Assembly (NCBI RefSeq): GCF_019649055.1
Contig: NW_026570270.1
Span: 868,001 to 932,000, forward strand
From: Paramacrobiotus metropolitanus
Lineage: Eukaryota > Tardigrada > Eutardigrada > Parachela > Macrobiotidae
Direction of reading: 5' to 3'
DNA length: 64,000 nt
Shown here: one piece after another, positions 1-64,000 of the stretch
Layout: each line of letters begins with the position of its first letter
Numbering within the stretch: the stretch's first letter is position 1
Notes under the pieces: generated by a model
Seen by the model: only the letters and a program-made list of their open reading frames with translations
Told to the model about the DNA's origin: nothing
The model's database searches: none
Position numbers and translations under genes: made by a program

Positions 1-280
1 ATTCAGAAAGCCGGAGAAAACCATCCAGTGTTCAGTACATGTTACAGCAAGCGAATTAAAGAAAATGGCATATTTATCGTGTGTTGAAAATAATATAATA
101 ATCCTTTCAAGTTTGCTGGCTCCCTCGTAAAAAGGAGCCTGACAACAGCTGGCGCGTTCAGATTTCATTAGCACACCTTAATTCTCCCATCTGAAGCCTC
201 TTCCGAAATTTTGTACTCAGACTCAATGAAAGCGTTAACTTGCCAGTAACAGCGAACACAATGTTGTACCCGTTCGCCAG

Positions 281-1395
281 TCACCTTTTCGCACTAATAA
301 TACGTAGTAGGAGAATAATGACCCGTTTATATATTATGCAATCCAGTTTTCGTACTAAAAAATTTTTAATATGAAACCGTACCAAATTGTTTTCCTTCAG
401 GAATGCTTCGAGGTCATCCTGGTCATCGTCATCGTCAACATCCACGCAGCACAGTAATGCCTGGAGTTTGTTGTAGAACTGCTCATGAGCCTCGGTCAAA
501 TGATCTACCAGATACAGTCCTGAGTACTGATCATATATGGCAACCGGACATTCCTTATCTCCGTTGCATTCCGCCGGACAGGGACACAACAGATTGATCT
601 GCACATTGGGCAACTGGTGCGCGACTTCCAAATGCGCCTTCAGCCGATCCGTCGACACAAACTTGACGTTGTTACAGGCGTTGGTTTCGGCCCCGTACGG
701 ACACTTGACAGGACTGTCAGAATACTACAGAAGTGGCCAGTTGTAGACATAGACACACAGTCACATAACACACGAATGACTAATAATCCATAAATAATAA
801 ATAAAAAAAATAAATAACGGTAACCAAGAAGCTTGTTAGCCAGCCAGAAGATTTATCATTAGTCTCCTACCGATACTGTTCCCATAACAAGCACATGATT
901 GGCCAGTTCCGTTGTGCGAACAATAATTTTGTTAAGAATTACGGTCGTTTTCAGCACATTCGTATCGGGTCGCTTCGGAGTATTTCTACGAATAAAACTC
1001 CCGTTGGTTGAACGTTTATTCTTCGAACAGTTTAAAATATATTATTACAATGAGGGACAAAATCTTATTAATTAAAAAAAAATTTAATTATAAATGAAGT
1101 ACTACTTAGTGTCCTAGTATGCTTCTAAAGTTCTTACTGATCGTTGATCTTCGGCCGGAAAGTTCGGACCAATAACAGATATTCTCAAAAGCATTACCAG
1201 CACATTCGGTTTTTCCAGGGCCTTCGTCGGTTTTCCATCTGGGAACGAAGAGTTAGGAGAATCGTCCGGAACGCTGTTTGATTCTCCCGTGCGAGGAACT
1301 TTCTCGTCCCGCTCCCATCGTTTGCGTTTCTGGTTGAACGTTTCCTCACTATCGGAGCAGGTGGCCATCGGTTCAAGATGATCATGAGACATCAT
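281..1395 (-). CDS. possible atypical zinc-finger protein, 2 exons seen, 3' end uncertain
   Basis: I do not recognise this gene. A first exon (1198-1395, ATG at 1395 or 1392) encodes a polar, charged segment and ends at a GTAATG donor. A second exon begins at 724 after a TTCTGTAG acceptor and is in the same phase. The second exon has two Cys/His clusters: CPYG with a downstream Cys and KAHLEVAH, then Cys-rich CPCPAEC/ECPVAIYD and VDHLTEAH. This spacing resembles degenerate C2H2 fingers. An acidic run follows. The frame stays open to 281, but a GTACGG donor at 382 makes a further downstream exon likely, so the C-terminal residues after KENNL may be intronic. Splice junctions are inferred from consensus and phase only. 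The split could also be two unrelated ORFs. Confidence 0.4.
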
Positions 1396-2083
1396 TTTGG
1401 AGGCAGATAGTCAGATACCGTACATAAATTTAATACAGCAAAACTTTTGCTGCAGCAGTTAGAAAACTTACTGTTACCAGTTACAGTACTTAAAAAGGTG
1501 AAAAGTACTTAAATACGCTTACGTATTAGTTATTAAAGAGTACCAACTAGGCAACTACCCAGCAAAGACACATTGAAAGACTGCATTCTCTATCAGAACA
1601 CTGAACAGTTTTAATATGATACTCGACCCCAGGGGCGGTAATGTTTGTGGCAACTTTGCGCACTTTTAGAACATAGTGGCTACTGGCCCGCTAGCACTAA
1701 GCAGTGCCAATTTAGGTAATATTTTGTGAATTGTATTTCTTTTAAAGTTGTCACCAAAAGCTAGTTCTTTGATTTCCGCTTGTCCATTTATTAAAGTACG
1801 TAAAATGATACCAGCATAATTTCTTATGAGCACGAATTAAGGGTAATATTTGGTAACGATCACAGTTTCACAACAAAGTTTATGATCGTCCTTTTATTCC
1901 ATCTGCGACAATTCGTCCTTCGACTCGTGTCAACAAGATTTCGTCACTTATTTAAAAACAGCGTGTCTGTCTTACATATGATTGCTACATACTGGCCATC
2001 AATCAAACACTACGAGTACGAGTAATACAGTACCACACTGTATCAAACCCATTAGCTACATTTCTACAACAACAGCCCAACAA
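1396..2083. other. intergenic, no gene seen
   Basis: AT-rich spacer between the 5' end of the zinc-finger candidate and the 3' end of WDR70. A reverse-strand AATAAA (1893-1898 as TTTATT) lies about 190 bp past the WDR70 stop and could be its poly(A) signal. Nothing else recognised. Confidence 0.5.
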
Positions 2084-5000
2084 CTAAAACTTTTTCTGTT
2101 TCTTGGCCACACTCTCCCCCAATTCATGTCCCGCCGCATCCCCCTCGCCCTGCTGAAAGATCGTATTGGGTTGCGTCTTCGCGTAGGCCGGCGACACCCA
2201 ATACGGGTCCTTGGCCGCCGCTTCCGCGTGCCGTAACAACGCCTGTCGGGGATCCACATCCTCATCCTTCCGCTTCTGCGCATACCCCAACTTCCGCACC
2301 AAAAATGAGCTCAACGTCCCACCCGCCTGTCCCACGCGACCACCGGCACCGGGGCCCGTAACCGGCAGTTCCGGTCGTTGGGATTTGATCGGGTCCTTGC
2401 GGGCCCGCTCAAATTGCGCCTGCTTACTGCGCTGCTTCTCTTCCTTGTACATAGGAAGCGCGAACGGTGTATAAACGTAATCCGCGGTCACCGAATCCGC
2501 CAACTTCGGTTTGACGCGTTTCTTGGACGTCCGGCAGAGCAGCGCGCCGTTGTGCGAGATGTTGGGATCGAAGAAAACCTTGACGGTGCCTTCGTTGGTG
2601 CTGGCGAAGATCTGGTTGAGCCGGGGATGCCACACGATGCGGATGACACTCTGCGGACCGACCGGGTGCTCTTTCACCACATTAAACGTGTTCCGGTCCA
2701 AAAACACCAGTTTCCCGTTCTCCCCGCTGCCTTTCTGCACCGCCGTTCCGCAGAGAACGACTTTATCATTCGGACTGAATACGCAATCGGACTGCGAGGA
2801 GATATTGGATAATCCGCGCGCCTCGAACACGGGCTTCTTCAGCATGTTCAGATCCCACAACTTCACCGTGTCGTCCAGACCCCGCGAGCACAACATCCGG
2901 TTGTCGTAGGAGAAGCAGATGGAGGAGATGTCGGTGGCGTTCTGGTGGGCGTTGCGGATGGTCTTGGCCGGGTTGACAAAGTTGGCTTTGGTGGTGTCCC
3001 ACATGGAGATGCTGCCGTCCTGGCAGCCGGCGGCCACGAATTTCCCGTCTTTACTGTAGGCGCAGGTGGTGGGGACGGTCTTGAGGCCGCTGGCGGATTT
3101 CAGTTTCAAGCAGACTTTGTGCTTTTCTTTGTTATCGATGGACCAGATGCGCAGCGTGCCGTCGTAGGAGGAGGTGCAGAATTCCGATTTGACTTTGGGT
3201 GAAAACCAACCGGAAGTCAACATACCGATGTGACCCTAGATAGAACCGGGAAATCTCAAACGACAGTCGAAAACAAGATACAAAACAGAAATATTTGAGT
3301 GGTACAAAACTATGATTCTCGAAAAACACTCGCCAAAGAAAATATAATTCAACAATGCTATTTACTCTGTACTCCGTAGGCAAAAACTAATACGTATAAT
3401 ATTAAAAACAGATTCATGAAACTGACAATTAAACGAAAACAAAGCATACAAAAATTTTAAACCGGGAACGATAATCTCTTAGCCTTTAGCCTCAGGAACA
3501 GAATTCCGTTAAATTAAGAAACCACGTATCACGCCAAATGAACGAAATCGCAACACACAGCAATGCAAAACGACATCCATAAATTCTTCTTTAAATTAAA
3601 AACCACCGGTTATTTACAAACAGGATATGCAGAATACATGATTAATATTTCGTTATGCTTTGTCAATGAATATTATCTGTACAATAGTTCACGTACATAT
3701 GAATTTTGAAATTACCTTGGTAGCGGCCATATCGTTGAGGTACTGGAAGCCTTTGGGACACTCCATGACGTTAAATCCATCCCGGTCGATCACTTTCGCC
3801 TGGGCATTGCCGGAGACAACCAGCACCTGCTCCCCGCCGTTACTGAAGCTGACGTTGTGGATGGCATGCGATTCACAGGGTTTACAGGTGCGAAAAGCGA
3901 ACAGGATTGGCCTGCATCCCGCCGAAATCCCACAGCTTCACTTCGTAATCAACGCTGCCCGTGGCGAATCGCGCGCCGACCGAATCCACATTCAGGGCGG
4001 TGATCTGCCAGAAAAATCATTCATCAACAAAAAGCATCCACCAAAAAAGCTTTTAATATTACTCAGAGCAAAAGAAAATTAGAAATTTCGATTCGGTGTG
4101 TTTGGACAATTTCTGTTCAATATTAAGTAAAGTCTAATCGTACAGCGGCTGTTTTGCAACTACCGAACTCCGTAATATACAATATTTAAGTACTGTACAT
4201 TTTTATTTCAAGCTCAATAAAAATCAGAGTGAAATACTGATTAGTGATTACTAAAGCATATGATTCTTAAAAAAAAAACTGTTATAATTCAGTTCAATTT
4301 CATAGGCCGTCAAAATCGTCCTAATCAAGAGACTGTAAGGATGTGCATTCGGAAAAGCTCAGTCCCTTATTCTACGATTTCACTGCGCATAACTAAAAAT
4401 CGTAATATAAAACACCTAAATATTCGTATTTTGCAGTCAGAATGCGTGTGCAAACAGTGAAACTTTCAAGGCTACCCATAAAAGCAATAGCAGCATCGTA
4501 AGTTCACGAATCACAACTAAAATAACCAAACTATAACGACTGACACATTCACACAAAACATACGCTAAAAGTCAACAACTTCAAACATCGAACGGTACGA
4601 AACACAAACCACATTTAATCAATAAATTTGATACTTATTGTTCACCTGATCGGTTTTACGGAGGCTGATTAGAAACAACGGTAAACCCGAGTAAATGTTC
4701 TGCGTAATGTAAAACTGCACCTACATCAACGAAAAAATTTACTGGTGCTTACCGCCTTGTCGCCGTGTTCGAAGGTGAGATCATACGAACAAGGAATCCG
4801 GAAATCCCCTCCCCCCACATCCCCGCTCTCCTCGTCATCCGACACATCGGAATTATCATCGGCCGCGTCAGATTGTGAAGATCCTGACGGTAACGCCGAA
4901 GAAGAAGCTGACGGGGGCGGGGATGGCCCCACGGTCCCGGAGGCGCTCCCGGGGGCCGCTGCCGGCTTCGGGGGTAGGGGTGGACCGGGTGCGTCGTCGT

Positions 5001-5725
5001 CGCTGTCGGATTCCGTTCCTTTGGATGACAGCGTGGCGTTCTGGCGGGCCTCGTTGACCAGGGTGTCAATGCCGAAAGTCCGAGATTTTTCGCACCTGAA
5101 AATTCCACGAAAACATTGCAAAATTCACGTCTATGCTATTTCAGTCTTAGCGATTTTACAACTTTGGACTACAATTTTATGGACATTATAAAAATAATAA
5201 TACCCATTTTAAAAAAAAGTAATTTTCATTGACGAAATTCTTTAAAATTATTTTTATAATTTTTTCATTAATTTTTATGGACAGGAATTATAGACGAAAA
5301 TACGACGAATAATTATAGACGAACACGAGCGTATGTTTTTATTTTTAAGAGCTGGTGAGCGCACCTGAAGCGAAACCAGAGAAACCCATCATTTTTGCCA
5401 TGGTTTCGTTCTCGTCCTCTTCTTTGGCGGACGCTGCAGACGGTTGGTTGAGTGTGGAGCCAAAAACGTAGGTAGACGCTGCTGCAGGCTCCTCTGCTGT
5501 GGTGTGTGCTTCTTCATCGTCGTCGGAGCCAGCATCGCGACTAGGACGAAGTCCCACATGGAACTTGTCTGCATAAAATAACCATTCAGCATTAATTTTA
5601 CGTAACAATCATAGCACATGAAAGACGACACAACTGTATTCTAAAATCTCAAACAGCCATTAACAATTTCAGTCACTGCTCGTACGTCGCAAATGGCGCA
5701 TTTCTTCCAAATCGTCTTCTGCCAT
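2084..5725 (-). CDS. WDR70: WD-repeat protein 70 (gastrulation-defective-1 family)
   Basis: Nuclear WD40 protein; in other animals WDR70 acts with the CUL4-DDB1 ubiquitin ligase in chromatin and DNA-break responses. I read five exons: 5686-5725, 5365-5568, 4753-5095, 3716-4004, 2084-3235, all GT-AG with matching phases, giving about 675 aa (human 654). Start ATG is 5725. Recognisable blocks in order: MMGFSGF near the N-terminus, SRTFGIDTLVNEARQ, an acidic/Pro-rich linker with GPPLPPK, KLWDF and related WD repeats, GHIGMLTSG at the exon 4/5 join, and the family-specific tail YWVSPAYAKTQPNTIF followed by a basic end. Two one-base homopolymer problems break the frame: an A/T run at 5086-5090 looks one base short and the run at 3893-3896 one base long; correcting both restores family residues and a multiple of three. 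I judge these assembly errors because the rest is intact. Confidence 0.93.
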
Positions 5726-6527
5726 GGCGAGTATGGAACGCGTAACAAATATCAAAATAAATCAGGATGATCTACTGGCGCTTCTATGCTTCCAGTTTCG
5801 GTCCAACAAGATTATAACCCAGGAATCACATTAATACCAGGCTACCAGCATGAACACGAAGGTAGCGAAACTCAAAGAAGCTCACTTTGGAAGCCCATCG
5901 CTCATCAGGGTTCAAACTCCTTGAGATCGTGACAGCAAGCTTAAGCTTTGGGCTGCAACGCCAACTGATAGTGGTCACTGAATCAAATATTTAGTTTTCG
6001 AAAACGATCAAGATGAAATACTTGAGAACATTTTTGTTTTTGAAACCCTAACAGTCTCACAGTCAGAAACAAAAATTCAAAACTGACAAGTTGAAGTCAG
6101 TGAAGTCACAAGTGACGAGTGGCCAGCAAACAGAGTGTGCAGCAAAGATGCTCGCTACCATTTCCATTACATGGTTCTGCTACGATCCGTAGCCGACTCA
6201 TACCCGGTTCCATTTCCAACACGGTACATGCAGCCGAGTTCCAACACCATTTAAGCGTACCGGAAAAAGCCGCATTTTCATTTGCTCACAGATCCCTTTA
6301 TTCCCTTCCTTACGGGACAGGTTGCAAACAAAGCAATTTGTAATTTTATTTGTGGATGACGCGATGAGAGATTTTCATAAAGAGATTTCTGGGTTAAGGG
6401 ACTCTCATCTCTTTTCTTAAATCATATTTTCTAATTGCCACCGTGAAGTGTTGGTCGTAATTTAACTACATGGCCCCCACACCGTGTTGAATTTATCCTG
6501 AGTTATATCACCATCCGTTTATCCGAT
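5726..6527. other. divergent intergenic region
   Basis: Separates the 5' ends of WDR70 (-) and the coiled-coil gene (+), so it probably carries both promoters. No clear TATA box or repeat seen. Confidence 0.45.
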
Positions 6528-8288
6528 GTGTGGATGATGGGCGACTCGGCCAAAACCCTCCCCGACGGCGCCATCGCCTTTCGGCCGCGCTCAACACCCT
6601 ACAGTCTAATCCCGCAAATCCCCACCGCGACCGACAGCGCTCTAAATGACACCCTCACCTTGCAGCACACGGAGCTGGCCGCGCACTACACCCAGCTGCA
6701 GACGCTGGTGGAGCGTCTGGAGAAAACGCAGAAGGACTGCGTGAAGCGGGTGCGTCATCTGGACGGCACTTTCAGCGGGATACTGCACCGTCTGCCGGTA
6801 GAGAATCATGCCAAGAGCAACGGGGACGTCGGGACGGCCGCGGAGGGACGACGTGGGAGGAGCGCGGATAAGGGGCGCTGCGCGATCTGGAGGAGCAGGT
6901 CTTCGAGTTCCAGGTGTGCTTGGAGAGGAATCTGCAGTGTGTCGAGACGGCCATGCGGGATCTGGTCAGGAGACGGCTCAGACGGTAAGGAATTTGTAAG
7001 GTGGAAATAGTTTTAAGTTTTCTTGATTTTCACGGTGTAGGTGCTTTCGATGATTTGATTTCTTGAAATTCTCTAGGATCTCATGGTGGTTCTTATGCAG
7101 CCAAAATACACACAGTCGATACTCACCAATCACCATCGTATTCGTGCTTCTCGGAAGACCACTTTGATTTTACCATTAATTAGAATGTATCGTTGTGGAA
7201 AATATTTTCATAATTTTATTGTGTCAGTCTGATTTGGTTTGTCATTTGTATTCTGTAGATGCTTTCAGAGCAACCAGTACGGCGGCGTACTGAACACTTA
7301 TTTTTTTTGCAACTAGAAAAAGCTTTTGTAACTTGAAATCCTTTTTTGTGTTTGTTTTCAGTTTTCTCAGCAAGCTAGTGATGTTTACAAGTAGGACAGA
7401 AGCTTTGGAATTTATAAAAGCATTTTCTGCTTACTGGTTGTCTGGTTAGCTTTGGTGTTTCAAAATGGTTGGAAAAACTTCGTGGTTGGACGTGGAAATA
7501 TTGTAGTGCAGAGGCTTGTTTCTGCAGAGGTTATTCAAGTACAATATTGCTTCTGACTTTGCAGTTTGCATTAAGTATTGTTTACACACAAAATCGTGAG
7601 ACTCAAGCTTAAAAATCCCTTTTTTGACTAAAGTTTTTGAAAATACAGTTTACAATAATTATAAAGTTTAGTCGGTTTAAATTCTTACTATCAAATATTG
7701 CTTAAACGCTTTGCTAATATGTATGGGCGGGTATTGCAGTTTTCTTCGAGAGTGAATCTGTTCCTCTGCTCTGTTAAAAAAACCATAGAAATCGAGGTTT
7801 ACGATCGATAGGTATTCGCACCATAATCAGAGGAATCTTTTAAACATGTTTTCAGAAGGAAAACTGACAAATTAACAATCTTTGTTCTTTTCTAAAACAA
7901 TTTGTTGTCCTACAGTGAATACGTGCAGACCCAGACGGAATCCACTTCCATAACCGCCCGCGATGTCGCCCTACAGACCTCGGACGATCCCTCTGCAGAA
8001 GAGGACAGTAGCGAGCGCATCGTGTATGCTCTTCCCGATCTGGAGGAGGCCGTGGAGCATCTCCAGATCCACGCGGAATGCCAGACGGATCTGGCCATGG
8101 AGCACTTCCTGGCCACCGTCAACGCTCCCTTCAGCGCCGTCAACCGCGACAATGTCCTCATTATCTACCGGAATCCCAATATCTACTCCTTTCTCAAACC
8201 CTACGCCATTGGGGTGGGCGGGACGGCGTTGGGCGTGGTGGTGCTGTATAAAGTGGTCAAAGGTCTGGTGATGCTGATGCGTGCATAA
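6528..8288 (+). CDS. coiled-coil, C-terminal tail-anchored protein, function unknown
   Basis: Not recognised. Exon 1 is 6528-6984 (donor GTAAGG), exon 2 is 7916-8288 (acceptor CCTACAG). ATG 6528 is followed by near in-frame ATGs at 6534 and 6537, any of which could be used. The N-terminal half is helical, with a heptad-like stretch LQTLVERLEKTQKD and a second stretch ALRDLEEQVFEFQV. The two stretches lie in different frames: the G run at 6872-6875 seems one base short, and adding one base brings the second coil into frame, matches the splice phase (CG|T) and makes the total 277 codons. Exon 2 encodes an acidic region and ends in one hydrophobic segment (PYAIGVGGTALGVVVLYKVV) with a short tail MLMRA, the layout of a tail-anchored membrane protein. 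AATAAA at 8406 is a likely poly(A) signal. Confidence 0.65.
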
Positions 8289-9497
8289 AAACAGTGTGGT
8301 ATTCTGGTATTTTATGTGAAGTGTCAAAAGACAGCTACTGCTTCTGGATTATCGTACATTTGTTTCGTTTTTGCGGTGAGGATGAACTGGTTTGAATTAA
8401 GCGGAAATAAAATAAGCGTGCCTTTGGGTGATATTCATTTTGCACACTTCGTGGGATTAATTTTGAAGCGATGATAAAACAAATTATGGTACAGTAAGTA
8501 GCATTGATTTTCTGAGTTTGATTTTCTAAGATTTTATAAGTGTCTAAGGATCAGTCGTAAAAAAAATGTATACAGATATAGCCCTGGTTATAGTTTTTCA
8601 GCTCCACCAAATTTACTTTGGGAACTGGGATGAACGTTATTTTGATATCAACGTATTATTACTCTTTGTAATGATTATATTATTGCAATACATATCGTAT
8701 TATTATCATCTGAAATCTGTATATATATTGCAATACATCATATTATTGCATTTAGTATCCTCTGTGGTAAACAGCTACTACAGATGTTTTTAAAGTGCTA
8801 GATATCTGTACATATATTTTTAAGCGCAAGATTCACGAAATATGATATTTTTCCACATACTTTTGCGAACTGTGCTTGTGACTGTCTTACTGTATTCTTG
8901 TTGTATCTACGCTGAATTTATGTTTCGGCTTTCGAGCAACGAAGTACTGTCGGAATTTAAAAATATTAGTTACAGAGAAAGCGTTCCGCACTACGGGTGT
9001 TTCAAGAAATACGTTGCAAATCCCATTCAGGAAAAATAGCTACTGCTTTGCGAAAGCGGGCGCATGTTGACCCTCAGCGTCGATGATTACACATGCCGAT
9101 AAAATCACGACGTCTGCGTGCCAACCGTTGTCGCCGTATTAACTGCCACATTTACAAACTGAAACATCCATATGCGGTAACTTTTCCACACATCCGTGGG
9201 AAATTGTACCGTGTTTACGAGAACCAGCATGGGTAAACCACCGGCGCTTGGCAGTGACCTTTGGAGTCCAGCAACAAAATGAGTAATTATATGGTGCGAC
9301 CAATAATCTTGCAATGAAATTCCGGAAGCTTCCATGAATAAACGGGGATTATTCCGGCAAATGTGTAATAGAAAACAATTCTGAGATGGATATCACGGAA
9401 ATCCAAGCAGTATTTAATGGCCATTGAAAACCGTTAACAGCATAAACTTTCCTTCATCAAACATTTCTTTTTCAATTATTAACATTCTTCCAAAGTC
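8289..9497. other. AT-rich intergenic region
   Basis: Contains several short open frames of low-complexity AT-rich composition, none convincing. One AAAGGTCA half-site (9255-9262, reverse orientation) lies 236 bp upstream of the chitin-binding protein gene. Confidence 0.5.
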
Positions 9498-10049
9498 ATG
9501 TATCTAAAAAGCGGCGTATTAATTCTACTCTGTGCAGTAGCGACCCACGCCCGCCCCCGCCCCGATGAGGAGACCGTCCCCGTGGCGGTCACCGACTCCG
9601 CCGGCAACGCCGTCACCGAGACCTCCACTGTCCTCGTCCAGCAGACCGTCGTGACCGAGGTGGCCTCGGCCGTTCCCGTGGAAGTGACCACCCTCGTCCC
9701 GGTGGAAGGGGACACCACCGCGTCCGGCGCAGCAGAAGGGGTCACCGCGTCCGGCGCGGCGGCCGCCGGTGATAGCGTGACGCTGGGCTCCGGGCAGGTC
9801 GTCGTCCTCAACACCGCCTCGGGCATCGGCGGATCCGGCATCGGCAACATCATGATCGTGCAGCCGACCGTGGCGCCGGCGACGGTGGGGGAATGGCAGA
9901 AGGGCGCGTCGTATAATGCCGGGGATGTGGTGGTGTGGGATGGACAGCGGTATAAGGCGCTGCAGCAGCATAACGCCTACGCGTATAACTGGACGCCGCC
10001 GCAGGCCGCCTCGTTGTGGCAGCTGCAGAATGAAGAGGCCGCCGTGTAA
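9498..10049 (+). CDS. secreted protein with CBM5/12-like chitin-binding module
   Basis: Single-exon 183-aa protein. Residues 1-18 form a signal peptide (hydrophobic LILLCAVATHA). Residues about 20-128 are low-complexity Val/Thr/Ala/Ser/Gly, likely an extended, glycosylated linker. Residues about 131-176 match the CBM5/12 (ChtBD3) pattern: W133, the YNAGDVVVWDGQRYKAL block with W147 and Y152, then W165 (NWTPP) and a final LW174. Modules of this type bind chitin and are best known as appendages of bacterial chitinases; here there is no catalytic domain. The gene probably encodes an extracellular or cuticular chitin-binding protein. It is independent of its neighbours (about 1.2 kb upstream, 1.5 kb downstream). 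The ATG choice is supported by the signal peptide starting right there. Confidence 0.78.
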   Translation: MYLKSGVLILLCAVATHARPRPDEETVPVAVTDSAGNAVTETSTVLVQQTVVTEVASAVPVEVTTLVPVEGDTTASGAAEGVTASGAAAAGDSVTLGSGQVVVLNTASGIGGSGIGNIMIVQPTVAPATVGEWQKGASYNAGDVVVWDGQRYKALQQHNAYAYNWTPPQAASLWQLQNEEAAV

Positions 10050-10320
10050 TGGGGAAATGCCGGCTGCTAATTGTACAGACTGCGTCTGATCTTCAACTGC
10101 ATGTTTGTAAATTACTCAATAACAGTCCGTACTTGCATTTATTGGGTTATATGAAACGCATTGCTATCTATACCTAGTGCGCTAAGAAAACTCTGAATTT
10201 TCATAATATTCCTTGCATATTGTGTATATGTTACCGGTCATCGCGGCAATCAATAAAAAAGTACGAAGTATTTCCGGCTGATGAGTGATATTAAAAATAT
10301 ATAAAATAGCAAATGCACTT

Positions 10321-10335
10321 TGACCTGTGACCTTT
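10321..10335 (-). promoter_or_regulatory. perfect DR1 (AGGTCA-C-AGGTCA) with AA extension
   Basis: Read on the minus strand the site is AAAGGTCACAGGTCA, two perfect AGGTCA half-sites in direct repeat with one-base spacing. This is the classical response element for RXR/HNF4-type nuclear receptors. It lies about 270 bp 3' of the chitin-binding protein gene and 1.2 kb 5' of the oxidase. Function is inferred from the motif alone. Confidence 0.5.
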
Positions 10336-11115
10336 GAAATGGCAGTCACATCGGTCATTTCACATGCGCTCTCATTACTTTTCCCGCCGCGACAACACAC
10401 CGCAAACCATGCAGCAACACATTTTAAATTGTAATCATCATTTTGTATTGGTTTCACAGCTTTCTCGTAGAAGTTCAGGAATACAGTACTGTGAATTTAA
10501 GGGGTCGGCACAATAAAAATGATTACACCCTTTTAGCATCCACAATGCGAAAGAACAGCTGCTAATACTTCCCTTAAAAATTCTCACTAGCGCAGGATAC
10601 ATTATTAAAACTGATCAGTGTGCGTAACAGATTTCTCATACGCCTAACAGATTTTTTATACTCGTACAGTACTTATACCCATTTAATTTTCACAGTTTCA
10701 CAGAAAAATATTTTTATTTCCCGCCAAATTTATTCTGTGGAAGTGTCTACTGTACATACATGCAAATATGTGTGTTATGATTTGGATAACATAATCTGCT
10801 ACTAACGTGCTACATTTATACGCCTTCCGGAAACATTTCTCACAGTAATTAGAACGAACAGTGTACAGAATCTAGATATTTGGTTAATAGTTCTTGCACA
10901 CTTTACGATAGTTTCATGACCGAAAAAAAACACTGAAAAACATGCACCCGATCAATGGCAATTATCGCATGATGCCACTTAATTGCCGGCGAGAACGTGC
11001 CCGTTATTTCAATAAATAGGAAGGTAATTGGCTCTTAATAACCGATACTTAACTGCCGTTCGATGGAACGATACGCGTGGACTTTTCGTCACTTTGTTGC
11101 TGCATAGAATCCAGA

Positions 11116-11143
11116 GCGTAGAGTTACTGTAATAACTCTACGC
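11116..11143. repeat. 11-bp stem-loop
   Basis: GCGTAGAGTTA pairs with TAACTCTACGC around a 6-nt loop. It is upstream of the oxidase gene; whether it has a role is unknown. Confidence 0.45.
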
Positions 11144-11526
11144 GCTGTTACAAATTACAGAGGGAAGATAGTTATTTCTAACGTATTTATGGTAGGTGGT
11201 CGGTACAGTGTTACTTTTATAGAAAAAAAGCAAAATCACTATTATCAGAAAAATAAATTAAGGAATCGAACAAGCCTACACAAAGGTGCGTGGTGAAAAG
11301 GTATACCGATTGATAACAATACACCATCGATTTATAGAGCATATCGTCGAAATTGAAGCGTTCCATTGGCATATATGACAGTAATGCCACTTTCGCGCAA
11401 GCGTTCAACGCGCTTGGGTTTTTGACACCGCCGCAGGGGTTTGTTACAAATTTTCCAGCGTTCCGAAAAGCCAACGCTACATTGTTATTCTAAATATACA
11501 CGCCGGGTTGGACAATTACGGATATT

Positions 11527-13984
11527 ATGCAGATTTATTTATATTTTATTGCGTCCGTTGTCTGTCAATGGATATGTGTGCAGGCGGCTGCCAATTATTA
11601 TCCCGCCACGCCTCCTTCTGTCGTGGTACATGATGACACCTTCCGGCCGGATATTATACTGCGGGTGTCCGGAGTGGTGCTGGCGGTAGCCGACTGTACG
11701 AGCCGGTATTCCAGTGTGGTTAATGGGACGGCGCCCGGTCCGACGTTGCGGTTCAAGGAGGGCGATCGAGCGTGGATACGGGTGTATAATGATCATGACA
11801 ATGAGAACACAACCATAGTAAGTAACAGCCAGCAAAAGCCGAAAGCCACATAATCTGTATTTGAACCTTATGTTTTAACGCATGTAATTTAACAGAAAAC
11901 TTAATTGCTTGTACAGATATTAACTTATTGCCTGTTATTTTCTCTAAAATACGTTATTATTACGTCAAGTGTGTACGTTTTGAACACATAAGCTAACAGT
12001 ATATAGTAATTAACATAATATTTTCACTGCGTTTTTCATAACTTTTTAACAAACTTAGTTATATACAACAGTAATACAATTACGTCTATAATTTTATATT
12101 AACGTCTACCGGCGCAGCACTATTATCTACTGTATAAGAATTAAGCGAACTGGATGTTACCGATTAAAGTGCAGCATAACGGGCAACCTAATATATTTAA
12201 TAATAGGTTTTTTGCGACACCAAAAAGAAAATGTGTCGTATTTTTTAAAACATCCTATTCCGTTACAATCGGTTACAGTATATATAAAATAATTTAATAA
12301 ATAAAACTATATAGGTAAAACATGCACACCTGAAGTTTCTCAGAATTCATCATATCAGTTAATACGAGGTATATTTTACAGAGGTGTATTTACAGAGAAA
12401 TATCACTTTTTGCAGCATTGGCATGGATTAACCATGCGCACATCCCCGTTCTCAGACGGCACACCCATGGCCAGTCAATGGCCCATCCCGCCCCATCACT
12501 ACTTCGACTACGAATTCCAACTGCAACCCGGCGATGCCGGCACCTACTTTTATCACTCCCACGTCGGCTTCCAGGCCATCACCGCCAGCGGCGTTCTGAT
12601 CGTGGACGAGGCCGATGGCAAGAAACCTCCGTACGACTACGACGACGAACTGATCATCCTCTTCTCCGACGTCTACTTCCAGAACGACTCCTTCATGTTG
12701 AACGATTTAACCAGCCGTCCGTTCACGTGGAGCGGTGACCCGGATAACGTGGCCGTCAACGGAAAATCCCGCTCTCTTAACGCCACACAGGAGCAGCAAG
12801 GCTCTGGGTGTGAGATGGCCGTGCTGGATGTGGAGCCGAATAAAGCCTACCGGGTGCGGTTTATCGGGGGTACGGCGTTCTCTCAAGTATACGTCGCGTT
12901 TGAGGAACACGCATCGTTAGTACTGATCGAGATTGATGGGAAGTACGTCATGCCGCACGTGGTGGATCATTTAGAAGTTGTACCCGGACAACGTTACAGC
13001 GCTATTCTGTTCACGAAAACTGTTCAAGAATTAACGGGAGCCGATGGAAAAATCCGGGATCGCTTCTGGGTACAACTGGAAACCCGGTCACCGGACAATG
13101 ATACAACAGCGTACGCGATTTTACATTATAAGGTTAACTCCAACCCGGTGGACACGTTCACACTGCCGGCAACGAAACCGTTGACCGTCGCTAGCGAAAC
13201 CTTCACCGGTGGTTGGCTAGAGGATAAAATCCAGATGTACTATCCCGATCCGGGGAATCCATTCCCGCGGCTGGAAGAGGTCACCCGGCGGATCATTGTC
13301 AACGTCCAGGAAATTGTCACCAACGGGTCCATGGGGATCGGGGCGTTTTTCGAACAGTCCGGCTCGCCATGGTTCGAAACGATAACCAACACCATGGAAC
13401 CGTATCTCGTGTCGTTATACCGGAATAACACGGCCAACTTCCCGAACTACGAGAGGGCGCTGGCCAACGGCGGTTTCGACCCGGTGACCAAGACCTTCCC
13501 GGCCAAAATGGGGGAGGTCCTGGAGATTGTGTGGTACCTGATTGGGAATAATTTCACCGGGACGGTGGAGTCGCATCCCTGGCATATGCACGGGGATCAT
13601 TTTTACGACTGCGGTACCGGGAATGGGACGTACGATCCAGTGGCTAATGAGGCGCTGCTGGTGGCGCGACATGGGCGGATCACGCGGCGGGATACGTCGA
13701 ATATATACCGCCCGGCACCGTCGGACCAACAGACGTTGGGGCCGGGGGCGGTGTATAGTTGGCGGGCCATGCGCATCCGGGTGCAGAATCCCGGGGTGTG
13801 GATGATCCACTGCCACGCCCTGCAGCATATGATTATGGGCATGCAGACGGTGTGGGTGTTCGGGGATGTTAATGATGTCACACCGCTACCGAAGGATTTA
13901 GTAGACGGGTATTTTACGTTTGGTGGAGCGGCGTACGGGAATGCCAGCCGTGCGCCACGGGTGCTGCATTACTGGCATGATTAG
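11527..13984 (+). CDS. secreted multicopper oxidase, fungal ascorbate-oxidase-like (left copy)
   Basis: Two exons, 11527-11817 and 12416-13984, with a GTAAGT donor and TTTTTGCAG acceptor in phase 0; about 619 aa. Residues 1-20 are a signal peptide. All four copper-ligand motifs are present: HWHG (98-101, first codons of exon 2), YHSH (His144 and His146), HPWHMHG (from His484) and HCHALQHMIMGM (562-573) with the type-1 Cys563 and axial Met573. Such enzymes oxidise phenols, ascorbate or metals and reduce O2 to water. The C-terminal context (GDHFYDCGTGNGTYDP, NPGVWMIHCH, MGMQTVWVFGD) reads like ascomycete ascorbate oxidase/Abr1 proteins as I remember them rather than insect laccases, so horizontal origin is plausible. 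It is intact, and a near-identical inverted copy lies at 61805-64000. Substrate is not determined by sequence. Confidence 0.92.
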
Positions 13985-14979
13985 ATTTTTGTGAATGGCT
14001 GCTTTCTCTGTGATTATGACTCTTTATGAGCAGTACCGAAGAAAACTGTTGTGTATTTACCGTGTACAATACAGATACAAATAATAAGTGCAACGTGTAA
14101 TGGATGACTGTGCATTTTTGGCATTACCGGCAAAAAGCAAACTTTTCCAGGGTTATGCGGTGGATACAAATACAATCAAAATCAATGTTCCGATGTAATG
14201 CAGACATATCCAACAAAAGCTGTTTAACATAGCGATGGCAATTGGGATGTATGTGGGATATATTCCGGTTCAATGCACACAGTTTTTTGAGTTTATCATA
14301 AGTACGTACTTACATTTTTGAGCCGCGGACCCACGACGAATAACTGAGTACGTAATGTAGCTGGCTAAATTAATTACTACTAAGTATTTATTGGGTGTCG
14401 CATTACTATAGTGAACACCGGAGGTGCAGTTGTTGGATAAGCCAGATTGCTGCGTTATTGCTGATTTGCTAGCGGTGAGAATGACTTTGCACGATTTTCC
14501 CTGGTTCCTGAAACTGAGAAGGGTATTTATCGGGATTTCACCAGAATACCAGATAGCATGTGATGTTGTGATGCTATGCCTGAATTCCCGGCGGCTGACG
14601 GGAACGTGTGACCAGCGATCCGGATATCCGGAAAGGTCATTCTAACCATCGAATGATATGACATTGTGGTAAATACTTTTACGTGCACGCGGAGACGTTA
14701 AGGAAAAGCAGGCACAGGTGATCTCAGCCAAATGTCAAAACATGTTGGCACAAGAAGACGTACAAATTCCCGAAACCATAAAAATTTGATGGCCAATTAG
14801 ATTGTTGTGTACTGTAATTGATGTGGCGTACGGATGCTGTGCGTTCTCCAGCACCGGCACGACGTGGATCAGGGGGTGCATGGAGAGGAATAACCGGCAA
14901 GCCCGGCTCTCACTAGAGTAAGATGCACAGCCGGCGCTTTGCTGATCTCCAGCTGCGAATTTCTGCGCGTTCCTATATC

Positions 14980-14998
14980 GCTCTCTCTCTCTCTCTCT
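14980..14998. repeat. (CT)n microsatellite
   Basis: Run of CT dinucleotides, with an (AG)n counterpart near 60526-60546 in the inverted copy. Confidence 0.8.
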
Positions 14999-15083
14999 TT
15001 TCTATTCGAGGATCCTAAAATCATGGCGAGCAAAACATTAATAGATCATTAAGTGGGTGCATATTTGAAACAAAGCAGTTAGA

Positions 15084-15124
15084 TGAACAACATTACGTAC
15101 ACTTTAGGCACGTAATGTTGTTCA
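15084..15124. repeat. perfect 15-bp hairpin, present in one arm only
   Basis: Arms 15084-15098 (TGAACAACATTACGT) and 15110-15124 pair perfectly around an 11-nt loop. In the other inverted-repeat arm (about 60410-60455) only one arm is present; the other is replaced by unrelated bases. Confidence 0.85.
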
Positions 15125-15999
15125 CTGAACCGTTATAAATTTTTTATAGAAAACATAATTACCGATCTGTGACCTGCACATGCATGACAGCATAACGTCA
15201 GGTAGATCTGTAAACGGGACCCGCTAATTGCTCAACGAATGCACAGAGAGAGACGCGTAGTTCTTTTCCAGTTTAAAGTAAGGAACCCCTTTTTAATGTT
15301 CTTTATGCTGACGTCGTGACAGTTTGATTTATTGCCTGTCTGTACAATAGCCGCAATCCTTTCCTCATTCGTCAGTGCGATGTTTAATTTGTGCCCGGTA
15401 ATTTCTGTTTCCGGTGCTGTCTGACAATTTTTTTCTGAATGAACGGGTAGGAAATTTCCCTGGTTCTTTGTTCCGGTGCCATGCATATGTTTCCCTGCAT
15501 TATCTCACTTAGGTTATCATCTTGTAATCATAAGCCGTAAATTTTTCGACATCAGTAAAGCAGCAAGCCTGATTTCCGGTCTTCTTATCAACCCTTGTTG
15601 TGGACGGAGAACGCAACCCGGATTCAGCGTAATTTGGGGATAAACACAGGAAGAAACTGGCGTCCAGACGGCCTTGGTACGACCGGCAGGAAAATTATTT
15701 ACTGCCTCGGTACAGGAGAATGTCTGCCGGGGAATTGCTCCAAGATAATTTAATTGCGATCACGCCGTCAAATGATAAATTAATCAGACGGCATCGTATT
15801 GCAAAACAAATTATCCCGATCCAGCGCCATATAATGTGGAACCCGGCATTCTACTTCACAGCTTTGAAAATCAGTGCCATGCGAATTCGACCGATACTTC
15901 GCATAGCGCGGTTGTTGCACCCGCTTCATCGCTTTTCTAGCGTTTCCAAGGAGATCCTTAACTTGTGCTTTATCAGCCACATAGCGAATACTACACATC

Positions 16000-16973
16000 A
16001 TGGAAATATTTAACAATACATCCGTTTATCATAATACCACGGTGACCTTTTCATTCCGCGAACTGGCTGGAACCCTCTACTGATTCTTCAGTTATCCATA
16101 GCTGTTATATCCGTTATCTTAAACGCCATGATGCTCGTCCTGCAGTTTCTCCCGCAAACCCACGTGACCTCTTTCACTATCTACCTGATTGTCATCGCTA
16201 CCGGGAATATCGTCATCATGGTGGTCATGCGGCCCATCGGTGTGATGAACTCTTACACCGGCATCTGGCCAGGCGGACGGCCACTGTGTGCGGCATACAC
16301 TTACGCTCAGTTTGTCGTTAGTATGATCCCCGTACTCCTGCATGTCCTCATCGCCGTCAACCGCTTATGGGCGGTGACCTACCCCGTCCATTATCGTGCG
16401 CGTCACAATAAAAAAGTGGCTTTATTGCTATGCCTGGGCGTAATGGTCTACGTCCACATGGTGCACTTTCCGATTTTCTTGCTAGAATTCTACTATTTCG
16501 GTCCAGCGGGGAAGCAGACGGGCTGCCAGCCGGGGGAGGGCGGGATCATACAGTGGCGTCGCGCCGATTTTATTATCCATCGGATCATGCCGCTGTTTAC
16601 CATTCTTACTATTTACATCTACGTCATTATTAAGCGCTGGTTGAACCGACGCATTATTGCACACCAACCGGAAACGCATCCTAGTGCGGATGCTGATACG
16701 CCGAACGCTGATACCGCGGGGAGAAAATCTATAAGCCGCTTGAATCGCCGACAGCAGGATGGCATGGGTATACGACGCCGGACAGTGAAGCCGTTTATCG
16801 TTTTGGCCCTGACGTCCATCAACGTTATTGTCTGCTGGGTCCCGGCAGATACCGACTGGGCGCTACTATATTTGAATATGCGACCGCCGGCCTGGGCGCA
16901 CACCTTAACGGGGACTTTGTACTCGTTGCAGATGGTGTTCGACCCGTTGATGTGGCTGTTCAGCGTACGATAA
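16000..16973 (+). CDS. orphan rhodopsin-like GPCR, left copy, one-base N-terminal frameshift
   Basis: Intronless seven-TM receptor, 324 aa if one base is restored. The ATG at 16000 opens MEIFNNTSVYHNTT with N-glycosylation sites, but the T run at 16048-16051 has 4 bases where the inverted copy has 5, so the frame from the ATG breaks before TM1; TM1-TM7 are open from 16128. Landmarks: Cys in PLCAAY (ECL1/TM3), VNRLWAVTYP in place of DRY, GCQPGEGG in ECL2, VCWVPAD (CWxP) in TM6, and FDPLMWLFSVR-stop in place of NPxxY, with no tail. The paralogue at 58552-59524 has the reciprocal problem (intact start, broken TM7). It may be a functional gene with an assembly error, or a recent pseudogene. Ligand unknown. 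Confidence 0.8.
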
Positions 16974-17624
16974 CACCTGCTCATCAATAGCTACCCTAGC
17001 GTTAATTTCTTGTTTCGTTGTGCCGAAAAAATAACTGCATCACATCTCTACCGCTGCATCTGCTCTGCTCTGGCATATCTGCTTTAGACTAAATAATTCA
17101 ATTTTTGGTACGGGCCTACAATAATCTGATTAATTGCTTCAGCTCCGTCTTTTACCCGTAGTTATTTCTACGGTTACTCGCTCTTGGTAGTTATTACAAA
17201 TGTAAAATGTTTACGTCAAATAAGTACAGAGTGTACATGGCACCCGATGAAGAACAAGCAAAGGGCTTACAGAGTTGGCGTAATGCGTCAATCTTTTTCA
17301 AAAGCTTCTAGGGTAGTCTAGATTGAGCATTAATTTCACTCACAAATTTCTTTTGCCGATCGGGGACTCCGTATAACAGCCAGCGCTGCGCTTCGACGAT
17401 CTCAAGAATGATCACATCAAAATGCATGTACTCCTTAAACACATAAACACGAAAAGTGATTTGTATTAACCTTGATTAGATCGTGGACAGCGTCACAAAA
17501 TTACATCGAATAAATCAAACATAACCGGAGTTATCAAAATTGTACATATACTCAAACCATTTAGGAAAGCAAGAAAATAAATAATTTATTAAACATAGCT
17601 GTTCACCAGTTCGTGTTATCAATA
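16974..17624. other. intergenic DNA in left arm
   Basis: Spacer between the convergent GPCR and lactonase genes, matched at 57990-58551 in the other arm. Around 17515-17545 it holds the plain X-Y form of the site that is a twin palindrome in the right arm. Confidence 0.6.
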
Positions 17625-19686
17625 TCATGCAACGGTGCCGCTCGATTTTAACTTGCACCGAATACAAAACCTTTTCCGCCAACATATACAGCGTCTTCCT
17701 GCCCAGGCAATATTAGCCACTGGTCCGGGGAGGAATGGAAATAGTGCCGATAAACACTCCTCCGGGGTGTATACGCGTACTCCATTGCTGACGGTCACGT
17801 AAATGTTGCCCTTCTCATCCACTTTGACCGTATCCGGCACGCCCACATCGGTCCCCGTGGAAATGGGATCCAGCTCGGTCAGAACGGGAACACCTTTGTT
17901 GCCTTTGGACATGGCGAATACGTGCACGACAATGGGCACGGTGGCATCTGTGGAGCCGTTTCCGATTTGGAATCCTATTTGTTCATAAAACTGTCAATCG
18001 CACCTGCTAATACGGCAACGTAACGTATTGTACATACATATGATTAACGATACTACAGTCGAGATGTAACTATTGTTTACGTTATTTACCTGAATTAGCG
18101 ACGTACAGTCGCGATCCGTCAAGGGAAGGCGAAAGTCCATTCGGCCGGTAATTAGGAGGGAACTCCCAAATGCGTGTGACATTCAGACTTCTTTTGTCGG
18201 CAAAATAAACAGAAGGCGGCAACGTGTTCTTTGGTCGGAAGTTTTGATAGAAACCATAAGGCGGATCGGTGAAAAAGTAGCCATCGTACTGGTCGCTTAA
18301 TACAACATCGTTGGGACTACTAAAATCCAGATTTGGCTGTAGTGGCTGCAAAAGCAAAATGCAAAGTGAATTAATGATATTTTTTTGGCAGCAATATTGC
18401 GAAAGCATTTCACTGACGATTTTTGTAGCCACTAGTGTTTCGATATTCAGCCTCATCAACGAACCCGATGTCGCGTTATATCCTTGCGAACAGTAGACAA
18501 TCTCGTTCCGATTGATGCGTGCGCCTCCATTGGCCATCAGAATCGGGGGATTGGTTATCACTGTGACCGGCATTGCGTTCGGCGTCGCCACATTCAATTT
18601 AGAAATGCGAATATGTTCTTCTCCATTGCTGTTAATAAAGCGGTTGGACGAGAAATACAACTCGTTGGTGGTCTCCACAAACACCGGTCCTTCGTGAAAT
18701 ATCGCGTCGTTTGACTGGGATACTTGCCTAAATGTGTTCATGTCCACAATGTCCGATAAAGACACTGCCGGGTTTCCGGCATAGTTTTGTGGGGCCGCAT
18801 ATGCGGACGGTAATGCATAAGTCGGTATACTTGCCGGGGCAGATGGATAGGAACCTACCAGAGGGACCGGTGATGGAGGTGACGGATACGGTATGGGTGG
18901 GCCATGTGGTATCTGATAAGCTGGTAACAGAGAAATTTGATATCGTGGATAGAGTGCCGGATTTTGGTACGGGATGGGTTGCGGAACAGCATAATGCACG
19001 TCGGGAGGGGCATGATTGTAAGGATAGTAACTGCTATTGACCGGAGCTTCATTATAAGGGTACCAGCGCCGTCTGGGTAACGGTGCATAAGGGCCGGGAT
19101 AATTCTGACTGGTACCTCGTCAAACAACAAATCTTGCATAATTAACATCTATCGATGCATTTCATGCGTAAGTTATAATGCTACTCGTATAAAGTATTAT
19201 AAATTTTGTTACTTCCAGCTGGACAACAGTACACAAACCTCCACCGCTCTCCTTATGGGATTGTTGTTTAATTATCACCTGGTTCTTTTCAATAATTAAC
19301 AGTATTCTTCAGAAAAAACGGTTATATTATGATATGCATGTTTTTTTGCAATGTCTAAATATACTGCCGATTTTTCATACAAATTTCTACATATTTACCG
19401 CTACGTAAATACGCACATCCTTTTATTTGCATTTATGTCTACCTTGAACGCGGACAATGTAAGATCCATTCATAGCCCGCTGTAGTAGTGGGTCATACGT
19501 CACCGGCTTATAATCAGAGTTTGTTGGCACTGGAAAATAACTGGCACCGCCATCGCTGTTCCGGTTAAGATATCCGGCGTTATAATAACTTAACTGATGA
19601 TTCTCTGACAGGATAACACGTAAAACATAAGAAATAGCAATAAAACAATGCCAGTATAATTTCACAAACGTATAACGATTTCCCAT
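17625..19686 (-). CDS. secreted SMP-30/lactonohydrolase-like protein, copy 1
   Basis: Four exons: 19443-19686, 18418-19115, 18090-18345, 17625-17974; phases agree and the sum is 516 codons. Exon 1 starts at ATG 19686 with a signal-anchor-like stretch (YWHCFIAISYVLRVILS). Exon 2 begins with about 85 residues rich in Pro and Tyr, absent from copy 2, then the beta-propeller: FHEGPVFVE, LYFSSNRF, NGGAR, YCSQGYN, SSPNDVVLSDQYDGYFFTDPPYG (split here by residues I summarise), RPNGLSPSLDGSRLYVANSG, VPDTVKVDEKGNIYVTVSNG. These are hallmarks of gluconolactonase/lactonohydrolase enzymes (metal-dependent lactone hydrolysis), best matched in my memory by fungal proteins. The exon 2 donor is GTCAGT. Relative to copy 2 a 12-residue segment near VYTP is read in a shifted frame that then recovers; the last ~25 residues are shifted by one missing G at 17698-17699. 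Confidence 0.82.
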
Positions 19687-19877
19687 CCTGATATTGATGT
19701 ACTGGTACATTTACTGCGTATGGCTTGTAGCTGGATGATCAAAACCCGCAAAAATTAGCAAAATTTTCACTGGACGCAATTGAACGCCACATTAGTGCGA
19801 TGGCGTTGCGGTTCAAAAAACCAGGTTCAAAACACAAGCGATCATTTACATTTCTGTACAAAAAAGAGGTACGAGCA

Positions 19878-19885
19878 TGACCTTT
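19878..19885 (-). promoter_or_regulatory. AAAGGTCA half-site upstream of lactonase copy 1
   Basis: Extended nuclear-receptor half-site (TCAAAGGTCA on the gene strand) 192 bp upstream of the start codon. Motif-based inference only. Confidence 0.35.
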
Positions 19886-19960
19886 GACACATTGCGGAGA
19901 CCGATCGACTGTGAATCGTCAGTGCCACTATGGAATACGACTGATCTTTAATGCGATTAC

Positions 19961-20180
19961 GCCTCCGGAATGATGCATTTACATACTGACACATGTTCGT
20001 AATGCTGAATTAAACATTAGCATTAAGCCCAAATATTACTTACTCTGTATATTATATGTACTGTACTAGTGCCTCCGGAATGATGCATTTACATACTGAC
20101 ACATGTTCGTAATGCTGAATTAAACATTAGCATTAAGCCCAAATATTACTTACTCTGTATATTATATGTACAGTACTAGT
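19961..20180. repeat. 110-bp tandem duplication
   Basis: Two head-to-tail copies, 19961-20070 and 20071-20180, differing by about one base. Located between lactonase copies 1 and 2. Near identity implies a recent event. Confidence 0.95.
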
Positions 20181-20508
20181 ACATCAGCTGCAGCTATAAT
20201 TACATTATATTACACAAAAGATACTACACAAAAACTCATAAATCATTATGTTTATTAGTTAATATGATAATCATATTTGATTTGTTGATATTGTTTTCGT
20301 GACGCTGTCCACTATACTCAAGCTTAATAAAGATTTATACTCGTATAATCATTTGTCTGTATCCAGTTATGAAGTAAAATTGTTGGACTGACGCTTGATA
20401 CTTGATAGTTGCTGGGCACGGTTTTGCTCGACTTGATCGTTTCTTATATTCAGTGTTATTCGCTGCATAGTTACTGGAATGCTTATTACTTACGTATAAC
20501 TGTAAAAG

Positions 20509-20575
20509 TAAACCCGCGCAGGCGTATTGTTTATAACATTACTTTTATTAGTGTAAACCCGCGCAGGCGTATTGT
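20509..20575. repeat. 24-bp direct repeat pair
   Basis: GTAAACCCGCGCAGGCGTAT and following TGTT occurs at about 20509 and 20552, separated by a short AT-rich stretch. Origin unknown. Confidence 0.8.
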
Positions 20576-20973
20576 TATGTGTAATGGCAGATGCATAATG
20601 GCAGATGGAGAGACTGTATAAGTTAACCACTAGCATAATCTGTAGTTTGTGTGAAAACATTTTTACGAGTCAGATACATGACCTGCATCCGTAATTTTGT
20701 ATGAGTACATGACACATTACAAGTTTCAGTTGACAAAAAACAGGGTTGCGCTTATGTTGTGTGCATTTCTGAAATTATTATGAGTCTTTATTGAAGTTGC
20801 TTCTGTGAAGCAATCTGTTTAATTCTACTGTTCGTTGCTGTGTTGCTAAATGCAGTCATTGCCGCGCTTATCTCAAGAATCAATGTATTACTTGAACGCC
20901 TGTGCACGAAATTGCCTGTGCACGAAATTTTAAAAATTTATAAATAATTTTGGAAAGGAAAACATTTATTGTA

Positions 20974-22190
20974 TCACCAGTTTGTGTTATTAATATCATG
21001 CAACGGTGCCGCTCCGTTTTTTGCTTGCACCGAATACAAAAACGTTTCCGCTAAGATGTACAATGTCTTCCCCGCCCAGGCAATATTGGCCACTGGTCCG
21101 GCGGACGGAATGAGGATGGTGTCGATATACACTCCTCCCGGGGTGTACACGCGGACTCCATTGCTGACGGTCACGTAAATGTTGCCCTTCTCGTCCACTT
21201 TGACCGTATCCGGCACACCGACGCCGGTGCCGTGGAAATGGGATCCATCTCGGTCAACACGGGAACACCCTTGCTGCCTTTGGACATGGCGAAGACGTGC
21301 ATGACAATGGGAACGCTCGGGTCCGTTGAACCGTTGCCGATTTGGAATCCTAGTCGTTGATAAAATTGTCAATCCTACATGCATGGGGGCGCTTAAGAGA
21401 AAACATGTATTGAAAAAGTCTTGTACCTGAGTTGGCGACATACAACCGAGATCCGTCGGCGGACGGCGAAAGCCCATTTGGCCGGTAGTTCGAGGGAAAA
21501 AACCAAATGCGTGTGACATTCAAACTTCGTCTGTCGGCGAAATAAACAGCAGGCGGCATGGTGTTCTCGGGACGGAAGTTTTGATAGTATCCATATGGTG
21601 GATCGGTGAAAAAGTAGCCATCGTACTGGTCGCTTAAAACAACATCGTTTGGACTGCTAAAATCTGGGTTTGGATCTGCGGTCCCGAAAGGCCGCACAAT
21701 TTGCAAAGGCTGCAAAGGGAGCAAAAAGGTAAGTTAAATCCTACCTACCCATGAACAGCATGTCACTTACGATTTTTGTAGCCACGAGTGTTTCGATATT
21801 CAGCCTCATCAATGATCCCGGCGTCGAGTTATACCCTTGCGAACAATAGACAATTTCCTTCAGATTAATGCGTGCACCTCCATTAGCCATCAGAATCGGG
21901 GATTGGTTGTCACTGTGACCGGCGTGGCATTGGGCGTGGTCACATTCAGTTTGAAATGCGGATGTTCTGTCCACCGCTGCTGTCGGTAAAACGGTTGGAC
22001 GAGAAGTAGAGCTCATTGGTCGTCTCCACAAACACCGGTCCTTCGTGGAATATCGCCTCGGTTGACTGTGATACTTGCTTAAATGTACTCATATCTACAA
22101 TGTCCGATAAGGACATTGCCGTGTTCCGGCATAGTTTTGCGCGACAGACAGGCTGACGTGCACCAGAAAGGTAAATATTTTCCAGAACAT
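20974..22190 (-). CDS. secreted SMP-30/lactonohydrolase-like protein, copy 2, with four one-base gaps
   Basis: Three exons: 21771-22190, 21427-21709, 20974-21349, with GTAAGT and GTACAA donors and matching phases. ATG 22190 opens a clean signal peptide (MFWKIFTFLVHVSLSVAQ) that leads directly into the propeller, without the Pro/Tyr-rich segment of copy 1. Conserved blocks are FHEGPVFVETTNELYFSS, NGGARI, IVYCSQGYN, SPNDVVLSDQYDGYFFTDPP, RPNGLSPSADGSRLYVANSG and GVPDTVKVDEKGNIYV. Exon 1 lacks one base at three places and exon 3 at one (in the GGAACACGG, CATTTCAAA, AATCCCCG and CACGGCACC contexts) compared with copy 1; all four restored would give about 360 aa. Three are next to short homopolymers, so assembly error is as likely as decay. 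Tandem to copy 1, same strand. Confidence 0.75.
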
Positions 22191-22308
22191 TGTCGCTGTT
22201 GGAAGGAGCAGGAAAGATGTATCGTCGAGGCTTTGCTTGAATATGTACAACGTCTAGTTTTTGTGCATGACGGTATCAATATCAACGTCTAGTTAATGAT
22301 ATACTGGG

Positions 22309-22316
22309 TATATAAA
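22309..22316 (-). promoter_or_regulatory. TATA-like box of lactonase copy 2
   Basis: TTTATATA on the minus strand, about 120 bp upstream of ATG 22190. Plausible core promoter; no initiator confirmed. Confidence 0.35.
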
Positions 22317-23256
22317 CAGGTTTTTCAAGCTAACTTTGCAGAAGCTGATATTGCTGAAATATAATGCCGATCCTTGTTCAAAGCGTATTATTGAATGAAC
22401 AAGATGCGGTGTCGGTGTACGCGAAAGGTTTTTGTCTGTAGAGTGCCATTTAAGCGATGGTCTGTTTCCACAAGCGGTGATTTATTTTCTTATTGTGGCA
22501 TAAACGCCGATTTGATAACTCTATTTGTACTTGCACAACAGATTGCTACAACCGCATTATGCCATCATTGGGTTTGTAATAATTTGTTTGGTGTCGTAAA
22601 AGCACTTTAAGGTACGAGTACATTATGCAGCCACCCAGTTTTAAAACCCCCGGTCAGACGCTGCTTCGGAAAACCGTTACAACAGTACGATTTGCCGAGA
22701 ATCCAGTTGCTATCATGCTCTATTATCCGCTCTAACTGAAATACCCAGACCAAGTACGGTATTTACGTACCCAGACCGAGTAAGTACGAATGAAGATGTA
22801 CGAGTATTTTGTCCCCTTTCAATCGATTTTCACAAAACATGATAAAACGAGAAAATCATTATTCACGAATTGCCATTTTAACCACCAAAAACACGTGTTT
22901 ACTCTCTTCTATGCCTTCGATACTGCCAAGAACAGACACTACAATCATTTCCTCTTTGAATTTCAGCACTTGATATAAAACCATCTAAATACCGATCTAC
23001 AGTACAAGGGAATACGTACACAATAATAACATACGGGTAGACTTAAATTTTTATTAAATTCACAGAATAAAAAGCAGCTTAATAAATCTATCACCTGAAA
23101 CGTTCAGGTAAATGCACTACATGTCTCTAATATGAAACATACGCAAAAGAAACCGGGAGTGGAATAATAAACAGGCCCATAACATAAATCACCTGATCTG
23201 TGTCCGACCTAACCTATCTTCAACTACCAAACGACATGCGGGCAATTGATCATCAG
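22317..23256. other. intergenic, no gene seen
   Basis: AT-rich spacer with short frames only. No repeat or RNA gene recognised. Confidence 0.5.
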
Positions 23257-23840
23257 CTTTTAAATAGAATTAGCTAAGCTAATTCCGGTTAACGCAGCGG
23301 AGGCGATCGCAAGGCTGGACGACTTGGTTGACCAGTGTTCAGCCAAGAAAACCCATTAGGGTGTGTCTTGGGATGCATATCCCGATGCTGTATAAGCAAT
23401 GCAGTTTCGGTTGTGGATGTTTCATGTGTAGTGATTGTGCATTTCTGTTAGTGCATTTTCAGTTCCTGTTGTGTTGGAGTAAAGGTTGTTCTCGTGTAAC
23501 AAGTTGTTCTTCCTCCCGCCCACCCTCTTTGGAGAGAGGGGGGGTTATTTTAACAAGGACGGCGGGGCCGGTTGCGCCGGTGTCCCGTGTTCCGGTGCTA
23601 GTGTCTTCACCCAATGCCCAAATAAAATTGAATCGTTACGCGCTGCTGTTGTTCCTACCGTAGACTGCGTTAAGAGCCCATTATTCACTATTGCAGTACT
23701 CCTATATTGCTCTTACACGCCACGCGAGAACACCAAGGTCGGCTCGGAATTTACTTCCTTTGGGCAGTTATGCCGAACATGGCCGGAACCGGCCCCAAGC
23801 CATCACAAACACAAAAAAAACGAAGAAAAAATTTTACGCA
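23257..23840. mobile_element. possible fragment of a tyrosine-recombinase retroelement terminus
   Basis: Positions 23257-23295 match, in inverted orientation, the last ~35 bp of the terminal repeat of the DIRS/PAT-like element at 41675-46108 (about 33 of 35 bases), including the palindromic core GAATTAGCT-AAGCTAATTC. The following ~550 bp is GC-richer than its surroundings and ends in an A-rich tract near 23810, which would suit an element-derived sequence, but it has no similarity I can see to the element's coding part. Extent is uncertain. Confidence 0.4.
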
Positions 23841-24430
23841 GCAAGTGACACATATTAGCGTTTAACATTTCCAAATTTATACCAATTCAAACACTCATAC
23901 ATAACTGTAACAGAGAGACCACTAGAAAGGGGTGTGCCGTGTGTCATAAGCAATACCCGGATTCCTGCGTCCTCTGCATCCAATCCGTACAAGACTGCCG
24001 ATTTTGCTGCTTGCCAGAAGACGTTTCTGTTTTTATGGTTTTGCGTGACAAACAATCAAACACTAGATAAATCATAAATATCGAGAAACTTGACAGTAAC
24101 GGTTTGTGTACTTCGAAATCACGAGAGCAGTGTCACGTTTTTAATGCGAAAACGAATAGAGATCGAGTATTCTCTTGAAAATCAACATTGTTTGCCATCC
24201 AGCAGGTGGTTTGTACTCTGAAAAACAATACTCCGATTACATTTTTAATCTCCGCTTTGACACTGACCTTACTGACTTGTCGAGCAAGTTCGTAAGGGCA
24301 CATGCCAGTATGACGAAGTCAGACGGATGTTTACAAACTGATTGAATTATTAGACAAATTTCAAAGGGAGACTGAACCCACAGTATGACATAGTTTAGCA
24401 GTGGTCGAGAAATTTAGTTACAGACGTAGT
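23841..24430. other. 5' flank of GPCR B
   Basis: No gene. Its distal part shares sequence with the flanks of the related receptors at 33.7 and 36.7 kb. Confidence 0.4.
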
Positions 24431-24600
24431 CTTGTGACGGAGCACGTCTACAGTAAAATGACCTTTGTAAAAGACAGAAGAGAGAACGGACCCTCGAATC
24501 GAATCTTTCACTTTGCAATATGACACCCAAAATAATATTTTGACAGCACATGTTACAGCTACTAACTGCAATCATAGAATGACTGCATAGGTTCCGTAAC
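24430..24600 (+). promoter_or_regulatory. conserved upstream cassette shared by three receptor loci
   Basis: A block containing TCGAATC, TTTGCAATA, GACACCCAAAAT and neighbouring bases recurs upstream of the receptor at 33709 (33390-33480, same orientation) and near the relic at 36656 (about 35980-36150, inverted). Includes AAAGGTCA in reverse orientation at 24459-24466. Conservation may be due to duplication alone. Confidence 0.45.
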
Positions 24601-24739
24601 ATTAGGTCGAAGAACGTTCGTATTTCCAAATTCCACGGTTTTCCGGCACAAAAGTTTTAAAGCTCCTCAAGCCGGAGCTTTTGTTTAGATTCATTTTATT
24701 AGCACGCGTACAACTCGGCAGTTTTCTATTACGTCATAT

Positions 24740-25714
24740 ATGGCTTTTTTTAACAACACCACGGCTCAGAACGCCAGCCAGCCGGCCGCTGCACAACTGG
24801 GCTGGACACCGTTACTGCTGGCATCCACAACCATCTCCTGTGCGTCCTTCACCTGCAACGCCATCATGCTGCTTCTCCAGTTCCTACCGCAGACACTGGT
24901 CACATCTTTCACCATCTACCTCATCGCCATCTCCATCGGGAATATTTTATGGCTGGTCGGCGTGCGGCCGCTCGCTGTTTACAGCTCGATTACGGGCGTA
25001 TGGCCTGGAGGTCACGGCGTGTGTGCAACGTACACGTATTTCCAGTTCGTTATCAGTCAAATACCCGTACTCATCCATGTCCTCATCTCTCTCAACCGTC
25101 TCTGGGCAGTCAGCTATCCCGCATCGTACCGGCAGTTCCATCATAAAAAGATGGCAGTTCTACTTTGTCTAGCAACTGTGGCATACGTCCACGTCGTGCA
25201 TTTTACCATGTTTTTACTTGAGTTCTTTCACTACAGTCCAGCTGTTAAACCGAGTGGTTGCCAGCCGGGTGCCGGAGGGATACTCAACTGGCGACGGGTC
25301 GACATCATCATCCATCGCATCATTCCTCTTTTTCTGGTTTTGGGTATCTATATCTATATAATCTTTAAACGCTGGATGAAGAAACACGAGCAACAGGCTG
25401 TAAATCCAGCGTCCAGCCAAAATGCTACAGCTAGTACCAAAGCTGCGGGAGAAGCCGGTGGTGTAGAAAGGTTAGCAGGGATCATGCAAGCAGGACGACG
25501 TCGTTCGCTAATCAAGCGGCGTCAAGTGAAGCCCTTCATTATCCTGACTGCTACGTCAATAACGGTTTTCATTTGCTGGGTCCCGTCGGATGTTTACTGG
25601 GCACTGACTTATCTGAACTTTCGACTGCCCTATTGGGTATTTAATATAACATCGACGTTGTACTCTCTGCAAATGTTTTTTGACCCCATAATGTGGCTGA
25701 TCAGTCTACGATAA
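24740..25714 (+). CDS. orphan rhodopsin-like GPCR B, intact
   Basis: Intronless, 324 aa. The N-terminus MAFFNNTTAQNASQP has N-glycosylation sites. TM1 about 24-48, TM2 55-77, TM3 95-118 after GVCATYTY (Cys for the TM3-ECL2 disulphide; partner in SGCQPGAGG), LNRLWAVSYP at the DRY position, TM4 134-158, TM5 185-207, a basic third loop ending RRRQVKPF, TM6 with ICWVPSD (CWxP), TM7 ending FFDPIMWLISLR-stop. NRxW replaces DRY and DPxxW replaces NPxxY, and there is no helix 8 or tail. Expansion in clusters and intronless structure suggest a chemoreceptor-like, lineage-specific family. Ligand and G-protein are not predictable. Closest relatives in the window are E and F. Confidence 0.88.
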   Translation: MAFFNNTTAQNASQPAAAQLGWTPLLLASTTISCASFTCNAIMLLLQFLPQTLVTSFTIYLIAISIGNILWLVGVRPLAVYSSITGVWPGGHGVCATYTYFQFVISQIPVLIHVLISLNRLWAVSYPASYRQFHHKKMAVLLCLATVAYVHVVHFTMFLLEFFHYSPAVKPSGCQPGAGGILNWRRVDIIIHRIIPLFLVLGIYIYIIFKRWMKKHEQQAVNPASSQNATASTKAAGEAGGVERLAGIMQAGRRRSLIKRRQVKPFIILTATSITVFICWVPSDVYWALTYLNFRLPYWVFNITSTLYSLQMFFDPIMWLISLR

Positions 25715-27008
25715 CAGTACCCCGTGCATTTTACTCGAAAAGATGTTTTATTGGGTTATTCAAATCAACGTTGGTTAAACACAAGATCACTTAAGCACTG
25801 GTTAAACGCCAGATCACGCAGTACAAGTATTTCTTTTCCGCATATAATACACTTCGTCCAAGACTCCAAACTCTTACCGCTACAGAACGTTTCGTGAACG
25901 CAAGCAGCATTGCCTTGCATTAAAGCGACATTAAACATATTTATAGATTAGGTGCATTTTTTAAAGTTGAATAATGTATTGTCTTAATGATTTGTCAATT
26001 TCGAATAGCAAGAGTTTTTTCTTGTGAAATAAATACAATAGATCACACGTTAATGAAGATTTTGTCCATGAAAACATGTTCTTGAAATGGGTCGATTTAA
26101 ATGATCAAAGAGGTAGAACGCGCTATACGTTATGGACACCCTACCGGACTCTGACGGCATATCCGAAGTGATTTTGGTGTAACTTTGAATGTCATTTGCT
26201 GTTACCGCATACGATAATTGGCATGCCGCAGTTTATGGTAATGCAAAATTTTCTAACATTGTCTGTGGGTGCCAAGTACAGATATAACGCAACCATTTCA
26301 GGAATCAGCACCCCAGACTTTCTATCTGGAACAATAATAGCGACACCGAATGTGTTTTGAGCATGCCGCTCTTAATTTGTGAAAGACTAATCATGTACGT
26401 AATTTAATCGACTGCTCCTTCTGCCTTTGGTTCAGATCAATCGGGGATGAAATTCGTTAATCGTTAATAAGAACTAAAGATGCTGCTAACGTTCAAAGAC
26501 ATCGTGCGATCAAAAATGATCAAAAATCAGTGCTTAGAACCTAAGTAGGGTAAGTAATTAAACCGTAAGCGAAGTGGAAACAAGTTCTCGATCTCATATT
26601 GTAGTGGGCTACTGGGCTCAGTGGGCTAAATGGGCTACCTGCTCTGATTCGAATTTAATTAAATTAATTAAATTAAATTAAATTAAATTAGTAATGTCTA
26701 AACACGATGCTTCAAAATCTACGCGTATACGGCGTATTTAATTAATAAATTGCACACATTTCGAATTGCAATACAATGAATGATGCAAGCAAAAGCAGTT
26801 AAAAAGCCAATATCACGATACCATGGGCGACACGCTTTTAAGGTGTGGCTAACAAAGCCTGGACCAACGTAATGCATCTTAATGTAAATTTACTGGCGCT
26901 TTGACCTAACCTTTAAACGCTTGATTTTTCTTTTTCGGCATTACCATAGGATAGTTTTGGGATAATCAGGGGCGCTGAAGAGAACTAAGTGGTATTACTC
27001 AAGCTCTT
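25715..27008. other. intergenic between convergent GPCRs B and C
   Basis: No gene. Includes a TGGGCTA-rich stretch (about 26604-26640) and an (AATTA)n-like microsatellite (26652-26690). Confidence 0.55.
26652..26690. repeat. AATTA-type AT microsatellite
   Basis: Repeating AATTAA/AAATT units. Confidence 0.75.
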
Positions 27009-27974
27009 TTACTTCAGGCTTAAAAGCCACATAAGCGGGTCAAAAATTGTTTGCAGAGCCGTCAGAATAATGCTGACGTTGAAAGCCCAGAAAGGCATTT
27101 GGATGCCGGCGTAGAGCATTGCCCAGTAGATATCGGCGGGAAGCCAGCAAACCAGCACGCTAAGCGTCGTCATCGTCAGGACCAGAAACGGTTTGACCTT
27201 TCTTTGCCGAGCATACTTCCTTCTCAGTCGGCGAGACCTCACTCCCTCTGTGGCACTTGCCTTCGTCTCGCTGCCACTAACTCCTTGGCTCGTTCCAGCG
27301 TTGCTATCATTATTAACCGCCCGCCTGTTCTTCCAGCGCGTCACTGTCATGTAAATATAAATCCCGATCACCAGCAGCAGCGGAATAAACCGGTGCAGAA
27401 CGATATCCGCGCGTCGCCACTCCAGAATGCCTCCCGCGCCGGGTTGGCAGTTGTTGTGTCGGCCGGGCGGACTGTAGTAGAAGAATTCCAGCAAGAAGAG
27501 GGGGAAGTGCACAAGATGGACATAAGCTACCGTCCCCAGACACAGTAACGCCGCCGTCTTTTGGCTGTGGTGTCGCCGGTACGAGTGAGGATACTGGAAA
27601 GCCCATAGACGGTTCACCGAGATGAGGACGTGCAGGAATACCGGGATCTGCGTGATGACAAACTGTACGTACATGTACAGGATACATACGGGTTGGCCGC
27701 CGGGCCAGGCGCCCCGGACAGTGTTGATTACGGCGATGACCCGCATCACGGCCAAACCGGGAAGATTACTGATGCAGATGAAAATCAGGTAAATGGTGAA
27801 GGAGGTTAAGCGCATTCGCGGTGACAGTTGTAGCAGCAGTATACCTATGTTTAGAATGACGGCGATGGCAGCAATGGCGGTCAAGAAGCCAAGTATGGGA
27901 TTCCATCCGGGTCGGGTGCCGCCAGACTGCGTGGCATTAAACTGGCGAAATGTTGTGTTATTAGCGGCATCCAT
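27009..27974 (-). CDS. orphan rhodopsin-like GPCR C, intact
   Basis: Intronless, 321 aa from ATG 27974 (MDAANNTTFRQFNAT, the family's N-glycosylated start); an in-frame ATG at 28046 would add 24 residues but does not match relatives. Seven hydrophobic segments; PVCILYMY at TM3, VNRLWAFQYP at the DRY position, NNCQPGAGG in ECL2, long basic third loop (RSRRLRRKYARQRKVKPF), VCWLPAD in TM6 and IFDPLMWLLSLK-stop. Same tail-less layout as the family. Diverges head-to-head from D, so the 1.5 kb between them probably holds both promoters; AAAGGTCA lies at 28366 (392 bp upstream). Confidence 0.88.
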   Translation of the reverse strand: MDAANNTTFRQFNATQSGGTRPGWNPILGFLTAIAAIAVILNIGILLLQLSPRMRLTSFTIYLIFICISNLPGLAVMRVIAVINTVRGAWPGGQPVCILYMYVQFVITQIPVFLHVLISVNRLWAFQYPHSYRRHHSQKTAALLCLGTVAYVHLVHFPLFLLEFFYYSPPGRHNNCQPGAGGILEWRRADIVLHRFIPLLLVIGIYIYMTVTRWKNRRAVNNDSNAGTSQGVSGSETKASATEGVRSRRLRRKYARQRKVKPFLVLTMTTLSVLVCWLPADIYWAMLYAGIQMPFWAFNVSIILTALQTIFDPLMWLLSLK

Positions 27975-29156
27975 CAGAAACAGGTTTTTTTCAAATATTG
28001 ATAAACAAACGGGAATGCACTGATATTTGTAGATGGATGGTGACAATCTCGAGCTCCAAATATACAGTAACTGCCGTCTTTAGTAGAGACAAAAGGATCG
28101 CGGAAACTGATTTGTAATTTTAATTGTGCTCAAATGAATTTCGATGTTTGCATCAGACCCTGGATTCCGGAATATGAGGATGTAATCCAAATGAACCATG
28201 AGAAAGGAAGTTAATTTCCTGTATGAATTAACAGAAAAGATAACAGCCTACACATGACGCGCGTGGACATTTACTGCGCTTGTCTGTCTGAGAATCAATG
28301 AGATTTGCGGTAATATTCCAGGCCAAATAACAAGACATTCAACGACGACTGCCATGCTATAATTATGACCTTTTTGATGCTTACGCAATAACATATCAAA
28401 ACAATAGATGCAATCCGAAAACAAGAAAAAAACCAGCTGGTGATCGCTTTGTGCGGGAATCAAAGAAAACCGACCTTATGACGCACTACGCCGCCGATAA
28501 GAAAAGAAAGTAATCCGCTCACTTCTGCTCGTTTGCATAAGTCTTACGTATACGTAGATGTAGAGTGTAGAGATATCGCAATTGCAAGGCTAACCGCTTG
28601 GCGTACGCAATCGATTTCCTGCTTATGCACTGGGATACGGTCAAGACTACAACGGAGGTATCTGTCTCCGCATTTGTCAGTTCATTTTTAACCAGCTCCT
28701 CCCAGCAAGAATTCTATTATGTGGTTACATCATTAATTGGATCGTTTAGTGGCAGTTGCCGGTGCCGACGTAAACAAGCCTATCGGAAAGGAGGTAAACC
28801 ATATTTCTTTTAAAAGCTGTCCAATATTCCGGCATATTTGAAAAGGCAGCATTCAACGGTACGATACCAGTATCCGGGACAACCGAGATTCTGTAAAGTA
28901 GCCGTAATTACGGCAGTCATGGCAAGCAAAAGTATGTAGCGGTTAAAGGTCATCCTGACGCTGTTCTCATGTTAACACTCGAACAGTGGCTGGCCAAACT
29001 ACTTTCGCGGACCACCTATTCCAGACATCCGATCCATCGTCTCCAGCACTCTTATAACAACAATCGTGCACGGTTTTTCGCTTCCTGGAAAAGTGATAGT
29101 GGCGTAAGCGCTTGTATAATCAAGCTAATTAACGCGTTAACACAAGTTAGCAGCGT

Positions 29157-29192
29157 GCAAATCCGTACAACGAGCTCGTTGTACGGATTTGC
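29157..29192. repeat. perfect 36-bp palindrome (first of twin pair)
   Basis: Left arm GCAAATCCGTACAACGAG (29157-29174) is followed without spacer by its exact reverse complement. The paralogous site near 40085 has only the left arm. Confidence 0.97.
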
Positions 29193-29202
29193 AAATTAGG
29201 TT

Positions 29203-29240
29203 AGCTGAACAAATTAGGCTCGAGCCTAATTTGTTCAGCT
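29203..29240. repeat. perfect 38-bp palindrome (second of twin pair)
   Basis: Left arm AGCTGAACAAATTAGGCTC (29203-29221) followed without spacer by its exact reverse complement. The paralogous site near 40105 has only the right arm. Ten bases separate it from the first palindrome. Confidence 0.97.
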
Positions 29241-29492
29241 CATCCCTGAATCAGCGGAATATAAGACGACGGTCATGTGATAGATGGGCTGGAATGCTGG
29301 CATCAATTTCCTGATTTCTAACGGCTAAATGTCACCGGATTTTGGAATACGGTAAGAGGATTTAACTGCATACCGCAGTATAGGACAAGGTCATGGTTCT
29401 ATTGCAGATACATTCCGTAAAATCGTCTACGTGGACGTTGACCTTTCATTAGAGTTCTCCTAATTGTCCTACAGTGAACCGGTAGCTGAATA

Positions 29493-30461
29493 ATGAATTC
29501 CACTAGCAACACTACAATTACCTTCAACACCACTCAGCCGGCAGCTGCACCATCAGGCTGGACGCCCGTCCTGGTCATGATGGCCCTCATTGCTGGTATC
29601 TCATTTTCATTAAACGCCGTCATGCTCCTGCTACAGTTCCTCCCGCAAACCCGCATCACATCCTTCACCGTGTACCTGATTGCCATATCCATTGGAAATC
29701 TCGGCTATTTAGCCATCGTCCGGCCGATCGGGATTATGACCACCGCAACGGGAGCATTCCCCGGCGGTTTGGCATTATGTATGTTTTACATGTACGTGCA
29801 GTTTGTCATCTGTCAATTGCCGGTACTGGTGCACGCCCTCATCTCCATCAACCGGTTCTGGGCGATCAGGTACCCCGTATCCTACCGGCATCGTCATCAT
29901 AAAAAGATGGCCATTTCGTTGTGCGCCGGCGTGCTGCTGTACGTCCACGTGGTGCAGTTTCCTATGCTCATGGTGGAATACTTAAGTATCAGCCCTATCA
30001 AGGAAGGTTGCCAGGTGACCAGCGCCTCGTGGATGCCCTGGCGCATCGCCGATATCGTTCTGCATCGCTTCGTGCCGCTGATTCTAGTCATCGGAATTTA
30101 CATCTACATTATTGTCACGAAATGGAAAAAGAAGCGTGCTGTTGATCACCACGAAATGAGCGCCGTCTCCACGCAGAATGGCACAGTTTTCACGAAGGCA
30201 GATATTGTCGAGGATGATGATGAAAGGGCCGCCGAAAAGAAACCCAAAGGGAAGAAGTCCCCAGGGAAGAAGCGGCAGGTTAAGCCGTTTATCGTACTAA
30301 CGATGACCTCAGTTTCCGTGCTGCTGTGCTGGATTCCGCGGATGTGTATTGGACGATGCTGTACGTGGGATTCCGCCTGGCTGGGCCTACACAATAATCA
30401 GTACTTTATACAGTCTGCAAATGATTTTCGACCCTCTGATGTGGATGATTAGCCTGAAATA
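29493..30461 (+). pseudogene. orphan rhodopsin-like GPCR D, frame broken in TM6-TM7
   Basis: Intronless. TM1-TM6 are open from ATG 29493 (MNSTSNTTITFNTT). Landmarks: ALCMFYMY, INRFWAIRYP at the DRY position, KEGCQVTS in ECL2, acidic/basic third loop, LCWIP in TM6. Just after LCWIP a G is missing (CCGCG at about 30337 where the paralogue has CCGGCG) and roughly four further bases are missing near 30375, so the frame ends at 30452 rather than giving FDPLMWMISLK; the expected stop is 30459-30461. More than one lesion makes decay more likely than a single sequencing error, yet the rest is well kept. Closest relative is H. Confidence 0.75.
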
Positions 30462-30778
30462 ACCGAGTAGTGCTATACTGTATTATAATTTATAAGTACC
30501 TAGTTCGTAAATTTGCTGATCGAGTATTGCTGTCTACTTTTGGCTGGCGAACCTTATCAGAATCTTAGTGGCTAATGGTGGCTCTTTCAGCTGTGCACAC
30601 AATAATTACGGGTCGTTAATAATGCGTTCCTTTAGGTTTCTCGCGGATCTTTCCGTAACACCTGTGTCGTTTGAGGCACCTCACATACAGTACATGAAAA
30701 ATTTTTGCACTTGATAGCGTGAATAAAAGTGTTCGTTTGTATCATATTCTCATTCGATTTGAAACAGTAATAGTCGTT
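30462..30778. other. 3' flank of GPCR D
   Basis: Holds at about 30620-30700 a single, diverged copy of the host sequence that flanks the retrotransposon on both sides at 41.5 and 46.1 kb. Confidence 0.6.
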
Positions 30779-31472
30779 TACCTGAATTAGCGATCGTACA
30801 ACTGAGATCCATCCGCGGAAGGCGAAAGTCCCTTCGGTCGGTAATTAGGAAGAAACTCCTAAATGAGTGTGACATTCAGACTTCTTCTGTCAGCGAAGTA
30901 GACAAGAGATGGCAATGTGTTTTAGGTCGAAAGCTTTGGTAGTAGCCATAAGGCGGACCAGTGAAAAAGTAGCTGTCTGTTGGCCGCTTAACAGAATATC
31001 GTTTGGACTGCTAAAATCCAGGTTTGGCTGCAACTGCTGCAAGAACGATAAATAAAATTGTCAGGCTGACGTTATTACGTACGAGTTACGACAACGCTTA
31101 ACGGTTTCGGTCACCATTTTTGCAGCCACGGCCCACGAGGTGTTTCCATATCCAGTCTCATCAGTGACCCCGGTGCGTGTCGTGTTAAGCCCTTGCGAAC
31201 AATAGACAATCCTTTAAGGTTAGTGCGGGCGCTTCCATTAACAATCGAAATCGAGGGACTGGTTGACACCATCACAGGCGCTGTACTGGGCGTGGTCACA
31301 TTTAATTTGGAATTCGGCATTCAATTTGTCCACCATTGCTGTTGGTAAACCGGTTGGACGAAATGCACAGCTCATAGAGAGTCTCAACAAACATCGGTCC
31401 TTCACAAATATCGCCTCAGTTGACTGGGGATACTCAATATTTTCCAGTTGGACCAAAGCACCATCAGACTAG
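30779..31472 (-). pseudogene. lactonohydrolase-like relic, copy 4
   Basis: Homologous to exons 2 and 3 of copies 1 and 2: blocks equivalent to FHEGPVFVETTNELYFSS, SLMRLNIETLVATK, SSPNDVVLSDQYDGYFFTDPPYG and RPNGLSPSLDGSRLYVANSG can be followed, but with multiple stops, frame changes and degraded splice sites. No signal exon or final exon seen. Lies inside the GPCR cluster, which shows the two families have been shuffled together. Confidence 0.8.
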
Positions 31473-33390
31473 TGATGCGTTAATCTGCAAGTGTGAAGGT
31501 TCGTATGTGACACTAACTGTGCTAAGCCAGCGCTAGACTTTATACACGAAGTTTATACGTATCGACGTCGAGTTTCTACGAGTATCATGTAACCGGTTTA
31601 GCACGTAATTTTGCGTTTTGTCAGCACTAATTGTGAAAAACCCATTAAAGTCGCTGGTTTTAAAGTCAATGTTCCAGAATGCCGAATTATGTATAATGCC
31701 GATACATGTCCTGCCCGTAATTCTTAGTTGAACAAGGTGCAGTGTGAGTAAGCGATGGTTTTTGTCTGTAAAGTGCCATTCAGCGATAGTTAACTGTTTT
31801 CATAAACGGGGATTGTTTTCATGTTCAAATTTCATAATTATGTCTATTGTAACTTATTTCACACAGACTGTTGTAACAACACTATGCGAGTTTTGGTTTT
31901 AATCGTTAGATGGCATAAACGCACTTTAAGGCACGTTATGCAGTTGATCAGTTTTTAAATCCAAAGGTCAATACTTTATCAAAAACGGATGCAGTCACTG
32001 CATCGCTTATCGACAAACATAAATTACGTACCATATGTGCTCCGCGCTAATAATTTCAAATATGTAGATTGATTGTAGCCTCCCTGTAAATATTTTGGTA
32101 TACGAACGTTAACAGTTTTCCACTCGTAAGTTTAATGTTGCTGTCGTCTTTAATTAATCAATTAACATGCCACAAGCGATACATTCATTATATTTGCTTT
32201 GTTTCATGCTGTCACGAAGCGTTCCCTTAACTGACCCGTTTTCCAATTTTACGACCATTAAGGGTACAGGGCACATCTTAGAATCGATACTGACATGCAA
32301 TAATACTCATTCTCACCAATTAAAAGCAGCATAATAAACTTACTGACAGAAACATTTGCAGCTATGTCTGATGCGCATTTAATACTGTAGTAAAATATTA
32401 GACTACAAAAGAAACTTCGAGTATCAATTCGAAGTTTCGATTTCGAGAACTTTCGATTTAAAGTATTAAAATCCGTTGGCAAACACTCGTAGGATATTTA
32501 AGTACGTACCTGTAAATCAAAGCATCTAGAGAATGTGATTCAAATTCTGTCACCTGAGTATCTTATTTTGCGTACAGTAAGCGATATCGTTTTTCGCGGT
32601 AAGGTAAAGAGTGCATTCCATCGAATATCGGTACTGTTTGCTGTGCAGCTATTACGAAGACTCAGACATTCCCGTATCTTTCCAACGCCAGTTGGTTTTT
32701 TGTGCATAATGCGCAGTAGATAACGACGGGTAACGTGTCATCACGATCCGGAACTTATCTGCGCTCGAATGGTCAAAACAACTATACCGCACGTATTCAA
32801 GATACCGCGCTGCACAGCTCCGTTTTCTAACATACCCGTCCTTATCTCTATGAATCATAACTTATGCACCATAGTGCGCTGCACTGGCCGTATACCAGCC
32901 AACAGAGAAAGATGTCTGACTTTTCGTATTAACGCCTTCTGAAAAATATAACTCCGGTTTCTTTTTTAATTTCCGTTTTGCCTCTGACGTTAGCGTCTTA
33001 GCGATCCGTGGAATAGCTGAGAATGAGCGCCCCGGAATGCCTGCGACCCCATGTCGTGCGAGTAGTTGTCCTTGGCGAAATATGAGTCATCAATGAGGCT
33101 TAAGTAAGAATAACGATGTTTGTAAACCGATTAAATTATTAAGCTACGTAAATTATTCGGCATGGCGAAGTCGGAATAATGTTTACAACCTGATTAAACT
33201 TCTAAGGTGATTAAATTAATAGGCATGAGGAAGTCGGCATGGAGCTTTGAAACTGATAAATTATTAAGGTGAATATTAAGCTTAAGGTAGACAGCATCGA
33301 CAAAGTGGCATACTGCGGAAATCGTTAGAGGTATCCCTTTACAGACCCAGTCTGGCGACAGGGTCTTCATCTCACGATGGCATTTCCTAA
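31473..33390. other. intergenic, no gene seen
   Basis: AT-rich. Contains a quasi-palindrome at 32411-32438 (GAAACTTCGA / TCGAAGTTTC) and an AAAGGTCA at 31973. The part from about 33100 resembles flanks of GPCRs B and F. Confidence 0.5.
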
Positions 33391-33708
33391 AAAAAAGCTG
33401 TAACTGGTTTCTCGAATCCAACATTTGTCTTTGCAATACGATACTCAAAACATTGTGATAGCAAATTTTACCGGTCAAATTAGATTCCTACCCTAGAGCG
33501 AATGGATTATATAAACTCGTGGGTTGTAACAATGAGCAGAACTGCGAGTGTAGAACATTGGGCTTTTCCGATTTCGAGATATACTCAATAAATAATATTC
33601 TTTAGCTTTTAAGTTATTGTGAAATTTATACTAATTACATGCAACCGCTGTATCGGACTACGATAATACTCCCAATTGTGCAATATACTAAAGCAGCAGC
33701 CTAATATT

Positions 33709-34632
33709 ATGACTTTCTTCAACAACACTACAGCGCAGAACGCCAGTCATGCAGCCTCCACACCACCCGGCTGGACTCCACTACTATTAACATCAACAGT
33801 CATTGCCTGTGCATCCTTTCTCTTCAATGTCATCGTATTATTTGTACAGCTCCTCCCGCAAACACGGGTTACATCCTTTACCATCTACCTCATCGCTATC
33901 TCCGTCGGGAATGTTTTATGGTTAATCGGCGTGCGCCCGCTGTCCATTTACAGCTCGGTCACGGGCGTGTGGCCCGGCGGCTATGCCGTGTGTGCAACGT
34001 TCTCGTATTTCCAGTTTGTGGAAAGCCAAATCCCCGTGTTCGTCCATGTTCTCATATGCATCAACCGCGTGTGGGCGATCACTTATCCCGTATCATACCG
34101 ACGACGTCACAACTTCAAGATGGCAGTTTTATCATGTCTGGCAGTGTTGGCATACGTCCACGGTCCGCAGTTTGCCAGGTTCATATTGGAATACTTTTAT
34201 TACAGTCCACCGGTTAAGCCCACTGACTGCCAGCCCGGTGCCGGAGGGATACTGATTTGGCGACGCATCGATACCGTACTCCATCGCGCCGTTCCCTGTG
34301 TTCTGGTTTTAGCTATTTATGTTTATATCATTTTCAAACGGTGGCAGAGGAAGCGCGAACGGCAGGTTATAAATCCAGCCGGTGGATCAGAAAGGTCACC
34401 AGGGATGGTGCCCCGTTCGACAGTTAAGCGACGGCAACGGCAAGTGAAGCCCTTCGTTATTCTGACTGCTACGACAATAACGGTTCTCCTCACCTGGGTT
34501 CCTTCGAATGTTTACTTTGGGTTGATTTATCTGGGCTTTCGCATACCATATTGGGTAACTAATTTTCAGGCAATAATGTACAATCTGCAGATGCTTTTCG
34601 ACCCTATGATATGGCTGGTCAGTCTACGATAA
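33709..34632 (+). CDS. orphan rhodopsin-like GPCR E, intact
   Basis: Intronless, 307 aa from ATG 33709 (MTFFNNTTAQNASHA), chosen because relatives start there; the frame is open from 33676. TM3 region AVCATFSYFQF, INRVWAITYP at the DRY position, TDCQPGAGG in ECL2, short basic third loop ending QRQVKPF. TM6 has LTWVPSN where other members have CWxP, so the toggle-region Cys is replaced by Thr. TM7 ends LFDPMIWLVSLR-stop. Closest to F and B. The TM6 change may affect activation but could also be neutral. Confidence 0.86.
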   Translation: MTFFNNTTAQNASHAASTPPGWTPLLLTSTVIACASFLFNVIVLFVQLLPQTRVTSFTIYLIAISVGNVLWLIGVRPLSIYSSVTGVWPGGYAVCATFSYFQFVESQIPVFVHVLICINRVWAITYPVSYRRRHNFKMAVLSCLAVLAYVHGPQFARFILEYFYYSPPVKPTDCQPGAGGILIWRRIDTVLHRAVPCVLVLAIYVYIIFKRWQRKRERQVINPAGGSERSPGMVPRSTVKRRQRQVKPFVILTATTITVLLTWVPSNVYFGLIYLGFRIPYWVTNFQAIMYNLQMLFDPMIWLVSLR

Positions 34633-35724
34633 ACGCCTCGTACTGTTTTTGTATGCGAAATTGTAATTACACTGTATATTGTGCGACACGTGTATCGATC
34701 GGAAATGCTGATATAAAAAATTTCCTTTTTAGTGGAATAATTACAAATAACTATAAATTACGGGAGATGACAGGTTCTGTACTCCTTGTCTTATTTAATT
34801 TACGGAAAAGCATGTTCAAATCTGCTTTCGGTTAAATGTTGTCTATACGTTTTGCGCACATTCTTCGGTTCGAGTCACTGAGCAATCATGTATTGTAAAA
34901 ATGTGAAAAGCAGCGATACGTGTAAGCAACAAATAAAGACGTACATTAGATAACATCCGCGGGTATATCGCCCTTACACATCAGTAGCAGCAAACACGCT
35001 GAATGTGAATTACACAGTAAAATCTATATGTAACAATAAAAACGGAATTCACCTTAACATTATGAAAAATTCACCATAATTACAGAGTATTAAAACTAAT
35101 TTTAGCTTTCGTTCTTCGTTCGTACGAGAAGTACTAATAAAGCTAGGCCTGCGATCTGGCCGCACATTGAATTGGTGTTTATTCTCGATTCTGGTAATCG
35201 TAATCATAGCTGCCTCGTGACCTTACATCCTTTTCCATCCTGAACAGTCGTTTCCTCCCTAGAAGCGCTGTATAAGCAACTCTAGTTGAGATGCTTTAAA
35301 AGCATCGTTTTAGTGTGTTTCGTTTGTACATCGAGAACTGTTTAATAATATTATTTACATGTAGTATGAGAGCTTGCACAAGTACACAGATGCTCTCATT
35401 ATTCTCATAAATACGTATTATTACAATGGCACATGTACAGTTGTACTACATACCAAACAGTTCTCGACCTATTGCATTGGCATTCAGCAACGGTGTATTC
35501 AATATTTTGCAAAACAAACATGCAACGCGCAAGAAATCTAGCAGACAAATTTTTACACAGCATGCAACTTTAATTCGTTGACTGTTCCTTTAAGCCTTTT
35601 CCTTTTTTCGGTTTCAGTAGAATAATTCCGGAACAACTATTACCTAAGTCTGTCCAGCGTCCAGGAGCTAGATTTCTTAAGCCAAATTCAAGCTTAAAAA
35701 TTATTTTAAGTCCTGTATTTCCAG
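34633..35724. other. intergenic, no gene seen
   Basis: AT-rich DNA; a GGTTCGAGTC B-box-like string at about 34866 lacks any tRNA fold around it. Confidence 0.5.
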
Positions 35725-35850
35725 CTTAAAATCACATAAACCGGTCAAAAACTGTTTGCATGGCTGTAAGAGGGATGCAAGTCCCAGAACGGCATTTGGA
35801 TGCTAACGTGGAGTTTCACCCGGTAGACATCCGACCACCCTCTCACCTTA
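35725..35850 (-). pseudogene. GPCR relic, TM7 fragment of C type
   Basis: The 3' end of a C-type receptor can be read as TAMQTVFD followed by RFM and stops, matching the TALQTIFDPLMWLLSLK end of GPCR C with substitutions. Only about the last 40 codons are recognisable. It lies next to an inverted copy of a B/E-type upstream region, indicating a rearrangement. Confidence 0.65.
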
Positions 35851-36655
35851 CATGGTGGAGCTTCCTGAATATTTAGCCAGTAGATCTCGATATATCAGAA
35901 TACGAAAACCGAATGTTCCAGGTTTCCAGTTCTGCATAGTCGTTGTTATAACAATGATTTTATTGATTTTATATGACGCATTCGTTCTTGGAATCTACCG
36001 GTAATTAGATCTGTATCATTTCCTATCACAATATTTTGGGTGTCGTATTATACAGTGCAAGCTTCGATTCGAGAAACCAACTACTGTCTGTCTTCAGGAG
36101 ATGCAGTCTTCCGATGGAATTGCCCTGTGACCAGACTGGATCTGTAAAGCAATACCTTTAACCATTTCCGAAGCATGCCATTTTGTGGGTGCAGTCTCCC
36201 TTAATAATTGGCTAAATAATTTAATTAGTTTGAAAGCATTATGCTGACTTCATCAAGCTTAATAATTTAAGCAGCCTAACAGTTTAATCATTTTGTAAAC
36301 ATTATTGTGACTTCGCGGTGCTCATAATTTAATTAGCTTGATGATTTAATCGGTTTATAAACATCATTAAATTCTTGTGGAAATTCCGTACGAAAAACTG
36401 GAAATTAGGCCTTTGCGCGTACAACAGGCCGGCGGCGCGTGATCGGCGCCATATGCGAAGTCGAAGGTGTATGCCTCACCGGTTCGAGCTTCCGATAGCC
36501 CCGCTTCCACCCGACTGCCCCCGTTATTGCGTTGAGTAACAGAACAGCTGTGACAAAGTTTTTACGAAATTTATATTAGAGCTGCATGCAGGCGTTGTAA
36601 CGAACTACGACATAATCTTCCCAACTGAGCAATACTATCGCAGAAGCTTAATATT

Positions 36656-37572
36656 ATGACTTTCCTCAACAACACTACGGCGCAGAACGCCAATTAGCCA
36701 GCCTCCGCACAACCCGGTTGGACTCCATTACTTTTAGCATCAACCTTCATTTGCTGCGCATCCTTTATCTGCAATGCCATCATGTTATTTCTGCAGTTCC
36801 TCCCGAACACCCGGGTCACATCCTTTACCATTTACCTCATCGCCATCTCCCTCGGGAATGTTTTATGGTTAATCGTCGTGCGCCCGCTGGCTATTTACAG
36901 CGCGGTCACGGGCGTGTGGCCCGGTGGTCATGCCGTGTGTGCCACGTATTCCTATTTCCAGTTTGTTATCAGTCAGATACCTGTGTTCGTCCATGTTCTC
37001 ATATCCATCAACCGCCTGTGGGCGATCACATATCCCGTCTCATACCGGCAACGCCATCACACCAAGATGGCCGTTTTATTATGCCTGGCAGTGGTGGCAT
37101 ACGTCCACGGTCCGCAGTTTGCCAGGTTCATATTGGAATTCTTTTATTACAGTACTCCGGTTAAGCCAACTGGCTGCCAGCCCGGTGCCGGAGGGATACT
37201 GATTTGGCGACGCATCGTTGCCGTGCTCCACCGTGCCGTTCCTTGTATTCTGGTTTTAGCTGTTTATGTTCATATAATTTTCAAAGGTGGCTGAAGAAAC
37301 GCGAACGGCAGGCTTTCAATCCAGCCGGTGGATCAGAAAGGTCACCTGGGATGGTGCGGCATTCGGCAATTACGCGGCGACAAGTGAAGCCATTCGTCAT
37401 TCTTACTGCTACGACAATAACGGTTCTCATTACCTGGATTCCTGCGAATGTTTACTGGGGTTGATTTATCTGAACTTTCGGTTGCCATATTGGGTGTTTT
37501 AATTTAACATCGACGATTTTCTCTCTGCAAATGCTTTTCGACCCTATAATATGGCTGGTCAGCCTACGATAA
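36656..37572 (+). pseudogene. orphan GPCR F, disrupted
   Basis: Highly similar to B and E, but with several lesions: a nonsense codon after MTFLNNTTAQNAN (AATTAG), a base missing at about 37287 (TTCAAAGGTGG versus TTCAAACGGTGG) in the TM5-loop 3 region, and further frame changes near 37458 and 37498. Recognisable landmarks include INRLWAITYP, CQPGAGG, LITWIPAN (Thr in place of the CWxP Cys, as in E) and the final LFDPIIWLVSLR-like end. Four or more lesions mean it is almost certainly not a functional receptor. Confidence 0.85.
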
Positions 37573-38019
37573 ACACCTCGTACTGTTTTTGTACTTGTAG
37601 CCGAAATTAAATTATAATATTGTCCTATACGAGTATCGATTGGAAATGGTGGAAATATTGATAAGAAATCTCCTTTCTGGTGAATCGACGGTGATCTTTG
37701 ATAAAGCAATCCCCAAAGCCTTTATCAGAATTCCGAAAACCTTGAAAATTCACCACAATCCGTTGTTTTCTAATTGAGCACTTCTATAGGTATACACTAC
37801 ATGAACAAACCAAACATGTTTCGATCTCTACCATTAGCATTCAACATCGATGTATTCCGTGGTTCACAATCAGCATTTTGCACAACAAAAACGCAATGCG
37901 CACATGAAATGTCGTATTGTTAAAGAAACAATAATTCCTGGAACAACTAGTCAAGGTGTCCATGAGTTAGATTTCGCAAGCCCAGATTTAAATTAAAAGT
38001 TATTTCGGTTCTTTTAAGC

Positions 38020-38869
38020 TTTTAAAAGCCACATGAGCGGGTCAAAAACTGTTTGCAAAGCTGTGAGAATGATGCCGACGTGAAAAAACCAGACCGGCTT
38101 TTGGAAGACGGCGGACATCGGCGGGAAGCCAGCACATCAGCACGACATCGTCAGCACCAGAAACGGCCTGACCTTTCGTTGCCAGTCACCTGCACGCTTC
38201 CTTTTGAATCGGCGTGGCCTCAGTTCTGCTACAAGGATTCCATTAGCCTCAGTACCACTACAGTCCGCTTTGTTTGCTCCAGCGTTGGTTTCGTCGCAGC
38301 CGCGCGCCTTTTCTTCCAGCGCTTTAGTGTCATATACATATAAATTCCGATCACCAGCAACAGCGGAATAAACCGGTGCAGAACGATTGCCATGCGGGCT
38401 GCGGTAGAAGAAATCTTGGAAAAAAAAGAAAACCGCACAAAATGGACGCAGGCCACAGTCCCCAGACACAGTAACGCCGCCGTCTTTTGTCCGTGATGTC
38501 GCCGGTACGATTGGAAGGCTCAAAGACGGCTCATCGAGATGAGGACGTGCAGGAACACTGGAATTTAATCAGCATGAACACAAATTGTCTGCAAATGTAC
38601 CGGATGCAGACTGGTTGGCGGCAGGCGCCATGCAGGTGTTGACTCGCAACACCTCTAAACCGGGCAGGTTACTGAAGCAGATAAAATCCATTAAGTAGTG
38701 ATGGATGTGGCAATAATTGCAGCAGCACCATACCGATATTTAAAAAAAATACTTTTGTAACAGAAGCGATGGCGGTGGCGGTAACTTCCCAGTATGGGAT
38801 TCCAGCCGCCGGGTCGGATAGTGCCGGGCTGGGTGGCATTGATGCATAATTACCAGCTTCTATCGTCAT
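38020..38869 (-). pseudogene. orphan GPCR G, degenerate copy of C
   Basis: Segments corresponding to N-terminus/TM1, TM4, TM5 (IVLHRFIPLLLVIGIYMYM), loop 3 and TM6 start (RKVRPFLVLTM) and the TM7 end can be followed in changing frames. Large parts of TM2-TM3 and ECL2 are deleted or scrambled. Clearly dead. Confidence 0.85.
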
Positions 38870-40372
38870 TAAAGCGATTCCAAAACCGAATGTCTAACAA
38901 ATACATTAGGAAAATGTTGATAACCGAACTCGAAATCGTTGCGGTGCGCTGGTATTTGCAGATACATGGCGATATTCACAAAATCTAATTTTCGCGCTTA
39001 GTCGATTAGCAGATGCAACCAATCACGTTAGAAACTGATCAGTCTGTTTTAATTGTTTCCTGAGAATTTTTGTTGTTTACATCTGAGTGGAGCCGGAATT
39101 TCGGGATCTGAGGATGTAATCCGAATGGACGATAAGAAAGGTATAAATTTACTTCCTATGTGAATTTCAATTAGCAGAAAAAAATATCAGCCTAAAGATG
39201 ACGCACATGCCACAGCGTGTGATGTTAGGCTGCAGCTGTTGTCGAAATATTCCAGGCTTAACCACTCCCTTTCGGCGCCAAATAATTAGACATTCAACGA
39301 CAACTATCATGCTGTGTGACCTTCTCGACAACAGCAGGGGTTGCACCATGAACAGAAGAAAAAAACTAACTAGTGATCACTTTGAGCGGAATTTGTGAAG
39401 AAAACTGGACTTATGACGCATGATGTTGCAGATATGAAGAGAGAATGATCCGGTCACTGCTGTTGAGTTGAAATGCATAAATGTCTTACAAATAATTATA
39501 CGTAGGGATTAAGCCTGTTCAGTTAGGCGTCAGCAAAATCAGTTTCCTGTTTATGCTCAAGACTATAAGTGAAATACATGTCCCGCCTTCTCCCGTTCTT
39601 CGTTAAGCACGTCCCTCCCACAAGAGTTCAGTTTATGTGGTGTTCTGCCTACATTAATTTGCTCTTTCAGTTACAGACTTGCAGTTACCGGTTATGACCT
39701 AAGCAGGCTAATCCGAAAGAAGGTAAACCGTGCTTCTTTTAAAAGCTGCCCTGTATACGTGCTCCGGCACATTCGAAAGCTCAGCATTCAGCGTTACGAA
39801 ACCAGTATACGCGACATCTGAGATTTTGCAAGTTAATTACAACTATGACATGTAAAAGTGTAGTGGTTAAAGGTCATCCTGACGTTGTTGCTATTTCAGG
39901 CACTTTAAAAGTGGCTGGCATTACTGCTTTCGCGGACCACGTACCTATTCCATACATCCGATCCCTCGCCTTCACTACTCTTGTAACAACTATCGTGCAC
40001 CTTTATCGCTTTCTGGAAAAGTGACAGTGGCGTAAGCACTTGTGTAATCAAGCTTATTAACGTATAAATCCCGATTAACAGCGTTGAAATCCGTAAAACG
40101 AGGCTAATTTGATCAGCTCATCATTGCATCAGCGGAATATAAGACGACGACCATGTGATGGATGTGGTGGAATGCTGGCATCAATTTCCTGATTTCCTAC
40201 GACTAAATGTCACCGGATTTTGGAACATGCCAAAAGTATTTAACGGCCTGCTGCAGGACATGTGAAGGTCAGGTATTCCTTTTGCAAATACATTCTCGTA
40301 AAACCGTCTACATGGACGTTGACCTTTGATGCGAGTTCTCCAACTTTTCCATGGTGAACGGATCATTGAAAA
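38870..40372. other. 5' region between GPCR relics G and H
   Basis: Paralogous to 28047-29492. Keeps AAAGGTCA at 39869 and 40320. At about 40085-40120 the site of the twin palindromes is in its plain form. Confidence 0.55.
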
Positions 40373-41372
40373 ATGAATTCTTCATACAACACCACAATTA
40401 TCTTCAACACCACCCAGCCCGCATCCTCACCACCGGGCTGGACTCCCGTCCTGATCATGATGGCCCTCATTGCTGGTATCTCCTTCTCACTAAACTCCGT
40501 AATGCTCCTGCTGCAGTTCCTCCCGCAAACCCGTATCACATCCACCGTGTACCTGATTGCCATATGCATCGGAATCTCGGTTATTTAGGCATCGTCCGAC
40601 CGATCCTCGGCAATTATTATTTAGGCATCGTCCGACCAATCGGGATTATGACCTCGGCAGGAGTGTTCCCCGGTGGTTACGCATTATGTATGTTCTACAT
40701 GTACGTGCAGTTTATCATCTGTCAAGTCCCGGTACTGGTGCACGCTCATCTCCATCAACCGCTTTTGGGCGATCCGCTACCCGGTATCTTACCGGCATCG
40801 TCATCATAAAAGATGTCCATTCTGCTCTGCGCCAGCGTGTTCCTGTACGTCCACTTGGTGCAGTTTCCCATGTTCATGGTGGAATACTACATTATCAGTC
40901 CAATCAAGAAAGGTTGTCAGTTGACCGGGGCAGCGTGGATGCCTGGCGCAACGCCGATATTGTTCTGCATCGCTTCATACCGCTGATTCTGGTCATCGGG
41001 ATCTACATCTACATTATTGTCAAGAAATGGAAAAAGAAGCGCACTATTGATCACCACGAAATGAGTGTGGCTTCCACGCAGAATGGCACTGCGTTTACGA
41101 AGGCTGATATTGTTGAAGACGATGATGAAAGAGCCGGCGCGAAGAAGCTTAAAGGGAAGAATTCCCGTGGGAATAAGCGGGCAGTTAAGCCGTTTGTCGT
41201 CTTAACGATGACCTCGATTTCCGTGCTGCTGTGCTGGATTCCGGCGGATGTATACTGGGCGATGCTGTACCTGGGATTCCGCTTGCCCGCCTGGGCATAC
41301 ACAATTGTCAGTACTTTATACAGTCTGCAAATGATTTTTGATCCTCTGATGTGGATGATTAGTCTGAAATAA
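40373..41372 (+). pseudogene. orphan GPCR H, disrupted copy of D
   Basis: Starts MNSSYNTTIIFNTTQ. A base is missing in TM2 (GGAATCTCG versus GGAAATCTCG), followed by an internal duplication of about 40 bp (the TTTAGGCATCGTCCGACC block occurs twice, near 40585 and 40620), a two-base loss near 40745, and one-base losses near 40805 and 40945. From TM5 on it is open and complete, ending LCWIPAD and IFDPLMWMISLK-stop, unlike D whose end is broken. Together D and H show complementary damage. Confidence 0.85.
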
Positions 41373-41512
41373 CCAAGGAACGCCATCTGCAGTTTTCATA
41401 ACTTGTGCATTTGTTGATTATTAAAATTATAAGAATGACTTGTTTCTACTATTGAACGGAAAACCTTTTCAGTAACTCATATGAGCACGTTTCAGTTACA
41501 TGGATCACAGAT

Positions 41513-41679
41513 ATTTAATGATGCGTTCCTTTAAATTTCTCACCAGTGTTTTCGTAACCTCTTGTCGCGCGCCGATTGAAACACTTGACATCTCTGGAAA
41601 AGGGTGCAGTTTATGGTTGGGTAAAAATAGATAGGTTCATTGCGACCGTTAAATAAACCTCATTAATCGTTGAAAAATT
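41513..41679 (+). repeat. host-derived flanking duplication, left copy (~167 bp)
   Basis: Begins ATTTAATGATGCGTTCC and ends CGTTGAAAAATT; recurs immediately beyond the other end of the retrotransposon (46103-46258). It is host DNA because a diverged single copy lies in the paralogous flank at about 30620. Confidence 0.9.
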
Positions 41680-41902
41680 CCCAAACACAATTCAAGCAGC
41701 CACAGAACTAACTTTCAGACTCTGCGCTCAGCTACATCAATCGCACAACAACGTACACAAACTTTCCGTGATACTATCCATGACATACAGTGCTACAGCT
41801 GACCACTGCCCAAGCGCCCACCGGCGCCCAACCGCATCTCCGATCCGCCTTTCGTTCTTCTCCGCTGTCTTAACCGGAATTAGCTCGGCTAATTCTATTT
41901 AA
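41675..41902 (-). repeat. terminal direct repeat of retrotransposon (3' side)
   Basis: About 228 bp matching 45878-46108 with only a few small differences. Ends with TTAACCGGAATTAGCTCGGC and TAATTC, a near-palindrome. Confidence 0.93.
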
Positions 41903-41954
41903 GACAGGCTCATGAACTCCTCAGCAATGATGACTTTAGTAGTTTGGGGGTTAA

Positions 41955-42045
41955 TACATAGTATCGATGTCCTATGTAACCGACGCAGCGGATCCAATAG
42001 GTCATCTCCACAAAAGGTAACCGACACAGCGGATCCATTACACAC
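41955..42045. repeat. short tandem repeat inside element 3' region
   Basis: GTAACCGAC(G/A)CAGCGGATCC occurs twice about 47 bp apart, between the terminal repeat and the recombinase stop. Possibly part of the split direct repeat system of PAT-like elements. Confidence 0.6.
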
Positions 42046-42078
42046 TTCCAAAACAACCCCCCAAAACCCCCAAATGCG

Positions 42079-42998
42079 TCAAACATAGGGCCGCAAACCG
42101 TCAAGAGGCTTGGTGGAGCGGATATAACCTTGATACGCATCGCTCTTCCACCGACCGGAACGCTTAATACAGATATCCGACTGGTGACAGTTGGCAGCAG
42201 TAGTCGCAGCTCCGATACGGAAGCTGTGCGGTGTAATACAGCCAAGTGTAGGAATACCGTGCACAAGCGCCTTCAACATGCCGGCGAAGCGAGAGCGAGA
42301 GAGAAATGCCATCCCGAAAAGTAAATGGGATAACTATTAGGATAATCAAATCGTTACGCAATATGTGATATTTAGATAGACCGAAAGGGGCACACAGATC
42401 AGCAGACAGAGAAACGACCGAACCTTGAGCAAACTGGTCACTTTTAGATCGCTTAATAGAAAGTAAAACTGCAGATTTCTGAAAGGTTACATCAGACAGC
42501 AACAAGGTAGAATAAGCTTGGAAAGAGCGTTTGTGCGACGACGTAAACTCACACGGACGAAGGAAGCCAGTATGCAGCATTACAAGCTGCCCAAAATAAC
42601 GACTTATCGTAAAGTGTCCACTGAGAATCATTAAGACCGCGCTTAATTAATCTCATGACATCCAATGATACCGGTAATCTTTTATCGCACCGAGGCGGAC
42701 GGAGCCGCGCATAGCCTTTAACCGCGCGAGTAATAACAAGCGAGTTTGTGAAATCAAGACTTCCATGCTCACACAGCCAGTTAGAAATACCAGATACATA
42801 TACACGAAGCGTGGCATAAGATTTATTAGACTCGAACAAATATGCAATGAAACGCAACAAAGATGTGCAGCTAAGCTGATATTTGCGTTGCTGGCAAAAG
42901 TTGCGATAAGTGGTAAAGCCAATACTGTAAACGGACCGAGAAGAGGATGCAATATGATTTTTTAATAACAATTTAATAGTAGAATCCATGCTATTCAA
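42079..42998 (-). CDS. tyrosine recombinase of the retrotransposon, frame broken
   Basis: Reads in three overlapping frames, about 300 codons in all. N-terminal helical SAM-like part (YSIGFTTYRNFCQQ), then the catalytic set: Arg in GFLRPCEF, H-x-x-R in TPHSFRIGAATTAA and the Tyr in SDAYQGYIRS. These residues cut and rejoin DNA through a 3'-phosphotyrosyl link to integrate the circular cDNA. Breaks lie near 42570 and near 42320. Either small indel errors or inactivation. Confidence 0.85.
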
Positions 42999-44620
42999 TC
43001 AATAACTCATTCAACACATCCGGTACGAACTCAGGGTTAGCATTAGCATTAGGACAAAGCTGACGAAATTTAACTAGCTGACCGCGTGATAAAGCATCGG
43101 CAACATGATTCGACAAACCAGATATGTGAAGAAGACGTAAATTAAAGTTATGTTGAGCTGCACAGAAAAATATTTTCCGCATAACACTGTTTACTTGCAA
43201 ATTAGCAGAGCAAAACTTAGACCATGCCTGCACAACAGCGAGATTATCAGAATGTAACTGAACTTTCTTGCCGGCCAGTAACGTTCCCCATAGCAGACAG
43301 GCAATGTACACAGGAATTACTTCACAAAGTGCGATACCATACTCCGCCATAACCACGCCAGCTGGCCATTTAACAGAAAACCAACGACCGGCAAAATAAC
43401 CACCGATACCAAACGATAACGATGCGTCAGTGTATAACTGCAACACATCCGCATTTGACCAATCCACATCTATGAACGAATTAGTGCCGTTCCATGTCGG
43501 CAAGAAATCGCGCCACCACTGTATATCCGCATGGAAAGCGGCATCCAGCAGGACTGTATCCAGCTGATTATGCAGCAAATTAATCATACGACGCAAAAAC
43601 AACCGGCCAACCGGCACACATTTGGCAGCAAACTGCAATTTGCCAATGATGCTTTGTAGCTCGGTTTTGGAACACGTAATACGATCCGCCCACTGGTTAA
43701 GTAATAAAATAAGCTCAGCCAACTTTTTAGACGGCAAAGAGATCGTACCGGCAACTGAATCGAGCACAATACCCAGAAAGGTCAAGGCAGTTGCCGGACC
43801 TTCCGTCTTTTCTACTGCCAAAGGAACACCAAGGGCGCCACATAAATCAATAAAACTGTCAAGTATAACCCGACACTGTGCCGATGCAGCCATGCCAATC
43901 AAAAGAAAATCATCCACATAAGAGTAAAATCCACTCGTGATGGGTGATATTCGATAAGATCCAGTGGATTGCATCGGAAAATAAACAGAACAAATAAGGG
44001 GAAGAACGCGAGCCGAACGGTAATACAATATCAAAATAGTATCCATTTCCCACACGATAACCGAGGAGATGCCAATCTTCACGCCGAACTGGCACCAGTC
44101 TAAACGCATGTTTTATATCTAATTTAACCATAATGGCGCCTTTACCAGCTGTCTTTAGGTAGCGGATAGCATCATCAACCGTACAATAAGAAACAGTATA
44201 CGTGTGACGGTCAATGCAGTCATTAACAGATGTGCCAGACGGAGCTGACAGATTATTAATGATTCGATGTCCACCTGACGCTTTAGGAATAACGCCCAGA
44301 GAATTGCAGACAAAATTAATTAGCGGCGGCTTGTCAAACGGACCAACTGAGTGGCCTAATGACACTTCCTTCTGCACAGACTGTAACAAAATATCATGAT
44401 GCAAAACTGCCGATTTCATATTAGGCACTGACCAAGATACGCGGGACCGGTATAACCAATATCCGCTCCATTTAATAAGATATCAGATATCTGCGCAACA
44501 AACAACCGATCTGGGTGGTCTGCCAATAACTGGACAAACTTCTCACGACGAAGCGGAGTTGCCGGTTTTGTTGGCATCAAGAACTTCATAACAGGAATAG
44601 AAACCGTGTCCTCCACGGCC
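42991..44620 (-). CDS. reverse transcriptase-RNase H of the retrotransposon, frame broken
   Basis: Polymerase frame overlaps the end of gag. RT blocks include NFVCNSLGVIPK, MVKLDIKHAFRLVPV, LPFGSRSSPYLF and the catalytic YVDDFLLIG; the RNase H part has LYTDASLSFGIGGYF (catalytic Asp), an acidic CEVIPVY and HSDNLAVV. One break at 44443-44445 fits a missing base in a C/G run and another at 43926-43929 an extra base in a T/A run, since removing or adding one base joins family-like residues. Ends at 42991, abutting the recombinase gene. Confidence 0.88.
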
Positions 44621-45705
44621 GCAATGGGAGCAGAAATGACGAAGTTTCTTTCGGCATGGTGTTGAACAGATTCCATCGTTGAACTCCTGACAAATGACTT
44701 TTCCCACACTACCGGAACCGTTTTTTCGATCCCCGCCGGCCGCTGCCGGCCGGTCACGAAAAAGCTGTGTGTTGCTCCGGCTAGTACTGGCAACACCCAC
44801 AGCCGGCCGCATCCAACACTCACGAGCAAAATGACCAATACGGCCGCAGTTATTACAAGCACCGCGCTGCGGTTCCGGTAGGCGTTGCGTCTGCTGTATT
44901 TCCGGTAAACGTTGCATCTGGAAAGACTGCCGAAAGATTTCTTGATCGGATGTCTCCCATATAGCCACGTTAAACGGCTGCGTACGAGCAAACATGCGGA
45001 ATCGATGGTCGTACCCCAACCACTGGTTAACAGAGTAACCACTGGCCGCAAAACTTGCCATTACACTCAAGTACTTAATCAGCGGAAGCCGCATATCAGG
45101 ATAATAATGCGTACGATGAGCCATAAACACGGAGTATGCGCTCACCCACTGCGCAAATGATTCAATCGGTGGCGGCTTACGGACTTTTTATCCCGAACAG
45201 AATAATACTGGAAGTCTGTGGCGGCGAGCAGTTCAGCAAAATCAACGTATCGTTCATTACTGCGCAGATCAGCTTCAATGGACGGATCCACTGCCGGCAA
45301 ATTCAAGAATGGACCAAGGCGCGCACTTACTGGAAGCTTCGGTAAAACAACAGGCGACGAGCAATCACTGATTAAAATGCTGTCACGCTGACCAACATCC
45401 GGCGACACATCAGACTGAGGCGGGCGGTGATGCCGGGCAGATGTCAACATGTCGATCTGAGCTTGCAATTCGTTTTGTCTTTGAAGCAGAGACTCCACGG
45501 AAGGCGATATACGGGAGCGTGACTTTTTCCTGGGAGGTGAAACTGACTTTTCACTCTTACCGGCAATACGATAAAGTGTCCCTGTAGATTCATCCGACTC
45601 ATCAGACAGCGCTGAAGACGTACCTTTCGCGGACACTTCCGGCAGAGAAGACACAGAAGCGATTTGCGATCTCAAACGACGCGACATTGCAACAAAATTA
45701 ACCAA
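44543..45705 (-). CDS. gag-like protein of the retrotransposon, frame broken once
   Basis: The N-terminal part (from 45705) is Ser-rich and basic with a short coiled stretch (SLLQRQNELQAQIDML). The C-terminal part has a CCHC zinc knuckle (CNNCGRIGHFAREC) and a second Cys/His cluster (CSHCGRGGHGFYSC). The two parts meet at the T/A run 45185-45189, which looks one base short; with six bases the frames join. Binds element RNA by analogy with other gag proteins. Confidence 0.82.
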
Positions 45706-45877
45706 AAACGAATCAGCGAAAATTCATAAATCGTCAATTACGATAACATAGATTGGAAACTCGAGAAACTGATCATAGGAAACACAAGCAGCACGATAAA
45801 GGTCATCACGAAGCCGGTAATATAATGCCCTAAGCTTACAACCACGGCACAGCTTATACCATAGCATTCTTCCCAAG

Positions 45878-46108
45878 AAATTCCCAAACACAATTCAAGC
45901 AGCCACAGAACTAACTTTCAGACTCTGCGCTCAGCTACATCAATCGCACAACAACGTACACAAACTTTCCGTGATACTATCCATGACATACAGTGCTACA
46001 GCTGACCACTGCCCAAGCGCCCCACCGGCGCCCAACCGCATCTCCCCGATCCGCCTTTCGTCCTTCTCCGCTGTCTTAACCGGAATTAGCTCGGCTAATT
46101 CTATTTAA
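45878..46108 (-). repeat. terminal direct repeat of retrotransposon (5' side)
   Basis: About 231 bp, see the opposite copy at 41675-41902. Confidence 0.93.
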
Positions 46109-46258
46109 TGATGCGTTCCTTTAAATTTCTCACCAGTGTTTTCGTAACCTCTTGTCGCGCGCCGATTGAAACACTTGAATTCTGCAGTTTATGGTGCGGG
46201 TAAAAATAGATAGGTTCATTGCGACCGTTAAATAAACCTCATTAATCGTTGAAAAATT
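46103..46258 (+). repeat. host-derived flanking duplication, right copy (~156 bp)
   Basis: Same sequence as 41513-41679 but lacking about 12-15 bp near its middle and with a few other changes. Confidence 0.9.
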
Positions 46259-47023
46259 TAGGTAGCGTATGCAGTGTGGTTCTGTAGAATCAGCCCGAGA
46301 TGACGTATTGTGATGACGGTGTGCTTTTGCTTTTATTAATTTTCAAGCAAAAAGCTTACAGTACAATATAGCGATGATATTTGTTCACTGAGCTGCTTTA
46401 TCGAACCCTTCCGTTCTTTGCGCTGTCGGGAAGAATGTTATTTCTTATACTAACTAAAAGCGCAAATTAAGGCATATATAGTATGTACTGTACATTAAGG
46501 CAGATATGTATGTACAATAATCAGTGCATTACTGGTAATTTCAAACGTGAGTATTGAATATCTTACTGGAATGGTTGGTTAAATGAAAGGTTTTATATGA
46601 CAAGGTATACACAAATCTGGGACATCTTTCATGGAACTAATTACGCGATGTAATTCAACCTGCAGTGTTATCACGGACGACGTCACGAGGCAGTACGAAC
46701 AGGCATACGACCTGCGCAATTCTCCTGTACCTCTAAAGTTCGAAGATAATTAAGTAAACGCTTAAAATAGCGGGTTCCCTTCTGTTCAGAACAGTAAAAT
46801 TAGCTAAGAATGTTGAAGCACAATACAATTTCTAACCCATTATGTAAAAGTAGAGCCCTCAGGTCAACTAATAAAATAATGTTAATTTCGGTATGATTTA
46901 TCCACCGTTTTACGAAACTACCAACCCAAAGCCTTGCAACCATTTATGTGTACGTGCCATAGGCAAAGAAAAGCACGATCAAGCGATTTCAACATTGCAG
47001 CGATATTACTGCATTCTCTCGCA
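46259..47023. other. intergenic, no gene seen
   Basis: AT-rich spacer between the retrotransposon flank and GPCR I; nothing recognised. Confidence 0.5.
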
Positions 47024-48004
47024 TTATCTCATGCTAAAAAGCCACATTAACGGATCGAATACGATTTGCACGGAATATAAAAACGACGTCACATTGTGCA
47101 CCCATCCGGGCGGTGGCATGTTCACATAAACTAACGCCCAGTGCACATCAGCGGGTACCCAGCAGATTAGAACATTAATCGAGGTCAAGGTTAACACGAC
47201 AAACGGTTTAACTTTGCGTCGCTTGATTCCGGACCGGTATCCAGTGGTTGGCGCGTAGTCTCCGGCATTTTTGTCAGCAACCATCGGCTTACTAGAGTTA
47301 TCATTGGGATCCGTTGACTGGCGTGCGTCTCCCTGTTCACCTACACGACCTTTCCTCCATCGTTTCAGCATGACGTAGACGTAAATCACCAGAATAGTTA
47401 AAAGTGGGATCATCCGGTGCAGAATAAAATCCACCAGCCGCCATGCCACGATGGCTCCCGCTCCCGGCTGGCAAGTGGTGTAATCTTTAGCCGGAGCATG
47501 GTAAAATTCCACCAGCATCACGGGAAAGATCAGGATGTGCACGTAGGCCATCACGGCGATACAGAGCAAAACAGCGACGTTTTTATTATGACGCTGCCGA
47601 TACGACACGGGATGCGTGACCGCCCATAAACGGTTAACAGCGATCAGAACGTGTACTAGCACGGGAATCATGCTGACCACCATCTGGGAATACACGTAGA
47701 ACGCACATACGGCTTGACCGCCGGGAAAGCGGCCGGTGACGAAATTGAGAAAACCAATGGTGCGCGTAGGGAGCAGAACGACAATGTTGCCGATGGAGAT
47801 GCAGATTAAATAGATGGTGAAGGCAGTGACCTTGGTTTGTGGTAGCCACTGAAGCAGTAGTATCGTAACGTTCAGTACAACGGATATACAGGATAAACAT
47901 AGTTGGGCGATTAACAGAGGCGTCCAGCCGTATGGCGTTACAATGGGCAGCGTAGTGTTAGTAAGATATTTTATTGTGGTGTTGTTGAACGCCAGGGCGT
48001 TCAT
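47024..48004 (-). CDS. orphan rhodopsin-like GPCR I, intact
   Basis: Intronless, 326 aa from ATG 48004 (MNALAFNNTTIKYLTNTT with glycosylation sites). TM3 region AVCAFYVY, VNRLWAVTHP at the DRY position, TTCQPGAGA in ECL2, a long polar third loop followed by KRRKVKPF, ICWVPAD in TM6 and VFDPLMWLFSMR-stop. Most similar to A/K and J (shared VNRLWAV, DPLMWLFS). Tail-less like the rest. A TGACCTTG near 48388 and a full AAAGGTCA at 48920 lie upstream. Confidence 0.88.
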   Translation of the reverse strand: MNALAFNNTTIKYLTNTTLPIVTPYGWTPLLIAQLCLSCISVVLNVTILLLQWLPQTKVTAFTIYLICISIGNIVVLLPTRTIGFLNFVTGRFPGGQAVCAFYVYSQMVVSMIPVLVHVLIAVNRLWAVTHPVSYRQRHNKNVAVLLCIAVMAYVHILIFPVMLVEFYHAPAKDYTTCQPGAGAIVAWRLVDFILHRMIPLLTILVIYVYVMLKRWRKGRVGEQGDARQSTDPNDNSSKPMVADKNAGDYAPTTGYRSGIKRRKVKPFVVLTLTSINVLICWVPADVHWALVYVNMPPPGWVHNVTSFLYSVQIVFDPLMWLFSMR

Positions 48005-49149
48005 GTTTGTCGCGCTCCTGGTCCGAAATAATGCAACAATGTTTCAATGAATATGACTATTTAATTTATCCCAGCTTACGAGAGCTTACATATAAACATC
48101 TGCTAGTTTAGCGACGACGATTTAAGAACAACAACAGATCAAATCCAAAGCAAGGTTATTTTGCTGCAATCAACAATAAACCAAGTTGGTGCCATGTGAC
48201 AGCAATATTTTTATGTGAATCGAGACTTTCGAGTTATAATATGTAGAGAGTACTATGCTGCAGATTTCCGTGATCAGCATTTGCCTCCTGATGAAAGATC
48301 TGCAATGCGGCTTACTGTAACAAATACTAATAAGTAATAAGCAATACGTTTTAGCGGATAATGCACAGATAAAACGCCAGAGTGAACATTATGACCTTGT
48401 ACTTTATGAATTACGTCTCGTCAGAACCAAATTACTGACGCAAATTAGTGGCAATTTTCAATTTCCTTGAAAGGGCATGTTGAATTCCAACTGCATGACA
48501 AGATTCAATTCTGCAAAACAGGATTATTGTTACTTAGGTCGCACGCAGTATCACATGCCCACCGGAAATTAAACGCAGTCTAAGCAAAATTTTACTGCGA
48601 ACATATTTGTTTACGGGTAATACAAAATAATTATTCTCAAGAACAAAATTAATGTTGTGTCAAAGCATGTGATAAAGTTCCGAAACTATTTAGCGGTGTT
48701 ATCTGTACCTGCTGTTGTACTGTAGTAGAGTGATCTCGAGCAACCGTGTTTCGTTATCGTGCCAAGTTCAAACACATGCGCTGTTGAAAATCGCTAATTA
48801 ACGATGTTTAATTTTTTATCGTGTTTAGCATTAAAATTACCGAAAAATTAGGTGTTTTAGTGGTGATTACGGCTATCATACCGAAGGATATATAAAGTAA
48901 ATGAGCTACTGGAGTGAAATGACCTTTGCATAAATGAAAATAATTGCGCATGTAAATTACTATCAAAGATCAGTGAGAGAACTGCTCAAAAGAGAACAAT
49001 TAGAGAACTGCTCAAAAGCCGCAGCTTGATTGCATAGTTAAGCACATACACATTCAATATCAGATTTATTTCGTTACATAAAAGCGCGGCAGCGGTGACA
49101 ATAATCGAGCGGGCGAGCGAAGCGAGCCCGCGTTTTTTTCAATATAAGC
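48005..49149. other. 5' region of GPCR I and spacer
   Basis: No gene. A GC-rich string GCGGGCGAGCGAAGCGAGCC followed by CGC and a T7 run lies at about 49108-49137; it resembles the end of a dispersed repeat, but I cannot define one. Confidence 0.45.
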
Positions 49150-49365
49150 ACTTTGAGGTTTTAAGACACGGCGAGCTTGACCTTCAGGTTCCTTCAGGTT
49201 CACACCCCGAAACTGCGGTTCTAAGACACGGCGACCCTGACCTTTGGGTCGCCGTGTGACCTTTGATAACCTTTGTGACCTTTAAGTTCCCGACACCCCG
49301 AAACTGCGGTTCTAAGACACGGCGACCCTGACCTTTGGGTCGCCGAGTGACCTTTAGCGACTTTA
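49150..49365. repeat. minisatellite with hairpins and six TGACCTT half-sites
   Basis: A ~60-bp unit (CGAAACTGCGGTTCTAAGAC onward) occurs at 49205-49264 and 49296-49355, with a decayed third start near 49155. Each unit holds GGCGACCC-TGACCTTT-GGGTCGCC, an 8-bp stem whose loop is the half-site. TGACCTT starts at 49188, 49238, 49257, 49276, 49329 and 49348. Confidence 0.85.
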
Positions 49366-52300
49366 CAGTTCCTGAAACCACACAACCGCGATTCTACGGA
49401 GCTTAAATTTCTCAATCTTATGTGCTGACACAGCAAACTATACCTCTTGATTTTGGTGTGCACGTTAGTGTTGCAGTAATCAGCGTCATTTCTGAATAAG
49501 ATGGGCTACTTTTAGCATATTATGAGATAACGTTTAACATGACGTTTCTCTTAATGCAGGCGACTACAGACCATAATATCACGTTAAGGCGTAACGCAAT
49601 GTTGTCGTAACGAGCCGCGGGTACTGTGACACGATGGCGATGCTCCAACTTTAAGCTACAATTTATTTACCATGAGGGATATCACGTTACCTCAACAGAT
49701 AACGTGAGCGTACAAAGCTGCAGTTATTGCATTTATTGCATTTATCCGTGTTTCACTGCTTCTTGCCTTAACTGGCTTAAGTTTGCGTTATTGTGACTGT
49801 TAGCTATAACAATGAAAGCAAAATCGTAACTGCTTTACTTCGACTCACCCGAACTGCAAGAGGTTATCGCAAATGCAGCTGGCTGACGTTACTTTAATCG
49901 GTTGTAGTTAACACAGCGGTTCGTTGTAATGGGCCACCACTAATAAGTTTAGCCTTGACTAAGGTTACGGATTTGCGTTACAGGGACGTTTGTTGTTTGA
50001 TAATAATGAATTTAATGCCTTCGGCAACGGTACAAAGTCGCCTCACGCACACAGTAAGATAACACGCATATAACTGGGGCAAAACTGGACAAAATCAAAC
50101 TCAAAATTTGCGTACTTTAACGTAATAATTCGAAATTACCGTGGAATAACAGCTATCGCACCGATCTGCAGTGCGGTAGATTGATTTTGTTATTTTCGAA
50201 ACTGGCTTTAGTTGCTGTAACGAGCGATGGTAACTGTTACGGGCTTCCTCAGCATAATGAACCACGGTCTCAGTCACCGCTACCATGGAAGTCTAAGGTT
50301 ACCGTAAGGGATTCGCACTAACGCCTACCCACATATCGTTTCTGCCAAAATCTGCAGACTTATCCCATAAAAAACTGCAGTTCCCGTACCAGATCACCGC
50401 TATAGTAGCAAATTACAGCACATTGAACCGGTTGCTGCTGGGACATTATTCTTTAACGTTTCCGAATGCTTGCTAACGCAATGGGCTCAAGAAACCATAA
50501 AAGGATACGATACTGTTATGTAATGTTTTACCGCTGTGCTAAGCAAATTACCGTAAGCGTAACGTTTTCTCTCGTCAAAATTTACGGTTACAATGACAGG
50601 TCATAGAACGCTTACGGAAAGCATATTTCTTGCGCAACATTTTGCTTTCACTGGTTGGTGGATAGCGTGTAAAGTACCTGATACCCTTCAATAAACTTAT
50701 AACTGTAAAATAGATGGTTAAAACATTACAAGAAGAAAACCTTCCATATAAATACATTAATTATGGCATTTTTGGCTCCCGGAAATAAGAGCCCCACTGC
50801 ATCAAGCGCACCTCACCTAGCCTGTTTGAATAATAACACCTCCTCTCGAAATTACGCCCTAGGGAGACCTTTATAAATATAAAACCTTGCAGGATGATAA
50901 GAATGCTGCAAATTGCCTCACAAAAGTTGTTGCAGTTGTGAGCAAACAATGAACATTCTTTTGCAGAATTTCTACGTAACTAAATATATGCTGACAATAT
51001 TGCTGGCACGATTAAGCGGTTGCAGGTTCCGGCAACTATTATGTTCGCGTTTGCTAGAACAGAATGCGCAGTCTTATAAACTACGGTGTCTTTCCCAAAA
51101 CATATCGTTCAAGAAACAATGACACCTTCCGAGATTGCGCCCTTCCCAAAATAAGCTCCTGTGTCATAGCCTTAGGCTTATATGTACCCCACGGCCGCAG
51201 ATTCTCTAATTACAGTAAGAAATTTTATTGATACGTTTCGGTGGAATATTTTTGCTCGAACGCAAACACAGTTTTCGCTACAACTTTAACTTTCACGCTA
51301 GCGTTCTACATATCGAGTTTAAGCTTGATTTAAAGCAGACTTTATGTAGAGCCACTGTTCAGTGGTTTAAAAGGTTAGTTAAATTATAAGCGGATTTTGT
51401 CTAACGCTCCCGTTTCGTGAGTGAGTTTGCTTTCTATCACAGCGGCAACAAACGAAGAAATAATTTGCGCAATTCAGTTGCCCGATGTTCAAATCTGCGT
51501 TATATTCTACTGCTTATGTAGTAATTAAATTCACTGTACTTTACATCCTTTATTTGAAGTGAAATTGCAGGTGTTTTAGAACTGAAATCAGTTAGGCCTT
51601 GTTGATTTGCATACCCACTTATCCCAGGAACTCTTTTCGATAAATATACCCCACTTAAACGAAAGTATCAGAAGGACAAGACAGATTCAGTCGACCAGTA
51701 CAGAGTTAAAGTATGCATCTTTTCTTGATGGGTGTTACAGAACATATTCAAAATGATTAAATTTAATTTTAAAAAAACTAAGAAAACAATTTAACAATAG
51801 ACACGTTTAATTGCACTTTGCTCGTTTGCGTATCAAAGTTGCACACTTCGTTTATGTTAATATTAGTAGAAAGTAAAAGTAAACTTTGTAATTTGTTTGT
51901 TGCGGAGATTCAACTAGCTGCTAATTTCAGTTTAAAAATCAAATGACCTGTTTAATTTTGTCATCCAATGTTTTCTTGAATGTCTGGCTTGGACGAAAAG
52001 GTTTGTTTCGAAACGTTTCCTGCAAAGACTTGTTTTCATCGCTTTTGTTTATTCCACTGAATGTATACTACATACTTTATTGTATTCTGCTTACTTTATT
52101 TACTGCTTTACAACTTGATCACCTCTGGCTGCTATTGTACTAAAATTATGAAACAGATTTTTTGGTTCAGAGGGTAAACTGCACGAGTGATTCCAGGCAA
52201 TAATCCTCACAGAATAAACAACATGCCGGACGGCTAATAGAAATGTTGAACGTTTTATCTGTTGTTTGATAAACTGGGTGGATTTTGAAAAACAGAACTT

Positions 52301-53780
52301 AAGATACCATTCTTCAGACCACAAATTGTAACTCAGCCATGTATAATAATTTGTCTCATGTTGCTGCTTTGGGGTGAGCAGTCGGTTAACTTGATGTAGG
52401 AGATTGTGTTCGCGACACACCAACGACAGATGGTCCGGTGTACGACACGAGCGAACGGCGCACCGTAATCATATCGCCGGTGATTTATTGTGTTCGCTCT
52501 CATCACAACCGACAAACGATAAACGCTATATGGTCGAGGGTTGCCTCCGAAATGAAACGTGAAATGTTTCAATCAGCCTTGGCGCTTTTGTTTGTGCGAA
52601 ATTGGTTTTAGCTGTGAAGCCGATGAAAATTAAAATTATAAATTATTTTTTGACAACAAAGCTGCTAGATTTGAGCGCCAATGAGCGTTGTTATGAACAT
52701 TTGAGTTAAAACAGGCGTCTACGGAGTTTGAGTAAAGAGTTCGCACTGAGTACTTCAACGACGCCGTAAGCTTTGCATGTTAAATTCAAATAGTTGCAAA
52801 ACCGTTTGTTTTAGGACAAACTCTCCTCACTTGGTATCAAAAAACTTATTCTGATTTACTTCGCTTGCTAATCAACAACCATTCGAACTTATTCTGATAC
52901 CTCAAAAGTTTCGTGATTTGGTAACTGCTGCCGTTCTAATCGATGCATTCGCCACGAGAGCGGTTGCTATTTCGCAGAGCTGTAGGGTAAGCTTGACGAT
53001 CTCTATGCTTTCTATCGTCAGTCGTATCGTCAGACGGTCCGATAAGGGTACGCCATGAAGACGTGCAAGAGCCTATCGTAAATCATACCGTACATCGTAA
53101 GCATTTTTGTGATTGCGAACACAATCTAATTGCTGAATTCTAACAAAGGTGTTTACCCAGTAAACGGAATAAATGGATTGCACACAAGTAAGTATATTTT
53201 GCAAAGGGCACAAGAATAGCTTTACAAATGCTTTTTTGGGTCGACGCCTGAAAAACCTTCCTGATTCAATAGTTTTGTTGCAAGTGCAACTTTTGTGAGC
53301 TACATTTAAATTCATACCGGCCTTTTTTTTTCTTTTCCGTCAATGTTACTTTGGCCTAAATGGTCAACTGATCAAGAGGAAGTGGCCGAAGAATTGCTAT
53401 GATCACAAAGGTGACAGTAGCTTAGGGTAGTGCCCTAAGTTTTTAAAAACGGAGCGACAGTGGCCGAAGGGGGTGAAAGGGGTGACAATACCCGTTTCCA
53501 GCTTAACTGCTTATTCAGAAAGGCAAAAATTTAAAGCTGAAAAAAATATATAACTTAACGTATTAAAATGCCAAACACATACGATTTAAGTTACGAATAT
53601 GCAGCTTTGATATTGCAAGTTTCTACCTTTCTAACATGACGGAATATGTTGTACGGTAGCAGCAATGTACGTACTTCTATAATATCTGTACTGAGGTGCC
53701 TGTACTTTACGGCTATATTAATTTGTACGTTCTGGCATTTTCTCTTTGCTTGAGGTAATACTTTGCTTTGCTAACCGGAT
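49366..53780. other. gene-poor region
   Basis: About 4.4 kb with only short AT-rich frames on both strands; I found no homologous domain, RNA gene or clear transposon. The stretch 49600-50570 is rich in GTAACG/GTTACC-like words on both strands without forming a clear repeat. Confidence 0.5.
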
Positions 53781-53789
53781 GCGTTTCGC

Positions 53790-53835
53790 GCCTATATAAG
53801 TCCGAGGGTTGCAGTATTTTTAGCATCAGTTCATT
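53790..53835 (+). promoter_or_regulatory. TATA box plus arthropod-type initiator
   Basis: TATATAAG at about 53793 is followed about 34 bp later by CATCAGTTC, matching the TCAGT initiator. No convincing coding frame follows, so this may be the promoter of a noncoding transcript or a solo LTR. Confidence 0.4.
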
Positions 53836-54249
53836 CTAATTCTGAGTATGGCAGTTTCGGAGTTTACTATTAAAATATATCTTCGGAATGCAATCGTATA
53901 CTCGCTTCGCGTAGATCGTAGCGTATGCACATTCTATTTAGTTATGCCACATTAAAATTATCAGCTCATTCTCTGTCGTTGAGTAAGATCGGTAGGGTTG
54001 ATATTGCGTTATTATTTTATTTTTATTGCGTTTTTATTATATTGCGTTATCGTATTCGTAACTCGTCTCTCGTCAAAAATAAGACCTCTACTTTCTACAT
54101 GAAAAGCTTAACACCGCCGCCCGCTCGACCTAAGGGCGGTCACGACCTTCTATGCTAGTAAAATTCATAAACAGCAAGTGGCTCGAGAAAACCAAGCGCA
54201 ACCTCATGCGATCGAAAATGTAGCAAATTTCACGCTCAAGCATGAAATC

Positions 54250-55231
54250 CTAACGGATACTAAACAACCACATTAACGGATCAAAAACCATTTGGATAGA
54301 AGACAAGGTCCCAATTAAAGTGGCGACCCACCAAGGCGGTCGCGCGTTCATATAAATCATCGCCCAGTAGACATCCGGTGGAATCCAGCAGACGAAAACA
54401 GTAATAGATGTTAAAGTCAGCACTAAATACGGTTTCACTCTCCGTCGCCGATTCATCGCGGAATGCTGTGGTGCCGGCGCTCGTGCCCTTTGTGCAGTAC
54501 TCTCTCCGGCTGTCGCTTTTGTCGTTGAAGTGGCATTATGCTCCGTTGATTGATTCGATCTTTCAATCTGCTGGTCGCCCACTTCGTCTTTTCCATCGCT
54601 TAACGATCACATAAATATACGTTCCAAGAATTACCAGCAGCGGAATTATTCGGTGAAGCACGAAATCAGCGCGCCGCCATTCGAGAATACCACCCGACCC
54701 GCCTTGCAGACAAGCTGATTTTCCGGCTGGAGTGTATAAGAAGAATTCCACCATAAACATGGAAAAATGAATCACGTGGACGTAGGCCACGGCACCGAGA
54801 CACAGCAAGATAGCCGTCTTTTTCCTGTGCTTCTGACTATATGAGACAGGATACGTGACCGCCCATAAACGGTTGACAGAGATCAGGACGTGCATCAGTA
54901 CCGGAACCATACTGGCCACAAATCCGCCGTAGACGTAAACAGCACACACTGCCTGACCACCGGGAAACATTCCCGTCACGGAATTCGTCATGCCGATGGG
55001 GCGCATGGTCACTAGAATGACGATATGGCCGATGGAGATGAAGATCAGGTATATTGTGAACGAAGTCACCTGCGTCTGCGGAAGGCACTGCAGAATCAGC
55101 ATCATGCCATTTAGTCCGACGCCCGCGCATGCTAATACGAGCTGTGTGATGACCAGTGGAGACCAGCCTTGTGGAACGGCTTGCGTTAAAAATACAGTTG
55201 CATTACGATGAATGATGCTGGTGTTATTCAT
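54250..55231 (-). CDS. orphan rhodopsin-like GPCR J, one-base frameshift in loop 3
   Basis: Intronless. ATG 55231 (MNNTSIIHRNATV) agrees with relatives; the frame is open from 55294. TM1-TM5 are intact, with AVCAVYVY, VNRLWAVTYP and IIHR-type LHRIIPLLVILGTYIYV. The frame changes in the basic third loop after KRWKRRS, at the G/C run 54578-54580, which seems one base too long; removing one gives 326 aa. The second part holds RRRRVKPYLVL, VCWIPPD in TM6 and VFDPLMWLFSIR-stop. A lone lesion in a homopolymer with everything else conserved points to an assembly error. Tandem AGCAATCTGACCTTT repeats lie 180-250 bp upstream. Confidence 0.82.
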
Positions 55232-55384
55232 CGCTGCCGTTTTCTTGCCGGTGTAAAAACGAAGGAGGAAATGCCGACAATAAAATATTTTCAATTGTAT
55301 AGCTTCAACCTATGCTAAATTATAACTGGATTTTAAAAGTTCCGACTGTTCGGAATCTAGAACTATAGGAACAGATTGGGAGCG

Positions 55385-55480
55385 CACATGAGCGCGCTTA
55401 GAAAAGCAATCTGACCTTTGCGCGCTTAGAAAAGCAATCTGACCCAATCTGACCTTCTGAATAGCAATCTGACCTTTGAA
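55385..55480. repeat. tandem repeats carrying TGACCTT upstream of GPCR J
   Basis: GCGCTTAGAAAAGCAATCTG and ACCTTTG recur, with TGACCTT at 55412, 55450 and 55470. On the gene strand these are AAAGGTCA-type half-sites. Confidence 0.75.
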
Positions 55481-56033
55481 AAAAGCCGAGTTCCTACTGA
55501 AACCATAGTTTGTCTCCCGGTGTGCTGTCTTTTATCGCACCAAATTCCCTTCTAGCCGATACAAGATGTTTAATTATTTCCAGTTTAATTGCTATTTCCA
55601 ATTAGATGCTGGACAGTGTATGCCGGTTTTTTCATAGAAAAGTAATCATTAACGCGAGATGTAATACTGATTTGCTGCATACAGACAGACATGTCGATGA
55701 GATACTCTGTCACTGAAGGTCATTTTTTTCATTTTCCTGTTTTCAGGAGCAGCAATAACATGTTTACACGATCCAGGGAATAACACGTTCAGTCTACGAC
55801 CTACTATACGCTGCTCTTCATTAAATTTCTAATTAAGTATTATGGAAGTCAATGGCGTATCTGAAATCTATCCCGGTTTCAGTTGTTTAGAGGTATTTTC
55901 CAAAAATAAACATGCTTCTCACAGTGGTATTACTGTACAGGTTTTAAGTAGTGAAGAAGCAGAATGCTATAAACAGCGTCACATACGTCACATACGTCTG
56001 TACCAACGACCACGAAAAACGTTTTATTACTGT
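55481..56033. other. intergenic, no gene seen
   Basis: AT-rich DNA between GPCR J and the right inverted-repeat arm; a 65-codon frame at 55842 has no recognisable features. Confidence 0.45.
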
Positions 56034-56073
56034 ATGTAGAAATTTGTATGAAAATCGGCAGTATATTTAGATA

Positions 56074-56132
56074 TTGCCGTTTACAATAGTGCAGACGACA
56101 GCAGCAGTCTGCACTATTGTAGAGCGGCAATT
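56074..56132. mobile_element. 59-bp foldback/MITE-like insertion with 9-bp duplication
   Basis: Terminal TTGCCG/CGGCAA and inner 15-bp arms TACAATAGTGCAGAC / GTCTGCACTATTGTA around a 10-nt loop. Flanked by ATTTAGATA at 56065-56073 and 56133-56141, as expected for a target duplication. Absent from the corresponding place in the left arm (about 19360). Confidence 0.6.
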
Positions 56133-56403
56133 ATTTAGATAAATGTTGTGCATTTGAGAGAGCCGCTTTTACATTGCAAAAAAACATGCATATCATAATA
56201 TAACCGTTTTTTCTGAAGAATACTGTTAATTATTGAAAAGAACCAGGTGATAATTAAACAACAATCCCATAAGAAGAGCGGTGGAGGTTTGTGTACTGTT
56301 GTCCAGCTGGAAGTAACAAAATTTATAATATACGAGTAGCATTATAACTTACGCATGAAATGCATCGATGGATGTTAATTATGCAAGATTTGTTGTTGAC
56401 TAG

Positions 56404-57989
56404 GTACCAGTCAGAATTATCCCGGCCCTCATGCACCGTTACCCAGACGGCGCTGGTACCCTTATAACGAAGCTCCGGTCAATAACAGTTACCATCCTTA
56501 CAATAATGCCCCTCCCGACGTGCATTATGCTGTTCCGCAACCCATCCCGTACCAAAATCCGGCACCCTATCCACGATATCAAATTTCTCTGTTACCAGCT
56601 TATCAGATACCACAGGGCCCACCCATACCGTATCCGTCACCTCCATCACCGGTCCCTCTGGTAGGTTCCTATCCATCTGCCCCGGCAATTATACCGACTT
56701 ATGCATTACCGTCCGCATAGTGGCCCCATTAAAGCTATGCCGGAAACCCGGCAGTGTCTTTATCGGACATTGTGGACATGAACACATTTAGGCAAGTATC
56801 CCAGTCAAACGACGCGATATTTCACGAAGGACCGGTGTTTGTGGAGACCACCAACGAGTTGTATTTCTCGTCCAACCGCTTTATTAACAGCAATGGAGAA
56901 GAACATATTCGCATTTCTAAATTGAATGGCGACGCCGAACGCAATGCCGGTCACAGTGATAACCAATCCCCGATTCTGATGGCCAATGGAGGCGCACGCA
57001 TCAATCGGAACGAGATTGTCTACTGTTCGCAAGGATATAACGCGACATCGGGTTCGTTGATGAGGCTGAATATCGAAACACTAGTGGCTACAAAAATCGT
57101 CAGTGAAATGCTTTCGCAATATTGCTGCCAAAAAAATATCATTAATTCACTTTGCATTTTGCTTTTGCAGCCACTACAGCCAAATCTGGATTTTAGTAGT
57201 CCCAACGATGTTGTATTAAGCGACCAGTACGATGGCTACTTTTCACCGATCCGCCTTATGGTTTCTATCAAAACTTCCGACCAAAGAACACGTTGCCGCC
57301 TTCTGTTTATTTTGCCGACAAAAGAAGTCTGAATGTCACACGCATTTGGGAGTTCCCTCCTAATTACCGGCCGAATGGACTTTCGCCTTCCCTTGACGGA
57401 TCGCGACTGTACGTCGCTAATTCAGGTAAATAACGTAAACAATAGTTACATCTCGACTGTAGTATCGTTAATCATATGTATGTACAATACGTTACGTTGC
57501 CGTATTAGCAGGTGCGATTGACAGTTTTATGAACAAATAGGATTCCAAATCGGAAACGGCTCCACAGATGCCACCGTGCCCATTGTCGTGCACGTATTCG
57601 CCATGTCCAAAGGCAACAAAGGTGTTCCCGTTCTGACCGAGCTGGATCCCATTTCCACGGGGACCGATGTGGGCGTGCCGGATACGGTCAAAGTGGATGA
57701 GAAGGCAACATTTACGTGACCGTCAGCAATGGAGTACGTATACACCCCGGAGGAGTGTTTATCGGCACTATTTCCATTCCTCCCCGGACCAGTGGCTAAT
57801 ATTGCCTGGGCAGGGAAGACGCTGTATATGTTGGCGGAAAAGGTTTTGTATTCGGTGCAAGTTAAAATCGAGCGGCACCGTTGCATGATATTGATAACAC
57901 GAACTGGTGAACAGCTATGTTTAATAAATTATTTATTTTCTTGCTTTCCTAAATGGTTTGAGTATATGTACAATTTTGATAACTCCTAG
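56404..57989 (+). pseudogene. lactonohydrolase-like copy 3, 5'-truncated
   Basis: Right-arm copy of copy 1. Exon 1 with the signal peptide is missing because the duplication boundary falls in intron 1. In exon 2 a TAG interrupts the Pro/Tyr region (PSA-stop near 56720). In exon 2 a two-base and a one-base loss cancel out, giving an altered segment around KLNGDAERNAG. One T is missing near 57243 and one G near 57703. It shares the compensated frame change near VYTP with copy 1 but keeps the GGG that copy 1 lost, reading WAGKTLYMLAEKVLYSVQ. Probably not producing a secreted enzyme. Confidence 0.85.
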
Positions 57990-58000
57990 GAGTTATCAAA
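57975..58000. repeat. perfect 26-bp palindrome (first of second twin pair)
   Basis: TTTGATAACTCCT and its exact reverse complement. The left-arm counterpart near 17535 has only TTTGATAACTCC followed by unrelated bases. Confidence 0.95.
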
Positions 58001-58014
58001 CAGGCCTGTTTGAT
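57995..58014. repeat. perfect 20-bp palindrome (second of second twin pair)
   Basis: ATCAAACAGGCCTGTTTGAT, sharing the six bases ATCAAA with the first palindrome. The left arm has only GTTTGAT here. Confidence 0.95.
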
Positions 58015-58551
58015 TTATTCGATGTAATTTTGTGACGCTGTCCACGATCTAATCAAGGTTAATACAAATCACTTTTCGTGTTTATGTGTTTAAGGAGTAC
58101 ATGCATTTTTGATGTGATCATTCTTGAGATCGTCGAAGCGCAGCGCTGGCTGTTATACGGAGTCCCCGATCGGCAAAAGAAATTTGTGAGTGAAATTAAT
58201 GCTCAATCTAGACTACCCTAGAAGCTTTTGAAAAAGATTGACGCATTACGCCAACTCTGTAAGCCCTTTGCTTGTTCTTCATCGGGTGCCATGTACTGTA
58301 CTTATTTGACGTAAACATTTTACATTTGTAATAACTACCAAGAGCGAGTAACCGTAGAAATAACTACGGGTAAAAGACGGAGCTGAAGCAATTAATCAGA
58401 TTATTGTAGGCCCGTACCAAAAATTGAATTATTTAGTCTAAAGCAGATATGCCAGAGCAGAGCAGATGCAGCGGTAGAGATGTGATGCAGTTATTTTTTC
58501 GGCACAACGAAACAAGAAATTAACGCTAGGGTAGCTATTGATGAGCAGGTG

Positions 58552-59524
58552 TTATCGTACGCTGAACAGCCACATCAACGGGTCGAACACCATCTGCAAC
58601 GAGTACAAAGTCCCCGTTAAGGTGCGCCCAGGCCGGCGGTCGCATATTCAAATATAGTAGCGCCCAGTCGGTATCTGCCGGGACCCAGCAGACAATAACG
58701 TTGATGAACGTCAGGGCCAAAACGATAAACGGCTTCACTGTCCGGCGTCGTATACCCATGCCATCCTGCTGTCGGCGATTCAAGCGGCTTATAGATTTTC
58801 TCCCCGCGGTATCAGCGTTCGGCGTATCAGCATCCGCACTGGGATGCGTTTCCGGTTGGTGTGCAATAATGCGTCGGTTCAACCAGCGCTTAATAATGAC
58901 GTAGATGTAAATAGTAAGTATGGTAAAAAGCGGCACGATCCGATGGATAATAAAATCGGCGCGACGCCACTGTATGATCCCGCCCTCCCCCGGCTGGCAG
59001 CCCGTCTGCTTCCCCGCTGGACCGAAATAGTAGAATTCTAGCAAGAAAATCGGAAAGTGCACCATGTGGACGTAGACCATTACGCCGAGGCATAACAATA
59101 AAGCCACTTTTTTATTATGACGCGCACGATAATGGACGGGGTAAGTGACCGCCCATAAACGGTTGACGGCGATGAGGACATGCAGCAGTACGGGGATCAT
59201 ACTAACGACAAACTGAGCGTAAGTGTATGCCGCACACAGTGGCCGTCCGCCTGGCCAGATGCCGGTGTAGGAGTTCATCACACCGATGGGTCGCATGACC
59301 ACCATGATGACGATATTCCCGGTGGCGATGACAATCAGGTAGATAGTGAAAGAGGTCACGTGGGTTTGCGGGAGAAATTGCAGGACGAGCATCATGGCGT
59401 TTAAGATAACGGATATAACGGCTATGGATAACTGAAGAATCAGTAGAGGGTTCCAGCCAGTTCGCGGAATGAAAAAGGTCACCGTGGTATTATGATAAAC
59501 GGATGTATTATTAAATATTTCCAT
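58552..59524 (-). CDS. orphan rhodopsin-like GPCR K, right copy, two-base deletion before TM7
   Basis: Right-arm counterpart of GPCR A. ATG 59524 and the N-terminus through TM6 (VCWVPAD) are open. Just before TM7 an AC is missing (GCGCACC versus GCGCACACC, near 58625), so the read frame runs on to 58535 as AHLNGDFVLV and so on instead of TLTGTLYSLQMVFDPLMWLFSVR; the proper stop is at 58552-58554. With two bases restored the length is 324 aa, the same as A. Loss of TM7 should destroy function if real. Confidence 0.8.
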
Positions 59525-61804
59525 GATGTGTAGTATTCGCTATGTGGCTGATAAAGCACAAGTTAAGGATCTCCCTTGGAAACGGTAGAAAGCGATGAAG
59601 CGGGTGCAACTACCGCGCTATGCGAAGTATCGGTCGAATTCGCATGGCACTGATTTTCAAAGCTGTGAAGTAGAATGCCGGGTTCCACATTATATGGCGC
59701 TGGATCGGGATAATTTGTTTTTGCAATACGATGCCGTCTGATTAATTTATCATTTGACGGCGTGATCGCAATTAAATTATTTTGGAGCAGTTCCCCGGCA
59801 GACATTCTCCTGTACCGAGGCAGTAAATAATTTTCCTGCCGGTCGTACCAAGGCCGTCTGGACGCCAGTTTCTTCCTGTGTTTATCCCCAAATTACGCTG
59901 AATCCTGGTTGCGTTCTCCGTCCACAACAAAGGTTGATAAGAAGACCGGAAATCAGGCTTGCTGCTTTACTGATGTCGAAAAATTTACGGTTTATGATTA
60001 CAAGATGATAACCTAAGTGAGATAATGCAAGGAAACATATGCATGGCACCGGAACAAAGAACCAGGGAAATTTCCTACCCGTTCATTCAGAAAAAAATTG
60101 TCAGACAGCACCGGAAACACAGATTGCCGGGCACAAATTAAACATCGCACTGACGAATGAGGAAAGGATTGCGGCTATTGTACAGACAGGCAATAAATCA
60201 GGCTGTCACGACGTCAGCATAAAGAACATTAAAAAGGGGTTCCTTACTTTAAACTGGAAAAGAACTACCGCGTCTCTCTCTGTGCATTCGTTGAGCAATT
60301 AGCGGCTCCAGTTTACAGATCCACCTGGCGCTATGCTATCATGCATGTGCAGGTCCCAGATCGGTAATTACGTTTTCTTTAAAAAATTTATAACGGTTCA
60401 ATGAAACAACATTACGTGCTTAAAGTGTACTACTAATCATTTGACTGCTTTGTTTCAAATATGCACCCACTTAATGATATGTTAATGTTTTGCTCGCCGT
60501 GATTTTGGGATCCTCGAAAAGAAAAGAGAGAGAGAGAGAGAGAGAGCGATATACGAACGCGTAGAAATTCGCAGCTGGAGATCAGCAAAGCGCCGGCTGT
60601 GCACCTTACTCTAGTGGGAGCCGGGCTTGCCGGTTATTCCTCTCCGTGCACCCACTGATCCACGTCGTGTCGGTGCTGGAGAGCGCACAGCACCCCTACG
60701 CCAAATGAACTACACAAACAATCTAATTGGACATTAAATTTTTATGGTTTCTGGAATTTATATGTCTTCTTTTGCCAACATGTTTTGACATTTGGCTGAG
60801 ATCACCTGTGCCTGCTTTTCCTTAACGTCTCAGCGTGCACGTAAAAGTATTTACCGCAATGTCATATCATTCGATGCTTAGAATGACCTTTCCGGATATC
60901 CGGATCGAGTGGTCCCACCGTCCCGTCAGCTGGTTCGATAGGATTTCTCATCGCCAGATCATCACTGCTATCTGGTATCGTTCTGGTGAATCCCGATAAC
61001 CATTCTCTCAGCATTTAGGAATGAAGGGACAAAATCGTGCAATTGTCATGTCTCGTCCGCATAGCTGTAGTATAACACTGACACTAACGGCAGTCAGTCT
61101 CCGTCTGGACTCATTCTTCCACGGTAATATCCGGATCGCTGTCACGTTCCGTCAGCCGCCAAGAGAGCATCACATGCTATCTGGTATTCTGGTAATAAAC
61201 ACTTCTCAGTGAACCCAATCGCAAAGTCATACCCAATAAATATAGTACTCGTACTCAGCTGCGTATGCAGTTATTCGTCAAGTGTCCGCGGTAAAAAAAT
61301 GTACTCAATTAATAAACTCAAAAACAGTGTGCATTAAAGAGACGCATCCCACATAAATCACCAGCGCTACTTTCAAACTGCAAGCAGCGCTTGTTGGGAA
61401 CTTTGCGCTGTCTGCATCTAATAAATCGAAACATTTGATTGTACTACGTAGTACATGTATCCGCCGGGTAACTCCAGAAAATTTTGCTTTTCCTTGGAAA
61501 CAGTCTTCCGATGGAAAGGCAGTATAAAAGTGTTTCGGTTCATTAAAAAGTATTTCTTTGCCAAATTAACTGCATTACTGCAACAAAAAAGTGAATGGAA
61601 TCGGTTTCTATAAAGATAGAATAACTGGAGTACTGTATCTCTACAAGTATAGGTATGTTGTAATACCTAATTAAATGCACAGTCTTCGATTACACGTTGC
61701 CCTTATTGCTCCTTCATTACTGTACACGGTAAATACACAACAGTTTTCTTCGGTACTGCTCATAAAGAGTCATAATCACAGAGAAAGCAGCCACTCACAA
61801 AAAT
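59525..61804. other. intergenic DNA inside right arm
   Basis: Mirror of 13985-15999. Contains the (AG)n run (60526-60546), the kept GC-rich block at about 60590-60700 and AAAGGTCA reverse at 60894. The region 60950-61200 is more diverged than the rest of the arm. No gene called. Confidence 0.5.
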
Positions 61805-64000
61805 CTAATCATGCCAGTAATGCAGCACCCGTGCCGCACGGCTGGCATTCCCGTACGCCGCTCCACCAAACGTAAAATACCCGTCTACTAAATCCTTCGG
61901 TAGCGGTGTGACATCATTAACATCCCCGAACACCCACACCGTCTGCATGCCCATGATCATATGCTGCAGGGCGTGGCAGTGGATCATCCACACCCCGGGA
62001 TTCTGCACCCGGATGCGCATGGCCCGCCAACTATACACCGCCCCCGGCCCCAGCGTCTGCTGGTCCGACGGTGCCGGGCGATATAAATTCGACGTATCCC
62101 GTTGCGTGATCCGCCCATGTCGCGCCACCAACAGCGCCTCATTGGCCACCGGATCGTACGTCCCATTCCCGGTACCGCAGTCGTAAAAATGATCCCCGTG
62201 CATATGCCAGGGATGCGACTCCACCGTCCCGGTGAAATTATTCCCAATCAAGTACCAGACAATCTCCAGAACCTCGCCCATCTTAGCCGGGAAGGTCTTG
62301 GTCACCGGGTCGAAACCGCCGTTGGCCAGCGCCCGTTCGTAGTTCGGGAAGTTGGCCGTGTTATTCCGGTACAACGAGACGAGATACGGCTCCATCGTGT
62401 TGGTTATCGTTTCGAACCATGGCGAACCTGACTGTTCGAAAAACGCCCCGATCCCCATGGACCCGTTGGTGACGATCTCCTGGACGTTGACGATGATCCG
62501 CCGTGTGACCTCTTCCAGCCGCGGGAACGGGTTCCCCGGATCGGGATAGTACATCTGGATTTTATCCTCTAGCCAACCACCGGTGAAGGTTTCGCTAGCG
62601 ACGGTCAACGGTTTCGTTGCCGGCAGTGTGAACGTGTCCACCGGGTTGGAGTTGACCTTGTAATGTAAAATCGCGTACGCTGTTGTATCATTATCCGGTG
62701 ACCGGGTTTCCAGTTGTACCCAGAAGCGATCCCGGATTTTTCCATCGGCTCCCGTTAATTCTTGTAGCGTTTTCGTGAACAGAATCGCACTGTAACGTTG
62801 TCCGGGTACAACTTCTAAATGATCCACCACATGCGGCATAACGTACTTCCCATCAATCTCGATCAGTACTAACGATGCGTGTTCCTCAAACGCGACGTAT
62901 ACTTGAGAGAACGCCGTACCCCCGATAAACCGCACCCGGTAGGCTTTGTTCGGCTCCACATCCAGCACGGCCATCTCACACCCAGAGCCTTGCTGCTCTT
63001 GTGTGGCGTTAAGAGAGCGGGATTTTCCGTTGACGGCCACGTTATCCGGGTCACCGCTCCATGTGAACGGACGGCTGGTTAAATCGTTCAACATGAAGGA
63101 GTCGTTCTGGAAGTAGACGTCCGAGAAGAGGATGATCAGTTCGTCGTCGTAGTCGTATGGAGGTTTCTTGCCATCGGCCTCGTCAACGATCAGAACACCG
63201 CTGGCGGTGATGGACTGGAAGCCGACGTGGGAGTGGTAAAAGTAGGTGCCGGCATCGCCGGGTTGTAGTTGGAATTCGTAGTCAAAGTAGTGATGGGGTG
63301 GGATGGGCCACTGACTGGCCATGGGGGTGCCGTCTGAGAACGGGGATGTTCGCATGGTTAACCCATGCCAATGCTGCAAAAAGTGATATACATATCTCTA
63401 TAAATACACCTCTGTAAAATATACCTCGTATTAACTGATATCATGAATTCGGAGAAACCTCAGATGTGCGTGTTTTACCTATTTGGTTTTATTTAAAAAT
63501 TGTTTTATATATACTGTAACCGATTGTAACAAAATAAGATGTATTAAGAAATACGACACATTTTCTGTTTAGCGTCGCAAGAAGCCAATTATCAAATACA
63601 TTAAGTTGCCCGTTATGCTGCACTTTAATCGGTTCGCTTAATTCTTGCAGTATATACTAGTGCTGCGCCGGTAGACTTTAATATAAAATTATAGACGTAA
63701 TTGTATTATTGTTGTATATAACTAAGTTTGTTAAAAAGTTATGAAAAATGCAGTAAAAATATTATATTAATTGCTAAATACTGTTAGCTTATGTGTACAA
63801 AACGTACACACTTGACGTAATAATACCGTATTTTAGAGAAAATAATGCAATAAGTTAATATCGGTACCGCAGTTAACTTTTCTGTTAAATTACGTGCATT
63901 AAAACATTAGGTTCAAATACAGATTATGTGCCTTTCGGTTTTTGCTGGCTGCTACTTACTATGGTTGTGTTCTCATTGTCATGATCATTATACACCCGTA
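61805..64000 (-). CDS. secreted multicopper oxidase, fungal ascorbate-oxidase-like (right copy, 5' end off window)
   Basis: Exon 2 is 61805-63373, exon 1 begins at 63960 and continues beyond the window. The 522 visible exon-2 residues differ from the left copy at only a handful of places (for example FQA/FQS in the HSH region, TVQEL/TLQEL, TRRDTSNIY/TQRDTSNLY, RAPR/RAAR). All copper motifs (HWHG, YHSH, HPWHMHG, HCHALQHMIMGM) are intact and there are no indels, unlike the neighbouring GPCR and lactonase copies. This suggests the oxidase is under purifying selection in both copies. Signal peptide cannot be checked here. Confidence 0.92.

Follow-up and report, generated by a model that had tools for sequence, protein, structure and literature searches.

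Two twin palindromes of the same plan are found in the window, the whole stretch of 64,000 nucleotides analysed here (C50:868001–932000). They represent a real, repeated mutational scar, and the formation of a hairpin on both ends of a break is its best explanation. Each twin was probably left by a single break with a 3-nt stagger, the ends of which were both closed into hairpins and nicked away from the tip before the resulting tails were end-joined, the scar being heritable.

Structure of the two sites and their alleles

Site 1 consists of two perfect, spacer-free palindromes (29156–29193 and 29203–29240) with arms of 19 nucleotides each and a gap of 9 bp between them. The original prediction had correctly recognized two spacer-free palindromes here, but gave their sizes as 36 and 38 bp and their distance as 10 bp; both are 38 bp. 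A start codon of a rhodopsin-family gene, GPCR D, is ca. 250 bp downstream, and a related gene in the window is GPCR H. The earlier naming as GPCR is borne out by a match of the protein encoded downstream to Pfam 7tm_1 (E 5.8e-21). The parts of site 1 and its paralogue in the window are:

29156–29174, plus strand: X, the left arm of palindrome 1, with GAG at its end; in C168 no X' stands beside X
29172–29174, plus strand: left-hand GAG of the 3-bp duplication (the right-hand one is 29222–29224; the X-Y form has one GAG)
29175–29193, minus strand: X', an inverted copy of X with no spacer; missing from the D copy of C168 and from the H copies of C50, C248 and C168
29194–29202, plus strand: 9-bp filler, AATTAGGTT; its AATTAGG recurs within Y' at 29212–29218
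29203–29221, minus strand: Y', an inverted copy of Y, with the T variant of its own flank (C168 has C, H has A)
29222–29240, plus strand: Y, the right arm of palindrome 2, with GAG at its start
40084–40119, plus strand: paralogous X-Y site 5' of GPCR H, taken as the ancestral form

The assembly searched contains 169.8 Mb in 533 contigs, and six copies of site 1 in it cover most of the 401-bp query. Two of them, the D copies of C50 and C248, have the twin form, on contigs that differ around the twin. The D copy of C168 has 352 bases against 401 of the query, and the three H copies have 345–347 against 392. All four of these have the X-Y form (C168 D, C50 H and C248 H as aligned, C168 H as read). 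Given its presence in C168 D and in H on three contigs, X-Y is taken as the ancestral form at site 1.

The H flank reads X-Y as originally described, but X does not simply abut Y: GAG is common to both, and the overlap of X and Y, exactly 3 bp, had been missed. In alignment, the twin form differs from X-Y by a 50-bp gap, made up of a 47-bp insert and a 3-bp duplication. GAG stands at the end of X and at the start of Y but only once in X-Y, and the derived allele thus reads X, the 47-bp insert with GAG duplicated, and Y. Where C168 has C and H has A, Y' has the T of the flank beside it and was thus copied from its own sequence. Seven of the nine nucleotides of the filler (AATTAGG) match the other tail, and an inverted match to the filler is also present locally.

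GPCR D (window 29493–30452) is frame-shifted near its end on C50, which may be an assembly error; on C248 and C168 it encodes 324 aa.

Site 2, a second twin palindrome that the original prediction had missed, follows the same plan:

57975–58000: palindrome 1 of site 2, arms of 13 nucleotides, no spacer; CCT at 57985–57987
57995–58014: palindrome 2 of site 2, arms of 10 nucleotides, no spacer; second CCT at 58005–58007
17377–17666, minus strand: inverted paralogue of site 2 on C50, with another lesion at the same place, near 17522–17526

The two palindromes of site 2 overlap by 6 nucleotides, ATCAAA (57995–58000), which are common to both. Four copies over most of the query were returned by the genome search, and the twin form is on one contig (C50). 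The C168 allele is X-Y and 20 bp shorter, with X and Y overlapping by CCT (3 bp), and X-Y is likewise the form of the inverted paralogue on C248; given these two copies, it is taken as ancestral here as well. What was observed directly is the structure of the twins and of the X-Y forms, along with the duplicated 3 bp, the microhomology and the match of the filler.

The inverted paralogue of site 2 on C50 reads AACTC-CGGTTAT-GTTTG where the ancestral form is AACTCCTGTTTG. The GTTAT in this lesion is the inverse of ATAAC in the X of site 2. It may be a second, independent lesion, or a twin copy that has decayed by three small deletions. The paralogue belongs to an inverted duplication (11777–19354 and 56171–64000 in the window), the copies of which are ca. 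40 kb apart and 94–96% identical and contain a multicopper oxidase gene (Pfam Cu-oxidase) and GPCR-like reading frames.

Other large differences among the contigs are found in the region. A retroelement-like stretch at ca. 41512–46258 in the window contains a zinc-knuckle reading frame, with a repeat of ca. 170 and 230 bp at both ends; a second frame looks by eye like a reverse transcriptase/RNase H and has no Pfam match. Most of this stretch aligns to C168 (97%), and the part of C248 that was compared matches its ends only. On C248, ca. 26 kb (C248:42332–68620) lie between sequences that adjoin on C50 near 33050.

Frequency of spacer-free palindromes

Exactly four spacer-free palindromes with arms of at least 9 nucleotides occur in the window, and these are both members of sites 1 and 2. 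First-order surrogates of the window (20 runs) had a mean of 0.2 with arms of at least 9 and 0.0 with arms of at least 10, against 4 and 4 observed. The window was picked for twin 1, so twin 2 alone is an unprompted find.

A larger sample of 308,588 bases was made up of the window, 64,588 bases of C168, 70,000 of C248 and 110,000 from eleven other contigs. With two-letter repeats excluded, it has 14 spacer-free palindromes with arms of at least 8 and 6 with arms of at least 10, compared to means of 5.5 and 0.55 in second-order surrogates (20 runs). Counting as a pair two palindromes with arms of at least 8 and axes no more than 80 bp apart, again excluding two-letter repeats, there are four pairs: two are twin 1, seen on two contigs, and the others are twin 2 and a weak pair (L040). 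That such pairs exceed chance frequency, as the original prediction implied, thus holds in this sample, which includes the window (4 pairs against 0 in the 20 surrogates).

Three of the four pairs – twin 1 twice and twin 2 once – keep the 3-bp rule. Among 59 neighbouring pairs collected under a looser threshold (arms of at least 5, axes no more than 80 bp apart; 278,588 bases), the rule is kept only in the three long twins, of which two are independent. No clear third twin was found in the 110,000 bases of the eleven other contigs, and only two independent events are proven.

The weak pair (L040:705–749) has spacer-free palindromes with arms of 8 and 8, 13 bp apart, which break the 3-bp rule; it is possibly a third twin without the 3-bp overlap. 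It sits just beyond a reading frame with a weak, below-cut-off match to 7tm_1. Among the seven partial paralogues listed, none spans the site, and all three that were read diverge before it. A lone inverted repeat with no partner (L026:9769–9819; arms of 25, 1-bp centre) is evidence that near-spacer-free repeats can also occur untwinned; the genome search gave no other copy of it.

A covariance model of the twins (four random synthetic palindromes) gave a weak match to the D twin with filters off (18.3 bits, E 0.04). Site 2 scored below 9 bits with filters off, and there was no match with filters on. The twins were also compared to the other indels of at least 8 bp in gapped alignments of haplotypes and paralogues, insertions between separate alignment pieces being left out. 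These indels have inverted flank matches of 8 nucleotides or fewer, apart from one 277-bp insert with 10, and the twins were rejected as ordinary indels.

Proposed repair route, trigger and alternatives

Any explanation of the twins has to account jointly for spacer-free axes in four of four cases, two ends that are alike, a 3-bp duplication found twice, and microhomology or filler that is confined to the centre. In the route proposed here, a double-strand break staggered by 3 nt would, after fill-in, carry the same 3 bp on both ends, and each end would then be closed into a covalent hairpin. A nick inside the stem – ca. 19 nt from the tip at site 1, and at least 13 and at least 10 nt from it at site 2 – would open the hairpins, leaving a single-stranded palindromic tail on each end. 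Polymerase-theta-like end joining, dependent on microhomology, would then link the tails, via the 6 nt of ATCAAA at site 2 and via the 9-nt filler, 7 nt of which match the other tail, at site 1. We infer that hairpins were sealed, where they were nicked and which enzymes took part. A single staggered break would place the turn-round points exactly 3 bp apart at both sites, and filling in and hairpin-sealing such a break would yield the duplication and the spacer-free axes together.

The original prediction had suggested a break between X and Y with two hairpin caps and end joining, and this is still the best fit, now with a second case and a 3-bp stagger seen twice. Its alternative, folding back and copying of the ends, fits less well: priming by a folded end requires a tip able to pair and leaves a loop. 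Here the inverted copy is flush with the end, with no spacer, at all four axes, and self-complementarity over 2, 4 or 6 nt is absent from all four 3' tips when each is compared to itself. Priming of the turn-round by a tip annealed to itself is for that reason unlikely. At the joints, microhomology of at least 6 nt was found in 38 of 20,000 random junctions, and a match of at least 7 nt to the tails in 245 of 20,000 random 9-mers from the window; at about 1%, a 7-nt match of the filler is no great rarity.

The break may have been made by a transposase that duplicates 3 bp of its target, or by another source. A cut-and-paste transposon of this kind, excised from X-Y with a hairpin left on each flank and a footprint in which the P nucleotides are unusually long, is a tentative candidate with somewhat less than an even chance. 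This reading does not compete with two-hairpin repair but is a specific form of it in which the trigger is named. Elements of this kind leave a 3-bp duplication, and transposase domains are present in the genome (with fragments counted, at least 134 matches of PIF/Harbinger type, at least 53 of hAT and at least 1 of CACTA type), though hAT duplications are 8 bp long rather than 3 bp. The different lesion at the same base in the second copy of site 2 is what repeated excision from one insertion would yield. However, an element between X and Y is present in none of the six copies of site 1 or the four copies of site 2 returned over most of the query. GAG and CCT are also unlike the TTA/TAA duplication of the PIF-type element mPing, which in yeast, among 110 events selected as ADE2 revertants, was excised precisely in 109 (passages of PMC2836001). 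For the families with 3-bp duplications, the literature passages on them do not describe flanking hairpins.

An insertion of ca. 685–690 bp on C168 was considered as the responsible transposon and rejected, since four other copies of it are flanked by TTAA and so have no 3-bp duplication. This insertion (C168:187680–188364, L014:2680–3364) is a haplotype-specific MITE of ca. 685 bp with a nearly full-length inverted repeat. The four other copies fetched, from a search in which 40 of 1932 candidates were scored, have TTAA flanks and start with GGGAAGTGGGCC. At 21385 and at 46706 in the window and in the homologous positions of C168 and C248, each of the three haplotypes has a small indel of its own at the same place, a pattern that repeated repair or excision would give.

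The genome has five matches to the POLQ-type helical domain at two loci, which may be POLQ and HELQ. The single match to a DNA-PKcs domain means that the Artemis route, with its short P tracts, may also exist, a point against the proposed route. An Mre11-type nuclease is a candidate for the nick: ends capped by a hairpin are resolved by nucleases of this type, and in vitro the cut of MRX-Sae2 falls 15–20 nt from a blocked end, near the 19-nt arms of site 1 (passages of PMC6315862). The same passages place in vivo incisions much further from the ends and describe purified MRX as weak on hairpin-capped ends unless RPA is bound. A rule by which some germline breaks of this animal would receive a hairpin on either side and be nicked at a fixed distance, ca. 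20 nt inside the end and not at the tip, as by an Mre11-type nuclease, is an unlikely extension of the proposed route. If it were true, twin palindromes would be a readable signature of hairpin-capped break repair, not bound to one transposon.

Template switching during replication would need no double-strand break: the nascent strand would turn at X, copy X', jump, copy Y' and turn again. This is improbable, although template switching does make and maintain perfect hairpins in other genomes (passages of PMC8794818), and X', Y' and the filler all have inverted counterparts nearby. A single switch would give one inverted segment; the insert contains both X' and Y', plus the filler at site 1. 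Several switches would thus be needed per event, two of them spacer-free turn-rounds, and this reading offers no reason for a 3-bp turn-round spacing at both sites. According to the same source, switching between strands is possible as well, and this would presumably need no loop; four-nucleotide loops are found there in 56% of the rRNA hairpins with instantaneous compensatory changes (passages of PMC8794818).

Much less probable still is an artefact of sequencing or assembly. The P. metropolitanus assembly was produced with Canu from nanopore (R9.4) sequencing of ca. 3000 pooled animals (passages of PMC8277472), and twin 2 is seen on a single contig. Twin 1, however, is on two contigs with differing surroundings, both sites have clean allelic forms, and no base-calling error known to us makes a pair of perfect palindromes of 38 bp together with a consistent duplication of 3 bp. 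The insertion of a palindromic functional element, regulatory or small and mobile, at X-Y was rejected as extremely unlikely: although site 1 is ca. 250 bp upstream of a GPCR D start codon, the inserts are built from their own flanks and differ between the sites, the D reading frame is intact both with the twin (C248) and without it (C168), and genome searches, which a copy of 20–50 bp could escape, found no copy of the insert other than C248 D.

Comparison with known systems

Ends capped by hairpins occur in V(D)J recombination, in hAT transposition and in yeast mutants, and those of V(D)J recombination are opened near the tip. Transposon-made hairpins in yeast, reportedly described by Yu et al. 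in 2004, may bear directly on the twin palindromes. By analogy, the twins would work like the P nucleotides of V(D)J or hAT joints, with far longer arms.

The likeness to V(D)J P nucleotides is in the palindromic copy of the end, flush with it, in the off-centre opening of a hairpin, and in the possibility of both ends being affected. The difference is in length: V(D)J P nucleotides are 1–3 nt long, most often 2, where the analysis itself went no further than 3 nt (passages of PMC3528771), and the arms here are 10–19. The short P tracts of an Artemis-like opening (1–3 nt) are not what is seen at the two sites, where the arms are 19, 19, 13 and 10. Unlike V(D)J coding joints, the twins also have a 3-bp duplication.

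The target duplication of hAT elements is 8 bp, and their usual footprints are much shorter than the arms of the twins. At both sites the overlap is 3 bp, and no 8-bp duplication is seen. Like the twins, the excision footprints of the hAT element Ac/Ds contain palindromic copies of flanking DNA, which are taken as evidence of hairpins (passages of PMC4561436). With PIF/Harbinger elements the twins share a target duplication of 3 bp (GAG, CCT), for which a 3-nt 5' staggered cut has been proposed (passages of PMC4561436). They are unlike them in its sequence, the mPing target being usually TTA/TAA-like, though animal elements may differ, and unlike mPing in the outcome of repair, which was precise in all but one of the selected yeast events; a hairpin route is not mentioned in the passages cited for these elements.

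Foldback inversions and snap-back joining resemble the twins in having an inverted copy of the sequence adjacent to the break. The listed set from yeast sae2 has loops of at least 3 nt at the axis (passages of PMC7467729), unlike the twins, in which the loop is 0 at all four axes. The central microhomology of site 2 (6 nt) and the partly templated filler of site 1 (7 of 9 nt) are like those of polymerase-theta end joining, which by itself leaves the spacer-free inverted copies at both ends unexplained. Foldback inversions usually affect one end, and both are affected here. Among the matches listed from open-licence PMC titles and abstract openings, none describes paired spacer-free palindromes flush with a 3-bp duplication.

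If they stem from repair of two hairpin-capped ends, the twins, with paired arms of 10–19 bp flush with a 3-bp stagger, would document that both ends had formed hairpins in the germline of an animal and that these were opened well away from the tip. Scars of this kind are easy to look for and can be counted in any long-read genome, and in a tardigrade such scars could be tested against desiccation or transposon activity.
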